Assembly: GCF_000427965.1 (NCBI RefSeq)
Contig: NZ_ATZA01000006.1
Coordinates: forward strand, 72,360-136,359
DNA from: Olivibacter sitiensis DSM 17696
Lineage (GTDB): Bacteria; Bacteroidota; Bacteroidia; Sphingobacteriales; Sphingobacteriaceae
Direction: 5' to 3'
Length of the DNA: 64,000 nucleotides
Positions 1-64,000 of the stretch are shown here, piece by piece (the first letter of the stretch is position 1; each line of letters begins with the position of its first letter). The position numbers and the translations under genes are program-made. Under the pieces are notes generated by a model, which saw only the letters and a program-made list of their open reading frames with translations, searched no databases and was not told the DNA's origin.

Positions 1-2268
1 GATGCGTTTGCGCAATTGTTTGTTGTCAAAAAAGAAACTTTTGATGTTCCCTGAGGTGTCGCTGGTAATGACACGTGACCGCGAAGGATCATTGTCCACC
101 AATTCCAGGCCGAAGCGATTGTTGAAGTGTGCCCCGGTAGCGTCCTCGTTTAAACCTACTAGGCCTCCATTGAAGTTAAAGAAATAGGCCTTGCCAATAT
201 CGGTCATTGCAATGACGTATTTGACATCGGCGAGCGTTGCCGTTTTGAGGTCGAAAAGTATATTTCCGCTAACGGTTTTGTCGCGCCAACCATCCAAGGT
301 TTGCCCTTTTCCATCGTATGCCAGTATATGTTCTCCCGCAGGAATATAGATCCTTAGTTCCTCGCCCTGTTCCACAATAGTGGCTCCATAGCTGGCTGCT
401 GGCTTAAGTTCTACGGGGAACCCGGGCAATGGCTTCCCGTCTGCCCAAAAACGGTATAGTTTTTCCTTGGTGGTCAATACGATGGAGCGGTCTGCCAATT
501 GTTGGATTTGGCCAAGGGCGGGACCACTCAGGGTGGCTCTCCAGAGCTGTTTTCCATTGTTATTCAGGGCGTATAGTTGTCCGTTGTCCGTTTGTGCGAG
601 TATGAACTTGCTTGTGTCATTGTATTGCAGTACGGCAGGCGGTACGCTTAGTGGACCATTGACGTTGAAGTCCCATACTGTTTTTTTTGCTTGTTGATCG
701 GATGGGATATACTTGGCATACAGATTTGTGAAAAAGGCGCCATTATAGCCTGATAGTTGTATGGACAGGCCGTAGAAACGCTTGAATCCGTAGTCATCTT
801 CGTTATCATAACGCTTGAAAACGTTGGATTTGAGGTTGCGTCGGAGGTTGTTGCCGGCATTGGCATTGTGAAGGAAAAACGATATATTGGCCTTATGCGC
901 CTGCATGTTGTCAAACTCGATGTACTCTGCCATGGTGCCCAGCAGCTTATGCTGCCTATAATTTTGACGGTAGTGTTGAAGTGTACTCTGGGTATTGGCG
1001 CAGATATAATAGTCGTCCAAAACGATAAAATAAGGCCTTTGAAAATCTACCAAAGGATCGCCGAAGCTGTAGTAGAGCAAGTTGGAATTATCCATTCGGT
1101 AGATGCTATCCTGTAGCGATGTGCTAAGGTGAGGTATAATGGAATCGAATGTAGCTCTGTCCTTGATCTTCAAGATGCCTATTTGCTCTCGGGTATTTAG
1201 CTCAAGGTAGGCAAATTCATTATCCCAGAGCGGGATGAACGTGGAGTCGATATCCACCTTTTGGTTGGTACGGATATGCGCAAACTGCTGGTTCATGCCG
1301 TCCAATTGTTTTCTGTTTTTTAGTAGTTGCACCAGCCCAGCATGAAAAAGTGTGTAGTCCGAAAGTGCAAAGGAAACAAATGAAGCGGTGTTTTCAGGGG
1401 CTGCCCGCTTAATGGTTTGTGGCACCGCTTGCTGCTGGGCAAACAAGCCCAAATACATGTTCCTGGCACTATCCAGATCGCTGGGGCCACTGAACATGAT
1501 GGCATCACTCTTGTAGTTCAGGTTCAGGCTGGTCATGCCCTTCCACCCTTTTAGGATATTGAGTACATTGCCTGTTTTGCGGCTCATCATCTGCTGTATA
1601 GTTGGCAACAATTGCCCTTGATTGAGGTATAAGGTCAAGAGATTGCTTGCGGCCTTTTGTCGGTTGGTCTGTATCTTTTCGACTAGGTGCGGAGAAAGGT
1701 GCGCCGCATTTTCATCCAGCGATGCAACAACCAACTCTTTAGAAAAACTAAGTACAGCGGCATCTTGCCTAAAACCGATGTACAGATCACCGCCGAAATT
1801 TTTCAACGTAACATTAAAACAATTAGGAATACTATCTACGTCCGATAGGCTTATGTTTTCTATCTTCGTCAAAAGGCTGGTGGCCTCTTTTGTGCTGGTT
1901 TTTTGAGCAAAGGGGATGCTGATAAGCCAGTCAAGGCTATCTCCACTCTGGGGGTGGAAGGAGAGGTAAATGCGTTGCCTTGCCAGTAGCTCCCCGAAGG
2001 CGTCACTTTGCAGGAAGTGCTCATAAAGATAGGATAGACGATTCTCGTTTTCCTTGCCCAATAGGCTGTTGACGGCCTCATAATCGGAGAAAATATCAAA
2101 AAAAGACTTGTCATTTTGAAACGAGCTAATAAAGAGGGCGTCCTCAGGAATGTGGTTGAGGAGCTTACCTTGATCCCGATTGTCTTTATGAATATTGGAG
2201 AAATAGAATACAGCAGCGGCAATGACTGCTATGAATAATATGCTGGTGACGATGATGAGTTTCTTCAT
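1..2268 (-). CDS. DUF3352-like envelope protein, 3' end beyond left edge
   Basis: An uninterrupted reading frame runs from an ATG at 2268 to the left edge, giving 756 residues without a stop. The N-terminus (MKKLIIVTSILFIAVIAAAV) is a single signal anchor or signal peptide, so the bulk is periplasmic or surface exposed. The middle is a long mixed alpha/beta domain beginning with LLNHIPEDALFISS, which resembles DUF3352-type proteins annotated in Sphingobacteriaceae. From about residue 520 the sequence turns into short beta repeats of the kind KFILAQTDNGQLYALNNN and KLYRFWADGKPLPGFP, which look like PQQ-type propeller blades. No catalytic motif is visible. It is divergent from the DUF423 gene (about 90 bp apart). 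The family assignment is from memory of sequence style and moderate; function unknown. Confidence 0.75.
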   Translation of the reverse strand, partial: MKKLIIVTSILFIAVIAAAVFYFSNIHKDNRDQGKLLNHIPEDALFISSFQNDKSFFDIFSDYEAVNSLLGKENENRLSYLYEHFLQSDAFGELLARQRIYLSFHPQSGDSLDWLISIPFAQKTSTKEATSLLTKIENISLSDVDSIPNCFNVTLKNFGGDLYIGFRQDAAVLSFSKELVVASLDENAAHLSPHLVEKIQTNRQKAASNLLTLYLNQGQLLPTIQQMMSRKTGNVLNILKGWKGMTSLNLNYKSDAIMFSGPSDLDSARNMYLGLFAQQQAVPQTIKRAAPENTASFVSFALSDYTLFHAGLVQLLKNRKQLDGMNQQFAHIRTNQKVDIDSTFIPLWDNEFAYLELNTREQIGILKIKDRATFDSIIPHLSTSLQDSIYRMDNSNLLYYSFGDPLVDFQRPYFIVLDDYYICANTQSTLQHYRQNYRQHKLLGTMAEYIEFDNMQAHKANISFFLHNANAGNNLRRNLKSNVFKRYDNEDDYGFKRFYGLSIQLSGYNGAFFTNLYAKYIPSDQQAKKTVWDFNVNGPLSVPPAVLQYNDTSKFILAQTDNGQLYALNNNGKQLWRATLSGPALGQIQQLADRSIVLTTKEKLYRFWADGKPLPGFPVELKPAASYGATIVEQGEELRIYIPAGEHILAYDGKGQTLDGWRDKTVSGNILFDLKTATLADVKYVIAMTDIGKAYFFNFNGGLVGLNEDATGAHFNNRFGLELVDNDPSRSRVITSDTSGNIKSFFFDNKQLRKRI

Positions 2269-2357
2269 GGCTCTATTTACAAAGTTAAAAAAATAGGGCG
2301 GCAGCAAGAGAAAATCTAACATGTTTGTTAAATTAGCAGCATTATTGATCTAAGGGA

Positions 2358-2744
2358 ATGAATAAAAGAATCATATTGACTGCTGCATTTTTTGGTGCTT
2401 GGGCAGTGATTTTGGGCGCATTTGGTGCACATGGGCTCGAGGGGAAGATCAGTGCGCGCAGCGTGGAAAATTGGCATACGGCGGTCAATTACCAGATGTA
2501 CCATACATTGGCATTGCTGTTTCTGTCTACCTTTTCGAGGGCACGGATATCCATCATCAATGGGGCCTATATAGCATTTGTTTTGGGGATCGTTTTCTTT
2601 TCCGGATCTCTTTACCTGCTTTCTACGCGAACACTTACAGGCATTGGCTTTGCCCATATTTTGGGCCCCATTACCCCATTGGGAGGGGTCTCCTTTATAG
2701 TTGGGTGGATATGCCTTTTCTTTGCAGCTTTACGAAATAAATAA
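2358..2744 (+). CDS. DUF423 family small membrane protein (copy 1)
   Basis: A 128-residue protein made almost entirely of four hydrophobic segments. It has the DUF423 (YgdD-like) hallmarks: the N-terminal A..GA.AV.LGAFGAHGL stretch, NYQMYHTLALL in the second helix and GPITPLGGVSFI near the end. The family is a widespread inner-membrane protein of unknown role. It ends 9 bp before the ATG of priA and is probably co-transcribed with it. A second, diverged DUF423 gene lies at 22934-23308. Start chosen at the ATG at 2358 because the conserved first helix begins immediately after it. Confidence 0.88.
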   Translation: MNKRIILTAAFFGAWAVILGAFGAHGLEGKISARSVENWHTAVNYQMYHTLALLFLSTFSRARISIINGAYIAFVLGIVFFSGSLYLLSTRTLTGIGFAHILGPITPLGGVSFIVGWICLFFAALRNK

Positions 2745-2753
2745 AAAGACTTG

Positions 2754-5240
2754 ATGCTCGATCTCCAGTCTGCAGACAAATATCAACATCGAAAGACACG
2801 CTTTGTAGAGGTGATATTGCCATTGTCTATTTCTAAAACCTATACTTACCGTGTGCCCAAGGATTTGGAAGATGCGGTGCAGAAAGGGAAAAGGGTGGTG
2901 GTGCAGTTCGGCCGGGCCAAGATTTATTCGGCCATCGTGCATCATATTACGGAAGAAGCACCTCGACTCTATGAAGCTAAATACATACTCGATGTGCTGG
3001 ACGATCAGCCCATTGTAAACGAAAATCAGATTGTTCTATGGCAATGGATTGCCGATTATTACCTCTGCCATTTGGGAGAGGTGATGCAGGCTGCTTTGCC
3101 TGCCGCCTTGAAGCTAGCCAGTGAAACTAAGATCTCGGCTACTGGGCGTGAAGAAATTGAGCGGTCCGAGCTCAATGACAAGGAGTTTCTGGTCATGGAT
3201 GCCTTGGACGTTGCCGGGGAGCTGAAAGTGAGCGATGTGACTAAATTGCTGGGACAAAAGACGGTTTTCCCGCTCATAAAAAGGCTTTTATCCCTGGGTT
3301 TCATCCGCGTAAGCGAAGAACTGCAAGAGCGCTATAAACCACGCAAAAAAACTTTTCTGAAATTGAATGCGGTCTACGATGATCCAGAAAACAGGAAAGC
3401 GCTTTTTGAGCAATTGAACCGTGCTCCAAAACAGCTGGATGCCCTATTGGCCTATGTACAGCTGGCGCGCAAGGGGGCGGAAATCACCAAAAATGATTTA
3501 CAGGAAGCCAGTGGGTGTGGCGATTCTGCCATTCGTTCCTTGATAGATAAAGAAATCTTCGTCGCGGAGGAGAAAGTGGTGAGCCGATTGGCGGAAGTAG
3601 ACGGAGAGGAGGATAACTTTGTACTGAGCGAAGGGCAGGAGCTTGCCTTGGAACAGTTAAGGAAATCTTTTGGGCAGAAAGACGTGGTCTTGTTGCATGG
3701 GGTGACTGCATCGGGAAAAACCCAACTTTATATTAGGCTTATTCAAGAGCAATTGGCAAAAGGCAATACCGTGCTGTACTTGTTGCCGGAAATAGCGCTG
3801 ACGGCCCAGATAGTGCAACGTCTCCGCAAATATTTTGGACATCAGGTGGGTGTGTACCATTCCCGTTTTAATGATAATGAACGTGCCGAGGTATGGCAGA
3901 AGGTATTGAATGGCGAGTACAGCGTGATACTTGCCGCCCGATCGGGCGTGTTTTTGCCATTTCGGGATTTGGGGCTCATTATCGTAGACGAGGAACATGA
4001 AAATTCGTACAAGCAGTTTGACCCCGCGCCACGCTACCATGCTCGGGACACGGCAGTCTACCTAGGGGGGCTTCATCGAGCAAAAGTCCTACTAGGATCG
4101 GCCACGCCCGCCATTGAAAGTTACTATAATGCCAAGTCTGGCAAATATGGACTGGTGGTGTTGTCAGAGCGTTACGGAAAGGCTGTGCTGCCCGAAATTG
4201 AGGTGGTGAGCATAGGCGATGAGAGCAAGCGTAAATTATTGCAGGGCTATTTTACCAGTGTCTTGCTCCAAGAAATAGGGCAGGCGCTGGAACGCAAGGA
4301 GCAGGTGATACTTTTTCAAAATCGCCGCGGCTATACGCCTATGCTCATTTGCCAGACCTGCGGCTATACACCCAAATGCGTGAACTGTGACGTAAGCCTC
4401 ACCTATCATAAAAGTACAGGGAAACTACATTGCCATTATTGCGGATTTAGGGAGGAGCCCATACAGGTATGTCCTGCCTGTGGTTCCACACATATCGAAA
4501 ATAAGGGCTTTGGTACGGAGCGCATCGAGGAAGAATTGAGCATGTTGATGCCCGATGTACGCATTGCGCGCTTGGATGTAGATGCGGCACGCGGGAAAGA
4601 TAGTTTTGAGCGTATCCTCAATGACTTTGATGAACAGCGATTCCAGATCTTGGTAGGTACCCAGATGGTGGCCAAAGGCCTCGACTTTGGCAAGGTGAGC
4701 GTCATCGGCATCATCAATGCCGATAGTTTGATCAACTACCCAGACTTTAGGGCCTTTGAACGGAGTTTTTCGCTATTGAGCCAGGTCAGTGGTCGGGCCG
4801 GAAGACGAGAACAGCCGGGAAAAGTGGTGGTTCAGGCCTATGCGGTGCACCATCGTGTACTGGAACAGGTGAAAGCACATGACTATGAAGGTATGTTCAT
4901 GACGGAAATTGCCGAGCGCAAGCATTATGCCTATCCGCCTTTTTATAGGCTCATAGAACTCAACGTGAAACATAAGGACCAGCAACAAGTGTTTGGGTGT
5001 GCGGCCAGGCTGGCGAGCTTGTTGCAGCAAAGTATAGGTGCTAAACGCATATTGGGACCCGAAGTACCCCTTGTTTCACGTATTAGGAACTACTATCTCA
5101 GCACCATCATCATCAAGATTGAGCGAGATGGCATCAGCATTGCCAAAGTGAAGGAAGCACTCAAGCAGTGCCTCGTTGTTTTTGAGCAGGATAAGGCCAA
5201 TAAAGGGGCTTATGTGCAGGTGGATGTGGATCCTTATTGA
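2754..5240 (+). CDS. priA: Primosomal protein N' (replication restart helicase PriA)
   Basis: PriA reloads the replisome at stalled or collapsed forks as a 3'-5' superfamily 2 helicase. The 828 residues match a PriA-sized protein. Visible are the N-terminal 3'BD domain (FVEVILPLSISKTYTYRVP), Walker A GVTASGKTQLY near residue 318, the DEEH box (IVDEEHENSYKQ) near 410, a zinc-binding insert with paired cysteines between about 533 and 577 (CQTCGYTPKCVNCD, then CHYCGF and CPACGS), and late helicase motifs GTQMVAKGLDF and QVSGRAGR. A TTG at 2751 lies directly before the ATG at 2754; the ATG is taken as the start. It follows the DUF423 gene closely. Confidence 0.97.
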   Translation: MLDLQSADKYQHRKTRFVEVILPLSISKTYTYRVPKDLEDAVQKGKRVVVQFGRAKIYSAIVHHITEEAPRLYEAKYILDVLDDQPIVNENQIVLWQWIADYYLCHLGEVMQAALPAALKLASETKISATGREEIERSELNDKEFLVMDALDVAGELKVSDVTKLLGQKTVFPLIKRLLSLGFIRVSEELQERYKPRKKTFLKLNAVYDDPENRKALFEQLNRAPKQLDALLAYVQLARKGAEITKNDLQEASGCGDSAIRSLIDKEIFVAEEKVVSRLAEVDGEEDNFVLSEGQELALEQLRKSFGQKDVVLLHGVTASGKTQLYIRLIQEQLAKGNTVLYLLPEIALTAQIVQRLRKYFGHQVGVYHSRFNDNERAEVWQKVLNGEYSVILAARSGVFLPFRDLGLIIVDEEHENSYKQFDPAPRYHARDTAVYLGGLHRAKVLLGSATPAIESYYNAKSGKYGLVVLSERYGKAVLPEIEVVSIGDESKRKLLQGYFTSVLLQEIGQALERKEQVILFQNRRGYTPMLICQTCGYTPKCVNCDVSLTYHKSTGKLHCHYCGFREEPIQVCPACGSTHIENKGFGTERIEEELSMLMPDVRIARLDVDAARGKDSFERILNDFDEQRFQILVGTQMVAKGLDFGKVSVIGIINADSLINYPDFRAFERSFSLLSQVSGRAGRREQPGKVVVQAYAVHHRVLEQVKAHDYEGMFMTEIAERKHYAYPPFYRLIELNVKHKDQQQVFGCAARLASLLQQSIGAKRILGPEVPLVSRIRNYYLSTIIIKIERDGISIAKVKEALKQCLVVFEQDKANKGAYVQVDVDPY

Positions 5241-5295
5241 TTAAGGAATTAAAAACCGATGGCTTTTTTTGAGGATTTCCTGTTGGCCTAATGTA

Positions 5296-6060
5296 TCAAT
5301 TGATAGAACCAAAATTGAATTGGATGCCAATTTGGCCTATAGGGCTGAAGAAATATTCCCATTTTTCTTTCTGTTTTTGTTGAAATTGAAATCCTTCACT
5401 GTTCTCGCTGCTAACGTCTGTTTTCTGAAAACTGTACGTCGTGTTTGCATTTGCTTCGGCAAGCAAGGTGAATTGCGAGGTAATATTGAGTTTTATGCCA
5501 ATGAAACCACTTAGTAGTGCCGTGTTTTTTCTGTCTATGGTGTTCTCTTCGAAGTCATTTGAGTCAGGCGCACCCGCTAGCATCAGTTGGGTATTGCCGT
5601 CGAAATGCTGTCTCATATATCCAATGTCGAAACCAAAATATGGCTGCAATTTGGTATAGGTTAGGTTTTTTTCGAACCCGATCTTCAAAGCCAAATTTTT
5701 GAGGTGGCCGTTGGCCCTTTTGCTGAGGTCGTTGTCCACATTATCCAAATTGACATTCTTTTTGTCAAAATAGCTAGCGTAAAGGCGATAGCTGAATTGA
5801 TTGTCGTTGAATTTGAACATTAGTCCATTCAGATAAGATGCAAAGAGGTCACCTGGAACGGGTTGATTCAGCAATTGAGGGAATTGTTCCAGCGCAAAGG
5901 CGCGAACAGCAATGGAATACATAAAATCTGAGGGGCTTGTAGATTGTTGTTGTCTAGGTAAATAGGTGTTTTCAAATGTCAATGTGTCAATTCTCCTCAC
6001 TTGCGCATAACTACCCAGTGTATACGACAAGACAAAAACGAAAAGTAGTGTCTTTTTCAT
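5296..6060 (-). CDS. Predicted outer-membrane beta-barrel protein
   Basis: 254 residues with a clear signal peptide (MKKTLLFVFVLSYTLGSYAQ, cleavage after AYAQ-like GSYAQ). The mature part alternates polar and hydrophobic residues with many aromatic strand ends (FSYRLYASYF, LQPYFGFDIGYM, FIGIKLNITSQFTLLAEA) and ends IGIQFNFGSIN, a pattern of small Bacteroidota outer-membrane barrels of the OmpW/PorT-like type. Function unknown. It is convergent with priA (55 bp between stops) and divergent from pcm. Confidence 0.75.
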   Translation of the reverse strand: MKKTLLFVFVLSYTLGSYAQVRRIDTLTFENTYLPRQQQSTSPSDFMYSIAVRAFALEQFPQLLNQPVPGDLFASYLNGLMFKFNDNQFSYRLYASYFDKKNVNLDNVDNDLSKRANGHLKNLALKIGFEKNLTYTKLQPYFGFDIGYMRQHFDGNTQLMLAGAPDSNDFEENTIDRKNTALLSGFIGIKLNITSQFTLLAEANANTTYSFQKTDVSSENSEGFQFQQKQKEKWEYFFSPIGQIGIQFNFGSIN

Positions 6061-6209
6061 GGTAAAAAAATAACAGTGGTTAATTGATACGCTGCTAATC
6101 TAAACAATTAAGGAGCTTTTGTTGTGATTTGTTTGAAAAATAATTTGCTTGCATTAAGGAGTTTAATGTTATTGGGGCTTATTTATGCTAAAAATAGAAT
6201 TTTCTGTAT

Positions 6210-6217
6210 TATTTTTG
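6210..6217 (+). promoter_or_regulatory. -7 promoter-like box before pcm
   Basis: TATTTTTG matches the Bacteroidota -7 consensus TAnnTTTG and ends 7 nt before the pcm ATG. No good TTG element lies 17-23 nt upstream, so this is weaker than the panB and purM examples. Confidence 0.35.
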
Positions 6218-6224
6218 ATGAGCT

Positions 6225-6881
6225 ATGGCTTATGAATTTGTAGATAACTATCGAGAGAAAGGTGCACGTAAGCAACTGGTGGCTCATCTTCGAAAACGAG
6301 GAATCGAGGAAGAAGCAGTACTGGCGGCTATTGGTAAAGTGCCACGCCATTTCTTTTTTGATAAAACTTTCTGGAATCAGGCCTATAAAGACATTGCTTT
6401 TCCCATTGGCGATGGACAAACCATTTCACAACCCTATACCGTAGCTTACCAAACCGAATTGCTTCATATTGGCAAGGGAGATAAAGTGCTGGAAATAGGT
6501 ACCGGCTCTGGTTATCAAACTTGTGTCCTTATGGAGCTAGGGGCAGAGGTATATACGATAGAGCGTCAGGAAAATCTTTATAAGCGTACTATCCAAGTGC
6601 TGCCATATATGGGCTATACACCGCATTTCTTTCTTGGCGATGGCTCAAGGGGTATTCCCGAACATGCGCCATACGAAAAAATTATTGTCACGGCGGGGGC
6701 TCCATTTGTCCCCGAAATCATGCTCAGGCAATTGACCATCGGTGGTATATTGGTCATACCGGTAGGAGACGCCAAGGAGCAGAAAATGGTTACCGTCATC
6801 CGTACAGGAGATAATGAATTTGAAAAGATCGAACTGGATACCTTCAGGTTTGTGCCATTGGTGGGCGATCAGGCCTGGTAG
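6225..6881 (+). CDS. pcm: Protein-L-isoaspartate O-methyltransferase
   Basis: A 218-residue SAM-dependent methyltransferase that starts repair of isoaspartyl residues in aged proteins. The PCMT signature is present: the N-terminal helix (RKQLVAHLRKRGI), PRHFFF, the substrate loop GDGQTISQPYTVAYQTELL, SAM motif I VLEIGTGSGYQTCVL followed by acidic E (YTIERQ), and the late block TAGAPFVPE...GGILVIPVG. Length is typical. It ends inside the hairpin it shares with the convergent smpB gene. Confidence 0.95.
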   Translation: MAYEFVDNYREKGARKQLVAHLRKRGIEEEAVLAAIGKVPRHFFFDKTFWNQAYKDIAFPIGDGQTISQPYTVAYQTELLHIGKGDKVLEIGTGSGYQTCVLMELGAEVYTIERQENLYKRTIQVLPYMGYTPHFFLGDGSRGIPEHAPYEKIIVTAGAPFVPEIMLRQLTIGGILVIPVGDAKEQKMVTVIRTGDNEFEKIELDTFRFVPLVGDQAW

Positions 6882-6910
6882 TAGGGACGTATGCCATACG
6901 TCCCTACTAC
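6878..6910. terminator. 15-bp hairpin containing both convergent stop codons
   Basis: Perfect inverted repeat: GTAGTAGGGACGTAT (6878-6892), loop GCC, ATACGTCCCTACTAC (6896-6910). The pcm stop TAG (6879-6881) and the smpB stop TAG (6907-6909, minus) both lie in its arms. There is no T run on either side, so it may act as a bidirectional barrier or RNA-end stabiliser rather than a classical terminator. A degenerate relative is at 26296. Confidence 0.7.
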
Positions 6911-7356
6911 CTCATAATACGTGCCATCTCCCTTTTTGTATCTCTTTCCTTGATGCTTTCCCGTTTGTCAAATTCCCTTTTGCCCTGGGCTAGAGCAATT
7001 TCTACCTTGGCAAAGCCACGTTCACCGATGAATATCCTTAAAGGTACAATGGTAAATCCTTTTTCCTCGCCTTTGACTCGCAGTTTGTCCAGCTCCTTTT
7101 TGGTGAGGAGCAATTTGCGGTCGCGCTTGGCCTCATGGTTGTAGAACGAACCATGAGAATACTCGGCAATGTGCATGTTGCGGATGTATAGTTCTCCATT
7201 TAGGAAAGCGCAGAATGAATCATTGATATTGGCTTTCGATTCACGAATAGATTTAATTTCGGTGCCTAGCAACTGTAATCCGGCCGTGTACCTGTCCAGC
7301 AGATGGTATTCGAAAGATGCCCTTTTATTGCGTATATTGACGTTATTGCTCGCCAT
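6907..7356 (-). CDS. smpB: SsrA (tmRNA)-binding protein SmpB
   Basis: 149 residues, the normal size. SmpB carries tmRNA to stalled ribosomes in trans-translation. The OB-fold signature is clear: [68 protein letters not shown] and the basic C-terminal tail [24 protein letters not shown]-like segment that reads the empty A site. It lies 12 bp downstream of the DtxR-like gene on the same strand, so the two probably form an operon. The ssrA RNA gene itself is not in this window. Confidence 0.97.
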
Positions 7357-7368
7357 ATTTGTTTTGCT

Positions 7369-8025
7369 TTATATGATGTAAATATTGTCTGCCACTTTTT
7401 GTGATAGACTCGTGCGTACCCCTTCTACCTCGATGGCCACGGACCCGTCAAAATCGAATCGTTCTAACAGTTTGATGGAGGTGTTGATACCAATACCCAA
7501 CTTGGCTACATATTGGAGGAAAGTGGGACTATTGTCTTGAACGCCTTTTACCTTATAAGTGTTTGCAACAGCGGCTTGGCTGAGCGATTTTCTTCCACTT
7601 GGAACTATTTGTCCGTTTACCTTGGGGATGATGTCACCATGTGGGTCAAAGCTGGGATAGCCCAAAAACTTATCCAAACGTTCTATCAACTTGTCTGACT
7701 TGACATGTTCCAATTGTTCGGCCACTTCATGCACTTCGTCCCAGCTAAAGCCGAGTTTGTCATAAAGGAAAGTCTCCCACAGCCGATGTTTGCGTACTAC
7801 CTCTGTGGCCAGTTTCCTACCCTTCTCGGTCAATGTTACCTTGCCATAGCGCTCATATTCCACCAATTCCTTTTCCTTTAGCTTTTTGAGCATATCCGTA
7901 GCGGTCGCTGGTCGTACCTGTAGCTGTGCGGCTATCAAGTTGGTACCGGCTTCCTGCTGACCGTCCTTTTCGGTAGTGATGTGCAACAGGGCTTTTAAGT
8001 AGTTCTCTTCGGTAATGGATAGCAT
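7369..8025 (-). CDS. DtxR/MntR-family metal-dependent repressor
   Basis: 218 residues. Iron- or manganese-responsive repressors of this family bind DNA when metal loaded. The N-terminal winged helix (NLIAAQLQVRPATATDMLKKLKEKELVEYE..GKVTLTEKGRKLA) is followed by the dimerisation/metal domain with HRLWETFL, DEVHEVAEQLEH and FDPHGDIIP, which supply the usual His/Glu ligands, and a C-terminal FeoA/SH3-like domain (GIGINTSIKLLERFDFDGSVAIEV). A TTG codon at 8034 would add three residues but overlaps the -7 promoter box at 8032-8039, so the ATG at 8025 is preferred. No feoB or mntH lies nearby to tell iron from manganese. Confidence 0.9.
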   Translation of the reverse strand: MLSITEENYLKALLHITTEKDGQQEAGTNLIAAQLQVRPATATDMLKKLKEKELVEYERYGKVTLTEKGRKLATEVVRKHRLWETFLYDKLGFSWDEVHEVAEQLEHVKSDKLIERLDKFLGYPSFDPHGDIIPKVNGQIVPSGRKSLSQAAVANTYKVKGVQDNSPTFLQYVAKLGIGINTSIKLLERFDFDGSVAIEVEGVRTSLSQKVADNIYII

Positions 8026-8031
8026 AATGGG

Positions 8032-8039
8032 CAAAGATA
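8032..8039 (-). promoter_or_regulatory. -7 promoter-like box before the DtxR-family gene
   Basis: Read on the minus strand this is TATCTTTG, a perfect TAnnTTTG match, six bases before the ATG at 8025. No clear -33 TTG is seen. It argues against the upstream TTG start. Confidence 0.45.
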
Positions 8040-8071
8040 GGAAATAGTACGATTTTTTGGGGTTTATATTA

Positions 8072-8101
8072 TTGATGATAGGTTAAAAATCCTTAGGTTT
8101 G
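8072..8101 (+). promoter_or_regulatory. Promoter of panB (TTG-N19-TAGGTTTG)
   Basis: TTG at 8072-8074, 19-bp spacer, TAGGTTTG at 8094-8101: a full match to the Bacteroidota vegetative promoter. The box ends 4 bases before the panB ATG, so the transcript should be leaderless or nearly so. Confidence 0.6.
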
Positions 8102-8105
8102 CTTC

Positions 8106-8921
8106 ATGTCTGTACATAGAGAAGATAAAAAGATTACGGTCAATAGCATCTTGGAGATGAAGGTCGCAGGAGAAAAGATCTCCATGCTGACGGCATACGA
8201 TTACACCATGGCTACGCTACTTGATGCGGCTGGTGTGGATATGATTTTGGTGGGTGACTCTGCCGCCAATGTCATGGCTGGTTATGACACTACCTTGCCC
8301 ATTACGCTTAATGAGATGATTTACCATGCCACTGCAGTGGTGCGTGCTGCAAAAAGGGCGATGGTAGTGGTTGATCTTCCTTTTGGCAGTTACCAAGGCA
8401 ATCCATTTGAAGCGCTTACGTCCTCCATTCGCATCCTGAAAGAGTCTGGTGCGCATGCTGTGAAAATAGAGGGAGGAGTAGAGATACGGGAAAGCATAGA
8501 GCGCATCGTTAATGCTGGCATTCCCGTTATTGGTCACTTAGGACTTACGCCACAATCTGTACATGCTTTTGGAGGTTATGGACTGCGTGCCAAGAGTGTG
8601 CATGAGGCACATAAGCTCACGAGCGACGCACAAGTATTGCAAGATGCAGGCTGCTTTGCGATAGTCCTGGAGAAAATTCCCGCCAAATTGGCCGGAGAGG
8701 TGACAGACAAACTGCGTATTCCGACCATTGGCATTGGCGCGGGCGGTCAATGCGATGGCCAAGTGTTGGTTGGACAGGATATGCTGGGCATGAATAAAGG
8801 ATTCAGGCCCAAGTTCTTGCGGCAGTACCTCAATCTAGCAGAGCAAATAGAAGGTGCTGTGCAGCAATATGTGAAGGATGTGAAATCGGGCGGCTTTCCT
8901 AGTCAGGAAGAGCAGTACTGA
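8106..8921 (+). CDS. panB: 3-methyl-2-oxobutanoate hydroxymethyltransferase
   Basis: First committed step of pantothenate synthesis: transfers a hydroxymethyl group from methylene-tetrahydrofolate to alpha-ketoisovalerate. 271 residues, typical. Signatures: ISMLTAYDYTMATLLDAAGVDMILVGDSAANVMAGYDTTLP (cut here into its blocks MLTAYDY and VGDSAANVMAGYDTT with the metal-binding Asp), DLPFGSYQ, AVKIEGG, GHLGLTPQS, EKIPA and IPTIGIGAG. No panC or panD is adjacent, so it stands alone between a metal regulator and a SusCD pair. Confidence 0.96.
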   Translation: MSVHREDKKITVNSILEMKVAGEKISMLTAYDYTMATLLDAAGVDMILVGDSAANVMAGYDTTLPITLNEMIYHATAVVRAAKRAMVVVDLPFGSYQGNPFEALTSSIRILKESGAHAVKIEGGVEIRESIERIVNAGIPVIGHLGLTPQSVHAFGGYGLRAKSVHEAHKLTSDAQVLQDAGCFAIVLEKIPAKLAGEVTDKLRIPTIGIGAGGQCDGQVLVGQDMLGMNKGFRPKFLRQYLNLAEQIEGAVQQYVKDVKSGGFPSQEEQY

Positions 8922-9077
8922 TTATAAGTAGGATTTGTTCTAACTTTGCCCAGCCACACTTGGGCTAATAGGCCGGCCATTTCCAAATAAGTCCAATCCA
9001 ATTTACAAGAAAAGTATTGGCTAGAATTCCTGTTAACAATTTTGTGCTTGGTGAGAGCTGTACTGTGTAACATAAAA

Positions 9078-9105
9078 AATCCCGATTGCCGAGGCAATCG
9101 GGATT
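9078..9105 (-). terminator. Rho-independent terminator of the orphan susC-susD operon
   Basis: Perfect 13-bp inverted repeat AATCCCGATTGCC / GGCAATCGGGATT with a 2-nt centre. On the minus strand the hairpin is followed by ATTTTTTATG, a good U tract. It lies 100 bp downstream of the susD stop; it may also act on panB read-through. The rest of 8922-9204 holds no gene. Confidence 0.85.
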
Positions 9106-9204
9106 AAAGTTTAAAATCCATCCACGAATTTCAAACCATACACACACCAAAACACTCAAAAACTACTAAAAGAGATTTGGACGTGATGTCTATACGCTAA
9201 CCAA

Positions 9205-10641
9205 TTAGTTCATGAACCATGGTTTGGAAGTGTTTGCATCCGTAGCTGGGCTTAGCCCAGACAAGGCTCTTTCCCAATTTGCCGTATTGCTAGTCGATTC
9301 TTCCGAGGGATACATAAACCTAGACGGGAGAACCCCTCCGTTTACGGCGTCAGGAGCAGGCAACAATGCCGGATATCCTGTTCTTCTTTGCTCCGCCCAT
9401 GCCGTAACTCCTTCTGGGAAAAGCGCCACCCATTTTTCCTCACCGATGACTCGCTCCAATCCATAGGTAGAGATATCAGATACCCGAGCACCAGCATAGG
9501 AGTCGGCACCGCCCACATTCCATTGTTCGTATGAATGTTCTATTCCAGATCTCAACATAGCAGCGGCATCCTCGGTAGTCCACCCAATTGCAGCCGCCTC
9601 GGCCCTAAGCAGGTAAGTATAAGCCGAAGTAAAAAAATGGAGACTGGTCGACGCTGCCGTGATAGCCGTATTAATTTGAGCCCAACCACTGGTGCTGGAA
9701 TAAGAAATGTGTCCATAAGGCAATCCGGAAAGTGCTACATTATTGGCTATACGCTGTATCCTATTGTCATAGACACTGTTTGAAGTGGGACTCAAACCTG
9801 TAGTAACGCCTTTTAAAGCATCCACAAATTCTTGAGAAAGTGCATAGTCTGCCGGCCTCAAGCCACTAAACGGATTGACTACGTTACCCGTGGGGTCTGG
9901 TACAAAAACCAAGTTGTCGCCATTTTCGGCAATTGGTCCGCTAGCCAAAGCTTCTTGGAAAGCTGTAGCCGCTTCACCTGAGGTGCTTGGAATCTTATTT
10001 GACATTTGAAGCGAAATGGCCATGATTAACGAATTGGCCAACTTATGCCATTTATCTAGGTCACCGCCATACAATATATCTATAGTTTCGTCTGGCGCAA
10101 AAGCACCTTCTGTCCCCAGCTGGTCTCTTGCTGCTTTTGCTCTTGCAATCAAATCCTTGTATATCGTCTCTTGAGCATCGTAAGCCGGGGTTACATTCTC
10201 CGCCTTCTGAAGCGCTTCCGAATAAGGTATATCCCCGTAGGAATCAGTAAGGCGTTTCCATACAAACACGCTTAAAATTTCCGCCATTGCCGCTATGTTC
10301 TCCGTTCCGCCACGTATGTCTTCCTCCACCAAGGTAATCTCTTTCAGATTAGACAAAACATAGGCATAAGCAACAGACCAGCTGCCGGCATAAACCGTAT
10401 AGGTCTGCACATCGGTGTAAACGGTTTCCGACTCATATTGACTTAGCACTATCGGGGCTGTGAGGTAACTACCACCGGATTGGCTGAAATAACGGGCAAT
10501 AGCATGCCTGAATAAGGCATCGACATTTGCCTCATTGCCCGCATTGGGATTTTGATTTAGATCCCCATAATCGACTCGATCACATGTGGTCATGAACAAG
10601 AGTGAGGATATGGCTATTAAAGAAAACAATATTCTTTTCAT
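9205..10641 (-). CDS. SusD/RagB-family outer-membrane lipoprotein (SusD-like 2 type)
   Basis: 478 residues, the surface glycan- or peptide-binding lid of a SusCD importer. Lipoprotein signal MKRILFSLIAISSLLFMTTC places the acylated cysteine at residue 20. The sequence follows the SusD-like 2 pattern: GDLNQNPNAGNEANVDALFRHA near the N-terminus, a helical core with FVWKRLTDSYGDIPYSEALQ, DILYGGDLDKWHKLANSLIMAISLQMS, and the C-terminal TPR-like part with YLLRAEAAAIGW and EKWVALFPEGVTAWAEQRRTGYP. It lies 24 bp downstream of the (frameshifted) susC and shares its operon. No hydrolase is nearby, so the ligand is unknown; small-substrate or peptide uptake is as likely as glycan. Confidence 0.93.
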   Translation of the reverse strand: MKRILFSLIAISSLLFMTTCDRVDYGDLNQNPNAGNEANVDALFRHAIARYFSQSGGSYLTAPIVLSQYESETVYTDVQTYTVYAGSWSVAYAYVLSNLKEITLVEEDIRGGTENIAAMAEILSVFVWKRLTDSYGDIPYSEALQKAENVTPAYDAQETIYKDLIARAKAARDQLGTEGAFAPDETIDILYGGDLDKWHKLANSLIMAISLQMSNKIPSTSGEAATAFQEALASGPIAENGDNLVFVPDPTGNVVNPFSGLRPADYALSQEFVDALKGVTTGLSPTSNSVYDNRIQRIANNVALSGLPYGHISYSSTSGWAQINTAITAASTSLHFFTSAYTYLLRAEAAAIGWTTEDAAAMLRSGIEHSYEQWNVGGADSYAGARVSDISTYGLERVIGEEKWVALFPEGVTAWAEQRRTGYPALLPAPDAVNGGVLPSRFMYPSEESTSNTANWERALSGLSPATDANTSKPWFMN

Positions 10642-10665
10642 TTCTCTATTCTTTAGTTGGTTAAA

Positions 10666-13600
10666 TTAAAAAGACACCCGTAGATTGAATCCAAAACTTC
10701 TCGTCCCCGGCAGCTGTCCGTTTTCACCGTACAATTGGGACATTTCAGAAGGATCCCAACGATGATGATTGTCTCCTGACACGGAAAGCAGTGCCAGATT
10801 TCTGGCAAAAACGCCTACACTTACTCCGCTCAAGGCTTTTCCAATATATCTTTTCGGCAAACTGTAGGAAAGGTTCATGTCTGCCAGTTTAATGTAGCTA
10901 GCACGATGGATAAAGGGTTCCGCCATACCGTAGAATTGACCATAATAAGTCGCCGCCTCCACGTAAGTGTCTACGACACCACCAGCTTCATTGACACCTA
11001 CTACGTGCACCCCACCTCCATCACCGACTGGCGTACGTACATATTCGCCGTTATCATTCGTTCCAACCGTATTATCCAATAAGCCCGAATATGTACCCCA
11101 CATCTCGGAAAGTGAAAAGAACTTGCCGCCCTTTTGGAAAGAGATGGTGCCCGACAAGGATAGACCTTTGTAATTAAAGTTATTCACCACACCACCGACA
11201 AAGTCGGGCAGTACACTGCCAAAAGACACGCTGTTATCCAGCTGATAAGTTCCAGATGCATTGAGAATGGGGGTTCCGTCCTCGGCCCTTCTGATGGCAT
11301 TGCCCACCAGTTGCCCCCAATCTTTGTCTTTTTGATTCATGAGGTAGGCCACGGAAAACGTGGAAACGCCTATTTGATACGAGTCTGTACCCTCTGCCAA
11401 TTCCTTTACTTTAGATTTGTTAAAGGCAATATTCCAGTTAATATCCCAAGTAAAGTCTCTGGTTTTTACAGGTGTCAATCCAAGCACTACTTCCAATCCT
11501 TGCCTATTCACCAATCCAGCATTGGCCAAATAGCCTGTCATGCCCGATGATGAAGGCACTTCGCTATCCAATATCTCGTCCTTTCGGTCTTCGTTATAAT
11601 AGGTCAGGTTCAGGCGCACGCGTCTATCCAAGAACTCCAAGTCTGTGCCTATTTCCAGTGAACTGGAGGTAGCAGGAGCGATATTGGCGGCCGATCCGCT
11701 CAAAGGAGAGTACATCAAGGGATAACTCTGGTAGCTATATCCAGACCACAGCGAATAAGAAGGATTAATTAAATACGGATTATTTATACTGATCTCGGTT
11801 CCCGTCTGCGCATAGTTTACCCAAACCTTACCAAAATTCATGAATTCAGGCATCTGGAAAGCTTTTGAAAAGATAAAATTAAGCCCTGCCGAACCATACA
11901 AAAATGAGTTTGAGTTGTTGGCGCCAATTATGTCATATCTGCTATCCCAATCGTTTCGAATATCGGTATTGAAAATCAGATAATCTTTATACGATAGGTT
12001 GATACGCGAATAGAAAGAATTGGTTTTGAACTGGTTGTCGCGCCTAGTTGGCACTATATTTTGCCTTGAATTGCTGTAGTTGTACAGATCAGGGATAACC
12101 AAGCCCACGCTTTCACCAGCGCCGGGATTACCGCTATCTGCCATATCAACTTCTAACCCTTTGTATTGATAATTCCTGTACACGTAGCCCAGAGTAGCAT
12201 TCAATTTCAATTTGTCCTGAACAATATCGGTATGTAAGTTGATGCTGGGTCTCACGGTATGCTCAAATTGTTGAATGTCCGATATGTCAAATGAATTCAC
12301 AAAATCGGTATACAAGCTCGGAGCAGAGCTATATTCCAGTTCGTAAGGAATGTAATGAGCATAGTCGTAGGTGAAGCTACTACGTTGCAACTCCAGCTTG
12401 GAAGAAAGGAATTTGGTGATTTCATAGTCGAGGTTAATGTTACCGACAAACCTGTTGTAGTTCCTAATGAGGGTTTCGGTCTCCGCATGCTTATAGGGAT
12501 TATTCCAGAAAACGGGCTTTTGATAATCACCTCCATAGGCAGAATAAGCATCTGGACCCCACCAGTTCCATGACGTGTAATAGCCATCCGGCGTGGTTAA
12601 GTCCTTCAGTTCCCTGAGTTTGGACATCTCCAAGTCACGTCCAAACCAACCATTGAAAGAACCAGTGGTATTATTGCCATAGCCATCGTCAAAATTTCCA
12701 TTGGTCTCGGTCATAGCCCAGTTAATATTGGAACTGACTGAGAACTTTTCGTCCAAATCCAAGTTGAAAGATCCCGTGAAATTATGTTTTTGGTAGTCAC
12801 TGCTAGGTAAAAGACCTTTCTGGCTAAGGTTGACATAGCCCACTCTGGCATTGTATTTCTCTCCACCCCCCGAAATGTCTACACTGTTCTTGAAACTGGT
12901 GCCAGTCTCAAAGTAATCCTTGATATTGTTTGGCTGAGCCACGTATCTGGCCGATTGTCCATAATACGGATTGGCGACCTCATCTGTACCCGGGAACCAA
13001 GCATACCAAGGATAATACTCGCCCCCATCAAACCTTGGGCCCCAACTTTCATCCGCATATGGGGTTACTATATATCTACCTCCATTCATAGGAGCAAAAT
13101 AAGAAGGCGCATCGGCAGATTGCTCCCATGTAGCCCATTCCTCCTCTCCGTCATATCCCTGTCCGTACTCATTCTGGTATTTGGGAAGATAGGCTACCTT
13201 ATCAAAAGTAGCTGCTGACAGGAAATTAACTACCGCCCTTCCCCTTTTACCTTTCTTGGTAGTTATCATAATGACCCCAGAACTGGCCTGCATACCATAC
13301 AGGGCCGAAGCATTGGGGCCTTTCAATACACTTATGCTCTCTACATTCTCCGGATCTACTGCGTCTGCATTGGTTACGATCCCATCTACCACGTAGATAG
13401 CCTCCTCCTTACCCGTAAGTGACAAGGCTCCCCTTAGATAAACAGCACCGGAATTGCCCAGTTTGGATCCTGCCTGCGAGCTACCTGAATACCCGCCACT
13501 TTACCAGCCAAAGCGGTCTTCAAGTTACCTTCATTGGAGATGTTCAGGGTACTGGAGCCAATAGTTTGCGTGGCATAAGTCAGACTCTTTTCATTTTCCT

Positions 13601-13934
13601 CCAGTCCAAGGGCCGTTACCACCACTTCACCTAATGCTTGTGCATCTTCCTTTAACTGGACGTCTATTATGGCATTTTCACCCACTTTCATCTCCGTCGT
13701 TTGCATACCAATAAAGGAAAAAACCAATACATTTCCCGTACTGGCCGTGATTTTATAGTTCCCGTTATAGTCGGTTTGGGTAGCTACCTCAGCACCCCTG
13801 ATGGCAACACTGACGCCAGGGATTGGGAGACCGTCCCCTCCCGTGACTTTTCCTGCAATTGTTTTTTCCTGTGCTGTTACAGTTGAAATCAACATATAAC
13901 AGAACAAGAAAAGATAAAGTAATTTCTCTTTCAT
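10666..13934 (-). pseudogene. SusC/RagA-family TonB-dependent transporter, frameshifted
   Basis: The two halves of one SusC protein lie in different frames. The first runs from the ATG at 13934 (MKEKLLYLFLFCYMLISTVTAQ signal, carboxypeptidase-like domain KTIAGKVTGGDGLPIPGVSV, TonB-box region ALGEVVVTALG) to a premature stop at 13434, 166 residues. The second, from about 13480 to 10666, carries the rest of the plug (GNSGAVYLRG, EAIYVVDGI, LKGPNASALYGMQASSGVIMI) and the whole barrel, ending GFNLRVSF. The break is at AGCT (13479-13482); adding one more AGCT restores a 1,090-residue SusC reading VASSQAGSKLGNSG. Apart from this, everything looks intact and the partner susD is whole, so a recent mutation, slippage or a sequence error are all possible. 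Confidence 0.88.
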
Positions 13935-14676
13935 GTGTGTTAGAATTAAAAAATGATAAAAAATAAGATCCCAATCTCGTGCCCAACTGGAATAGGCACG
14001 CAGCAACAATCACTGGCTTTTCAGGATTTAATAGAAAGCCTAATCAAAAATTAAACTAAATCAAAAAGGCGGAATAATAGTGGAAGTGTAGTTTTTTTTC
14101 ATGTGTGTTTGAGTTATTAAGTAGATAGAACAATAATATCCCCGTACCAATAAAAATAGGTTCTTTGCTTCTTGTTGTGTGTTTTTTTTGTGATTTTTTG
14201 GTTGATTTTTTACTGATTTGTTTGGCAATGTCAGTTTTTTGTGAAAAATCTACCAAAAAGAAGCAAAATCCTGTCTGTGTTAACTGTTTTTTTGTCTATA
14301 GCAGCGAATATATGTTAAAAAAAGTTAAAGGGCAAGTTGTTTTCTAATTTATGTTTAATTTTTTATATGGTTTATATTTTTTTAATGGTTTTTTGTTATT
14401 TTTTTTTCAAAAAAAAGTCAATATTTAATTCATAGTGATAATTATAGATAAATAGAAAAGTGTGGATTGATATTTTTTGAAAAATAATAAATTTTTACTT
14501 TTTCTATTGATCATGGCCTTACACACATCAATATGGCGACATATTAACGCCAACAATTGCGGTGCCACCTTGTTAGAATAATAGGAAGTCGTCCACATAC
14601 ATCCCCACTTAGGGCATGAAAAGGATGGTTAAACCGATTAAATGTTGAACCAATTAAATTAAATACATTTTTTATT
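13935..14676. other. AT-rich intergenic region between susC and the baeRF gene
   Basis: 740 bp without a convincing long gene. It is much more AT-rich than its surroundings, with long T and A tracts (for example around 14340-14420 and 14460-14505). It must carry the promoters of both the minus-strand susC operon and the plus-strand baeRF gene, but I could not find a clean TTG-N19-TAnnTTTG pair for either. A 13-codon mini-ORF is at 14061-14102. Confidence 0.6.
14061..14102 (-). CDS. Possible 13-residue leader peptide upstream of susC
   Basis: ATG at 14102 to TGA at 14061 encodes MKKNYTSTIIPPF. Its start context AACACACATGAAA is identical over 13 bases to the context of the susC ATG at 13934, 127 bp downstream. 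This could be a translated leader or a duplicated initiation region. Chance occurrence in AT-rich DNA is not excluded. Confidence 0.3.
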   Translation of the reverse strand: MKKNYTSTIIPPF

Positions 14677-15849
14677 ATGGCAACTATTTTCACTGACAAG
14701 TACCTTCCCGAATTATTGGAAAAACAGCAAGCACCCGGCTTATCACTCTATATGCCTACCCATCGCACGCATCCCGATAGCGAGCAAGACCCCATTAGGT
14801 ACCGCAATCTAGTAAAGCAACTAAAAGAACTAGCACAAGGAACATATGAAGAAGTTGCTACGGCACCGCTTTTTGCTCAGTTCGACGCCCTAGCCACCGA
14901 CAAGGATTTTTGGAACCACGCATTAGAGGGCTTGGCCATATTGGCTACTCCAAAGCTGTTCCGGGTGTATCGACTGCAGCGTCCGGTGGCCGAGTTGGCC
15001 ATCGTAGCCGACAGCTTGCACACCAAACCCCTACAGAAGTACGTGCAGTCGGCCGATCGCTACGAAGTATTGGTGCTAGGACTCAATGGCGTACAGCTCT
15101 ATGAGGGCAATCGCTACCACATAGACCCGGTGGAGTTAAATGCCGAAGTGCCCAAAACGATGCAGGAGGCACTGGGCGAAGAACTTACGGACGACCACTT
15201 CAATACGGCCTTTGCAACCGGCAACGGATCCAATAAGGCGGCCAACCAGTCTACCGGCAATGTCGTGCACGGCTATATGGACAAGAGTGAAGAGGCCCAA
15301 AAGGACGCCGAACGTTTCTTTAGGGCAGTAGATAGGGCTATATTAGAACATTACTCCAAGCCGTCGGGCCTGCCACTCATCTTGGCTTCGCTGCCCGAGC
15401 ACCAAAATCTTTTTAGAAGTGTAAGTCACAACAAGCAATTGCTGCCAGAAGGTATTAAAGGCAATGCCGCTTCCCTGGATCTGGACGAATTAAGGAACAG
15501 GGCTTGGCAACTTTTTGAGCCTGAGTACGATAAGCGGCTCGACGAAGCAGTAGCTGGCTATGAGGCAAACGTGGCCCAGGGGCTTGGCTCTGACCTAATA
15601 GAGCAGGTGGCCAAAGAGGCTATAGCAGGAAGAGTAGCCACGCTTCTGGTAGAGGAAAACCGCATCATCCCGGGCAGTATAGACGCCAAGAGTGCCGATG
15701 TGGTCTACAAGCAAGGCGGCGATGCGGGCGTAGACGACCTGTTGGACGATCTGGCAGATCTCGTACGCAGCTATGGCGGACAAAGCATGGTCATTCCCAA
15801 AGGCAAGATGCCTTCGCAGACGGGTGTTGCGGCCATCTACCGCTATTGA
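14677..15849 (+). CDS. baeRF-family protein (bacterial eRF1/Pelota-like), probably family 3
   Basis: 390 residues, acidic, no signal peptide or membrane segment: cytosolic. The layout matches the bacterial archaeo-eukaryotic release-factor (baeRF) group: an N-terminal domain with GLSLYMPTHRTHPD and DPIRYRNLVKQL, a central part YVQSADRYEVLVLGLNGVQLYEG (the RNase-E/Pelota-like fold start), and a C-terminal domain with DRAILEHYSKPSGLPLILASLPEHQNLFR, LVEENRIIPGSI and a final GVAAIYRY. The family is inferred by others to act on ribosomes in termination or rescue; no biochemical role is established that I know of. It lies 93 bp upstream of an MFS exporter on the same strand. No GGQ motif is visible, so peptide release by the eRF1 mechanism is unlikely. 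Confidence 0.75.
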   Translation: MATIFTDKYLPELLEKQQAPGLSLYMPTHRTHPDSEQDPIRYRNLVKQLKELAQGTYEEVATAPLFAQFDALATDKDFWNHALEGLAILATPKLFRVYRLQRPVAELAIVADSLHTKPLQKYVQSADRYEVLVLGLNGVQLYEGNRYHIDPVELNAEVPKTMQEALGEELTDDHFNTAFATGNGSNKAANQSTGNVVHGYMDKSEEAQKDAERFFRAVDRAILEHYSKPSGLPLILASLPEHQNLFRSVSHNKQLLPEGIKGNAASLDLDELRNRAWQLFEPEYDKRLDEAVAGYEANVAQGLGSDLIEQVAKEAIAGRVATLLVEENRIIPGSIDAKSADVVYKQGGDAGVDDLLDDLADLVRSYGGQSMVIPKGKMPSQTGVAAIYRY

Positions 15850-15942
15850 TACGGCCGCACTGTAAATTTTAGATAAATTTATATAATAAATTGTGCGTGG
15901 ATAGCAGCCTATCGAAAAGAATTCCTGAAATTCGCACGCAGA

Positions 15943-17103
15943 ATGAACAAAGGATTGATAGCCCTTGCCTTTGGTGGATTGGCAATTGGCATGACCGAAT
16001 TTACGATGATGGGAGTGCTCCCGGATGTCGCGCGCGATTTACAGGTAAGCATTCCCACAGCGGCCCACCTCATAGCGCTCTATGCCCTTGGTGTGGTAGT
16101 GGGGGCGCCCATATTGGTGCTGTTTACGGGCAAATATCAGCCCAAAAACGTGCTACTGTTCTTAATGCTGCTGTTTTTTGTGTTCAACGGGCTCTTTGCC
16201 ATTGCCCCCAGCTACGTCACCTTGCAGATCTCAAGGTTTGCTGCAGGTCTTCCGCATGGCGCTTTCTTTGGCGTGGGATCAGTGGTCGCAGCGAGGCTGG
16301 CAAAGCCAGGCAAGGAGGCGCAGGCGATTTCCATCATGTTCACGGGCATGACCTTGGCCAACCTGGTGGGCGTTCCTTTGGGTACCTATATAGGTCACCA
16401 CTTTTCCTGGCGTATTACCTATGGCGCTATCAGTTTCCTGGGACTAGTGACTTTGCTGGCTCTTTACTTCTGGATGCCCAAAATGGGGGTCAACCAGAAG
16501 GGGAATATTTTTTACCAGCTGTCCTTTTTCAAGACCTGGCCGGCCTGGCTCTTGGTGGCCATTATCTCCATCGGCACCGGAGGCATGTTTGCCTGGATTA
16601 GCTATATTGCCCCTTTGGTCACGGAGGTGTCGCATGTACCGGCCGACAAGGTATCGCTCATCATGGTACTCGTGGGCTTCGGCATGGTGTTTGGCAACCT
16701 CATTGGAGGCAGGCTAGCCGATAGCATTTCGCCCACTAAGGCGGCCATCGCCAGTTTCAGCTCCATGGCACTGTGCCTATTGGTGGTTCATTTTACCGCT
16801 CCCATTGGTTGGACGGCTTATGTGATGGCTTTCGTCACGGGGATGGTCTCGTTCACCAATGGCTCTCCCATACAGATGATGCTCATCCGTACGGCAAAAG
16901 GCGCAGAGACAATGGCCGCAGCAGCAGGACAGGCTAGTTTCAACTTGGGCAATACGATGGGCGCATACCTCGGTGGGCTGCCCATTATATGGGGCTATCA
17001 CTACGATACACCAGTATTGGTAGGGGTAGCTATGGCATTTACCGGAGCCTTGCTTTCATTGGTGTTCCTGAAAACCTATGTGCAGAAAGTACAAGATGTG
17101 TAA
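15943..17103 (+). CDS. MFS exporter, AraJ-like (DHA1 family)
   Basis: 386 residues with twelve predicted membrane helices and no signal peptide. The start MNKGLIALAFGGLAIGMTEFTMMGVLPDVA and the helix 4 block ISRFAAGLPHGAFFGVGSVVAARL are typical of AraJ/NepI-like drug or sugar efflux transporters; the motif A region reads TGKYQPKN. Substrate cannot be told. The ATG at 15943 is chosen because helix 1 begins directly after it; a longer out-of-frame ORF over the same region is a shadow. Confidence 0.9.
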   Translation: MNKGLIALAFGGLAIGMTEFTMMGVLPDVARDLQVSIPTAAHLIALYALGVVVGAPILVLFTGKYQPKNVLLFLMLLFFVFNGLFAIAPSYVTLQISRFAAGLPHGAFFGVGSVVAARLAKPGKEAQAISIMFTGMTLANLVGVPLGTYIGHHFSWRITYGAISFLGLVTLLALYFWMPKMGVNQKGNIFYQLSFFKTWPAWLLVAIISIGTGGMFAWISYIAPLVTEVSHVPADKVSLIMVLVGFGMVFGNLIGGRLADSISPTKAAIASFSSMALCLLVVHFTAPIGWTAYVMAFVTGMVSFTNGSPIQMMLIRTAKGAETMAAAAGQASFNLGNTMGAYLGGLPIIWGYHYDTPVLVGVAMAFTGALLSLVFLKTYVQKVQDV

Positions 17104-17147
17104 ATTGTTGTTTTTCGATTGAAATGCCAATAGTTTGAGAGAAAGAA

Positions 17148-17179
17148 AAGTCCCACTTTTAGATTCTTAAGTGGGACTT
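17148..17179 (-). terminator. Terminator between MFS and aminotransferase genes
   Basis: Perfect 11-bp stem AAGTCCCACTT / AAGTGGGACTT with a 10-nt loop. On the minus strand it is followed by TTTTCTTTCTCTC, so it mainly serves the aminotransferase gene, 41 bp downstream of its stop; it can also form on the MFS transcript. Confidence 0.8.
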
Positions 17180-17219
17180 CCATGCTGTATTTCGTTAAGG
17201 ACGAATAATTCTAATACGG

Positions 17220-18431
17220 CTATGCCAACTTTTCCAGCGCCAGCTTGATTCTTCTCAGCGCTTCTTTTAATTTTTCATCTGAGGCTGCGTAGGATAGCCT
17301 GATACAGTCGTTATTACCAAAGGAGTCTCCACCTACTGTAGCCACATATGCCTCGTTGAGGAGGTAAAGTGCCAGGTCTGAAGAGTTTTCAATGGTGTTG
17401 CCTTGGCTGTCTTTCTTGCCGAAAAAGCTGCTCACATCAGGAAAGAAATAAAAGGCACCCTCTGGCAGATTGGCTTTTACGCCATCGATTTCGCTAAGGG
17501 CATCATAGACCAATTGCCTGCGACGGGCAAAGGCTTCTTTCATCTTATTAACGCTTTCCAAGCCGCCTTCATAAGCAGCTATACCAGCACGTTGGGCTAT
17601 AGAGCAGGTTCCAGAAGTTGTTTGGCCCTGTAGTTTATCATTGGCTGCGGCAATTTCCTTGCTGGCGGCCAAATAACCCAATCGCCATCCCGTCATGGCA
17701 TAGGACTTGGAGAAACCATTGATCAGTATTACGCGGTCCTTTATCGAATCAAATTGGGCAATGGATTCATGCTTGCCCACGAAGTTGATATGTTCGTAAA
17801 TCTCATCAGAAATGATATATATCTCGGGGTATTTTTCGAAAACCTCAGCCAATGCAGCGAGCTCGTCCTTGCTATATACTGTTCCCGTGGGATTGCAAGG
17901 AGTAGAAAACATGAACAATTTGGTGCGAGGGGTGATGGCAGCCTCCAGTTCCTCGGGGCTGATTTTGAAATCGCTTTCGATACCCGAGTTGATAAATACG
18001 GAGATTCCACCTGCCAACTTTACCATCTCGGAATAGGAGACCCAATAAGGAGTGGGAATAATCACTTCATCGCCTGGGTTGATAGTGCACAATATGGCAT
18101 TAGACAGTGATTGTTTGGCCCCGGTAGATACCACAATCTGCGATATATCATAGTCTAGGTTATTCTCTTCCTTCAACTTCTTCACGATGGCTTTCCGCAA
18201 TTCCGGATAGCCCGGTACTGGGGAGTACCTGGTATAGTTTTCGTCAAGGGCCTTTTTTGCCGCCTCTTTAATGTGGTCAGGAGTGTTGAAATCAGGCTCT
18301 CCCACGCTTAGGCTAATGATATCGGCACCTTGTGCTGCCAATTCCCGGCCCAATTTGGTCATTTTTAAGGTAGCCGACTCAGATAGGTCGTTTATCCTGT
18401 CTGACAGTACTGATAGTTCTGCTGTACTCAT
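17220..18431 (-). CDS. aspC: PLP-dependent aminotransferase, class I (aspartate aminotransferase type)
   Basis: 403 residues, the usual size for fold-type I aminotransferases of the AspC/Ib subgroup, which move amino groups between aspartate (or aromatic and other amino acids) and 2-oxoglutarate. Visible: SLSVGEPDFNTPDHIKEAA, NYTRYSPVPGYPELRKAI, STGAKQSLSNA, PTPYWVSY, STPCNPTGTVYS, ISDEIYEHI and the PLP lysine in NGFSKSYAMTGWRLGY at K242. The C-terminal arginine for the alpha-carboxylate is in CIRLSYA. Alone between a terminator and a divergent promoter region. Confidence 0.92.
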   Translation of the reverse strand: MSTAELSVLSDRINDLSESATLKMTKLGRELAAQGADIISLSVGEPDFNTPDHIKEAAKKALDENYTRYSPVPGYPELRKAIVKKLKEENNLDYDISQIVVSTGAKQSLSNAILCTINPGDEVIIPTPYWVSYSEMVKLAGGISVFINSGIESDFKISPEELEAAITPRTKLFMFSTPCNPTGTVYSKDELAALAEVFEKYPEIYIISDEIYEHINFVGKHESIAQFDSIKDRVILINGFSKSYAMTGWRLGYLAASKEIAAANDKLQGQTTSGTCSIAQRAGIAAYEGGLESVNKMKEAFARRRQLVYDALSEIDGVKANLPEGAFYFFPDVSSFFGKKDSQGNTIENSSDLALYLLNEAYVATVGGDSFGNNDCIRLSYAASDEKLKEALRRIKLALEKLA

Positions 18432-18477
18432 TATAATCGTTGATCTTTCTAATTGCTTGTATTACTGTAAATACTTG

Positions 18478-18485
18478 CAAACCTA
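18478..18485 (-). promoter_or_regulatory. -7 promoter-like box for the aminotransferase gene
   Basis: On the minus strand TAGGTTTG, a perfect TAnnTTTG match, 46 bases before the ATG at 18431. No matching -33 TTG at the right distance. Confidence 0.35.
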
Positions 18486-18580
18486 AATAAAATTTTAATC
18501 ATACCTGCTTATCTTTTGGATTTTATTTAATACCTTCAACCCAATAAAAAAATGCCGACGAATTATAAATTCCTAGAAAA

Positions 18581-19285
18581 ATGAAAAAAATCCATATATT
18601 AATTGGCGGCCTCAGCCTAATAGGCCTTTTTCTGTCCTTTGGCGCATATGGTCAGAAGCTAAACGACATGGTCAATCTCAAGTTTTACGCGAAGGATAAT
18701 GCGCTATTGCCTGCGCCAAAAAAGCATGAAAAGCGTGTGGTATTTATTGGCAATTCCATCACACAAGGGTGGGCGCGGATGCGTCCAGGGTTTTTCTCTT
18801 CCAATAACTACATTGGTAGGGGGATAGGAGGGCAAACAAGCCCTCAATTGCTCCTGCGTTTTCAGCAGGATGTGGTAGCACTCCGACCAGTGGCAGTTGT
18901 TATTAATGTGGGAACCAATGATATAGCTGAAAACACGGGGAGCTATGATCCCATCTTCACGTTTGATAATATCAAGGCGATGGTCGCCATAGCTCAGGCC
19001 AACAATATCAAGGTGATCCTTTCTTCTGTACTGCCTGCCGCTGGCTTCAAGTGGAACGAAAGCATAAAGGATGCGCCTCAAAAGATCGATGCGCTCAACG
19101 AAGAGATTGCAGCCTATGCCAAGGCCAATAAATTGGCTTATATAGATTACAATTCAGAATTACGGGATGAGTCTGGTGCACTTAAAGCCCATTATGGCGA
19201 CGACGGTGTCCATCCCAACGAAGAAGCGTATGTGGTGATGGAAGGAATAGCCAAACCGATAGTCGACGCGGTGGTAGTTGATTAG
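18581..19285 (+). CDS. Exported SGNH/GDSL hydrolase (acetyl-esterase-like)
   Basis: 234 residues with signal peptide MKKIHILIGGLSLIGLFLSFGAYG. The four SGNH blocks are present: VVFIGNSITQGW with nucleophile S59, GRGIGGQTSPQLL with the oxyanion Gly, NVGTNDIAEN with N113, and DDGVHPNEEAY with D208 and H211. The family removes acyl groups from carbohydrates and other esters in the periplasm. The nearest glycan genes are 18 kb away, so a link to the polysaccharide locus is only a guess. Confidence 0.9.
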   Translation: MKKIHILIGGLSLIGLFLSFGAYGQKLNDMVNLKFYAKDNALLPAPKKHEKRVVFIGNSITQGWARMRPGFFSSNNYIGRGIGGQTSPQLLLRFQQDVVALRPVAVVINVGTNDIAENTGSYDPIFTFDNIKAMVAIAQANNIKVILSSVLPAAGFKWNESIKDAPQKIDALNEEIAAYAKANKLAYIDYNSELRDESGALKAHYGDDGVHPNEEAYVVMEGIAKPIVDAVVVD

Positions 19286-19310
19286 TCATTTGCTGTTAGA
19301 AAGGATTGAG

Positions 19311-19352
19311 TCTCATATCTCACGTCTCATATCTCACATCTTGTATCTTAAA
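19311..19352 (+). repeat. 14-bp tandem repeat, nearly three copies
   Basis: TCTCATATCTCACG, TCTCATATCTCACA and a decayed TCTTGTATCTTAAA follow one another between the esterase and the CDF gene. The unit overlaps the expected -33 region of the downstream promoter. Confidence 0.75.
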
Positions 19353-19359
19353 TAATACC

Positions 19360-19367
19360 TATCTTTG
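19360..19367 (+). promoter_or_regulatory. -7 promoter-like box of the CDF gene
   Basis: TATCTTTG, a perfect TAnnTTTG match, 19 bases before the GTG start. A TTG at 19341-19343 lies 16 bp upstream, one short of the usual spacing. Confidence 0.45.
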
Positions 19368-19386
19368 ACCACCAAGATTTAGTGCA

Positions 19387-20370
19387 GTGAACGAAGAAAG
19401 GAAAATCATTACCTATTCCCTGATTACGGGAATAGTGCTCATGCTGGCCAAGTTTGGTGCCTACCTGCTCACGCGTTCCAATGCCATTCTTACGGACGCC
19501 ATGGAGAGCATCGTCAACGTGGTGGCTAGTAGTTTTGCCTTCTATAGCGTGTATCTTTCCTCAAGACCTAGGGACGAAAACCATCCCTATGGGCATGGCA
19601 AAGTGGAGTTTTTTTCCGTATTTCTCGAGGGCGGGCTCATAGCCATAGCTGGATTGCTTATCTTGGGTAAGGCTATCTACAACATCTTCTATCCCGAAGA
19701 ACTGCAGAGTCTGCTAGAAGGGATGGGTATCATTGCTTTCACGGGCTTGGTCAATTTCCTGTTGGGTGGTTATATGGTCAAGCGATCTAAAGTCTTGCAG
19801 TCCATTACTATCCATGCCGATGGCAAGCATCTCCAAACCGATGCCTATAGTACTGGTGGTTTATTGCTCGGTCTATTATTGCTATATGTGACCGGCTTCC
19901 ATTTCATTGACGTGCTATTGTCGCTGGGACTGGGAGGGTATATACTCTTTAGCGGCTACAAATTGTTGCGCAAGTCCATTGGCGGGCTTATGGACGAGTC
20001 CGATATCGAATTAATAGGCCAAGTGGTGGATGTGTTGAATAAGTACAAGGCCGAATGCTGGATAGACGTCCATAATTTGCGAGTCCAGCGCTATGGGCAC
20101 GATCTGCACATAGACTGCCATGTCACCTTGCCCAATTACTACGACCTGAACACGGTGCATGAGGAGATTTCGAAAATAGGCGAGCTCATGAACAAAGAGA
20201 TCAACGTGCATACCGAACTGTTTATCCATGCTGATCCCTGCGTGCCTGCCTGCTGTCATTACTGTGGCGTAGCGCATTGCCCCATACGCAGCGAAGAACG
20301 TACATTACATATCCATTGGACGCCCGAAATCGTCACCAAGAACGTGAAACATTTTGAGTCTATCGCATAG
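19387..20370 (+). CDS. Cation diffusion facilitator (CDF) metal exporter
   Basis: 327 residues, inner-membrane divalent metal (zinc, iron or manganese)/proton antiporter. Six helices with the metal-site aspartates and histidine in TM2 (LTDAMESIVN) and TM5 (HADGKHLQTDAYSTGG), HPYGHGKVEF after TM2, and a cytosolic dimer domain from about residue 215 (DVHNLRVQRYGHDLHIDCHVTLPNYY). The tail holds a cysteine cluster, HADPCVPACCHYCGVAHCPIR, four to six Cys that could bind zinc or act as a sensor. Start is GTG at 19387; the next in-frame ATG (19441) would cut into TM1. Confidence 0.92.
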   Translation: MNEERKIITYSLITGIVLMLAKFGAYLLTRSNAILTDAMESIVNVVASSFAFYSVYLSSRPRDENHPYGHGKVEFFSVFLEGGLIAIAGLLILGKAIYNIFYPEELQSLLEGMGIIAFTGLVNFLLGGYMVKRSKVLQSITIHADGKHLQTDAYSTGGLLLGLLLLYVTGFHFIDVLLSLGLGGYILFSGYKLLRKSIGGLMDESDIELIGQVVDVLNKYKAECWIDVHNLRVQRYGHDLHIDCHVTLPNYYDLNTVHEEISKIGELMNKEINVHTELFIHADPCVPACCHYCGVAHCPIRSEERTLHIHWTPEIVTKNVKHFESIA

Positions 20371-20604
20371 TTCATAACGAAGAAGAACTTCTTGTTTATC
20401 GAGATTTATAACTCTTTTGCCCTCCATTCTTTTGGCCTTTCCCTTGGCCTTGGTAATCTTTCGTTTCTAGCTCTTGACAGCCATCAGACTTTTGTTTCTC
20501 AAAAGGAGTTTTTTTTAAAAAATTGTGATTATTTGAAATAATATCAGCATTTTTACCCAAATATCGAAAAACAACGTCTTAAAGTAATAAAATCAGGACT
20601 AAAC

Positions 20605-22794
20605 ATGTCAAACCTTAGATTTAGTGCAGTGAAAGCTGCTATTTCTCGCCCAAAAACAGCTGCTCAAGAATTTGCAGTAGAAAAAGCGTCCTCTTTTTTC
20701 GCGAAAAATGTATTTACTATCGCAAAGATGAAGGACTACATGCCCAAAAACGTTTATCAAGAATTGTTGGATGTGATTGATGCTGGTGAGGCCATTGATT
20801 TGGATCTTGCCGAACACGTGTCACAGGCCATGAAAAGTTGGGCTATCAGTAACGGTGCTACCCACTATACCCATTGGTTTCAGCCATTGACCGGTGCTAC
20901 GGCGGAAAAGCACGATGCTTTCTTCGAGCCGGGGGCAGACGGGGTTGCAATAGAAAAATTTACTGCCGGAGCTTTAGTGCAACAAGAACCAGATGCTTCT
21001 AGTTTCCCTAATGGAGGTATCAGGAACACGTTTGAAGCTAGAGGTTACACGGGGTGGGATCCTTCTTCTCCTGCTTTCCTCTATGAGACGGGAGCCGGCA
21101 AAACCCTGTGTATTCCTACGGTTTTCCTTTCCTATACAGGGGAGGCGCTTGACTACAAGGCACCACTGTTGAAGACACTGAACGCCCTGGACAAGGCAGC
21201 GGTAGATGTGGCCAATTATTTTGATAAGAGCATTACCAAGGTCTTTGCGTCATTGGGTATCGAGCAAGAGTACTTCTTGGTAGATCTGGCATTGTACAAT
21301 GCTCGTCCAGATCTTCAGATCACGGGTCGTACCCTCTTCGGTCATATGGCCGCCAAGGGACAACAACTGGAAGATCATTATTTTGGCGCCATTCCGGAGC
21401 GTGTATTAGCCTTTATGTCTGATCTGGAAGTGGAAGCATTAAAGCTGGGCATTCCCTTGAAGACCCGTCACAACGAGGTAGCCCCCTCGCAATTTGAATG
21501 TGCACCTATGTTTGAGGAAATCAACTTGGCCATAGATCATAACCAATTGTTGATGAACCTCATGGAGCAGGTAGCGCTGCGTCACAACTTCAAGGTGCTA
21601 CTGCACGAAAAGCCTTATGCCGACATCAATGGTTCAGGTAAGCACAACAACTGGTCATTGATTACCAACACGGGAGTCAACCTTTTGTCTCCGGGGAAAA
21701 CGCCCAAAAACAATTTGATGTTCTTGACATTCTTCGTCAATACCATCCGTGCCGTATACGAGCACGCGGATTTGCTGCGTGCATCTATTGCTACTGCGAG
21801 CAATGACCATCGTCTTGGTGCCAACGAGGCGCCGCCAGCTATCATCTCCATTTTCTTGGGAAGCCAGTTGAATGACGTGTTAGATGAAATAGAAACGGCA
21901 AGAGTGGCCAAAAAGGTGAAGGCAGAAACACAATTGTGGCATGGTATCCCCAAGATTCCTACCCTGCAGTTGGACAATACAGACCGTAACCGTACCTCGC
22001 CATTTGCCTTTACCGGCAATAAGTTTGAGTTCCGTGCGGTAGGTTCTTCTGCCAACTCGGCTAGCCCCATGACCGTGCTCAATGCCATCGTAGCCGAGCA
22101 GTTGATCAAGTTTAAGACAGAGGTAGACAAGCAAATCAAAAAAGGGACTAAGAAAGATTTGGCGCTTCTAAATGTCGTGCGCAAATATATTAAAGAGTCC
22201 AAGGCCATCCGTTTTGAAGGCAATGGCTACAGCCAAGAGTGGGAAGAGGAAGCAGCTAAACGCGGTCTTTCCAACATTAAGACTACGCCTAAGGCTTTGG
22301 ATGTATATGTTTCCGAAAAAACCGAGGATATGTTTGCCGAGCTAGGCATCATGAGCAAGCGCGAAGGTGAAGCACGCCATGAAATTCTCTTGGAAAACTA
22401 TTACAAGAAAATCCAGATTGAGGCACGTGTATACGGAGAGTTGGTGAATAGTGTCATTGCTCCGGCAGCATTTACCTATCAGAACCAGCTGATAGAGAAT
22501 GTGAAAGGCCTAAAAGACTTAGGTTTGAAAGGCACGGCCTACAATGCACAAATCGACCTCATTGAACGTATCTCTAGGCATGTGAACGAAATACTGGAAA
22601 ATGCGGAGGCCATGCGCCAAGAACGCAAGAAAGCCAATATACTGGAGGATACACGCGAGAAAGCCATCGCATACGATGAAAAAGTGAAGCCCTATTTTGA
22701 CAAAATTCGCTATCATATTAACAAGGTGGAGCAGATCGTAGACGACAGCAAATGGCCTTTGCCTAAATTGCGCGAGTTGTTGTTCGTGCGCTGA
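20605..22794 (+). CDS. glnN: Glutamine synthetase type III
   Basis: 729 residues, the size of GSIII, which makes glutamine from glutamate, ammonia and ATP as a double-ring dodecamer and is the main form in Bacteroidota. Signature stretches: THYTHWFQPLTGATAEKHDAF, the glutamate/metal region GIEQEYFLVD, RHNEVAPSQFECAP, NGSGKHNNWSL and NEAPPAIISIFLG, and the long C-terminal helical part special to type III. Upstream 20371-20604 has a small AAGAAG-AA-CTTCTT hairpin after the CDF gene and no clear promoter match. A strong terminator follows. Confidence 0.97.
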   Translation: MSNLRFSAVKAAISRPKTAAQEFAVEKASSFFAKNVFTIAKMKDYMPKNVYQELLDVIDAGEAIDLDLAEHVSQAMKSWAISNGATHYTHWFQPLTGATAEKHDAFFEPGADGVAIEKFTAGALVQQEPDASSFPNGGIRNTFEARGYTGWDPSSPAFLYETGAGKTLCIPTVFLSYTGEALDYKAPLLKTLNALDKAAVDVANYFDKSITKVFASLGIEQEYFLVDLALYNARPDLQITGRTLFGHMAAKGQQLEDHYFGAIPERVLAFMSDLEVEALKLGIPLKTRHNEVAPSQFECAPMFEEINLAIDHNQLLMNLMEQVALRHNFKVLLHEKPYADINGSGKHNNWSLITNTGVNLLSPGKTPKNNLMFLTFFVNTIRAVYEHADLLRASIATASNDHRLGANEAPPAIISIFLGSQLNDVLDEIETARVAKKVKAETQLWHGIPKIPTLQLDNTDRNRTSPFAFTGNKFEFRAVGSSANSASPMTVLNAIVAEQLIKFKTEVDKQIKKGTKKDLALLNVVRKYIKESKAIRFEGNGYSQEWEEEAAKRGLSNIKTTPKALDVYVSEKTEDMFAELGIMSKREGEARHEILLENYYKKIQIEARVYGELVNSVIAPAAFTYQNQLIENVKGLKDLGLKGTAYNAQIDLIERISRHVNEILENAEAMRQERKKANILEDTREKAIAYDEKVKPYFDKIRYHINKVEQIVDDSKWPLPKLRELLFVR

Positions 22795-22841
22795 ACAGCA
22801 AAATCTGCTACATAACACTTTTATAAAGGTTGAACACGAAG

Positions 22842-22873
22842 TCCCCTAGCCCTCAGTAGCTGGGGGATTTTTT
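22842..22873 (+). terminator. Rho-independent terminator of glnN
   Basis: Nine-bp stem TCCCCTAGC / GCTGGGGGA (one T-G pair), 8-nt loop, then TTTTTT. Confidence 0.88.
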
Positions 22874-22898
22874 GTTTTTTAATCTTTGAGCTTTGGTC

Positions 22899-22928
22899 TT
22901 GAGTCTCTAATCTTTTATTCTTATTTTG
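22899..22928 (+). promoter_or_regulatory. Promoter-like pair before second DUF423 gene
   Basis: TTG at 22899-22901, 19-bp spacer, TTATTTTG at 22921-22928 (7 of 8 consensus positions), ending 5 bases before the ATG at 22934. Confidence 0.4.
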
Positions 22929-22933
22929 GGCAA

Positions 22934-23308
22934 ATGAAAGAAACCATCTTAGTTATCGGGGCTTTTTATGGCGCCAGTGCCGTTATGCTGGGGGCGTTTG
23001 GAGCGCATGCCTTTAAGAAAATCCTTTCTGAGGAGCGATTGTCCAGTTTCGAGACGGGAGTACGTTATCAAATGTACCACGCCCTTTTACTGCTGGTCAT
23101 TGGACTGCTGGCCCACACAGATAGCGGCAATTACGACAAGGTCGCATGGTGCGTTATCATCGGCACGGCACTTTTCTCCTTTAGTATTTATTTTCTTTCC
23201 TTTAAAGATTATTGGAAAATCAATCTTCGTTTTCTAGGGCCTGTTACGCCCATTGGCGGACTCTTCTTGGTAGCAGGCTGGGTTCTGCTCTTGTTAAAAT
23301 TCATTTAG
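22934..23308 (+). CDS. DUF423 family small membrane protein (copy 2)
   Basis: 124 residues, four helices, with FYGASAVMLGAFGAHAF, RYQMYHALLLLVIGLLA and FLGPVTPIGGLFLVAGW. It is clearly homologous to the protein at 2358-2744 but diverged. An upstream TTG would extend it into the glnN terminator region and is rejected. Function unknown for the family. It lies between glnN and purM with its own likely promoter. Confidence 0.88.
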   Translation: MKETILVIGAFYGASAVMLGAFGAHAFKKILSEERLSSFETGVRYQMYHALLLLVIGLLAHTDSGNYDKVAWCVIIGTALFSFSIYFLSFKDYWKINLRFLGPVTPIGGLFLVAGWVLLLLKFI

Positions 23309-23356
23309 CTATTAGCCATTGATCATTAACCACTAACAACTAACTATTAACAATTG
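23306..23356 (+). repeat. Degenerate low-complexity spacer (ATTAAC/CTAAC repeats)
   Basis: A run of near repeats of the form attagcc, attaacc, actaac, aactaac, tattaac fills the gap between the DUF423 stop and the purM promoter. No coding capacity. Confidence 0.55.
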
Positions 23357-23384
23357 CATACAAGAGCAATTTTATCTAAGTTTG
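23354..23384 (+). promoter_or_regulatory. Promoter of purM (TTG-N20-TAAGTTTG)
   Basis: TTG at 23354-23356 and TAAGTTTG at 23377-23384 with a 20-bp spacer, a full consensus match. The box ends 7 bases before the purM ATG, predicting a very short or absent 5' leader. Confidence 0.6.
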
Positions 23385-23391
23385 CGCCAAG

Positions 23392-24570
23392 ATGTCGGAT
23401 TTCAAATACAATCAGCGCGGAGTATCCGCTGGCAAGGAAGATGTGCACAATGCTATCAAAAATATCGATAAGGGGATTTTTCCACAGGCATTTTGTAAAG
23501 TTATTCCCGATATATTGGGGGGCGATGAGGCTTGGTGCAACATTATGCATGCCGATGGAGCTGGCACCAAATCTTCCCTAGCTTATTTGTACTGGAAGGA
23601 AACCGGCGATATCTCCGTTTGGAAAGGGATTGCCCAGGATGCTATCATCATGAACATCGATGACCTGCTTTGCGTGGGCGCTTTGGACAATATCCTGTTG
23701 AGCTCCACCATTGGCAGAAACAAGAACCTCATTCCGGGAGAAGTCATCTCCGAGATCATAAACGGTACGGAGGAGATATTGGCCGATTTGCGTAATTTGG
23801 GCATCGGTATCTACTCCACGGGTGGCGAAACGGCCGATGTAGGTGATTTGGTACGTACCATCATAGTAGATAGTACCGTCACATGCCGTATGAAGCGGAG
23901 TGATGTTCTAAGCAATGACCGTATAGTAGCGGGTGATGTGATTGTTGGTTTGTCTTCCTACGGGCGGGCAAGCTACGAAAAGGAATACAATGGCGGCATG
24001 GGCTCCAATGGACTGACATCTGCCCGACACGATGTGTTTAATAAGGTACTTGCTGAGCACTATCCCGAAAGCTATGACCCTGCTGTGCCTTATGAACTGG
24101 TTTTTGCTGGTAGCAAGGCATTGACTGACAAAGTGAAAGTAGAAACAGGCGAGGAGATAGATGCAGGCAAGCTGGTGCTATCGCCCACACGTACCTACGC
24201 ACCTGTCATTAAACAAGTATTGGATAAATATCGTTCCCGTATTCACGGGATGGTGCACTGTAGCGGCGGAGCACAAACCAAGGTGTTGCATTTTATAGAT
24301 GGGCTGCATGTTATTAAGGACGACCTCTTTCCGATTCCCCCCTTGTTTAAGCTCATTCAACAGGAATCTGGAACAGATTGGCAGGAAATGTACAAGGTAT
24401 TCAATATGGGGCATCGCATGGAACTGTATGTGCCCGAGGAACTGGCCGACGATATCATCGCCATTTCCAGGTCTTTCGATATAGATGCCCGAATAGTAGG
24501 CAGGGTAGAGGCGGCAGAAAAAAAGCAGGTGACTATCGAATCGCCTTATGGAACTTTTGTGTATCATTAG
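23392..24570 (+). CDS. purM: Phosphoribosylformylglycinamidine cyclo-ligase (AIR synthetase)
   Basis: 392 residues, ATP-dependent closure of the imidazole ring in purine synthesis. The PurM layout is visible: N-terminal YNQRGVSAGKEDVHNAI, the substrate/ATP-binding HADGAGTKSSLAYLYW, MNIDDLLCVGA, STGGETADVGDLVRT, GDVIVGLSSYGRASYE, and the C-terminal GMVHCSGGAQTKVLHF and VFNMGHRMELYV. It is somewhat longer than the E. coli form (about 345), as is usual in Bacteroidota. No other pur genes are adjacent. Confidence 0.95.
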   Translation: MSDFKYNQRGVSAGKEDVHNAIKNIDKGIFPQAFCKVIPDILGGDEAWCNIMHADGAGTKSSLAYLYWKETGDISVWKGIAQDAIIMNIDDLLCVGALDNILLSSTIGRNKNLIPGEVISEIINGTEEILADLRNLGIGIYSTGGETADVGDLVRTIIVDSTVTCRMKRSDVLSNDRIVAGDVIVGLSSYGRASYEKEYNGGMGSNGLTSARHDVFNKVLAEHYPESYDPAVPYELVFAGSKALTDKVKVETGEEIDAGKLVLSPTRTYAPVIKQVLDKYRSRIHGMVHCSGGAQTKVLHFIDGLHVIKDDLFPIPPLFKLIQQESGTDWQEMYKVFNMGHRMELYVPEELADDIIAISRSFDIDARIVGRVEAAEKKQVTIESPYGTFVYH

Positions 24571-24676
24571 TAATTAGTCTTTAGATATCAGGGGACATAT
24601 ATTAGACTGAGTCAGGCAGCAATGCGGCGCTTGTTTTGATCCATAAATTAATCATTAACCATTCAAGAACCATTAA

Positions 24677-25120
24677 TTGAAGACCATTGGCTGGAAAGAA
24701 ACCCTGGAGCTGGTGACCTTAAACGTACCAGAAGTACAGGCCAAAGTAGATACAGGCGCCAAGACCTCTGTCCTGCATTGCGTCCATATAGAAGATTTTA
24801 GGGACAAAGGGGCGCACTATGTTCGTTTTGTGCCTTTTGGTCATGAGCACACTCCGACGAATAAGCAAGACAGCTTTATCCTACCCTGTAAAAAGCAAAT
24901 GACGATCAAGAACTCTTTCGGTCAGGAAGAATGTCGATTTGTAGTAACCATACAAGTAAAATTATTTGAACAGGAATATGAGATGGAGCTTTCGCTACGC
25001 GATAGGTCCAAAATGGAATATCCCATGCTGATAGGTCGAAACTTTATCAGGGGAAAATTCTTGGTAGATGTTTCCAGATCCAATCTTTCCAAAAAGCATA
25101 TCTCTAAAGAAAATAGTTAA
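24677..25120 (+). CDS. rimB: RimB-like retropepsin-type protease (Zn_protease family)
   Basis: 147 residues. This family (formerly ATP-dependent zinc protease) has a retropepsin fold; in Pseudomonas RimB works with RimK to control ribosomal protein S6 modification. The catalytic DTG triad is in VDTGAKTSVLH (residues about 23-33) and the second half carries SLRDRSKMEYPMLIGRNFI. The start is a TTG at 24677: the preceding in-frame codon is a stop (TAA 24674-24676) and the next ATG lies after the active site. The next gene is rimK, 243 bp away across a structured spacer. Confidence 0.88.
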   Translation: MKTIGWKETLELVTLNVPEVQAKVDTGAKTSVLHCVHIEDFRDKGAHYVRFVPFGHEHTPTNKQDSFILPCKKQMTIKNSFGQEECRFVVTIQVKLFEQEYEMELSLRDRSKMEYPMLIGRNFIRGKFLVDVSRSNLSKKHISKENS

Positions 25121-25254
25121 CGAAATAATAATAGGAGATCTATTGTAAAACCAATTATATAAGCCCAATTTTACTTGGCTTTATCGTATTTGCGATCCTT
25201 AATGGAGATACGGGCATGTATTTTGCATCTCATAGATAGGTCATTCTTTTCCAT

Positions 25255-25339
25255 ATGAAACCTGCATAAGTTGCCGCTTACGGAAAGCGATGAATAAAGA
25301 ACAACTTATGTCCGCCTGCGGTAAGCAGGTAAGTTTCAT
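25255..25339 (+). ncRNA. Multi-hairpin element between rimB and rimK
   Basis: Nested perfect stems: P1 ATGAAAC (25255-25261)/GTTTCAT (25333-25339); P2 CATAAGTTG (25265-25273)/CAACTTATG (25302-25310); P3 CGCTT (25275-25279)/AAGCG (25285-25289) inside P2; P4 CCTGC (25315-25319)/GCAGG (25325-25329). A second CCTGC (25261-25265) can compete for the same GCAGG, so two folds are possible. It ends 24 bp before the rimK ATG. It may be a structured leader of rimK or a dispersed palindromic repeat; sequence alone does not decide. Confidence 0.55.
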
Positions 25340-25363
25340 TGCTAAAAAAAATAAATTATTCGA

Positions 25364-26299
25364 ATGAAAATAGCGGTATTATCTACCAATAAAAATCTTT
25401 ATTCTACCCGTCGGTTGGTGGAGGCGGCACAGCAGCGTGGGCATCAATGTTTCGTGCTGGATCACAGACAGTGTTATGTAGGCATTCGTCAAGGAAAGCC
25501 GAGTATACATTATAAAGGACATGATGTGTCCGATATTGATGCCATTATACCACGCATTGGAGCTTCGGTTACCTTTTATGGCTCGGCCATTGTGCGTCAA
25601 TTTGAGTTGATGGGGGTGGTTTCTGCCAATCCCAGCCAAGCCATTACGCGCTCGCGCGACAAGCTACGCTGCATGCAGATCCTTTCGGGGGCAGGTATAG
25701 GTTTGCCCATAACGGGTTTTGCGCGGCATACGAGCGATGTGGACGATCTGGTGACCATGGTGGGGGGCGTACCTTTGGTCATCAAAGTGCTGGAAGGAAC
25801 GCAGGGCATCGGGGTCGTGTTGGCGGAAACCAAGAAAGCCGCTAGTTCGGTTATCGAGGCATTTTACGGCATGGGAAAAAATATCCTGATCCAGGAGTAT
25901 ATTAAAGAGTCCAAGGGCTGTGATATCCGGGCCTTTGTGGTAGGGGGTAAGGTGGTTGGAGCGATGAAGCGCGTGGCCAAGGAAGGTGAGTTTCGTTCCA
26001 ACCTGCACCGTGGTGGCTCCGCCGAAATCATTAAGTTGAGCAAAGAAGAAAAAGAGACGGCATTAAGGGCGGCGGCTGAATTGGGACTCACGGTATGTGG
26101 TGTGGATATGTTGCAGTCGGATCGTGGCCCCTTGGTATTGGAGGTCAACTCTTCTCCCGGTTTGGAAGGAATAGAAAAGGCAACGGAAAAAGACATTGCC
26201 TCCAAAGTGATTGAATATTTGGAAAGGCAGGTGGAGGAAAAAAACAGGGCGCAGGCCAAACCTCTCAAGAAGAAAAAGAAACCCGTGCCCAGTCTGTAG
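25364..26299 (+). CDS. rimK: RimK-family alpha-L-glutamate ligase (ATP-grasp)
   Basis: 311 residues, close to E. coli RimK, which adds glutamates to the C-terminus of ribosomal protein S6. The N-terminal pre-ATP-grasp domain ([21 protein letters not shown]), [30 protein letters not shown], the ATP-grasp lysine in [40 protein letters not shown] and metal ligands in VCGVDMLQS and [13 protein letters not shown] are all visible. The C-terminus has an extra basic tail ([13 protein letters not shown]) not seen in the E. coli enzyme as I recall it. With rimB it forms the core of a ribosome-modification module; no rimA is nearby. Confidence 0.93.
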
Positions 26300-26326
26300 G
26301 GACGCAAGATGTTGCACTTTTACTTT
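26296..26326 (+). repeat. Degenerate copy of the GTAGGGACG palindromic element
   Basis: GTAGGGACGCAAGATGTTGC starts in the last codons of rimK (its TAG stop is 26297-26299) and would pair with CGTCCCTAC, but the right arm is replaced by ACTTTTAC. The GTAGGGACG arm is shared with the intact hairpin at 6878-6910, also overlapping a stop codon. Confidence 0.45.
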
Positions 26327-26856
26327 CCTTGTCCTAGATACTCCATGAGGCTGATGATGCGGTCTTCGTTTTTGGTTGAAAAATTGAATACCTGCCAAAA
26401 GTTCCTATTTCGGAAATTGATGATGATTTCGCCATCCAAAGGGATGGCATAAACACTGATTGGGTTGTTCCAGCGGCGATTGTTCTGGTATTGCGTATAC
26501 AGTATGGGTTGATTTGGAGACTGGTAGGTGGGCAGGCGAAAATGGGAAAAAGTGTCGCGAATGATTTTCTCATTACTGGCTTTTGCATAGTGCGTGGTGA
26601 TGCCAAAGAAAGATAATCTTTTATGGAGGTCATAGATAAGCTTGGCCATAACGGCCATGAATACAATGATGAAAAAAGCTAGCCAAGCTTGGCTATGTTT
26701 GGAATCGCGGACGACGCCATAATTCACGAAGCCTAGGAGCAATAGCATGACACCTTGATAGATAACGGGGTGCAAGTCCTGAAAGCTAACCTTATGGCGT
26801 CCATATTTTAGGATATGCGCTAAATTGACGTCGTCGGTTTCCTTGTGTTTTGCCAT
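26320..26856 (-). CDS. Hypothetical membrane protein with two helices
   Basis: 178 residues. A charged N-terminus (MAKHKETDDVNLAHILKYG) precedes two helices, about residues 32-49 (YQGVMLLLLGFVNYGVV) and 56-74 (AWLAFFIIVFMAVMAKLIY), then a soluble domain of about 100 residues with ILYTQYQNNRRWNNPISVYAI, GEIIINFRNRNFW and a C-terminal EDRIISLMEYL. I do not recognise a family. It lies 26 bp downstream of the small membrane gene at 26883 on the same strand and convergent with rimK. Confidence 0.7.
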   Translation of the reverse strand: MAKHKETDDVNLAHILKYGRHKVSFQDLHPVIYQGVMLLLLGFVNYGVVRDSKHSQAWLAFFIIVFMAVMAKLIYDLHKRLSFFGITTHYAKASNEKIIRDTFSHFRLPTYQSPNQPILYTQYQNNRRWNNPISVYAIPLDGEIIINFRNRNFWQVFNFSTKNEDRIISLMEYLGQGK

Positions 26857-26882
26857 TGGAAGAAATCTTTCCGTCTGAAGAG

Positions 26883-27101
26883 CTACAATATGTCCTTGTC
26901 TTTGTTCCGTTTCTTGCCTAGAAGGAACCTCGCGGTACTGGCCAGAAGGACGAAAGCAATGCCGACATAGGCCAAGGCCGTGGGAATCAGAGCGCTATTG
27001 CTCAGGATGCAATAGACAAAGAAAATTAAGGCGGCTATGGCCATAACCACATCTACTTTGCCTGGTCTTGAAATATGGGGTCTATTGATAATCGTGTTCA
27101 T
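26883..27101 (-). CDS. Small membrane protein, two helices
   Basis: 72 residues: polar N-terminus, helices VDVVMAIAALIFFVYCILS and ALIPTALAYVGIAFVLLASTARFLL, then a strongly basic tail KKRNKDKDIL that should face the cytoplasm. No family recognised. Proximity and strand suggest one operon with the protein at 26320. Confidence 0.6.
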   Translation of the reverse strand: MNTIINRPHISRPGKVDVVMAIAALIFFVYCILSNSALIPTALAYVGIAFVLLASTARFLLGKKRNKDKDIL

Positions 27102-27228
27102 GCGACATATACTTTATTTCAAATGCATAAAATTAACGATTAATTTTTATTGCGGCAAATGAAAGGATTGGCGGATGATAAAACGGCAAGCTGTCTTGTG
27201 CCCCGATAGACAAAGGCCTCATGTTAGT

Positions 27229-28377
27229 TTAGAAAGCTTCGCCATTGAAGATATACAAGTTAGCCCCTTCTTTAGTGAAGCCCACATCGAAGCGAATGTA
27301 GATGTCCTTTTTTGGGAATAGCAAATAGCGCAGGCCAAGGCCCCCGGCTACTCTCATATGGCGCATCTGAAATTCGTTGAACTGCGGAGCTACCGTGCCA
27401 GCAGAAGCAAATACAGCGGCCCCCAACCGCTTGCTGAAGGCAAAGGGCAATATCCTATATTCAACCTGTGCCGATATCAGGTGCTTATCACGGAAACGTC
27501 CCAGGTAATAGCCCCGCATCAGCCGATCACCACCCAGCAAGGCCAATTGGTTGAAAGGTACCTCTCCGTTGAGGAATTGACCTTTTACTTGCCAGGCTAA
27601 TACGTTGCTCTTGCCAATGGGGTGGTAGGAACGGAAATCGACGTTTACCCCGCCAAAACCAAAATCGCTGCCAAAGCCCTTGAGATAGCCCAGATAGGCT
27701 ATTTCTCCAAACTTGCCCTTTCGTACATTAAGCACATTGTGGCGGTCGTCGTATACTAAACCCATCCCGAGACCTAGATTTTGTGTTCCGTGGCCTCCAC
27801 GTGGCACAGCATGAGGCATGCCCTCTTGTGGCTGTTCAAACTGCACACCCGACAACAATTGGTAATCCACTTCAGGGCCTAGGAAGAAGTTTTTCTTCAC
27901 TTTCCTTAGCACCCGTTGCCTAAATGAGACCTGGAAAGCATCTACCAATGCAGGGTTGTGGCCTGATGTATTGGGACCTATGCCATAATAAGAAAGTGGA
28001 AATTGCTGTATTTTGGTTTCACCCAGAAAAAACCACTTGTCTTTATCCCCGTATATAGCATTTTCCAAGACAAGGCCGTACTGGGCCTTAAAGGTGAAAA
28101 AAGTGAAAGCCTGCAACTCACTCAAGCGGTTGAGCGTGTCGTCCTTGGCATAGAACAGTTTCAGAATAGAAGCTCCGAGCTCTATTCCCGTTTCTGGTGC
28201 CGATGCAAACGTGGGATAAACCGTAAAATTGGCTTTGTCTGCAGCAGTGGTATCGTTGATAATGGAGTTGACATAACGCCAAAGCCAACCTTTTCCAGGT
28301 TCTTGCGCTTCTACCGGCACGAATACCGCTATACATGCTAAGAAAAATAAAAGGGTAATAACTCTACCAATAGACAT
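27229..28377 (-). CDS. Omp85/BamA-type outer-membrane barrel protein
   Basis: 382 residues with signal peptide MSIGRVITLLFFLACIAVFVPVEAQ. No POTRA domains: the barrel starts within about 45 residues of the mature end (FTVYPTFASAPETGIELGAS). The Omp85 core is recognisable in GLVYDDRHNVLNVRKGKFGEIAY (strand 9-12 region), LALLGGDRLMRGYYLGRFRDKHLISAQVEYR, which holds the conserved RGYxxGR loop motif, and the final strand DIYIRFDVGFTKEGANLYIFNGEAF. Such POTRA-less proteins in Bacteroidota are usually annotated as surface antigen (D15) domain proteins; their role is unknown. Confidence 0.85.
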   Translation of the reverse strand: MSIGRVITLLFFLACIAVFVPVEAQEPGKGWLWRYVNSIINDTTAADKANFTVYPTFASAPETGIELGASILKLFYAKDDTLNRLSELQAFTFFTFKAQYGLVLENAIYGDKDKWFFLGETKIQQFPLSYYGIGPNTSGHNPALVDAFQVSFRQRVLRKVKKNFFLGPEVDYQLLSGVQFEQPQEGMPHAVPRGGHGTQNLGLGMGLVYDDRHNVLNVRKGKFGEIAYLGYLKGFGSDFGFGGVNVDFRSYHPIGKSNVLAWQVKGQFLNGEVPFNQLALLGGDRLMRGYYLGRFRDKHLISAQVEYRILPFAFSKRLGAAVFASAGTVAPQFNEFQMRHMRVAGGLGLRYLLFPKKDIYIRFDVGFTKEGANLYIFNGEAF

Positions 28378-28514
28378 GATTTATCGTAAAATTCAATGCA
28401 CGGACCAATCCCTACCACTACTTATATTGCAATAATAACGATATCATTCCTAAAACGCTACTTGTTCTTTTTCAATAAGTTCCTTTTGTTCCAGCTAGCA
28501 GAAGAGCATACGGG

Positions 28515-28541
28515 ACTGACTATTAAGGTGAAATAGTCAGT
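28515..28541. promoter_or_regulatory. 10-bp inverted repeat, candidate operator
   Basis: ACTGACTATT (28515-28524) and AATAGTCAGT (28532-28541), perfect, 7-bp spacer, in the 300-bp gap between the Omp85 gene and tetR. Its sequence is unlike the tetR palindrome, so another regulator or a weak terminator-like hairpin is possible. Confidence 0.45.
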
Positions 28542-28600
28542 ATGGTGGTTCGGAAAATATATGCAAACATTTTTTTGTTTACCTTACCATTACAAATGGG

Positions 28601-28642
28601 GCAATTATTTTTATTAATCGTTTGATTAATAAAAATAATTGC
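28601..28642. promoter_or_regulatory. TetR operator and tetR promoter
   Basis: Perfect 19-bp inverted repeat, GCAATTATTTTTATTAATC and its complement, around GTTT. The promoter fits over it: TTTG at 28621-28624, 19-bp spacer, TTTCTTTG at 28644-28651 (7 of 8 of TAnnTTTG). A repressor bound here would cover the promoter, so autoregulation is predicted. The core TTAATC-N4-GATTAA recurs before tolC at 29315-29330. Confidence 0.75.
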
Positions 28643-28677
28643 CTTTCTTTGCAGTCAAGTTTTTTTGTATAACTCAT

Positions 28678-29289
28678 ATGGGCAGAAAGAAAAAGGCAGA
28701 ACTGGATGTGTCTACGGAGGAAAAGATTAAGGAAGCGGCCAGCAAAGTATTTACCCAAAAAGGCTATGCAGCAGCTACCACCAGGGACATAGCAGAAGAA
28801 TCGGGCATCAATATGGCCATGCTGCACTACTATTTCCGAAGCAAGGAGAAGCTGTTCCAAATGGTCATGTCCGAAAAGATACAGCAGTTGTTCGGCGTTT
28901 TGATTCCGATAATTAGGGACGAGTCTACTGATCTAGAAACAAAATTGCAACTATTGGCACAAAACTATATCAATATGCTGTTTAAGAATCCGGATCTTCC
29001 CATTTTTGTGCTCAATGAGCTGAGAACCGGTAATGAAGGTCCCTTTGCCCAGTTGCCAGTTAAAGAGCTGCTCGAGCATTCTGTCTTGGTACGTCAGATA
29101 AGAGAGAAAAAGAAGGATGTCTCTCCGGTGCATTTTTTGTTGAATATGTTGGGCATGCTGTTGTTTCCTTTTATCGCCAATCCCATCCTGCAAAGGGCAG
29201 GAGTTGTCGACATGGTTGCTTTTAAGGCTATGATGGATGAAAGAAAGAAGCTTGTTCCTATGTGGATTGCCGATATGTTAAAAGAATAG
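28678..29289 (+). CDS. TetR/AcrR-family repressor of the adjacent efflux operon
   Basis: 203 residues. N-terminal TetR helix-turn-helix: EEKIKEAASKVFTQKGYAAATTRDIAEESGINMAMLHYYFRSKEKLF (quoted here in blocks: KVFTQKGYAAATTRDIAEE and NMAMLHYYFRSKEKLF). The C-terminal ligand domain is helical with no recognised pocket signature. An upstream in-frame TTG lies within the promoter -7 region, so the ATG at 28678 is chosen. Gene order (regulator, TolC, adaptor, ATPases, permeases) and the shared operator make it the local repressor, comparable in role to CecR (YbiH) of the E. coli ybhGFSR system. Confidence 0.92.
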   Translation: MGRKKKAELDVSTEEKIKEAASKVFTQKGYAAATTRDIAEESGINMAMLHYYFRSKEKLFQMVMSEKIQQLFGVLIPIIRDESTDLETKLQLLAQNYINMLFKNPDLPIFVLNELRTGNEGPFAQLPVKELLEHSVLVRQIREKKKDVSPVHFLLNMLGMLLFPFIANPILQRAGVVDMVAFKAMMDERKKLVPMWIADMLKE

Positions 29290-29314
29290 GACTTAGATTT
29301 TTTTTGAACTATAA

Positions 29315-29330
29315 TTAATCAAATGATTAA
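29315..29330. promoter_or_regulatory. Second TetR-type operator, before tolC
   Basis: TTAATC-AAAT-GATTAA: same half-sites and the same 4-bp spacing as the centre of the palindrome at 28601-28642. It lies 18 bp before the tolC ATG, where bound repressor would block transcription or initiation. Confidence 0.65.
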
Positions 29331-29348
29331 ATCAATTGAATATTTTTT

Positions 29349-30638
29349 ATGAGAAAGATTCCTCAAATATTGTTCCTGATGTGGGGGTTATCCTTATGGC
29401 CTTGCGGCCTATCGGCGCAGCAAATGGCTATTTCCTTGGACGAATGCTATGCTTGGGCCCGGGAAAACTACCCCCTTATCCGTAAGCTCGATTTGATAGG
29501 CAAGAGCAGTGCTTATTCATTGGCCAATGCCGGCAAGCTTTACCTTCCGCAGTTGGGCATCAACGGGCAGGCAAGCTATCAGTCGGAAACGGTCAATTTT
29601 TCCAATGTAATGGGCTCCTTTCTACCGGAAGGTACACCCTTGCCACAACTCAGCAAAGATCAATACCGCTTGCAGGCAGAAGTGTCGCAAAACATCTATG
29701 ATGCCGGTGCGGTCTCCAATCAGCGAGCCTACATCAAGGCCAATGATTCTCTTCAAAGACAAGGACTGGAAGTGTCTTTCCACGTAGTGAAAGAACGGAT
29801 CGATCAGCTGTTTTTCGCGATCATCATGTTGGAAGAACAGCTGAAGCAAAATGAGATCAGAAAGGGAAATATCGAAAGTGGCAAGCAAAAAATGGATGCA
29901 GCCTTGAAATATGGTACGGCCTTTAGAAGCAACGTAGACGAATTGAAAGCCGAATTGGTCAATGTGGAAATGGCTTCCATCGAGTTGGATGCCAATCGCA
30001 AGGCTTATATGCAGATGCTGGGCCTATTGGTCGGCAAGGAGTGGGACAAAGAGACAGTACTTGTTATGCCCGATATGCCAGCGGGAGCCCATGAGATTAA
30101 CAGGCCGGAAGTCAAGCTATACCAATTGCAGAAAAGCCTACTGGACGTGGAGGAAAAGAAGTTACGGGGCGAATATTTACCGCGCATCAGTGCTTTCTTT
30201 CAAGGCGCATATGGACGCCCCACGTTAAATATCATCAGTAACGATTTTGGATCGTGGTATGTGGGCGGGCTTCGGCTCACATGGAACCTGGGCAGCCTCT
30301 ATACCTTGAAGAACACTCGAAATAATTTGGATATCAGTCGAAAGAATATTGATGCAGATCTGGAGACTTTTGTACTCAACACGAAGATGCAACTGAAGCA
30401 GCAAGATAGCGATATCGCCAAATACCACTTATTGCTGCAGCGCGATGAGGAAGCTATCGCCTTGCGTGAATCCGTTAGGAAAGCAGCATTGGCCCAATTG
30501 GAAAACGGTGTGGCCACTACGCACGATTATATCTCGCAGCTCAATGCCGAGCATTTGGCCAGGCAGACACGCATATTGCACACCGTACAGCTCCTACAGG
30601 CACAATATAAGCAACAAAATATTTCCGGTAATCACTGA
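29349..30638 (+). CDS. TolC-family outer-membrane efflux channel
   Basis: 429 residues with signal peptide MRKIPQILFLMWGLSLWPCGLSAQ. Two outer-membrane-factor repeats: ISLDECYAWARENYPLIRKLDL...LYLPQLGINGQASYQ in the first and LQKSLLDVEEKKLRGEYLPRISAFFQGAYGRP in the second, with long alpha-helical coiled segments rich in Gln and Glu after each. It provides the exit duct for the HlyD/ABC exporter encoded next. It starts 60 bp after tetR, with its own operator in between. Confidence 0.93.
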   Translation: MRKIPQILFLMWGLSLWPCGLSAQQMAISLDECYAWARENYPLIRKLDLIGKSSAYSLANAGKLYLPQLGINGQASYQSETVNFSNVMGSFLPEGTPLPQLSKDQYRLQAEVSQNIYDAGAVSNQRAYIKANDSLQRQGLEVSFHVVKERIDQLFFAIIMLEEQLKQNEIRKGNIESGKQKMDAALKYGTAFRSNVDELKAELVNVEMASIELDANRKAYMQMLGLLVGKEWDKETVLVMPDMPAGAHEINRPEVKLYQLQKSLLDVEEKKLRGEYLPRISAFFQGAYGRPTLNIISNDFGSWYVGGLRLTWNLGSLYTLKNTRNNLDISRKNIDADLETFVLNTKMQLKQQDSDIAKYHLLLQRDEEAIALRESVRKAALAQLENGVATTHDYISQLNAEHLARQTRILHTVQLLQAQYKQQNISGNH

Positions 30639-30697
30639 TGACAAGTAAATGAATCCGCCAACTGGCGAATGGACATTAAAAAACAAATTATATACAT

Positions 30698-31648
30698 ATG
30701 AAAAGATACTTATTTCTAGTATGGCTAGCGGGCCAATGTTTGTCTGCTTGCTCCACAAAGATCGATTACAATGCATCGGGCAGTTTCGAAGCCGATGAAG
30801 TCATCGTCTCTGCCCAGCAAAGTGGCGAACTCTTGCGCTTTGCATTGAATGAGGGCGATGTGCTCAAGGCGGGAGATACCCTTGGACAGATAGATGTGAC
30901 CATCCCCAGTCTCCAAAAACAACAGGCAGAGGCTACCATAGCAGCACTGCGAGAAAAAACCAACACGTCAGACGCACAGGTAGCGGTAGTGCGAAAGCAA
31001 TTGGCCGTGCAGCAGGCATTGCTGGCGCAGCAGCAAAGAGAACGTTTCCGTACGGAAAATCTGGTAAAGGCCGATGCGGCCACCAGCAAGCAGCTCGATG
31101 ACGCAGATGCAGGTATCGAGCAGTTGGAGAAGGAAATAGTGGCTACCAAGGAACAGATAAACCTCTACGAATCCAACACGGAGACCTATAACCGTGGGGT
31201 GTTGAGCGAACGAACACCTTTGGAAGTGACCGCTAAACAGTTTCAGGAACAGATGGATCGCGGTCGTATCATAAATCCAGTAAACGGCACTGTGCTAAGC
31301 AAGTATGCCTTCAAGGGAGAGATGGCCACGATGGGTAAACCGCTCTATAAAATAGCCAATACCGATACCTTAAGCTTGCGTGCCTATACTACCGGTGATG
31401 AGTTGTCCAGTATTAAATTGGGACAACAAGTTACCGTGCGCATTGACCAAGGAGACAAGGCCTATAAAAACTATACAGGGACTATTGCTTGGATATCGGA
31501 CAAGGCCGAGTTTACGCCAAAAACAATTCAGACCAAAAAGGAAAGGGCCAATTTGGTGTACGCCATTAAGGTGCGGGTGAAGAACGACGGTTATCTCAAG
31601 ATAGGCATGTACGGTGAGGTACTATGGGGTGAAAATGATGCAAAATGA
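30698..31648 (+). CDS. HlyD-family periplasmic adaptor lipoprotein
   Basis: 316 residues. Lipoprotein signal MKRYLFLVWLAGQCLSAC puts the lipid on C18. Biotinyl-lipoyl-like half motif GSFEADEVIVSAQQSGELLRFALNEGDVLKAGDTLGQID, a long coiled-coil hairpin from about 65 to 155 (many Gln/Ala/Glu), the return half RIINPVNGTVLSKYAFKGEMATMGKPLYKIANTD and a C-terminal beta domain. It is the same type as E. coli YbhG. Its stop overlaps the ATG of the first ABC gene by 4 bp, so translation is coupled. Confidence 0.92.
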   Translation: MKRYLFLVWLAGQCLSACSTKIDYNASGSFEADEVIVSAQQSGELLRFALNEGDVLKAGDTLGQIDVTIPSLQKQQAEATIAALREKTNTSDAQVAVVRKQLAVQQALLAQQQRERFRTENLVKADAATSKQLDDADAGIEQLEKEIVATKEQINLYESNTETYNRGVLSERTPLEVTAKQFQEQMDRGRIINPVNGTVLSKYAFKGEMATMGKPLYKIANTDTLSLRAYTTGDELSSIKLGQQVTVRIDQGDKAYKNYTGTIAWISDKAEFTPKTIQTKKERANLVYAIKVRVKNDGYLKIGMYGEVLWGENDAK

Positions 31649-32577
31649 TGGAAAAGATAGCCGTTAGCCTAAATCATATTACCAAGACCTATGATAAAGG
31701 GAAGGTTTTGGCGGTAGACGACGTATCGCTGCAAGTGAAGCAAGGAGAACTTTTTGGGCTCATTGGGCCGGACGGGGCGGGAAAGACTTCTATTTTCCGG
31801 ATTTTGACGACCCTATTGCTCGCAAATGGGGGGACAGCCAATGTGGCCGGATATGATTTGGTGAAGGACTTTCGGGAGATTCGTAACAGGGTAGGCTATA
31901 TGCCCGGTAAGTTTTCGCTGTATCAGGATTTGACCATACAGGAAAACCTGGATTTCTTCGCCAATGTCTTCGGTACTAGCATGGCGCAAAACTACGAGCT
32001 TATCCAGGATATCTATGATCAGATAAAGCCTTTTAAGGACAGACGGGCCGGAAAGCTTTCGGGAGGAATGAAACAAAAATTGGCGCTTTGCTGCGCACTG
32101 ATCCATAAGCCCGAGGTACTGCTTTTGGATGAGCCAACTACAGGTGTGGATGTGGTATCGAGAAAGGAATTCTGGGATATGCTGAAAAGGCTGAAACAGC
32201 AGGGAATCACCATATTGGTGTCTACGCCCTATATGGATGAGGCCAAGCTATGTGAGCGTATAGCCCTCATGCAGCAGGGCAGGCTGATGTCGGTCAATAC
32301 ACCCGACAATATCGTCAAGGATTTTCCTGCCAAGCTCTATGCCGTCAAGTCAAAAAACGTGTACGCTTTGCTCATAGACCTGAGACAATTGGCAGAGGTG
32401 CAAAGTTGCTATGCCTTTGGCGAGTTTCTTCACGTTACGCTGAAGAGCGACAAGGTGGATGGAGAGGACTGGTTACGGCATGTGGCAGAGCGCAAGGGTC
32501 ATGAGCAGGTGCTAGTAAAATTGATAGAACCAAGCATTGAAGATAGCTTCATTCGATTGATGAACGAGGAGGAATAG
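31645..32577 (+). CDS. ABC transporter ATP-binding protein 1 of the efflux pump
   Basis: 310 residues, equivalent to the N-terminal half of YbhF. Walker A GPDGAGKTS (the Asp in place of Asn is common in this subgroup), Q-loop region YMPGKFSLYQDLT, full signature LSGGMKQKLALCCALIHKPE, Walker B LLLDEPTTGVD and a switch region VSTPYMDEAKLCER in which the usual His is replaced by Pro-Tyr. The C-terminal 80 residues are a family-specific extension. The start can be the ATG at 31645 or 31648. Confidence 0.93.
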   Translation: MMEKIAVSLNHITKTYDKGKVLAVDDVSLQVKQGELFGLIGPDGAGKTSIFRILTTLLLANGGTANVAGYDLVKDFREIRNRVGYMPGKFSLYQDLTIQENLDFFANVFGTSMAQNYELIQDIYDQIKPFKDRRAGKLSGGMKQKLALCCALIHKPEVLLLDEPTTGVDVVSRKEFWDMLKRLKQQGITILVSTPYMDEAKLCERIALMQQGRLMSVNTPDNIVKDFPAKLYAVKSKNVYALLIDLRQLAEVQSCYAFGEFLHVTLKSDKVDGEDWLRHVAERKGHEQVLVKLIEPSIEDSFIRLMNEEE

Positions 32578-32598
32578 TCGAACCATAGAAACACGGAC

Positions 32599-33342
32599 AT
32601 GGCAGAAAAAGTAATTATATGCAAAGATTTGACCAAACAATTTGGTGACTTCTATGCAGTGAACCAGATATCCTTCGAGGTGGCAAAAGGTGAGATCTTT
32701 GGTTTTTTGGGTGCTAATGGAGCTGGTAAGACAACGGCCATGCGCATCTTATGTGGATTGTCTTATCCCACTTCTGGGGAGGCCATCGTAGCAGGATTTG
32801 ATGTGTATAGGCAACAAGAAGATATCAAGCGTCATATCGGTTACATGAGCCAAAAGTTCTCTTTATATGAGAACCTCACCGTGTTGGAGAACATCGAATT
32901 TTTTGGAGGGGTCTATGGCGTTTCCAGAAAGGAAATAAAGGAAAGAAGCGATTTGCTAGTAAAGGATTTGGGACTGGAGCGGGAGGCAAAGAAACTAGTG
33001 TCCGATTTGCCATTGGGCTGGAAGCAGAAACTGGCATTTTCGACCGCTATTTTCCATCGGCCAAAGATCGTGTTTCTTGACGAGCCTACTGGCGGTGTAG
33101 ACCCGCTGACACGCAGGCAGTTTTGGGATATGATCTATGAGGCGGCATCGTCCGGGATTACCGTTTTCGTTACGACGCATTACATGGACGAGGCCGAATA
33201 CTGCGATCGGGTATCGGTCATGGTTGACGGTCGCGTGGAGGCACTTGATACCCCAAACAAGCTAAAGGAAACATATGGTGCCGATGACATGGACGGGGTA
33301 TTTTATCGATTGGCCATGGGCGCTAAGCGTACTGGTGACTAA
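32599..33342 (+). CDS. ABC transporter ATP-binding protein 2 of the efflux pump
   Basis: 247 residues, equivalent to the C-terminal half of YbhF. Walker A GANGAGKTT, YMSQKFSLYENLT, Walker B IVFLDEPTGGVDPLTRRQF and H-loop VTTHYMDEAEYC are intact, but the signature reads DLPLGWKQKLA instead of LSGGQ. So one of the two composite ATP sites of a 1/2 heterodimer uses a degenerate signature, a known asymmetry of this group. It lies 21 bp after ATPase 1. Confidence 0.93.
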   Translation: MAEKVIICKDLTKQFGDFYAVNQISFEVAKGEIFGFLGANGAGKTTAMRILCGLSYPTSGEAIVAGFDVYRQQEDIKRHIGYMSQKFSLYENLTVLENIEFFGGVYGVSRKEIKERSDLLVKDLGLEREAKKLVSDLPLGWKQKLAFSTAIFHRPKIVFLDEPTGGVDPLTRRQFWDMIYEAASSGITVFVTTHYMDEAEYCDRVSVMVDGRVEALDTPNKLKETYGADDMDGVFYRLAMGAKRTGD

Positions 33343-33353
33343 ATTGCATACGC

Positions 33354-34466
33354 ATGAAACAATTATTCATATTTATCAGAAAGGAATTTTACCACGTATT
33401 CCGTGATAAGCGCACGTTGCTCATTATGTTTGGCCTACCGGTAGTACAGATCGTGCTGTTTGGCTTTGCGCTTAACAATGAGGTGAAAAATGTGGAGTTG
33501 CTGATTGTCGATAAGGCACAGGATGCACTGTCGGGCCAACTGACCGATAAAATAAGGGCTTCTGCTTATTTCATCGTAGAAGAAGACCCCGGAATGGCCT
33601 ATACGGCTATTGAAGCCAAGCTAAAAAAAGGCAATACCAAAAGCGCGCTGATTATCCCAGCAAACTTTTCGGACGACCTGAAACATGGAGGAAGTGCACA
33701 GGTACAGATTATTGCCGATGGTTCCGATCCTAATGTTGCAAAGACGATTGTCAACTACCTGAGTAGGATCATTGGCGATTTCCAAAAACAAGTATTCGCT
33801 ACACCAAGCATCATGCCTTATACCATAGTGCCCGAGATGCGCATGCTCTACAATGAGGAGGGCAATGGTTCCCTCAATTTTATCCCGGGAGTGATGGCTT
33901 TGATATTGATGATTGTCTGCACCGCCTTGACTTCTGTATCTGTCGTGAAAGAAAAAGAAATGGGAACGATGGAGGTTCTATTGGTATCGCCCTTCAAACC
34001 TATCATGGTGCTAATAGCCAAAGCAGTACCTTATTTGCTCCTGTCTATTGCCAATTTTACCTTGATATTGCTCCTCACGGTTTTCTTGTTGGATATCGCG
34101 ATAAAGGGTAGTATACTGCTCCTGTTTCTCGAAAGTACGCTTTTCATCATTACCTGTTTATCGCTGGGACTGTTGATTTCCAATGTGACCGCTTCACAGC
34201 AAACGGCTTTGCTGATTTGCCTGATGGCGATGATGTTGCCCACCATTATTTTCACGGGATTTATCATGCCATTGGAAAATATGCCCAAGCCTTTTCAGGT
34301 CATCTCCAATATTGTTCCTTCCCGATGGTATTTCCTCATCGTCAAATCCGTCATGCTCAAAGGGCTCGGCTTCCAGTCCGTCTGGAAGGAGACATTGGTG
34401 TTGTTTGGGATGGCTATTTCCCTGTTGTTCATCGCGCTTAAGAACTTTAAAATCAGATTGCAATGA
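33354..34466 (+). CDS. ABC-2 type permease 1 of the efflux pump
   Basis: 370 residues, YbhS/YhhJ-like. One N-terminal helix (RKEFYHVFRDKRTLLIMFGLPVVQIVLFGFAL), a large periplasmic domain (about 45-170) and five C-terminal helices with GVMALILMIVCTALTSVSVVKEKEMGTMEVLLVSPFKP, the coupling-helix region of the ABC2_membrane family. It forms the pore with permease 2; their genes overlap by 4 bp. Confidence 0.92.
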   Translation: MKQLFIFIRKEFYHVFRDKRTLLIMFGLPVVQIVLFGFALNNEVKNVELLIVDKAQDALSGQLTDKIRASAYFIVEEDPGMAYTAIEAKLKKGNTKSALIIPANFSDDLKHGGSAQVQIIADGSDPNVAKTIVNYLSRIIGDFQKQVFATPSIMPYTIVPEMRMLYNEEGNGSLNFIPGVMALILMIVCTALTSVSVVKEKEMGTMEVLLVSPFKPIMVLIAKAVPYLLLSIANFTLILLLTVFLLDIAIKGSILLLFLESTLFIITCLSLGLLISNVTASQQTALLICLMAMMLPTIIFTGFIMPLENMPKPFQVISNIVPSRWYFLIVKSVMLKGLGFQSVWKETLVLFGMAISLLFIALKNFKIRLQ

Positions 34467-35584
34467 AAGTGTTGAGATTTATTTTGCAGAAAGAATTTAG
34501 GCAGATATTTCGTGATAAGACCATTCTGGCCATGATGCTGGTAATGCCTACCATGCAGCTCATTGTCTTGCCACTTGCGATGAACTTTGAGGTTAAGCAT
34601 GTGCAGCTGGCCGTGGTAGACCATGACCATAGTAGCTATTCCCAACAACTGATTTCCAAGATTGGTGCCTCTGGGTTTTTCAGGATAGTAAGTATGGAGG
34701 ATTCCTTTCTGGGGGCATTATTCTATCTGGAGAAGGAAAGGGCCGATCTCGTGCTCGAAATTCCACTGGGTTTTGAACGCAACTTGGTGCGAGAAGGACA
34801 TGAAAAAGTAGCTATTTCGGTAGATGCTGTCAATGCAGCAAAGGCAGGGATAGGCGGGAATTATTTAAATACAGTCATAGCCGATTTCAATGCCAATTTG
34901 GAGATTAACCAAAAGGCAATCATCGCTGCATCATCACCGCAGGATCAGATTGATATCACCTATGCCAATTGGTTCAATCCGCGGGCCGAGTATAGGTACA
35001 ATGTGGTGCCAGCGGTATTGGTTTTATTGCTCACCTTAATAGGCGGTTTCATGACCGCGCTCAATATTGTCAGGGAAAAAGAAGTGGGTACCATAGAGCA
35101 AATCAACGTAACCCCCATCCAGAAATGGCAATTTATTTTGGGCAAGCTTATTCCATTTTGGATCATCGGTATGGTGGTTTTCACACTTGGGTTATTGATC
35201 TCATGGTTGGTATACGGCATTGTGGCTCAGGGGAGCCTGCTTTTGCTTTATAGCTTCGCTGCGGTGTATATGGTCGCGGTTTTGGGATTCGGTCTGTTGG
35301 TTTCCACGTACAGTGAAAATCAGGTGCAGGCTATGTTCATTGCTTTCTTTTTCATGATGATTTTTATCCTCATGAGCGGCTTTTTTACGTCTACGGATAG
35401 CATGCCCCCATGGTCCAAGGTTATTTCCAATTTGACCCCTGTGACCCATTTTATTCGTGTAGACCGAATGATCATCTTAAAAGGGAGCGGCTTTGATGAT
35501 GTGAAATATGAATTTCTGTACCTTATCTGTTTTGCCATCGTACTGAACGGTTGGGCTATATGGAATTATAGGAAGACAAATTAA
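34463..35584 (+). CDS. ABC-2 type permease 2 of the efflux pump
   Basis: 373 residues, YbhR-like, and homologous to permease 1 with the same layout: KEFRQIFRDKTILAMMLVMPTMQLIVLPLAM as helix 1, a periplasmic domain, then PAVLVLLLTLIGGFMTALNIVREKEVGTIEQINVTPIQKWQF. Last gene of the operon; a 60-bp gap separates it from glucokinase. No terminator hairpin is seen after it. Confidence 0.92.
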   Translation: MKVLRFILQKEFRQIFRDKTILAMMLVMPTMQLIVLPLAMNFEVKHVQLAVVDHDHSSYSQQLISKIGASGFFRIVSMEDSFLGALFYLEKERADLVLEIPLGFERNLVREGHEKVAISVDAVNAAKAGIGGNYLNTVIADFNANLEINQKAIIAASSPQDQIDITYANWFNPRAEYRYNVVPAVLVLLLTLIGGFMTALNIVREKEVGTIEQINVTPIQKWQFILGKLIPFWIIGMVVFTLGLLISWLVYGIVAQGSLLLLYSFAAVYMVAVLGFGLLVSTYSENQVQAMFIAFFFMMIFILMSGFFTSTDSMPPWSKVISNLTPVTHFIRVDRMIILKGSGFDDVKYEFLYLICFAIVLNGWAIWNYRKTN

Positions 35585-35645
35585 AATTTTATATTTACGT
35601 CACTTTTATTTATTAACGGAGTTTTTCACGTCAAATTAAATAGCG

Positions 35646-36689
35646 ATGTCCTATTCATTATACTTGCCCAATAAGGATAAAAATTCAAACAAGGATATGA
35701 TTGTGCTGGCCGCCGATATAGGGGGCACGAAAACCAGCCTAGGTTTGTTTAAGATGAACGGATCCGCGCTTTCTTTGCTGCGCGAAGCTACCTTCCCATC
35801 AAAGGCGCACGCTACGTTTAATGAAATTGTGAAGAAGTTCTTACTGGCTCAAGAGATATTACAACAGCCTACCATTCTGTCCATAGGTGTTGCTGGCCCT
35901 GTTCTGGACAACAAGGTGAAACTAACGAATTTGGACTGGGAGTTGGACGGCGAACTGCTGCAACAAGATTTGGGAATTGGCAATGTGGTTATCATAAACG
36001 ATTTGGAAGCTACGGCCTATGGTTTGGCGGGACTCCATGAAGAAGATATCGCTACCATATTTGACAAGGAACAATTAGTACAGGGAAATATGGCCATATT
36101 GGCTCCAGGCACCGGATTGGGAGAGGCGGGCATGTTTTGGGATGGTAGTGCATTCCGACCTTTTGCCACGGAGGGTGGGCATAGTGATTTTGCTCCCAGA
36201 ACCGATATTGACCAAGAACTTCAAGCCTATCTCAAGCAAAGCACAGGCATCGTGAATTGGGAGTATGTGGTATCTGGCCCGGGCATCTTCCGGATATACA
36301 GCTTTCTTCGCGATGCTAAGGGATACAAGGAACCTGCTTGGCTCAAAGAGAACTTCAAAAATGAGAGCAATCCTACTGCAGTGGTCACGCATACAGCCAT
36401 GCGGGAGTTGGATGCGACCTGCATACTGGCCATGGACCTGTTTGTAAGCTATATGGCACGTGAGGCTACCAGTCTGGCATTGAAGTTAAAGGCCACTGGA
36501 GGACTTTTGCTGGGCGGCGGCATACCGCCAAGGATATACCCGCTTTTGCGTAAGGAGCTATTTCGCGAGCAATTTATCCAAAATGAGCGAATGACGGAAC
36601 TGTTGCAGGAAATACCTATTAAGGTGATATTGAACAGCAAGGCAGCACTTATTGGTGCGGCCTATTATGGTGCTTTTGGTGATTACTAG
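35646..36689 (+). CDS. glk: Glucokinase (Glk type, ATP-dependent hexokinase)
   Basis: 347 residues. Phosphorylates glucose to glucose-6-phosphate in the cytosol. Phosphate-1 motif VLAADIGGTKTSLGLF, SIGVAGPVLDNKVKLTNLDWELD, VIINDLEATAYGLA with the catalytic Asp, APGTGLGEAG and the late adenosine motif GGLLLGGGIPPRI. The Glk-type EGGHSDFAPR sequence fits this family rather than ROK kinases. An ATG at 35697 would remove a 17-residue extension (MSYSLYLPNKDKNSNKD) and is an alternative. Convergent with pncA, 10 bp between stops. Confidence 0.93.
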   Translation: MSYSLYLPNKDKNSNKDMIVLAADIGGTKTSLGLFKMNGSALSLLREATFPSKAHATFNEIVKKFLLAQEILQQPTILSIGVAGPVLDNKVKLTNLDWELDGELLQQDLGIGNVVIINDLEATAYGLAGLHEEDIATIFDKEQLVQGNMAILAPGTGLGEAGMFWDGSAFRPFATEGGHSDFAPRTDIDQELQAYLKQSTGIVNWEYVVSGPGIFRIYSFLRDAKGYKEPAWLKENFKNESNPTAVVTHTAMRELDATCILAMDLFVSYMAREATSLALKLKATGGLLLGGGIPPRIYPLLRKELFREQFIQNERMTELLQEIPIKVILNSKAALIGAAYYGAFGDY

Positions 36690-36699
36690 CTTCCTGTTA

Positions 36700-37308
36700 T
36701 TACCCGAATGAGTGGCCGATTATTATGCTGCCACCTTCTGCGATAAATTGATCTTTCAAAATCTCAAAATTGGTTGAATCGATCGGTTTCGTGGCGTTTT
36801 GTACGATGGCTGCTTTGAAACCTAGCTGAAGCGCATCTTGTGCCGTATAATACACGCAATAATCGGCCGCCAAACCACAGACGTGCACTTCTTCTACTGC
36901 CATCCCTTGCAGGTATGACCCCAGTCCCGTATTCTTTACATGTCCATTGTCGAAGAATCCACTGTAGCTGTCTATTGTTTTGTCCATGCCTTTGCGGAAT
37001 AGGGCAGCGATGGGTCTTTGGTCAAGCTGATCGGATAGATCGGCTCCTTTTGTTCCCTGTATGCAGTGGTCTGGCCATAGCGTTTGTGGCAGGCCATTTA
37101 GTTCAATTTGATCAAATACTTTGCCTCCAACATGATTGGAGGCAAAGCTTTCGTGCTCCTGCGGATGCCAGTCTTGGGTGGCTACTACCAGATCATAATG
37201 AGCCATCAGGTCGTTGATGATAGGGATAATGGCATCACCTTCATTTACGGCCAGTGCCCCGCCAGGGAGAAAATCGTATTGCATGTCTACCACAATGAGC
37301 GCTTTCAT
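36700..37308 (-). CDS. pncA: Nicotinamidase
   Basis: 202 residues. Hydrolyses nicotinamide to nicotinic acid in NAD salvage. The cysteine-hydrolase triad is D8 (VVDMQYDF), K106 (FRKGMDK) and C151 (GLAADYCVYY), with metal ligands D46, H48 and H52 in TQDWHPQEHESF and PDHC near 80. The family normally starts right at MKALIVVDMQ; upstream starts at 37314 and 37359 only add a non-conserved stretch. It lies 54 bp downstream of the oxidoreductase gene and could be the last gene of that transcript, though its role is unrelated. Confidence 0.94.
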   Translation of the reverse strand: MKALIVVDMQYDFLPGGALAVNEGDAIIPIINDLMAHYDLVVATQDWHPQEHESFASNHVGGKVFDQIELNGLPQTLWPDHCIQGTKGADLSDQLDQRPIAALFRKGMDKTIDSYSGFFDNGHVKNTGLGSYLQGMAVEEVHVCGLAADYCVYYTAQDALQLGFKAAIVQNATKPIDSTNFEILKDQFIAEGGSIIIGHSFG

Positions 37309-37362
37309 AGCCATAAAGGTGACAAATATATTTTTCCTGTGCAATAGCAGAAAAAACACTGA

Positions 37363-38787
37363 CTACACTTTGTAGAACTGTTCCCAACCTTTGACGGGTG
37401 GCGGTCCCACCAAGAGGGCATTTGCAAAGCTGTTGTTGACCACTTCCTTTTTCACAGGATCGAAATCGAACCGAGCATTTAGTCGCTGCGCGATGACGCC
37501 CAGACAAAAGACCTGGCTCAGAGGTGCCGAAATTTCAAATGGGGACCTCGTTTTTTCCTCGCCTTTGCAAGCTTTGAGGAAGTTTTCGAAATGGTTGGAC
37601 GGGGAGGTTGGCACTTCGGGAAGCTTCCCTGCCATATCCTCTGCTTTGTCCTCGGGAATGATCTGCAAGGTGCTACCGTGCGAACCGCCCTTGAAGGTGA
37701 GGTTTTTCGAGTAGATGATCTTTCCGGGATTGAGTTTTGCCGGTTCAATCTCGCCGGTACTCGGTGGGGGAATATTGGGATCGAGTCCCGAGACGCCATA
37801 TCCGTTCGGGATTGGCGGTAGGTTGTCCAGTCCGTCGTACCAATTGATCTCTACTGCTGGCATGCTTCTACGCTTAGGGAAGTGGAACTTCAATGTCGAA
37901 GACATCGGGAAGAAAAAGGAATTGTGGCCTTCCAGAAATAAGGCCTCGACTTTGGTCGGCAAGCCCAGGGCTAAAAATTCGTGCGCAGTATCGAGTATAT
38001 GTGCTCCCCAATCGCCCAATGCGCCCATGCCGAAGTCGAACCAGCAGCGCCATTGTCCATTCACGAAATCCTTGTTGTAGTTGTGCCCCCACGTCTGCAT
38101 TTGCCATATTTCCCAATCCAACGTCGCCGGAGTCGGTTCCTGTGGAGGAAAATTCTTGATATTGGGATCCCAGCCGTGCCACCTCCTAGCCAGGTTCATA
38201 TGCGCATCGATGCGTGTCACGTTTTTTATGATTCCGGCTTCATGCCAGGACTTGAACTGAAAATAGTTGGCCTCGGAATGCCCTTGGTTTCCCATCTGCG
38301 TCACCACCGTCGGGAATTTCCTTGCCTTTTGCATCAAGAGCTCGTTCTCAAAAAAAGTTCGAGCCAGTGGTTTTTCGACGTACACATGCTTGCCGAGGTC
38401 CATCGCCATCATGGCCACCGCAAAATGGGCAAAATCCGGGGTGGCTATGGACACGGCATCGATCTGGTTGCCCATCGTGTCGAACAGCTTCCGAAAATCC
38501 TGAAAACGCGGCACATCGGGAAACATTTTTTGGATTTCTAGGGTCTGCTTTGCACCCATATCTACATCGCACAGGGCAACGATGTTGCATAGCCCGGTCT
38601 TGTACAGTTCTTTGATAATCTCTGCTGCACGGTTGCCGATGCCCACGCAGGCAAGGTTTACCCGTTCGTTCGGCTTTGCCAGGCTCACCTTGCCTAGCAC
38701 ACTGTTCGACAATAACATCGCTCCTCCGGCCATTGCCGTCTTGGCAATGAAACTGCGGCGTGATAAATAATGGTTCATATAGTTCAT
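37363..38787 (-). CDS. Exported Gfo/Idh/MocA-family sugar oxidoreductase 1
   Basis: 474 residues. A Tat signal, LSRRSFIAKTAMAGGAMLLSN, sends a folded, NAD-loaded enzyme to the periplasm. Rossmann motif CVGIGNRAAEIIKEL, nucleotide/sugar-site motif VYVEKPLARTF, then the C-terminal Gfo/Idh domain with WRCWFDFGMGALGDWGAHILD. Proteins with this layout sit beside DUF1080 proteins in Bacteroidota and oxidise sugars, in studied cases to 3-keto sugars. It follows the DUF1080 gene by 27 bp. The start could also be the ATG at 38778. Confidence 0.9.
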   Translation of the reverse strand: MNYMNHYLSRRSFIAKTAMAGGAMLLSNSVLGKVSLAKPNERVNLACVGIGNRAAEIIKELYKTGLCNIVALCDVDMGAKQTLEIQKMFPDVPRFQDFRKLFDTMGNQIDAVSIATPDFAHFAVAMMAMDLGKHVYVEKPLARTFFENELLMQKARKFPTVVTQMGNQGHSEANYFQFKSWHEAGIIKNVTRIDAHMNLARRWHGWDPNIKNFPPQEPTPATLDWEIWQMQTWGHNYNKDFVNGQWRCWFDFGMGALGDWGAHILDTAHEFLALGLPTKVEALFLEGHNSFFFPMSSTLKFHFPKRRSMPAVEINWYDGLDNLPPIPNGYGVSGLDPNIPPPSTGEIEPAKLNPGKIIYSKNLTFKGGSHGSTLQIIPEDKAEDMAGKLPEVPTSPSNHFENFLKACKGEEKTRSPFEISAPLSQVFCLGVIAQRLNARFDFDPVKKEVVNNSFANALLVGPPPVKGWEQFYKV

Positions 38788-38814
38788 ATGGTTCTGTATA
38801 GGGTGAAGGATAAA

Positions 38815-40224
38815 CTATTTTGTCTTCTTGACCTTGATGCTTCGGAAAGAGACCTCGTCACCATGGTCTTGCAAGAGGATATGGCCTGTTTTTGCTTCGC
38901 CAAAATTGTCCCAATCCTTGTATTTGCTGAGTGCGACCAAGTCACGGAATTCTTTGGAGCCGCGCTCATAACTAAGCATTTTGATGCCGTTGAGGTAATG
39001 GGTGACTTTGTTGTCTGCAGTGACGACAATGCGCCCCCTGTTCCATTCCCCTATTGGACGGCGCGCCCGCTCGTCCCTGTTGGATGTAATCAGGTCGTAC
39101 AGCGAACCCAATGTACGGTTGCCGTCCCGTCCCATCTTGGCATCGGGGTGTAGCGCATCGTCCAGTACCTGAAATTCCAGGCCGATGGCCGATCCTACTG
39201 TCTTCTCCTTCAGCGTCACAAAATATTTTACGCCGCTATTAGCACCGGGCGTCAGCTTGAACTCAAACGACAGATCGAAAACAGCATACTGATCACGGGT
39301 GATGATGTCCCCGCCATTGGTGGACTCTCCTCCGTCCGACTTCAATACGGTGATCTTGCCGTCACTGACTTTCCAGCCTTTGGCGGGAAAGTCATCACTG
39401 TGGACGCTTCGCCACTGTTCCATATGCTGCCCATCGAATAGTAGGGCATATCCCGCGTTCTTTTCCACCGTGCTTAAGTCGTTGGGCTTGAGGTTGACAA
39501 TGTATGTGTCTTTGGGGAAAGCCTTGGATTTGAGCCCCTCGGTCTGTATACGTATATTTTTGAAATACACTTTCTTTCCCTGCAAGGCATCGGAGACGCT
39601 GTGTACCTGCAGGCCGATAATCCCGCTAGCGTCTACCGTATCGATCACGAAAGCCGTGGGCACGCCGTTTATCCAACTGCGCAATTCGTCTCCGATGGCT
39701 TCGATACGAACGTGGTTATATTCGCCTGCTTTGTAAGCGCTTTTTGCTTTTTCGTTCAGATCCAATGGGTAAAGCCAGCCCCTGCGTGCCTCGTCGTACA
39801 CACCGCCGGTCCAGGCACGTGCCGTGGGATCGATCTCGATCTGCCGCCCGTATAGCACGCCTTTCCCACCGTTGGCCGAAGCATCGAAGTGGCTCCTGGT
39901 CTGTATGCCCGAATTGGTCTGGTCGCCTTCCAGTTTCACTTCGAGCTCCAGGATGAAGTCGCCGTACTCCTGTTCCGTCACCAGGAACGAATTGGGCGTG
40001 CCCTTCGTCATCGTGCCTACAATGGCATCGCCCTCTACGGTATAAGGTGCATTTCCTCCTACGACTTTCCAGCCTGCCAACGTCTTGCCGTCGAATAGGT
40101 CTTTCCAGCCTTTTTTGCTGTTGGAAGTCTGGGCTTGCGCACCGTGTAACAAGCATAACAGCAGCATACCACATGCAGGAAACACTTTGTAAAAAAAGGT
40201 CAATGTTTTTCTTGTGTTCATCAT
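38815..40224 (-). CDS. Double DUF1080 (3-keto-disaccharide hydrolase/lyase-type) protein
   Basis: 469 residues, signal peptide ending LLHGAQAQ. Two DUF1080 (PF06439) beta-sandwich domains in tandem: domain 1 about 38-225 (GWKDLFDGKTLAGWKVVGG, IQTRSHFDAS, YGRQIEIDPTARAWTGGVYDE, EYNHVRIEA), domain 2 about 245-467 (ALLFDGQHMEQWRSV, FDLSFEFKLTPGANSGVKYF, IGLEFQVLDDALHPDA, GRIVVTADNKVTHYLNG). Members of this family cleave 3-keto-glycosides after a Gfo/Idh enzyme has oxidised them; the B. thetaiotaomicron pathway is the model. The two domains differ enough to have different partners or steps. It lies between two Gfo/Idh genes. Confidence 0.9.
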   Translation of the reverse strand: MMNTRKTLTFFYKVFPACGMLLLCLLHGAQAQTSNSKKGWKDLFDGKTLAGWKVVGGNAPYTVEGDAIVGTMTKGTPNSFLVTEQEYGDFILELEVKLEGDQTNSGIQTRSHFDASANGGKGVLYGRQIEIDPTARAWTGGVYDEARRGWLYPLDLNEKAKSAYKAGEYNHVRIEAIGDELRSWINGVPTAFVIDTVDASGIIGLQVHSVSDALQGKKVYFKNIRIQTEGLKSKAFPKDTYIVNLKPNDLSTVEKNAGYALLFDGQHMEQWRSVHSDDFPAKGWKVSDGKITVLKSDGGESTNGGDIITRDQYAVFDLSFEFKLTPGANSGVKYFVTLKEKTVGSAIGLEFQVLDDALHPDAKMGRDGNRTLGSLYDLITSNRDERARRPIGEWNRGRIVVTADNKVTHYLNGIKMLSYERGSKEFRDLVALSKYKDWDNFGEAKTGHILLQDHGDEVSFRSIKVKKTK

Positions 40225-40340
40225 TGGGTTTATTTTTGGGATTTATGTCTATATCTATTCTCTTTAATCATCTCGAAGCCAAAAAAACCGTCTGTGGGCT
40301 TAGACCGTCTATCCACATCCAAAATCAGCAGCCGTCTTGC

Positions 40341-41624
40341 TCAGGCCTTCGGCATCTTATACCCGTTATGGTAAGCCGCCATCAAGTAGCTGTTTGCTTT
40401 CTTGTCGGTGAATTTCCTGCCGGCGTTATCCCAAAACAACTTCTTTCCTGTCCTGTATGCGATGTTTCCCATCTGTGAAAGGATTGCGATACGGGCCCCT
40501 GCTTCGATCGGCGCGTTCAGTAGGCCGCCATCTTTTTGGCGTATCGCGTCCACGAAGTTTTGCATGTGCCTTTCTAATCCGTTGTCGGTTGCCGGTTGCA
40601 GTGGGATAGCCTCCATCTGATCCTTTTCGGGAATGACCTCCCAACCGCTTCTGTTCAACACGAGTGTTCCGTTATTGCCGATAAAGGCAATGCCGTGATT
40701 TCTGCCATAAGGCCCTTGGCCTATTTCAATGGCGTGTTCCCACTGAATATAGAAATCGTCAAATTCATATACTGCCGTCATCGTGTCAGGAGTCTCGGCC
40801 GCGCCATCCGGATTGGCAAAGTTCCCTCCAGTAGCCATGACCGATCTCGGAACGGTGGCTTTCATTCCAAGCATGGCATAATCCAACAAGTGCACGCCCC
40901 AGTCGGTCATCAGTCCTCCGGCATAATCCCAAAACCACCTGAACTCAAAATGGAAACGGTTTCTATTAAATGGTCTGGTCGGTGCGGGTCCTAGCCACTT
41001 GTCGTAATGTACGCCGGCGGGAATCGCCTCGTCTGGCTTTTGTACGATGTTTTTTTTCCAATCTACATAAGACCAGGCTTTGACGAGCCGTACTTTGCCC
41101 AGTTTTCCCGAATGAACAAAATCTATGGCATCTCGAAAATGCTGCTGGCTGCGTTGCCACTGCCCCACCTGCACGATGCTGTTATGACGACGTACGGCCG
41201 CTACCATCGCTTCACATTCGCGGATGGAATTCCCTATCGGTTTCTCCACATAGAGGTGCTTCCCGGCACTCACGGCATCGATCATCTGGAGGCAATGCCA
41301 ATGATCCGGTGTCGCGACAATGACCGCATCGACCACGTCGTCATGGAGCATCGCTTTATAGTCGATGTACGATTTGGCGTTGATGCCTCTTTGGACTAAT
41401 TCGTCCAGACGTTTTTGAAGAACGTTTTCGTCGACATCGCATAATGCGGTACAGACGACCCTATCATCCTTTAGCAAAGCGTTCAAATCAGACCATCCCA
41501 TGCCGTTTACGCCTATGAGGCCTACCCGGATCTTTGCATCTACCGACGCAAATGCGTTGGCACGCGAACAGACCGTGGAAACGGCAAGAAAAGTAGAAGC
41601 TTTCAGGAAATCTTTTCTATTCAT
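40341..41624 (-). CDS. Exported Gfo/Idh/MocA-family sugar oxidoreductase 2
   Basis: 427 residues. N-terminus MNRKDFLKASTFLAVSTVCSRANAFA resembles a Tat signal with RK in place of RR. Rossmann motif VGLIGVNGMGWSDL, CDVDENVLQKR, VATPDHWHCLQMIDA, the catalytic-site motif YVEKPIGNSIRECE and the C-terminal WFWDYAGGLMTDWGVHLLDYAM. It is only distantly similar to oxidoreductase 1, so the pair may act on different sugars or in opposite directions (oxidation and later reduction). 116 bp upstream of the DUF1080 gene on the same strand. Confidence 0.9.
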   Translation of the reverse strand: MNRKDFLKASTFLAVSTVCSRANAFASVDAKIRVGLIGVNGMGWSDLNALLKDDRVVCTALCDVDENVLQKRLDELVQRGINAKSYIDYKAMLHDDVVDAVIVATPDHWHCLQMIDAVSAGKHLYVEKPIGNSIRECEAMVAAVRRHNSIVQVGQWQRSQQHFRDAIDFVHSGKLGKVRLVKAWSYVDWKKNIVQKPDEAIPAGVHYDKWLGPAPTRPFNRNRFHFEFRWFWDYAGGLMTDWGVHLLDYAMLGMKATVPRSVMATGGNFANPDGAAETPDTMTAVYEFDDFYIQWEHAIEIGQGPYGRNHGIAFIGNNGTLVLNRSGWEVIPEKDQMEAIPLQPATDNGLERHMQNFVDAIRQKDGGLLNAPIEAGARIAILSQMGNIAYRTGKKLFWDNAGRKFTDKKANSYLMAAYHNGYKMPKA

Positions 41625-41789
41625 GAAATAATCCGTTTTTTTGAATTCTCGACAATTTGCGTTCTTTTTGTATTGGTTTTTAATGGTTATATGTATCAGA
41701 TTAACTGTCTACTTTTAATTTTATTGTTGTATTTTTCTTTTTGGTCTTGTTTTTCTCCGGCGAATGGGGCATGCCCGCTTACCTTATCG

Positions 41790-42878
41790 CTATTGAGGTT
41801 TGACCGTAGGGCCATGTATAACCAGTTGGCCATTGGGCAGAATTTCCATCTTGTCCAAAAAGACCATCCTTTCATTGCCTGTTCGGTCGGTTCGTGCATG
41901 GTAAACACACCACACCTTTCCGTCTCTGTCTTTCAATATGCTGTTATGCCCGGTACCCGAAACGACGCCACCTTCGTGTTTGTTTTTTTGCAAGACGGGA
42001 TTAGCGACGGACTTCTCAAACGGACCTAATGGGTCGCTCGATGTGGCATAGCCAACGGCATAGTTCTCGCCGGCAAAATGGTTGGCCGAGTACATCATGT
42101 AATACAACCCATCGTGCTTAAAGAGATACGATCCCTCTGTCCATCGCCTGTTGACCTCTCCCGAGGTAACCGACCGGCTTTCCCATTCGGCCTGCTTGTC
42201 GTCCATAGATAGAGGTGGACGAAGGAGCAACTGCGGCTCACCGATAACGGACGAAAAATCGCTGGCCAACTCTACGCCATAGACCCAACTTTCTTCGATC
42301 TCGTCGTATAGCCCTTTCTTGCGTGCCCAGTCTGCTATTTCGGATTCCACCGGATTTTTGTAGCAACACCTGGAATAGTATAAGTACAGTTTGTCATCCT
42401 CGCCAAAATACACATTTGCATCGATAATCGGATAACCTGGGTCAAAAAGGGGCGTTCCAGTCATGTCAATAAACGGGCCTGTAGGACTATCGGAGACTGC
42501 AACACCAATCCGGTAGTTCTCCAGTTCATTGTTGGGATTTTCTTTCCAATGCGCACTGTAGAACATATAGTATTTTCCTTCCCTTTTGTACACTTCAGGC
42601 GCCCAAAAATCTTTCGTTCCCCAAGCTTTCTCTTGCTTGGACGTGTACACTGTACCTTGAGGCTCCCATTTCCTCAGATCGTCCGAAACATAGGCCATAA
42701 ATCCGTTTTCGATTCCACCTGTACCGTACATATAGTAACGATCGGTATCCTCGTCGTACAAAATGAAAGGGTCACCAAAGGCCACATCTAAGGGATTGTG
42801 GGAAAGCTCAGCCCGTTCACCTGAACAGCCAAATAGACTAAATCCTAACCATATTACTAAAAAAAACCATCTATTCAT
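41790..42878 (-). CDS. GH43-family lipoprotein (xylosidase/arabinofuranosidase type)
   Basis: 362 residues. Lipoprotein signal MNRWFFLVIWLGFSLFGC, lipid on C18, so it is on the outer or inner membrane. Five-bladed propeller with the GH43 triad: base D36 (AFGDPFILYD), pKa modulator D153 (PIIDANVYFG) and acid E248 (RWTEGSYLFKH). Common activities are beta-xylosidase and alpha-L-arabinofuranosidase; the sequence does not decide. First gene of the minus-strand arm, divergent from the sensor kinase, 165 bp before oxidoreductase 2. Confidence 0.93.
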   Translation of the reverse strand: MNRWFFLVIWLGFSLFGCSGERAELSHNPLDVAFGDPFILYDEDTDRYYMYGTGGIENGFMAYVSDDLRKWEPQGTVYTSKQEKAWGTKDFWAPEVYKREGKYYMFYSAHWKENPNNELENYRIGVAVSDSPTGPFIDMTGTPLFDPGYPIIDANVYFGEDDKLYLYYSRCCYKNPVESEIADWARKKGLYDEIEESWVYGVELASDFSSVIGEPQLLLRPPLSMDDKQAEWESRSVTSGEVNRRWTEGSYLFKHDGLYYMMYSANHFAGENYAVGYATSSDPLGPFEKSVANPVLQKNKHEGGVVSGTGHNSILKDRDGKVWCVYHARTDRTGNERMVFLDKMEILPNGQLVIHGPTVKPQ

Positions 42879-42938
42879 CAGCTATCTTAATAATTAAAAA
42901 ACAGGAACTGCTTGTACTATGGGTATGAATCATCGCTA

Positions 42939-42946
42939 TATCTTTG
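42939..42946 (+). promoter_or_regulatory. -7 promoter-like box upstream of the sensor kinase
   Basis: TATCTTTG (perfect TAnnTTTG); a TTG at 42912-42914 lies 24 bp upstream, one beyond the normal range. It would give a leader of about 175 nt. The remainder of 42879-43128 holds a small GCTAA-AA-TTAGC palindrome near 43016 and nothing else clear. Confidence 0.3.
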
Positions 42947-43128
42947 GTGAACATTTTGAATATTCTGCGTTTTGTTTATAATTGTACCTGATGCTGATTA
43001 TGAACCGACGCAAAAGCTAAAATTAGCATAACAGGTTTTTCTCCACTAATCGGTAAGAACAAAGATGGAGATTATTACTTGCAAAAAATTGTCGTTTTTA
43101 TTCAAAATAAACCCAAATCGTATCAGCT

Positions 43129-46100
43129 ATGAGAATCACGAGGTTTTTGTTACAAACAGCAGGTGTCTTATACTTCACATTTCTGTGCTTTAGGACGCAT
43201 CGGGCGGTCGCGCAGACATACTATTTCAACCATTATCAAGTTGAAAATGGTCTTTCCAACAATTCCGTGCTCTGCAGTGCACAAGACAAAAATGGTTTTA
43301 TGTGGTTCGGAACCCGTGATGGACTCAATCGGTTCGACGGATACAATTTCAGGCATTTCTATGCTGATACTGAAAGCGACCATGGGTTAGGCAGTAACTT
43401 CATCCATAGTATTGCAGTCAGCAAGGACAACCAGATCTGGATAGGTACCGATCAAGGCGTCTATATATTCGATCCTAGAAAAGAACGCTTTACGACCTTG
43501 GAAGGTCTCTATGACCGGGAGATTCTCCAAATTGAAGAAGATGCCTCGGGCAACATATGGCTTATTGCTAACCACGAACTTTTTTATTATGATACGGGCA
43601 GTAAGCAGCTTCAAAAGAAAACCAACAGCGATTGGTACCACGTGTCGCATTTTTGCTTTGATAGGGATGGGGACGTTTGGGTCGGCGCGCGTAACAACTT
43701 GATTTGCCTGACAAAAAATATCGTCCACCCCCTCCCGATCGACTCCTCCATTACTATGGAGATCAAAAAACTGTACGTAGATCATAACAATGATATTTGG
43801 ATAGGGACGTCAAAAGAAGGATTGTTCAAGTACGAAGCCAAGCTGCAACATATCGACCAGATTATTGCCAATCCGCTTCCCCATGTACCCTTGTACATAC
43901 GCGATGTGATGGAGGTAGACGACAGGTCTATTTGGATCGCCTCAGAAGGGGGGCTATTTATTTATGACACACAGACAAAGGACTACCGCCTCTTACGACA
44001 TGAAAAAGACAATCCCTGGAGCATAACAGACAATGCGATCTATACCATCTCCAAGGATCATCAAGAGGGTATTTGGATTGGCACATATTTTGGCGGGGTG
44101 CATTATTATCATCCGCAACACACCTATTTTGAGAAGATATTCCCACGATCTAAGCCCAATTCGATCCGCGGATATGTCATCCGTGAAATGGTTGAAGACC
44201 GCCACCACAATCTCTGGATAGGTACAGAAGACCAAGGGCTTACGTTCTGGAATCCGCGCGAAAATAGCTTTGAGACGTTGGGTCAAAGCAACCATTTGGC
44301 GCACAGTAATATACATGGTATGGCTGTCAGTGGAGACAGCCTTTTTGTCGGTACGTTCCATCAGGGTATGGACGTCATCGATATCCGTACCCACAGGGTG
44401 GTTAAACACTTCGATGTCAGAAACACCAATGGTGCCCTTGGTGATAATTTCGTGTTCTCAATTTACCGTACGCGCGCCGGCCGTATCCTTTTGGCCACTT
44501 CACGCGGGGCATACGAGTTTTTTCCCGGACAAGACCGCTTTCAGCCCATAGCACATCTACAAAAACATATCTTCTACACCTCGATTTACGAAGATAGGGT
44601 AGGAAACATCTGGCTATCGACTTGGCGGGACGGCGCCATCAGGCTTTCTCCCCAGACTGGTGACCTCCTTCGTTTTGCGCATGAGGCCCAGGACAAACAA
44701 TCGCTCAATAGTAACCGCGTCAATCGTGTATTCCAGAATTCAAAAGGTGAAATATGGATCGCAACCGAAAACGGGATAGCCATATGGAACGAAAAAACGA
44801 ATAAATTTCGCAGGATCACTAAGGAGGACGGCCTTCCCAGCAACCTGATCCTTGGCTTTGAGGAAGACGATGACCAAAATCTCTGGATCAGCACCTCACG
44901 TGGATTGGTCAAAATGAACACCCGCAGGTATAGCATCGAAGTGTTCGACACGGAATTGGGGCTTTTAGGCCTACAGTTCAACTATAATTCGGCCTTTAAG
45001 GATACTCAAGGCTATCTTTACTTCGGTTCGTCTCGCGGCCTGATCCGTTTCAATCCGCAACTCATGACCGACCGTTATAAGACCAACCCGGAAACGCCTA
45101 TCTACATCACCGGTATACAAACCCATCAACGCGAATTGACAATTGGAGGCACGGATGGACATCTCCAACAATCTGTCATCTATACGGATCAAATCGTATT
45201 GAACCACGATGAATCGACGATCAGCATCGATTTTGCCGCATTGAATTTTGTGGCAGCCAAGTCTACCTCCTATCTTTACAGGCTGCTTGGCCTTGATACC
45301 GCATGGACTTTTTTGCGAAGCAACGGGAAAGCTCATTTTACCAAAGTCCCTCCAGGGAATTACACCTTTCAGGTCATGGCCGCTGATGCCAATGGCACCC
45401 CTATTTCGCAAAGCAGGTCACTCCATATCCGTATTAAACCGCCGCTGTGGGCCAGCACGCCGGCGTACGCTACGTACTTGTTCTTGGCACTATGTATAAT
45501 ATGCTATGTTGTATATCTATATGATCGCCGCATCAAAGAGAAGAATAGAAGACGGCTTGAAATCATCAAAAGCCATAAAGAACAGGAACTTTATAAGGCC
45601 AAGATGGATTTTTTCATGCGCATTACCCATGACATCAAGACACCTCTGACGCTGATAAAAGGCCCTTTGGAAAGGATCATCCATGGAGCCCCAAAAGAAA
45701 AAACGGACAAATGGTTGCATACTATCCATCAAAACACGGAAAAGCTGCTTACGCTGACGGACAACCTTCTGGACTTTAGAAAAATCGAGAGCAATCAATT
45801 TTCGCTACGGCTCCAGCCACATAGAATCAGCAAACTGCTACAATTATGCCTTCAAGAGTTCTCGCCGCTGATAGAAAGTAAAAAACTCATTCTCCAGACG
45901 GATCTGGACGAAGTAGAAGCGGATATAGATATCGAGACCATCTACAAGATACTGACCAACCTCTTGTCCAATGCAATTAAATATGCCGACCAAACGGTGC
46001 AGGTGACCCTAAAGGAAGATCTGGGCAATCAGACCTTCCGCGTTGAAGTAAAAAACGATGGTGTCCGACTTACCGAAGAAGATATCCAACAGATATTCAA

Positions 46101-46254
46101 ACCCTTTCAACGGGCCTCTTCGCATTTTAGAATCAAGGGGTCGGGACTGGGCCTGGCCTTGGCCCATTCTTTTGCAACATTGCATGGAGGTTCACTCCTG
46201 TACGTTGACAACTCAGAAAATTTGAATATATTTGTTTTAGAAATACCATTATAG
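43129..46254 (+). CDS. Propeller-type sensor histidine kinase (sensor half of an HTCS)
   Basis: 1,041 residues. Signal peptide (to about residue 28, AVAQ), then two-component-regulator propeller repeats from about 35 to 690 (YQVENGLSNNSVLCSAQDKNGFMWFGTRDGLNRFDG is the first, with many IWIGT blades), a Y_Y_Y domain (about 700-775, YLYRLLGLDTAWTFL), one membrane helix (about 783-802) and a cytosolic HisKA/HATPase unit: phospho-acceptor H834 in ITHDIKTPLTLI, N box LTNLLSNAIKYA and G2 box GSGLGLALAHS. The protein ends right after the HATPase (FVLEIPL). In usual HTCS proteins a receiver and AraC domain follow in the same chain; here they are the next gene, 5 bp away in another frame. Confidence 0.93.
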   Translation: MRITRFLLQTAGVLYFTFLCFRTHRAVAQTYYFNHYQVENGLSNNSVLCSAQDKNGFMWFGTRDGLNRFDGYNFRHFYADTESDHGLGSNFIHSIAVSKDNQIWIGTDQGVYIFDPRKERFTTLEGLYDREILQIEEDASGNIWLIANHELFYYDTGSKQLQKKTNSDWYHVSHFCFDRDGDVWVGARNNLICLTKNIVHPLPIDSSITMEIKKLYVDHNNDIWIGTSKEGLFKYEAKLQHIDQIIANPLPHVPLYIRDVMEVDDRSIWIASEGGLFIYDTQTKDYRLLRHEKDNPWSITDNAIYTISKDHQEGIWIGTYFGGVHYYHPQHTYFEKIFPRSKPNSIRGYVIREMVEDRHHNLWIGTEDQGLTFWNPRENSFETLGQSNHLAHSNIHGMAVSGDSLFVGTFHQGMDVIDIRTHRVVKHFDVRNTNGALGDNFVFSIYRTRAGRILLATSRGAYEFFPGQDRFQPIAHLQKHIFYTSIYEDRVGNIWLSTWRDGAIRLSPQTGDLLRFAHEAQDKQSLNSNRVNRVFQNSKGEIWIATENGIAIWNEKTNKFRRITKEDGLPSNLILGFEEDDDQNLWISTSRGLVKMNTRRYSIEVFDTELGLLGLQFNYNSAFKDTQGYLYFGSSRGLIRFNPQLMTDRYKTNPETPIYITGIQTHQRELTIGGTDGHLQQSVIYTDQIVLNHDESTISIDFAALNFVAAKSTSYLYRLLGLDTAWTFLRSNGKAHFTKVPPGNYTFQVMAADANGTPISQSRSLHIRIKPPLWASTPAYATYLFLALCIICYVVYLYDRRIKEKNRRRLEIIKSHKEQELYKAKMDFFMRITHDIKTPLTLIKGPLERIIHGAPKEKTDKWLHTIHQNTEKLLTLTDNLLDFRKIESNQFSLRLQPHRISKLLQLCLQEFSPLIESKKLILQTDLDEVEADIDIETIYKILTNLLSNAIKYADQTVQVTLKEDLGNQTFRVEVKNDGVRLTEEDIQQIFKPFQRASSHFRIKGSGLGLALAHSFATLHGGSLLYVDNSENLNIFVLEIPL

Positions 46255-46259
46255 ATCTT

Positions 46260-47039
46260 ATGAAGACTGATTTTTTTTCCGAGAAATCGACGATTCTTTT
46301 GGCAGATGACCATCAGGAGATCCTCGACTTTATTGCGGACGATTTGGAAGAACAGTATGAGATCATACAAACCTCGAACGGAAAAGAGGCATTAGACTAT
46401 TTGCAGGTAAATGATGTAGACCTGATTGTTAGTGACGTTATGATGCCCGTAATGGACGGTTACGAATTTTGCACCAAAATCAAGGAAGATATATACTTCA
46501 GCCATATTCCTTTCATCATGCTTACAGCCAAGAACAGCCTGCAATCAAAAATTGAGGGCCTGGAGTACGGTGCCGACGCCTACATCGAAAAACCTTTCTC
46601 TCCGCACTTTCTGCAGGCACAGATTGCCAGCTTGCTGCGCAATAGGAAGCATGTGCATGAGCATTACCAAAACACACCTTCTGCCCCTCTGGATAGTATC
46701 GCACACAACAAGTCCGACCAAGTTTTCTTAAAAAAGCTAAACAGATTGATCCTCGAAAACATTTCCGAACCATCTTTGTGCGTTGATATGTTGGCGGAGC
46801 ACATGTACATGAGCCGGCCTACGCTCTACCGCAAGATCAAGGTGCTCTCGGATCTGTCGCCCAACGAGCTGATCAATGTCACGCGGTTGAAATGCGCAGC
46901 ACAGCTCCTATTGGAAGGCGAATACAGGATCTATGAGATTGCCCATAAGCTTGGATTCAGTACCCCCTCACATTTTACCAGAAATTTCCAGAAACGATTC
47001 GGTATGAGCCCCAAAGAGTACGTGGCGGGCAGGCAATAG
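46260..47039 (+). CDS. Response regulator with AraC-type DNA-binding domain
   Basis: 259 residues. Receiver domain 10-125 with acidic pocket LLADDHQE, phospho-acceptor D59 (LIVSDVMMPVMDGYEF), T89 region MLTAK and K111 (IEKPF). AraC/XylS helix-turn-helix pair from about 155: LCVDMLAEHMYMSRPTLYRKIK and IYEIAHKLGFSTPSHFTRNFQKRFGMSPKEY. It corresponds exactly to the C-terminal third of a hybrid two-component regulator and is the obvious partner of the preceding kinase. Likely targets are the flanking susC operons; candidate direct repeats lie at 47614-47664. Confidence 0.94.
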   Translation: MKTDFFSEKSTILLADDHQEILDFIADDLEEQYEIIQTSNGKEALDYLQVNDVDLIVSDVMMPVMDGYEFCTKIKEDIYFSHIPFIMLTAKNSLQSKIEGLEYGADAYIEKPFSPHFLQAQIASLLRNRKHVHEHYQNTPSAPLDSIAHNKSDQVFLKKLNRLILENISEPSLCVDMLAEHMYMSRPTLYRKIKVLSDLSPNELINVTRLKCAAQLLLEGEYRIYEIAHKLGFSTPSHFTRNFQKRFGMSPKEYVAGRQ

Positions 47040-47613
47040 CAATAGTGTGTTGGGTCGCTATAACGAAAAATCTTTTACGCCGAGCGATTTGGGCTAGGTT
47101 TCTCTAATCAATGACCACAGATTGTTTCGAAAAAAAACAAAACCAACACATTCTCAGACTAATGGCTTATAAGTGCATCCTGCCCTCGGTTTGTCCTTAA
47201 CGTTGATACGAATTAACAATTTATTGAGACGAATAGGTATTTTTTTTATGAACACATTGATGAAATTTGACTATTGAATGATGTGATAACCATTTATAAA
47301 CTAATTCCGATTAAAAGACAGCATCGGCACAACAAAAACATTCAAAATATATAGGCTACTATCCCGATCCAAGACCGAAAGGTATAAGGATAAATAGAAT
47401 TATTAAGAGCTAATAATAAAAAAAATATGGTGTCGCCGTTTCGTTATCGGCTATTGAATTTTGAGCAGTACTAACCATTCGTTAATTGGAACGGCACATT
47501 CTTTTAGAACATCAAAGACACATATGGACATGACGCAAGAAAGGAGTATGACGATGACATAAGATAGACGGAACAACAGATTGTTTTATTTTACTTTATG
47601 GTGTAATCTATTC

Positions 47614-47664
47614 TCACCAATTCGCTTTTTCATAGCATTGAGGCAATTGTCCTCTTCACCAATT
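47614..47664 (+). promoter_or_regulatory. Direct repeat TCACCAATT x2, candidate regulator site
   Basis: TCACCAATT at 47614-47622 and 47656-47664, start-to-start 42 bp (four helical turns), both preceded by T and C-rich bases (TCTCACCAATT, CTTCACCAATT). AraC-type regulators bind direct repeats in phase on the helix. Located 217-267 bp before the susC ATG. Confidence 0.35.
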
Positions 47665-47690
47665 ATAAGCTAAAAAGCCCAATTGATTAA

Positions 47691-47831
47691 ATGAATAGGA
47701 TCGATACCGCCGTGCAAAACAGGAAATCTGCACAGCGTGTGGCTTTGTGTGCCATCTTGAAACAACCTGTCCACAGCATATTAGTAAATTATTCCTGTGG
47801 AGAAGTGCCCATGAAGGCCTTATTAATATAA
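47691..47831 (+). CDS. Doubtful 46-codon ORF in the susC leader region
   Basis: ATG at 47691 to TAA at 47831, MNRIDTAVQNRKSAQRVALC and so on to VPMKALLI. No recognisable family or domain. It overlaps the inverted repeat at 47770-47801. Could be a leader peptide or chance. Confidence 0.2.
   Translation: MNRIDTAVQNRKSAQRVALCAILKQPVHSILVNYSCGEVPMKALLI
47770..47801 (+). promoter_or_regulatory. Inverted repeat in the susC leader
   Basis: TCCACAG (47770-47776) and CTGTGGA (47795-47801), perfect 7 bp around an 18-bp AT-rich spacer, 80 bp before the susC ATG. Possible operator half-sites or a leader hairpin. Confidence 0.35.
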
Positions 47832-47880
47832 ACCGAAGTACAAATTAAAACCTTGTTTTTTTACCAATAAATCAAAATTC

Positions 47881-50800
47881 ATGATGAACAAACTTATACA
47901 AGCTTTTGCCTTGGCCCTGGCAAGCCTGATGATTGCAGACGCTTCGTGGGCACAAGCCCAAGGAGTGAGGATTTCAGGAACGGTCAGCACCGAACAAGGA
48001 AGCCCGCTTGCTGGGGTAAGCGTAACGATCAAGGGGGCTAATTCGGGGACTACCACAAATGGCGACGGTATCTACACGATTGAGGTGTCCGATGGCTCTG
48101 CTACCCTGATATTCTCATCTACGGGATACAGCACACAGGAGGTTCAGGTACAAAACCGAACATCCATCAATGTTACACTAGAAGTGGATATTCAGGGCTT
48201 GGATGAAGTGGTAGTAGTTGGCTACGGTACCATGCAGAAAAAAGATCTTACTGGTTCCGTCATCCAAGTCCGCCCGGACAGAATAGCAAACGAAAATCCA
48301 CGAACCGTACAGGACATTTTGCGGGGAACGCCGGGCCTGAATGTTGGCTTTAATTCGTCGGCAAAAGGAGGTGGGACTTTGCAGATACGCGGACAGCGTT
48401 CCGTATATACAGATGGTAATCATAATAGCCCATTGATCGTTCTGGATGGTATGTTCTTTTATGGGGAGCTATCCGAGATCAACCCCGACGACATCGATCA
48501 GATCGACGTATTGAAAGATGCTTCTGCCGCAGCCGTTTATGGGTCGAGAGCTGCCAATGGCGTGATTATTATTTCGACCAAACGGGGTAAACCGGGCAAG
48601 CCGGTTGTCAATATGACGGCCAATTTGGGCGCTACCGGTCCAGCTGATTTTCGCAGAAGGTGGAACACGGATGAATATATGCAACACCGTGTGGATTGGC
48701 TGACTAAGAACACCTATGGTGTCAATCCAGAAACTGGTGCATACGAGGCTTACCAGACTGGTGTGTTTGCCAATCAACCAGGCTTTTTTATGCGACCCGA
48801 TCAGTTACCGGCAAACATCTCGCTCGATAGTTGGCGCGCATACAGCACCAATGAAACGGGGGAGTCCGATTTAAGCATTTGGGCAAGGCGGTTAGGTTTT
48901 ACGGGTAATGCCCTGCAAAATTTTCTCAACGGTAAAGTAGAGGATTGGACCGATCGCACCTTTCGAACGGGACTGGATCAAGACTATAATGCCAGTGTCA
49001 GCGGTGCAAGCGAGCGCACGAACTACTATTTCTCCATGGGCTACCTGAAAAACGAAGGTACTGTTGTAAGCGATAACTACCGGGCGGTACGCGCCAATAT
49101 GAAGGTGAACTCCAACGTTACCGACTGGTTCGAAATCGGGGCCAATGTCAATTTCCAGGACCGTTCTGATGGCAATGTAGACATCGATATGGATCAGATG
49201 ATGCGCAACAGTCCCTATGCCGACTATGACGATGGGATGGGCAATCCCATACAATTTCCATTGAGCTCCGAATTTAGCCAAAGAGGCTACAACTACGATT
49301 TTCAAAGGCAATTTTTGGAATTAGACAAAGGTTACACGATATTCAACACGATCTTGCAGGCGAAGGTCAAGTTGCCTTTCAATATCACCTACTCCTTTAA
49401 CGCGTCGCCTCGCTATCAATTTTTCTACGATCGCTATTTCATGTCGGCAGATTTACCGGGATCTGATCCCAAAACCCGCGGAGCCAACCGCGAGCAGGCC
49501 AAACGTTTTGACTGGTCATTGAACAATACCGTTACTTGGGATCACACGTTTGCAGAGAAGCATCGTTTCAACGTGACGCTGGTACAGGAAGCCGAGCAAC
49601 TGCGGTCCTGGCAAGAGCGTATCGAAGCGCGAAATATCCTACCTTCAGATGCCTTGGGTTTTCATGGCGTAGGTTTTGGCAATAAAGAGGAAAGTAACTA
49701 TTCCAGTGACGATACGAATCAAACAGCCGATGCCCTTATGGCACGTTTGTTCTACAACTACGATGAGCGCTACATGCTGACAGGAACCATCCGGAGGGAC
49801 GGCTATTCGGCCTTTGGGGCATCTAATCCCTACGCTACATTTCCATCTCTAGGAGCTGCATGGACTTTCTCCAACGAAGGTTTCTTTAAAAATTGGAATC
49901 ATGTCATGAGTTCCGGTAAATTACGTGTATCCTACGGTCGAAACGGTAACCGCTCCCTGGGGTCACCTTATTTGGCGCTTGCCAACCTCTATCGCGGAGC
50001 GGGAAGGATGCAAGGCTACATTGATGCCTCTGGCCAGATGCTGCAATATCGCTATCTGATGATGGACCGATTGGCTAATCCGAACCTGCAGTGGGAAAAA
50101 ACCGCTGCTTGGAATTTTGGATTGGATTTCGGCTTCCTCAACGACCGCATATCCGGTACGCTCGAATATTACAATATGAAGACTCACGATATGATCATGG
50201 GTCAACGTTTGCCGGGCTTCTCGGGATTCAGTTCGATAACCACCAATCTAGGGCGTGTGGATAACAGCGGGATAGAAGTTGCGCTAAATACACTTAATGT
50301 GGAAAAGGAAAATTTCCGGTGGTCTACCATCGTTGGATTTTCATACAATAGGAACCGAATCAAACACTTGTACTTTGACTACGAAGACATTGTGGATGCG
50401 GACGGGAATGTGACCGGTCGTAGAGAAAGAGACGATCTTACAAATGGCTGGTTTATAGGTCAATCGATCAATACCATCTGGAATTACCGAGTTACTGGAA
50501 TCTGGCAGACAGATGAGATCGAAGAAGCGGCAAGGTACGGTCAAAAACCCGGCGATCCCAAGGTAGCCAACAATTATACGGCAGACGACGTGGTCAATGC
50601 AGATGGCTCTGTAACGCATGTCTACAATGATCGGGATAAAGAATTTCTGGGCGAAACGGTCGCGCCCTATCATTGGTCTTTGCGCAACGAGTTTGTCCTA
50701 TGGAAAGACCTGACCTTCTCCTTCCAGATTTACTCCTATATGGGGCATAAAAGCTTATCGGGTAATTACCTGAACAACGATGACGATGGCGGACGTATGC

Positions 50801-51126
50801 AATACGCATTGGCCAATCTACCGGCAAAGGAATATTGGACTCCCGATAACCCGACCGATAAATTCGGACGTATCGAGGCTTCGGGGCCTATTGGCGCTGC
50901 TGGAGCCCAAAAATTGTATAACCGTTCTTTCATTCGGCTGGATAATATTTCCGCAGGATATACCCTGCCTCGGCGATGGACATCCATGTACAATCTAAGT
51001 CAGGTCAAAGTGTTTGCTGCCGTACGTAACACGGCCACTTGGGCGCAGGAATGGATATATGGTGATCCCGAAACTGGCTCGTGGGCATCACGCACCTTTA
51101 CCATGGGTTTGAATTTAACTTTTTAG
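47881..51126 (+). CDS. SusC-family TonB-dependent oligosaccharide transporter
   Basis: 1,081 residues. Signal peptide ending DASWAQAQ, carboxypeptidase-like domain (VRISGTVSTEQGSPLAGVSVTIKGANSGTTTNGDGIY, in blocks GTVSTEQGSPLAGVSV and GTTTNGDGIYTIEV), TonB box region LDEVVVVGYGTMQKKDLTGSV, plug with LQIRGQRS, LIVLDG and EINPDDIDQIDVLKDASAAAVYGSRAANGVIII, then a 22-strand barrel ending FTMGLNLTF. It imports oligosaccharides across the outer membrane using TonB energy. First gene of susC-susD-GH105; likely switched on by the kinase/regulator pair upstream. Confidence 0.96.
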   Translation: MMNKLIQAFALALASLMIADASWAQAQGVRISGTVSTEQGSPLAGVSVTIKGANSGTTTNGDGIYTIEVSDGSATLIFSSTGYSTQEVQVQNRTSINVTLEVDIQGLDEVVVVGYGTMQKKDLTGSVIQVRPDRIANENPRTVQDILRGTPGLNVGFNSSAKGGGTLQIRGQRSVYTDGNHNSPLIVLDGMFFYGELSEINPDDIDQIDVLKDASAAAVYGSRAANGVIIISTKRGKPGKPVVNMTANLGATGPADFRRRWNTDEYMQHRVDWLTKNTYGVNPETGAYEAYQTGVFANQPGFFMRPDQLPANISLDSWRAYSTNETGESDLSIWARRLGFTGNALQNFLNGKVEDWTDRTFRTGLDQDYNASVSGASERTNYYFSMGYLKNEGTVVSDNYRAVRANMKVNSNVTDWFEIGANVNFQDRSDGNVDIDMDQMMRNSPYADYDDGMGNPIQFPLSSEFSQRGYNYDFQRQFLELDKGYTIFNTILQAKVKLPFNITYSFNASPRYQFFYDRYFMSADLPGSDPKTRGANREQAKRFDWSLNNTVTWDHTFAEKHRFNVTLVQEAEQLRSWQERIEARNILPSDALGFHGVGFGNKEESNYSSDDTNQTADALMARLFYNYDERYMLTGTIRRDGYSAFGASNPYATFPSLGAAWTFSNEGFFKNWNHVMSSGKLRVSYGRNGNRSLGSPYLALANLYRGAGRMQGYIDASGQMLQYRYLMMDRLANPNLQWEKTAAWNFGLDFGFLNDRISGTLEYYNMKTHDMIMGQRLPGFSGFSSITTNLGRVDNSGIEVALNTLNVEKENFRWSTIVGFSYNRNRIKHLYFDYEDIVDADGNVTGRRERDDLTNGWFIGQSINTIWNYRVTGIWQTDEIEEAARYGQKPGDPKVANNYTADDVVNADGSVTHVYNDRDKEFLGETVAPYHWSLRNEFVLWKDLTFSFQIYSYMGHKSLSGNYLNNDDDGGRMQYALANLPAKEYWTPDNPTDKFGRIEASGPIGAAGAQKLYNRSFIRLDNISAGYTLPRRWTSMYNLSQVKVFAAVRNTATWAQEWIYGDPETGSWASRTFTMGLNLTF

Positions 51127-51145
51127 TCGATTAAAAACGATAGAG

Positions 51146-53164
51146 ATGAAGAAGATAACACAACAATTAACTCGTATATTATTTGCCCTACTTATGGGGG
51201 GCACCTTATTGGGAAGCGGCTGTTCGCGGGATTTTCTGAACCCCGATCCGCTATCGTTCTACGAACCCAATACCACGTTTAATACCAAATCTGGTCTGGA
51301 GGCCGCCCTGGCCATTTGTGACCGTCACCTCAAATTGTATTGGATGACAGACCACAATGAAATGCTCTCCTTGGGTACGGAATATATCTTTTCCGAGCTG
51401 ATGGTAGCCGCAGCGACTGACAAGCGCAACATGCTCGCCGATGTGGCCAATATGCTTACACCTACCAGTGATGATAGTGGTCCCCAAAACAACTTGGATA
51501 GAACCAATAGCCTATGGTATTTTTGGGACGAAACATACAAAGGTGTCATGTATGCCAATACCGTTCTTCATTATGTAGACGATGTAGAGGAATTGGACGA
51601 AGCCACGAAAAATATGTTTAAAGGTAGGGCTTACTTTCACCGTGCTTTTAGATACCTCGCCTTGGTATTCCAATACGGCGATGTCCCGCTTGTGACTAAA
51701 TTATTGGAGGTGCCTAAGCAAAACTACCGCACCACCGAGCGCGATGCCATTCTGCAAATGATAACCCAAGATATGGAATTCGCAGTAGAGTGGGTGCCCA
51801 ATCAGAGTCAGATTGGCGTAATCGGTATGGTCAATAAGGGTGCTTGCCGGATGTTGCTGGCAAAATGTTATTTGGCCATTGGAGAGTACGCCAAAGCCAA
51901 GGAGCAAACCGATATCCTGATCGATCAGTCTGGATACGCCCTCATGGAAAATACTTTCGGCACATTTAATGATGGTGGCGAGCCGCAGACCTGGCCCATC
52001 ACCCGCAACGTGATCTGGGACATGCACCGCTCCGAAAACAAGCTGATCGCAGCAAATAGGGAACTCATCATGGGTATGCCCAATCGCGGAGCCGAGGCGG
52101 AGTCATTCGTTAAAATGCTGACCATGCGTATTTTGTATCCCTTTGTTTTCGACAATAGGTTACAGGCTAAGGATGGTAGACAGGCCCTGCTAAATATCAG
52201 ACGCAATACGGCGGACTACAACCCACAATACGACTACATGCGGGCTTTCGGACGCGGTATTGCGACTTTTCGCCCCACGCGCTTTCACATGACCGGTCTT
52301 TGGTATGTTAACGGCGTTTTGGACGAAACCGACCTGCGCCATAGCTCCGAAACGGGCAACTGGATACGCATGGAAGACTACCGGGTAAATAATAGGGCAT
52401 CAACGGAATTTGGCGAACCCCTCACGCTTTTCAATCCCGACAATGGTACCCTGTTGTGCAGTGATACCATTCGCCGCTGGTTTGACGTGCCCCATTACAA
52501 ATTCTTTTTGGATGATCCTGTCGCTGAAGCAAATATCGTCGGGTCTGACGGACACCGTGGAGCCACAAATGGAGGCCATGCGGACTGGTATCTTTACCGT
52601 TTAGCGGAAGCATACCTCCTAAGGGCAGAAGCCAAATACTATATAAACCCTGGTGACCCTACTATTAAGGATGACCTAAATGCCGTGAGGCAGCGGGCAC
52701 AATGCAGCCAATTATATGAAGGCGCCGTTACCATCGGTGACATTATGAACGAACGTGCACGCGAATTGTATTGGGAAGAATGGCGCAATGTGGAGCTAAA
52801 ACGCGTATCGTTGTGCCTGGCCCGTAGTGGTAGACCCGACGAATGGGGCAATACGTACAACTTGGCCAACTTTGACAAGCAAAGCGGCACAGATGCCGCT
52901 GGTGGAAGCTATTGGTATCAACGTATTGTACACTACAGCATGTATAACAAAGGGCCTATTCAGATAGACGCTCCCGGCAATAGCAACCCCAACTACACCA
53001 TGGACAAAAAGAATATGTACTGGCCTATTCCAAACTCGGCAATTACCGCTAACATGAGAGGACGGCTCAGCCAAAACTATGGCTATGATGGCTATGATCC
53101 CACTACGCCCAAATGGGATAATTGGGAAGATGCCGTGGCAGATGAGAGTAGCGCATCAGATTGA
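51146..53164 (+). CDS. SusD/RagB-family glycan-binding lipoprotein, large form
   Basis: 672 residues, longer than most SusD proteins (about 500-600). Lipoprotein signal ending TLLGSGC, lipid on C26. SusD core: RDFLNPDPLSFYEPNTTF, YFHRAFRYLALVFQYGDVPLVTKLLEVPKQNYRTTERDAILQMITQDMEFA in blocks, MLLAKCYLAIGEYAKAKEQTDILI (TPR), and the C-terminal WYLYRLAEAYLLRAEAKYY and RARELYWEEWRNVELKRVSL. It forms the hinged lid of the SusC channel. 19 bp after susC. Confidence 0.95.
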   Translation: MKKITQQLTRILFALLMGGTLLGSGCSRDFLNPDPLSFYEPNTTFNTKSGLEAALAICDRHLKLYWMTDHNEMLSLGTEYIFSELMVAAATDKRNMLADVANMLTPTSDDSGPQNNLDRTNSLWYFWDETYKGVMYANTVLHYVDDVEELDEATKNMFKGRAYFHRAFRYLALVFQYGDVPLVTKLLEVPKQNYRTTERDAILQMITQDMEFAVEWVPNQSQIGVIGMVNKGACRMLLAKCYLAIGEYAKAKEQTDILIDQSGYALMENTFGTFNDGGEPQTWPITRNVIWDMHRSENKLIAANRELIMGMPNRGAEAESFVKMLTMRILYPFVFDNRLQAKDGRQALLNIRRNTADYNPQYDYMRAFGRGIATFRPTRFHMTGLWYVNGVLDETDLRHSSETGNWIRMEDYRVNNRASTEFGEPLTLFNPDNGTLLCSDTIRRWFDVPHYKFFLDDPVAEANIVGSDGHRGATNGGHADWYLYRLAEAYLLRAEAKYYINPGDPTIKDDLNAVRQRAQCSQLYEGAVTIGDIMNERARELYWEEWRNVELKRVSLCLARSGRPDEWGNTYNLANFDKQSGTDAAGGSYWYQRIVHYSMYNKGPIQIDAPGNSNPNYTMDKKNMYWPIPNSAITANMRGRLSQNYGYDGYDPTTPKWDNWEDAVADESSASD

Positions 53165-53206
53165 AGTTCGAGTGTAAAGAGTGATTTAAATTAAAAAAAT
53201 GTAATT

Positions 53207-54310
53207 ATGTGTAAGAAAGCAGTCATCTTATTATTCCTTTTTCCTGTTCGGCTCCTGTTTGCCCAGCATAAAGAATTGACAGACTTCCCAAAGGGATATG
53301 TGCCAGGGGAAGTTGGTAAACTTATCGCTTATCACTTTGTGAATGGCAGGCATGATCTCTATGCTGGTCAATATATACATTATGCCGAGGTATGTACCTG
53401 GATCGGTGCTTTGGACTATGCCGTGAAGACCAATGACCGCAAGCTTATCAAGCTTCTGCAGGATAAGTTCGAGCCGTTTTTTACATATGAGCGTGCCTTG
53501 TTGCCTCCTATGAACCATGTGGACTACAATATGTTTGGGAGCCTCGCCCTGAAACTGTACCAAGTGACAAAAGACGAACGCTACAAAAAAATGGGGTTGG
53601 AATATGCCGATACACAATGGGAAGTGCCGCAGAATGCCAAGGCCGAAGAAAAAGCCTGGGCTGACAAGGGCTTTTCCTGGCAGACACGCTTGTGGATTGA
53701 CGATATGTACATGATTACCGTAGTGCAGGGCGAGGCATATAAAGTGACTGGAGACTGTAGATATATTGATAGGGCGGCAAAAGAAATGGTGCTCTATCTG
53801 GATGAGTTGCAACGTCCGAACGGGCTTTTCTACCATGCGCCAGATGTTCCATACTATTGGGGACGGGGAGACGGCTGGATGGCGGTAGGCATGCCCAATC
53901 TGTTGCGTTTACTGCCCGAAGACCACAAAGACCGTCCACGTATTAGGGAAGGTTACTTGAAAATGATGAATAGCCTGAAAGATTATCAGCAACCGAGTGG
54001 CATGTGGAACCAGTTGATCGATGAGCCGAGCTTTTGGGCGGAAACATCAGGAACAGCCATGTTTGCTTATGCTTTTATCGTTGGCGTGCAAGAAGGATGG
54101 CTGGATGTCACAGAATATGCTCCAGCAGCTCGCAAAGCCTGGTTGGCGATGATTCCGTACATCGACTCTCGCAACAACGTGACAGAAGTCTGCATTGGGA
54201 CTGGCAAAAAGAACGATAAGCAGCACTACCACGACCGTCCACGCAATCCGGGAGATCTTCATGGGCAGGCACCATACCTTTGGTGCGCTGCCGCCCTGCT
54301 TGCAAAATAA
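53207..54310 (+). CDS. GH105/GH88-family unsaturated uronyl hydrolase
   Basis: 367 residues, signal peptide ending RLLFAQ. An (alpha/alpha)6 barrel with the GH105 features GFSWQTRLWIDDMYMITVVQGEAYKVTGD (catalytic Asp in WIDDMYM), APDVPYYWGRGDGWMAVGMPNLLRLLP and AETSGTAMFAYAFIVGVQEGWLD. The family hydrates and releases 4,5-unsaturated galacturonyl or glucuronyl residues made by polysaccharide lyases. No lyase is visible in this window, so it either uses products made elsewhere or acts on another unsaturated or uronate unit. Its stop is 14 bp from that of the convergent GH3 gene. Confidence 0.92.
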   Translation: MCKKAVILLFLFPVRLLFAQHKELTDFPKGYVPGEVGKLIAYHFVNGRHDLYAGQYIHYAEVCTWIGALDYAVKTNDRKLIKLLQDKFEPFFTYERALLPPMNHVDYNMFGSLALKLYQVTKDERYKKMGLEYADTQWEVPQNAKAEEKAWADKGFSWQTRLWIDDMYMITVVQGEAYKVTGDCRYIDRAAKEMVLYLDELQRPNGLFYHAPDVPYYWGRGDGWMAVGMPNLLRLLPEDHKDRPRIREGYLKMMNSLKDYQQPSGMWNQLIDEPSFWAETSGTAMFAYAFIVGVQEGWLDVTEYAPAARKAWLAMIPYIDSRNNVTEVCIGTGKKNDKQHYHDRPRNPGDLHGQAPYLWCAAALLAK

Positions 54311-54324
54311 CACGGGCGTTGCTT

Positions 54325-56733
54325 TTATTTGATTTCCAGCATACCCTCTAGCCGTAGGTCTTCTGATGAACTTCCTACTAGGATCTTGAACTGGTCGGGT
54401 TCCACCGTCCAGTTCATGTTCTTGTCCAATATGGCCAGATCGTCTGGTTGCAAGGTGAAATGTACCTCTTTGCTTTCCCTGGGCAGGAGGTGAACACGTT
54501 CAAAGCCCCTCAAAACAGATTCGTAGGTGGTGACGGAACTCACCAGGTCTTTGACATACAATTGTACGACTTCGTCTCCCGCGTATTTGCCCGTATTGGT
54601 GATTTTGCAAGATACGGCTATGTTTTCCGTTCCAAAGGCCTTGTCTGGCGTAATATGCAGGTCGCTGTAGGAAAACTGCGTGTAGCTGAGACCGTAACCA
54701 AATGGATACAGTGCACCGTACACACTGGTATGGCCATAACCGTTCGGGCCATCGCCCGGTTGTCCGGCATGAGAGGCTGGTTTAAAGGGGAAATTGAGTT
54801 CCAATTGTCCCGTAGTTTTGGGGAAAGTGACGGAGAGCCTGCCTCCTGGGTTGTTATCTCCAAAAAGCGTTTCGGCAATGACCTGACCCGATTGCGGACC
54901 AGGAAACCAAGCTTCCAGTATGGCGGGAATATACCGGTTTTCCCAATTGATGGTCAGTGGTTGGCCATTGATGAGTACCATCACGATGGGCTTGCCCGTG
55001 GCCTGCAAGGCCTGTAATAAGTTCAATTGCCTACCAGGTAGATTGAGTCCCGTGCGCGATAAGCTTTCGCCCACCCGGCGTTCATCCTCGCCCACTACAG
55101 CGATGATGATATCCGATTGTTTGGCCGCTTCAACGGCTTTTTCGATGTCTTGCTGTTCCTCCTTGGTCAAGGGAGTAGGGATGATCTCGCTCTCTGGCCA
55201 TGTAGCATCCACGATATCGCATCCTTTGGCATAAGATACCGTGCCTTTACCTCCCACGTACTGCTTGATGCCGTCTAGTACGGTAGTGACCTCGTGGTTG
55301 GAAGGCCCGTATCTGCTAATGGCATAGTTGGTTTCCGTAGCCAGTGGGCCGGTGACCAAGATGTTTTTGTGCACCCCAAGTGCGAGCGGCAGGAGTTGCC
55401 CCTCGTTTTTCAGCAATACCATCGATTCCCTGTTGAGCTGCATGGAAAGGTCTTGATCTGCCTTTGTATGTACAAGCTTGTCGCTTTCCTTGGGATTTTC
55501 GATAAAAGGGTGGTCAAAAAGGCCCAACCGGAACTTGACGCTCAGTACCTCGGCTACGCGTTGGTCTATGGTCTTCTGCGCAATTTTCCCTTCTTCAATT
55601 AGTTCACGTAACGGATTCACGAACTCTTCGGGTTCGGTGAAATTGGTGCGTACGTTGAGGCCAGCTTCCAGCACTTGTTTCACCGCCTCTTTGTAATCGG
55701 CAGCCACATGGTGCTTGGAAAACAGGTATTCCACGGCTTCACTATCGGATACGACATATCCATCAAAGCCATATTGCTGGCGAAGAAGTTCGGTAAGGAA
55801 ATAATAGCTGCCCGAAACAGGTACGCCATCCCAATCGTTGTAACTGCTCATCACGCCGAGGGGTTTGGCTTCCTGTACTACGCGCCTAAAGGGATAGAGG
55901 TGTATCTGGTGCAATTCCCTGGGAGCGATATGCGGATCCGTCCTGGCATGGCCATCGCGTCCTCCCTTGGGCATACTGTAGGCTGCAAAATGTTTCAAGG
56001 TAGAAGCTACTCCCTGACTTTGGATGCCTAATACCATTTGTTTGCCCATTTCCGCTATAAGGAAGGGATCCTCCCCATAGCATTCCACTACTCGTCCCCA
56101 GCGTTGGTCACGGGCAGGGTCGAGTATAGGCGCATAGACATTGGTATATCCCAATGCCTTTGCTTCTCGACCTACCGTTTCTCCAGCTTGGCGAATGAGC
56201 TGCTTATTCCAAGTGCTTCCCAGTCCTATAGGGGCTGGGAGCGGAGTGGCTCTGTCGTGGCAAAGCCCATGTATTCCTTCATTGGTAAAATCGACGGGAA
56301 TGCCCAATCGTGTCTCTTCGATGAACCAACGTTGCGTGGTATTGATGGCCTCTGCATGCTTACTATAGGGGTATGAATATTCGGTCTTTGCAGTGGGATG
56401 ATTTCGCAGGCTGTTGAGGTGCTCATCTATATTGGCTATGCCGTCTTTCCAAATGGCCTGTTTCCAGCTCGCAGTAGGCATTTCGTCTTTCAGTACGCGT
56501 CCATATCCGTACAGGGTGACCAACTGTGCAGTCTTTTCCTCGATGTTCATTTGCGCTAAGAGGTCTGCTACCCTTTTGGCAATGGGAGCATCTGGGTCTT
56601 CATAAATATCCTTTTGGCCATTTTTGTTGAAATCTATCCACCCCTTGTGGTAGATCGATTTCTGTTGGGCAAACGAGGGAACAAAATCAAGCCAAAGCAG
56701 GACTATCAGGCAAATGCTAATATGGACTTTCAT
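54325..56733 (-). CDS. GH3-family beta-glycosidase (BglX-like; beta-xylosidase or beta-glucosidase)
   Basis: 802 residues, signal peptide ending FVPSFAQ: periplasmic. N-terminal GH3 barrel with TRLGIPVDFTNEGIHGL, RDQRWGRVVECYGEDPFLIAEMG, KHFAAYSMPKGGRDGHARTD and nucleophile D330 in GYVVSDSEAVEY; the second alpha/beta domain with IIAVVGEDERRVGESLSRTGLNLPG (acid/base Glu region); and a C-terminal fibronectin III domain (GDEVVQLYVKDLVSSVT, RVHLLPRESKEVHF). Removes terminal beta-linked xylose or glucose; next to GH10, xylose is more likely. Last gene of the minus-strand operon, 12 bp after GH10. Confidence 0.94.
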   Translation of the reverse strand: MKVHISICLIVLLWLDFVPSFAQQKSIYHKGWIDFNKNGQKDIYEDPDAPIAKRVADLLAQMNIEEKTAQLVTLYGYGRVLKDEMPTASWKQAIWKDGIANIDEHLNSLRNHPTAKTEYSYPYSKHAEAINTTQRWFIEETRLGIPVDFTNEGIHGLCHDRATPLPAPIGLGSTWNKQLIRQAGETVGREAKALGYTNVYAPILDPARDQRWGRVVECYGEDPFLIAEMGKQMVLGIQSQGVASTLKHFAAYSMPKGGRDGHARTDPHIAPRELHQIHLYPFRRVVQEAKPLGVMSSYNDWDGVPVSGSYYFLTELLRQQYGFDGYVVSDSEAVEYLFSKHHVAADYKEAVKQVLEAGLNVRTNFTEPEEFVNPLRELIEEGKIAQKTIDQRVAEVLSVKFRLGLFDHPFIENPKESDKLVHTKADQDLSMQLNRESMVLLKNEGQLLPLALGVHKNILVTGPLATETNYAISRYGPSNHEVTTVLDGIKQYVGGKGTVSYAKGCDIVDATWPESEIIPTPLTKEEQQDIEKAVEAAKQSDIIIAVVGEDERRVGESLSRTGLNLPGRQLNLLQALQATGKPIVMVLINGQPLTINWENRYIPAILEAWFPGPQSGQVIAETLFGDNNPGGRLSVTFPKTTGQLELNFPFKPASHAGQPGDGPNGYGHTSVYGALYPFGYGLSYTQFSYSDLHITPDKAFGTENIAVSCKITNTGKYAGDEVVQLYVKDLVSSVTTYESVLRGFERVHLLPRESKEVHFTLQPDDLAILDKNMNWTVEPDQFKILVGSSSEDLRLEGMLEIK

Positions 56734-56745
56734 GAAGATTTTCTG

Positions 56746-57816
56746 TTAGGGATTTACGGCTTCTAATATACGATAATAGGCCGTCTTTCTCTGATAGTTT
56801 TCGTCAAAAGGTAATGGCCAGTCGGGCCGTTCATAGCGACCGGTAATCCAAGTATCGGCATCCGACACGTTCCATGTGGTGATGCCATGGCGTAAGGTGT
56901 CGGCAATGTTGTGAAATGTGCGCGCTATATGAAAATATTTTTGCGCCTGCTGACTTTGTATGGCGGGAGTATAAGTCAGGTTGGGGTCGTTGTTTGGGTT
57001 GACGGCAATGTCCAGTTCGGAGATGTGTACCATCAATCCAGTGGCTGCCGCGCTGGTGATGGCTGCTTCGTGAAAGTTGTCTTCGCGGTTGAATCGCGTA
57101 TGCATTTGCATGCCGATGCCGTGGATGGGTATGTTCCTGTTTTTGAGTCCCGTTACCAGATCTACGATGGCATTGCGTTTGGTGGGGCCAAATTCATTGC
57201 CATAATCGTTGTAGAAAAGTAAGGCATCTGGGTCGGCCTCATGCGCATATTCAAAGGCGCGCGCAATGTAGTCGGGTCCAAGGTTGCTAAGCCAAAGAGA
57301 TTCTCTAAGACCATGCCCGTCATTGTCCAGTGCTTCATTGACGACATCCCAAGATGCTACTCTGCCCTTGTAGCGGGTAACAACGGTCTGGATATGCGTT
57401 TTCATGATGTTTTCCCAAGCGGCCGAGTCGCCCTGAAAGCTGGTAATCCAGTCGGGCAGGTTCTGGTGCCAAACGAGATTGTGCCCATGCACCCTCATGT
57501 CGTGCTCTTCGGCAAAATCGACCAGGTAATCGGCATCGGCCCAATCATAGGTGTTTTGCTGCGGGTGTATGAAACGTATTTTCATGGCATTTTCTGCCGT
57601 CACGCTATTGAATTCCTCAATGACCAAATTGCGGTAGGCTGGTCTGTTTTTCAATAGATTTATGTTTACTGCAGCCCCAAAAGGGAAAGGAGAAAGGTTG
57701 CGGAGGCTGGTATCCGCTGTCTGCTCTTCTTCTGGCTCGGGGTTATTATCGGCAATGGGCTGCTTGTTGCAGTCAAAAACCAATAGGCCGATGATGAACG
57801 AAGTGAAAATTTTCAT
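56746..57816 (-). CDS. GH10 endo-1,4-beta-xylanase
   Basis: 356 residues. Cleaves internal beta-1,4 bonds of xylan. The short N-terminal hydrophobic segment ends in cysteine (LLVFDC, C16); the Asp before it makes the lipobox atypical, so lipidation is uncertain. A Pro/Glu-rich linker (PEPEEEQTAD) precedes the (beta/alpha)8 barrel: FNSVTAENAMK, VHGHNLVWHQNLP, acid/base E161 in SWDVVNEALDND, FYNDYG, GIGMQMHT, nucleophile E267 in VHISELDIAV and TWNVSDADTW. No carbohydrate-binding module is inserted. 28 bp after the GH2 gene. Confidence 0.96.
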   Translation of the reverse strand: MKIFTSFIIGLLVFDCNKQPIADNNPEPEEEQTADTSLRNLSPFPFGAAVNINLLKNRPAYRNLVIEEFNSVTAENAMKIRFIHPQQNTYDWADADYLVDFAEEHDMRVHGHNLVWHQNLPDWITSFQGDSAAWENIMKTHIQTVVTRYKGRVASWDVVNEALDNDGHGLRESLWLSNLGPDYIARAFEYAHEADPDALLFYNDYGNEFGPTKRNAIVDLVTGLKNRNIPIHGIGMQMHTRFNREDNFHEAAITSAAATGLMVHISELDIAVNPNNDPNLTYTPAIQSQQAQKYFHIARTFHNIADTLRHGITTWNVSDADTWITGRYERPDWPLPFDENYQRKTAYYRILEAVNP

Positions 57817-57843
57817 GTCAAGGTTTTTTAGGGGTTAGTAGTT

Positions 57844-59673
57844 CTATTCATATTTTGTCTTCACCTGCCGATAGAAATCTTGTAGCACGTAGAAAGCTTT
57901 TTTCTTCTTGCCAGTTTCGGATAGCAATCCTTTTCTGTTCCAGAAATCTTGGAAATGGGGATGTTGACGTCTAGGCGATCGAAAGTCGGTCAATATCCAG
58001 GGTGTCATCCCACGAAGCTTGTCGATCTTTTGGAGCATTGCCAATTGATGTTTATAGAGTGCTTCTTGGTACTCTTCCGACCAGCGCGTATGCTCATCTG
58101 CATGGAAACCTCCTAGGGCGTCACCGCCGAATTCGGTGATGACCACGGGCTTGTCAAAGGCAATATCAAAGCTGTAGGAAGCTAGCTCTGAAGGATCGCC
58201 TCCCCAGTACCAGCCGCCATATTCGTTGAAGCTAGCCAAATCCAGTGCATTGGCCAACACGTCGTTTACGATCACCGTTTTCCCCTCTCGGTGCACTTCT
58301 AGTGCAGCGGCTACAAGTCTGGTACTATCCTGTTGACGAACCTGCTTGGCCAACTTGGTCATGAAATCGAGTCGCTCGTCGCTCAATGGCGTCTCATTGC
58401 CTATGGACCATACGGCGACACTGGCCCTGTTCTTGTCCCTTGTGATAAGGTCACCCAATTGCTGCGACGCATTTTGAAAGGTCTGGGGATTGGTCCAAGA
58501 AATAGTCCAATAGACAGGTACTTCTGCCCATACGAGCAGCCCCATTTCATCGGCCAAGCGCAACATGGACTCGTTATGCGGGTAGTGGGCCAAGCGCACA
58601 TAGTTGCAGCCGAGTTCTTTGGCCCATTGCAGCATCATGCGCATATCACCTTCACCTCGTAGCCTGCCTGGTATCAAGGGATTCTCGTCATGTATGGAAA
58701 TGCCCCTGAAAAAGATCGATTTGCCATTAAGAAGGATATCATGTCCCTGCACGGCTATGGTACGAAAACCAATGCGGTCTTGTAGCTCCTCACCATGTGC
58801 GATGAGGGTGACGTCATATAAGTGCGGGTTTTCAGGACTCCAGAGCGTTAGTTTTTTCGCCGGCCAACGAAAGTTGACCCGACCATGGGCATCGGTCTTT
58901 AGGCTAGTTTTGATGCCGGCATCGGTTATATTGATTTCGATAGATTGGTTGCTCGTGCTATCGCTCATTTGCACATAGCCTTCTATCCATTGCGGGTCGT
59001 CCTTGGCCAGTTGGATTTTATAGTCTTGGATATAGGAACTGGGCAGTTCCGCCAAGAGGACATCGCGCGTAAGCCCGCCATAGTTCCACCAGTCTGTATT
59101 GATGGTGGGTATTTCATCTTTCTTTCTGGTGTTGTCCACTTTCACTACTACGAAATTCTCACCTTCTTGTAGTTTATCCGTCACATCGAAGTGGAAAGGG
59201 GTGAAGCCTCCCTTATGCATCCCCACTTTCTTTCCGTTGAGGTACACATGGGCCTCATAGTTGGCCGCGCCAAAGTAGAGCAGGTATTTTTTCCCCGCTT
59301 GAGGAGAGGCGTTGAACTTATTGCGATACCATATTGTTCCTTCATAAAATGTCAATTGGTCCGACTGCGAATTCCAGTCGGCAGGAACATTCAGTGTAGG
59401 GGACAGGTCGAAATCGTATTCTACGAGCTCATTGTCTACGGCTTTTTTGTTATCATAGAAGCCCCCTGTGCCCGATGCCGAATTTTCAAATGGCTCGCGG
59501 CGGTAATCATAGAAACCCATCTCATAGGGATCGATGATATAATTCCACCTTCCATTGAGCGAGAGGTGTGTTCTGGCCTTAATGTGCTGTATCAGCTTTG
59601 TCTGTGCATATACATGCTGCATCATGAACCAAATCACGATGCAACATGCCATATACCTGTTTGCGCTTGTCAT
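57844..59673 (-). CDS. GH2-family beta-glucuronidase-type glycosidase
   Basis: 609 residues, signal peptide ending QHVYAQ. Jelly-roll domain (HLSLNGRWNYIIDPYEMG, YEGTIWYRNKF, YEAHVYLNGKKVGMHKGGFTPFHFDVT in blocks), immunoglobulin-like middle, then the TIM barrel with acid/base E427 (VWSIGNETPLS) and nucleophile E514 (VVITEFGGDALGG). The motif N579-R-K581-G (FWNRKGLLS) equals the NxKG motif that binds the uronate carboxylate in beta-glucuronidases, so a beta-glucuronidase or beta-galacturonidase activity is predicted rather than galactosidase or mannosidase. 47 bp after susD. Confidence 0.92.
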   Translation of the reverse strand: MTSANRYMACCIVIWFMMQHVYAQTKLIQHIKARTHLSLNGRWNYIIDPYEMGFYDYRREPFENSASGTGGFYDNKKAVDNELVEYDFDLSPTLNVPADWNSQSDQLTFYEGTIWYRNKFNASPQAGKKYLLYFGAANYEAHVYLNGKKVGMHKGGFTPFHFDVTDKLQEGENFVVVKVDNTRKKDEIPTINTDWWNYGGLTRDVLLAELPSSYIQDYKIQLAKDDPQWIEGYVQMSDSTSNQSIEINITDAGIKTSLKTDAHGRVNFRWPAKKLTLWSPENPHLYDVTLIAHGEELQDRIGFRTIAVQGHDILLNGKSIFFRGISIHDENPLIPGRLRGEGDMRMMLQWAKELGCNYVRLAHYPHNESMLRLADEMGLLVWAEVPVYWTISWTNPQTFQNASQQLGDLITRDKNRASVAVWSIGNETPLSDERLDFMTKLAKQVRQQDSTRLVAAALEVHREGKTVIVNDVLANALDLASFNEYGGWYWGGDPSELASYSFDIAFDKPVVITEFGGDALGGFHADEHTRWSEEYQEALYKHQLAMLQKIDKLRGMTPWILTDFRSPRRQHPHFQDFWNRKGLLSETGKKKKAFYVLQDFYRQVKTKYE

Positions 59674-59720
59674 ATATAAGTGTTGTTGGTGTTGTTATGC
59701 CTTGCTTTTTACTTTTTTCA

Positions 59721-61334
59721 CTAGTTGTACCCTGGATTTTGTGCCATCGGTTTACCCGTATTGGCATCTATGACATAACGGGGGATGGGCAATAGGACAT
59801 GGAAGTCCTGAATGTTTATCGCTATGGGATTGTACCTTCTGGCACGTTCTACCAAGGTGCCCGTCCTTACGAGCGTTTCACGTCTATGCTCTTCGGTAAT
59901 GAGCTCGCGTGAGCGCTCGTCCAGTATGAAATCCAAGGTGACCTCGCTAGCGGTGATTGGCGTGGCGTTCGAACGCTGGCGCACCTGGTTTATCCAATGG
60001 GCGGCTTCTTCCATTTTGCCCAGTTTCATTTTTACCTCGGCCAATAGCAGGTAGGTATCGGCTAGGCGTAGGTAAGGCTGGTCGTTGAATGAGTGTGTGG
60101 CATTCCATAGCGACGGATCCGTATAGGTCCAGTCCCATTTTCTGGTTCCCGCCCACCGGTTGTTGTTGATGTTCATTTGAGATGGGGCCATCTCTGTTGG
60201 GATGCTTTCGCCATTATAGCCCGTAAAGCTTTTTCGGATGCTATATTCGCTAAAGCGATCGTCTTGATCCTCGTAGATGCTCAGCCCCCAGGCGGTAATG
60301 CCCAGCCGACCGATGCCTCTTCCGCCGTTTTCTGGCGTGTACGGCGCATAGGCACTGTAGTTGACCGTCCATGAGCGACGCATAGAATTGGCCCTTGCAC
60401 CTATGAAGTCAATGATGTCCGAGTTGGGAAATACCCAAAGTGCTTCTGTATTGCCTTGCGAAGGCAGCACATTGCCTTGGTGAAACTGATCCATGAAGGC
60501 TACTCCGGGCTGGTTGCTGTTAACGCCATAGCGTGATGTGATGAGGGCATAGTTGCTGTTGTTGATAACTTTCTCCGCTTCCCTTTCAGCATTTTCCAGC
60601 TCATTTCTCCATAAGTAAATGTCCGTCAGGTAATGTTGGGCCACTACCCTGGGGAGCACCAGTACGTCTGTAGAACTTTCTGGTAGGTGTTCGGCAGCGA
60701 AAGAGAGGTCCTCAATAATTTGGTTTTGCACTTCTTCTACGGAGTTGCGGTCCCAGTCGTTTCGGTAATTCAAACCATTGATCTCCTCCGTGCTGAGCGG
60801 TACTGCCCCAAAAGTATAGGCCAGGTGCCTGTAAGCCCAAGCCCTAATGAGTCTGGCATGGGCTAATATTAGATTTTTGTTGTAGAGGCTTTCCTCGTCA
60901 TTGCCCCCTTGCCAGTCTACATCTGGATTTTCCGAACGCGTGACGATCATGTTGGCCGAGCTGATGGCACGATACAAAATGAGGAAAATACCATCTCTAC
61001 CTTCGGTGTCGCGGCTGATGAGTTGCATCTCCGAGTTGAGGTCTACCGAATACCTGCTGAGTCCTCTTGTCCATGACAGTTCGGTATTGGCCCAACCATT
61101 GTCCACGCCTATTTTCCACACGCAACCTATTTCTGCCGATTGAATCATATCTGCCCGCTCTTGCCTGGGAAAATCCAAAAGGGCATTGACGGCCATGCGA
61201 AAGCCATTGTAGTCTACGAATAGATTTTCTGCATAGATAGCATCTCTAGGTCTTTCTTTTAGAAAGTCGTGTTCGTTGCATCCAGTCCATAGTAAACTGG
61301 CGGCCATTAATGTGATATATATTTTAGTTTTCAT
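59721..61334 (-). CDS. SusD/RagB-family glycan-binding lipoprotein (second pair)
   Basis: 537 residues from the ATG at 61334; an upstream ATG at 61373 lies before the signal peptide and is rejected. Lipoprotein signal MKTKIYITLMAASLLWTGC, lipid on C19. SusD core: HDFLKERPRDAIYAENLF, LILAHARLIRAWAYRHLAYTFGAVPLSTEEING, HYLTDIYLWRNELENAEREAEKVI and C-terminal LRLADTYLLLAEVKMKLGKMEEAAHWINQVRQR and DFILDERSRELITEEHRRETLVR. Pairs with the susC upstream (52 bp) as the second uptake system of the locus. Confidence 0.95.
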   Translation of the reverse strand: MKTKIYITLMAASLLWTGCNEHDFLKERPRDAIYAENLFVDYNGFRMAVNALLDFPRQERADMIQSAEIGCVWKIGVDNGWANTELSWTRGLSRYSVDLNSEMQLISRDTEGRDGIFLILYRAISSANMIVTRSENPDVDWQGGNDEESLYNKNLILAHARLIRAWAYRHLAYTFGAVPLSTEEINGLNYRNDWDRNSVEEVQNQIIEDLSFAAEHLPESSTDVLVLPRVVAQHYLTDIYLWRNELENAEREAEKVINNSNYALITSRYGVNSNQPGVAFMDQFHQGNVLPSQGNTEALWVFPNSDIIDFIGARANSMRRSWTVNYSAYAPYTPENGGRGIGRLGITAWGLSIYEDQDDRFSEYSIRKSFTGYNGESIPTEMAPSQMNINNNRWAGTRKWDWTYTDPSLWNATHSFNDQPYLRLADTYLLLAEVKMKLGKMEEAAHWINQVRQRSNATPITASEVTLDFILDERSRELITEEHRRETLVRTGTLVERARRYNPIAINIQDFHVLLPIPRYVIDANTGKPMAQNPGYN

Positions 61335-61385
61335 ATACTCTAATGTTTTTTTGTAGTCAGATACTGGGTTCATTATCTCAAGTAG

Positions 61386-64000
61386 TTAAAATCCGAAACG
61401 TAATCCCAATAAATAGGTCCTAGTCAATGGAATGGCCCTTTGGTCATTCAGCTCGGGATCGAGACCGACCCACGAGGTGACGGTAGCCAAGTTCTTGGCG
61501 TTTACAAACAATTCTAGATTGCTCATCTTGGCCCTCTCCAAGAATGATGAAGGAAACCGGTAAGCAAAGGCGACTTCATTGAGCCGGATGAAGCTGGCAT
61601 CGTTTTGCTTGCCAAAGTAGATAACGCCAAAAGGGTTGTTGTCATCCCTATTGGCGGGAAATTCATTGTGTGGGTTTTCGGGTGTCCAAAAATTCCTGTT
61701 GAGTGTCCTTGTGCGTCCGTCAAAGAAGGTATTCATCATCTCGTTAAATTTGGTGACACCTTGTACCGTACGCAACATCAAGCTAAGGGTGAAATTTTTA
61801 TACTTAAACGTGTTATTCCAGCCTGCGGCAAATGAAGGAACGGTAGAACCTATGATTTGCCGGTCGTCCGGACTGATGGTGCCGTCCTGGTTTACGTCCC
61901 TTACCCTGACGTCACCAGGCCTTGCATCGGGTTGGGCGGAGTTGGTGATGTCGTCACCCTGTTGCCATATGCCATCAAAGATGTAGCTGAAGTTGACGCT
62001 GATGGGTTGGCCGATGAACCACCGATTGCCCAGGTCATCCACGGGATTGCCGTTTGCATCGTATAGTCCCACATCGACTATCTTGTTCCGGTAATGCGTC
62101 AGGTTAAAATCCGTGGTCCAGCTGAAATTGTCATTGCTGATGGGCGTACCGGAAATGACAAAGTCTATGCCCGTGTTTCTGGTCTGTCCAATATTCTGGG
62201 TAATGCTGCGAACACCGTTGACAGGGGAAATAAGTTTGCTGAGCAATAGGTCGTGTGTATTGGCGATATAGTAATCGACCGTTCCGGTCAATCTATTGTT
62301 CAGTATGGCAAAGTCCAGTCCGAAATTGGCTTGATTGGTCGTTTCCCAGCCCAATGAGGGATCTCCCAAGCTATTGGGATAAAAGCCAATGGCAGTCTGC
62401 TTGTCCGTAGTGAGGTAGGGCTGAGTGGCCAAGTTGGGTAGGGTGGAGTATGGGTTGATGGCCTGATTGCCGTTTTTGCCATAGGACAAACGCAATTTCA
62501 ACGCATTGATCCATGCCACATCCGATATGAAGTTTTCTTGATCTATGTTCCAGCCTACGGCTACGGAAGGGAATATACCGAATTTGGTCAGGTCGCCAAA
62601 AGCGGAATAGCCGTCCCTACGAGCGGTAAGGGTCAACAGGTATTTGCCCAAATAGCTGTAGTTCAGCCTGGCCATTTGGGAGATGTACTTCATTTCATTG
62701 TACTGATCGGATGGCAGCCAAACGGTGGCAAGGATATTCTGGTAATTGGTCATGATATCACTGGGGAAGCCATTGGCATCCAGGTCGTGATTTTTGTTGA
62801 CCCTTTGTTGGGCACTATAGAGTCCCGTAAGGGAGAGGTGGTGGTCGCCAAATGTGCGGTCGTAATTGACGATGTTTTCTATGAGCCAATCTTCATTGGC
62901 CCAATTGTCTATTTCGGATACGCCACCTTGTTGTAACCCGTTTCTTGTATTCCTGCCATAGTAGGTCTCCACGGCCCTGTACCGATAGGTATATCCCGTG
63001 TTGAGTTTGTAGGATAGGCCGGGGACATATGGGATGTCTACCTGCAGAAAGTTGTTGGATATAATGGAACGCGTGGCATCTTCTTGTAAAACATCAAGCC
63101 CCTGAAGTGGGTTGGAAAAAAAGGCATCTTCTACCCAAGGGAATATCCTTCTTGTGACGCCATCATCCTCATAGGGCAGGGCCATGGGGTTCATGTCGAA
63201 GGCACCCGAAAAGCTGGCCGACATCTTATCTCGTGTGGTCATCCCAAACTGGGTGTTGGTACCGATGGTCAGCCAAGGTCTGATCTTGGTGTCGAGATTC
63301 ACCCTCAGGTTAGTACGCTTGAACTCGTCATTGATGGCAATGCCCTTGGTATTGTTGAAAGCTCCAGATATAAAGTACCTGGTTTCTTCGCTGCCTCCGG
63401 AGACGGATATATTGTGCTGTTGACGCTGGCCTACCTGCGTGGCGAGGTCTACCCAATCCGTATTGATGCCTTGCTCGTGCGATTCGATCTCTGTTCTCGT
63501 TAGTGATCCTTCGCCATATCGGCCCACCTTGGTTTCGTAGAATGTGGTGGCGTCCATCATATCGGGCAGATGCGCAATCTCATCTATACCATAAAAGCCG
63601 TTATAGGCAATTGTTGCCTTGCCGGTGTTACCCTTCTTGGTGGTTACCAGGATGACGCCATTGGCACCACGAGAGCCGTAGATAGCTGCCGAAGAAGCAT
63701 CTTTCAAAACTTCAATGGATGCGATGTCGTTCGGATTGATTTCCGACAATTGATCGGAGTAAGGGATGCCGTCCAATACGATCAAGGGCGCATTGCCCGC
63801 CGTGATGGAATTGCGCCCACGCACCTGTATGTTGTTGCTGTTGCCTTCCGCATTGGAGGACGTGGTGGTGATAGACAGTCCCGGAATCCTGCCTTGGAGC
63901 GATTGGGTGATAGTGGTCTGGGGCATCTCTTGGATCTGTAGCCTTTCGGCGCTGAAAGAGGCAACGGCCCCAGTAACGTCAGTTCTTCGTTGTGTACCGT
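61386..64000 (-). CDS. SusC-family TonB-dependent transporter, 5' end beyond right edge
   Basis: 870 residues are in the window, from the plug to the C-terminus; the signal peptide and N-terminal domain lie beyond 64000. The frame continues past an internal ATG at 63926 to the edge (GTQRRTDVTGAVASFSAE, the TonB-box-proximal plug start). Plug: IQVRGRNSITAGNAPLIVLDGIPY, EINPNDIASIEVLKDASSAAIYGSRGANGVILVTTKKG (in blocks). The barrel ends TRTYLLGLRFGF. Only distantly similar to the SusC at 47881, so the two systems should take different oligosaccharides. Confidence 0.95.
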   Translation of the reverse strand, partial: GTQRRTDVTGAVASFSAERLQIQEMPQTTITQSLQGRIPGLSITTTSSNAEGNSNNIQVRGRNSITAGNAPLIVLDGIPYSDQLSEINPNDIASIEVLKDASSAAIYGSRGANGVILVTTKKGNTGKATIAYNGFYGIDEIAHLPDMMDATTFYETKVGRYGEGSLTRTEIESHEQGINTDWVDLATQVGQRQQHNISVSGGSEETRYFISGAFNNTKGIAINDEFKRTNLRVNLDTKIRPWLTIGTNTQFGMTTRDKMSASFSGAFDMNPMALPYEDDGVTRRIFPWVEDAFFSNPLQGLDVLQEDATRSIISNNFLQVDIPYVPGLSYKLNTGYTYRYRAVETYYGRNTRNGLQQGGVSEIDNWANEDWLIENIVNYDRTFGDHHLSLTGLYSAQQRVNKNHDLDANGFPSDIMTNYQNILATVWLPSDQYNEMKYISQMARLNYSYLGKYLLTLTARRDGYSAFGDLTKFGIFPSVAVGWNIDQENFISDVAWINALKLRLSYGKNGNQAINPYSTLPNLATQPYLTTDKQTAIGFYPNSLGDPSLGWETTNQANFGLDFAILNNRLTGTVDYYIANTHDLLLSKLISPVNGVRSITQNIGQTRNTGIDFVISGTPISNDNFSWTTDFNLTHYRNKIVDVGLYDANGNPVDDLGNRWFIGQPISVNFSYIFDGIWQQGDDITNSAQPDARPGDVRVRDVNQDGTISPDDRQIIGSTVPSFAAGWNNTFKYKNFTLSLMLRTVQGVTKFNEMMNTFFDGRTRTLNRNFWTPENPHNEFPANRDDNNPFGVIYFGKQNDASFIRLNEVAFAYRFPSSFLERAKMSNLELFVNAKNLATVTSWVGLDPELNDQRAIPLTRTYLLGLRFGF

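Follow-up and report, generated by a model that had tools for sequence, protein, structure and literature searches.

Gene organization of the locus

The window analysed here is a stretch of 64,000 nucleotides from Olivibacter sitiensis AW-6T / DSM 17696, an aerobic member of the Sphingobacteriaceae from olive-mill waste (PMC4149018), and lies in an assembly of 5,053,571 bases in 110 contigs. The original prediction described two differing Gfo/Idh/MocA oxidoreductases (here GfoA and GfoB) around a protein with two DUF1080 domains, beside a GH43 lipoprotein and a sensor. That description holds, in that the reverse-strand order is GH43 > GfoA > DUF1080 > GfoB, all four frames are open, and the Pfam assignments are above cut-off (Table 1). 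The gaps along this four-gene block are 165, 116 and 27 bases. Promoter and terminator scans gave a signal no higher than in shuffled sequence, and no Bacteroidota-type promoter was found inside the gene gaps of the arm.

Table 1. Features of the locus, with positions in the window and the evidence for each assignment
Feature	Position	Strand	Evidence
GfoB, Gfo/Idh/MocA oxidoreductase, predicted NAD-dependent glycoside-3-dehydrogenase	37363-38787	-	Pfam, PDB matches, ortholog alignment
Two-domain DUF1080 (PF06439) protein, predicted 3-keto-glycoside eliminase/hydratase	38815-40224	-	Pfam, PDB/fold matches
GfoA, second, different Gfo/Idh/MocA oxidoreductase	40341-41624	-	Pfam, PDB matches, fold match to AL3
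GH43 lipoprotein, first gene of the arm	41790-42878	-	Pfam; closest solved relatives 4qqs, 3kst
Sensor histidine kinase with a periplasmic propeller (propeller/Y_Y_Y), of the HTCS type but lacking a receiver, divergent from the arm	43129-46254	+	Pfam
Response regulator, receiver and AraC DNA-binding domain, partner of the sensor	46260-47039	+	Pfam
SusC1 TonB-dependent transporter	47881-51126	+	Domain scan, orthologs
SusD1 lipoprotein	51146-53164	+	Orthologs
GH88/GH105-type unsaturated uronyl hydrolase	53207-54310	+	Pfam; orthologs
Neighbouring separate locus: GH3, GH10, GH2, SusD2, SusC2	54325-64000	-	SusC2 and its own hybrid sensor run beyond the window

The GH43 protein scores 182 bits against PF04616 and has a lipobox, LFGC, in which C18 is conserved. 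Directly downstream of GfoB is a nicotinamidase (PncA) gene (about 36700-37359). It was considered as a source of NAD for the block, but as it is a neighbour in 0/80 of the related loci described below, its position here is probably due to chance.

Conservation of the block in other genomes

In public genomes, 80 named loci were found to encode a protein closely related to the DUF1080 protein of the window. In 76 of them a Gfo gene is no more than two genes away from the two-domain DUF1080 gene. Since the whole O. sitiensis genome has only 10 Gfo/Idh/MocA matches, two of which flank the DUF1080 gene, the pairing exceeds chance. GfoB orthologs are near the DUF1080 gene in 54/80 loci, and those of GfoA are present in 16/80, in every case directly upstream of DUF1080; the DUF1080-GfoB pair is the widespread core, and GfoA is an optional, locus-linked part. 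Where both flanks are complete, a GH43 ortholog is near 10 of 14 loci with GfoA compared with 1 of 50 without it (Fisher p = 7e-8, a value that ignores shared ancestry). The order GH43 > GfoA > DUF1080 > GfoB, in some cases with a further GH43 gene after the first, is contiguous in nine named Sphingobacterium species (L080, L081, L088, L095, L097, L101, L106, L107 and L124). S. micropteri is among the Sphingobacterium that have the block. The original prediction had tied 3-keto-glycoside-type proteins to a SusC/SusD locus with GH43 and had proposed a check of co-occurrence in other genomes; the conserved gene order in these species, together with the GH43 counts, bears out the association.

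A SusC1 ortholog, with SusD1 where the stretch reaches that far, is divergent from the block in L095, L097, L101, L106, L107 and L124, while a same-type sensor is divergent from it, as in the window, in L080, L081 and L088; orthologs of the window sensor adjoin the arm in these three loci and in L108. Among the 14 full-flank GfoA loci, SusC1 is thus present in six and the same-type sensor in four. The SusD1 orthologs (77-87% identical) are from Sphingobacterium and one other Olivibacter, and in the relatives the GH88/GH105 gene comes after SusD1 or a sulfatase gene. The stretches around the SusC1/SusD1 orthologs contain GH88 genes 61-83% identical to that of the window and, in various combinations, sulfatase, more GH43, GH130-like, GH63/MGH1-like and BNR-repeat genes.

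An alternative is that the cassette is a general degrader of disaccharides and small glycosides, like BT2157-BT2159 of Bacteroides thetaiotaomicron, which sits beside the locus by chance, such that its neighbourhood would be little guide to its substrate. The DUF1080-GfoB pair is indeed present in most of the fetched Sphingobacterium loci in unrelated surroundings (e.g. L076-L078), many of them without any SusC1/SusD1, and further DUF1080 genes are present elsewhere in the O. sitiensis genome. However, a subset of loci shows a specific association of the pair with GfoA and the GH43 ortholog, next to SusC1/SusD1 or the same-type sensor, and the block is common to two genera; we consider this alternative unlikely, though it is the best of those considered here. 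The block being in service of the SusC1/SusD1 locus is, from conserved gene order, likely.

Several other arrangements were observed. In L076-L078 (about 3800-12800) the DUF1080-GfoB pair is directly behind an apparent rhamnose catabolism operon (RhaT, aldolase/dehydrogenase, isomerase-like and kinase genes, as annotated in L078; the layout in L076 and L077 is alike). In Pedobacter (L130-L155, e.g. L133:8545-12911) a two-domain DUF1080 gene lies between two Gfo genes and adjoins a valyl-tRNA synthetase gene; the layout is similar to that in the window, but the dehydrogenases are different, being merely 25-30% identical to GfoA/GfoB. GfoB of Sphingobacterium sp. T2 (L120:11470-12826) appears as two overlapping frames, a possible frameshift.

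Four other Olivibacter genomes have GfoA orthologs (64-67%), with GH43 nearby in 4/4 and GH88 in 3/4. Taken together, the two of these loci that were annotated further contain BNR_4, GH3 and GH127 genes and one for a BT_3657-like arabinosidase. No DUF1080 gene was found near these GfoA genes within the stretches read, so the GfoA-DUF1080-GfoB triplet is not obligatory, and the fact that GfoA accompanies GH43/GH88 even without DUF1080 supports its link to glycans. SusD1 relatives (52-87%) with GH88 and sulfatase genes are present in three other Olivibacter genomes.

In a tree of 111 DUF1080 sequences, the window copy falls within a Sphingobacterium clade (fork 99*), nearest to the S. chungjuense/S. 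corticibacter group, the arrangement of which is alike (support 83); the other Olivibacter copies (99*) and a second O. sitiensis copy branch elsewhere. Transfer of the block between genera is plausible from this topology, and an old duplication may be the alternative. A recent horizontal transfer was rejected as a firm reading, because the housekeeping yardstick BipA (89% identity) is no less similar than the block genes and because relatives of GfoA and SusD1 are present in other Olivibacter.

Two other O. sitiensis contigs have related genes. On contig C67, where a second gene for a two-domain DUF1080 protein (60% identical) is located, an adjacent 143-residue frame (L011:10685-11116, reverse strand) corresponds to the start of GfoB (40% over residues 1-85) and its end (58% over 401-474), as if the middle 300 residues had been deleted; its neighbours include GH78, GH5 and FAD oxidoreductase genes. 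Contig C3 has a second cluster, Gfo-Gfo-DUF1080-DUF1080 (L012:4518-11247, forward strand), which encodes one protein of about 1137 residues with two DUF1080 domains, similar long proteins being present in several other members of the family.

The two oxidoreductases

Both GfoA and GfoB have PF01408 and PF19051 above cut-off. The top PDB sequence matches of both are 8tdf/8tdh (1.1e-51 for GfoB, 5.7e-35 for GfoA), which are titled as the Alistipes glucoside-3-dehydrogenase AL3, one structure having trehalose bound; the same entries are the top fold matches of the GfoA AlphaFold model (mean pLDDT 84). Residues of catalytic type, i.e. the lysine of an EKP motif (K139 in GfoB, K128 in GfoA) and a DxxxH motif (D259/H263 and D241/H245, respectively), align between the two proteins and 8tdf, and are invariant among orthologs.

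The curated cut-off of the NCBIfam model for glycoside-3-dehydrogenases of the BT_2158 family (NF058561) is 750 bits, and the scores of GfoB (278.5 bits) and GfoA (166.8 bits) are far under it. They are thus relatives, not certified members, of that family, and for this reason their substrate, or even their reaction, may differ from that of BT2158.

The proposal that both oxidoreductases are exported is supported for GfoB, the predicted twin-arginine signal of which (SRRSFIAK) is conserved, with S9, R10, R11 and F13 kept in at least 97% of 55 orthologs. For GfoA, the N-terminus of which (MNRKDFLK) has an R-K version of the motif, not the canonical R-R, the route of export is less sure.

The two-domain DUF1080 protein

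PF06439, DUF1080, the Pfam name of which is now '3keto-disac_hyd', matches the middle protein of the block in two stretches (278 bits against a cut-off of 26.8), defining domain 1 (residues about 36-230) and domain 2 (about 245-469). Domain 2 matches the BT2157 structures 8tda, 8rr2 and 9fbe, the titles of which name a '3-keto-2-hydroxy-glucal hydratase' and a '3-keto-glycoside eliminase/hydratase', as well as Parabacteroides 3hbk. It has the HPD and QDHGD motifs of the solved eliminase/hydratases, near-invariant in 111 orthologs. In domain 1, HPD is absent and a diverged QVH aligns with the QDH of domain 2, but domain 1 has near-invariant residues of its own, such as YDExRRxW. Since each keeps near-invariant residues, both domains are under constraint, and their differing motifs suggest differing roles.

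The protein also has a full-length, collinear match to BT3469 (4jqt; 434 bits over residues 39-469), to which it is related by fold as well (E 5.7e-50, 49% identity in the fold alignment), the two-domain architecture being shared over the full length. To our knowledge no activity has been reported for BT3469, and its function is unassigned. Hydration is separable in a B. thetaiotaomicron lyase, in that its H275N variant loses hydration (PMC13273386). The two-domain protein may allow elimination and hydration to be separated, perhaps by mutating each domain in turn. We take H275 of the lyase to be, probably, the His of QDHGD, judging from its position near the C-terminus.

Gfo/Idh/MocA folds include GH109, and fold comparison found the DUF1080 fold to be similar to CBM66, so it might be envisaged that the Gfo proteins are NAD-dependent GH109-like glycosidases that carry out all steps in one active site, with DUF1080 having mainly a binding or accessory role. 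By contrast, the best matches are stand-alone glucoside-3-dehydrogenases, the GH109 structure 6t2b matching GfoA far more weakly (1.9e-9) than AL3 does, and domain 2 retains the motifs of the solved eliminase/hydratases, making a GH109-like mechanism improbable.

Relationship to the GH10 locus

The original prediction assigned the arm to a xylan locus together with the GH10 genes, with hydrolytic GH10/GH3/GH2 and oxidative enzymes acting on one xylan and the oxidative set dealing with rare linkages. This assignment is not sustained. Outside the window (locus L016) the SusC2 unit continues to a 1373-residue hybrid sensor with kinase, receiver and AraC domains, and since each unit has its own sensor, the window contains two abutting polysaccharide loci, not one. 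At the thresholds used, GH10 and GH3 relatives are absent from 80/80 loci, with no GH10 relative closer than 10 kb to the block; of 20 genomes with such loci, 14 have GH10 relatives, but these are elsewhere in the genome and no more than 49% identical. The conserved partners of the block (GH88/GH105, sulfatase, other GH43, SusC1/SusD1) do not read as xylan enzymes. In favour of the assignment are that the two loci touch (54310/54325) and that O. sitiensis has been reported, from its genes, to be xylanolytic (PMC4149018); against it are the separate sensor, the missing GH10 linkage, the GH105 and sulfatase partners, and the further GH10 genes on another contig (C32). A xylan attacked by both sets is very unlikely, as is xylan as the substrate of the block, and it was rejected as their common substrate.

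Proposed pathway and substrate

We propose, with a probability of roughly 0.6, that the block breaks glycosidic bonds in the periplasm by oxidation, elimination and hydration, and that it does so in the service of the SusC1/SusD1/GH105 locus and not of the adjoining GH10 locus. That its chemistry is of the 3-keto-glycoside type is, from the motifs and structural relatives, probable. We infer the activities, the substrate and the order of steps, and also how the two Gfo proteins, and the two domains of the DUF1080 protein, share the work, as follows. Oligosaccharides would be imported by SusC1/SusD1, and arabinose-like and unsaturated uronic residues would be removed by GH43, as a surface or periplasmic lipoprotein, and by GH105. 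An exposed sugar would then be oxidised at C3 by GfoA and/or GfoB with bound NAD+. Elimination and hydration would follow, as in the known pathway, the order of which is oxidation, elimination, hydration, reduction (PMC13273386). By analogy, one of the Gfo enzymes may carry out the closing reduction of the 3-keto sugar and so restore NAD+, giving a redox-neutral cycle.

The GH88/GH105, sulfatase and additional GH43 genes of the related loci tentatively suggest, at slightly under even odds, a substrate glycan that is acidic and bears arabinose. Of the genes expected in an arabinogalactan locus, neither a rhamnose-glucuronate lyase (BNR_4/GH145) nor an exo-galactanase was found among the scanned locus genes in the window; where BNR_4 was seen, it was in a related locus of another species.

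A bolder and rather unlikely version of the proposal is that the fused DUF1080 protein has two active sites and needs no partner for its own steps, one domain eliminating and the other hydrating, and that it with the two Gfo proteins as dehydrogenase and reductase would form a complete redox-neutral, non-hydrolytic glycosidase in a SusC/SusD locus, moved between genera as a block.

Comparison with known systems and implications

What is known of the enzymes of 3-keto-glycoside metabolism concerns mostly disaccharides and small plant glycosides. Nasseri et al., in Nature in 2024, reportedly described such a pathway comprising BT2157/BT2158/BT2159 of B. thetaiotaomicron and AL2/AL3 of Alistipes, to which PDB entries 8tda, 8tdf, 8tdh, 8v31, 8rr2 and 9fbe belong. 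Like the window block, that pathway has an exported Gfo dehydrogenase and a DUF1080 eliminase/hydratase; the window block differs in having a fused two-domain DUF1080 protein between two different Gfo genes, in the addition of GH43, a sensor and SusC/SusD, and in the absence of a PF01261 (TIM-barrel lyase) gene from its four genes, PF01261 genes being present elsewhere in the genome. BT2158 is a periplasmic glycoside 3-dehydrogenase required for growth on trehalose, leucrose and palatinose (PMC11300592), and BT2157 has been described as a 3-ketotrehalose hydrolase (PMC9007349). The 3-keto-lactose route of Caulobacter and Pedobacter, which uses LacABC and DUF1080, is similar in that periplasmic C3 oxidation is followed by DUF1080 cleavage, but its dehydrogenase is the membrane-bound LacABC and there is no polysaccharide locus (PMC9007349).

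The B. plebeius arabinogalactan loci, which have a GH145 lyase, GH105 and a sulfatase (PMC8406133), are similar to the related Sphingobacterium loci in GH105, GH43 and sulfatase, and to the Olivibacter GfoA loci in BNR_4, GH88 and GH43. They are not known to include an oxidoreductase/DUF1080 step, and the window differs from them in having no lyase.

The chemistry and enzyme families of the block are thus already known (PDB entries; PMC9007349; PMC11300592), whereas in the open-access literature we found no description of DUF1080 or Gfo 3-keto enzymes placed in a SusC/SusD locus. The block represents a defined four-gene set with a testable substrate. It is conserved across species together with GH43, GH105, SusC/SusD and a sensor of its own, which suggests that environmental Bacteroidota break bonds oxidatively inside polysaccharide loci.
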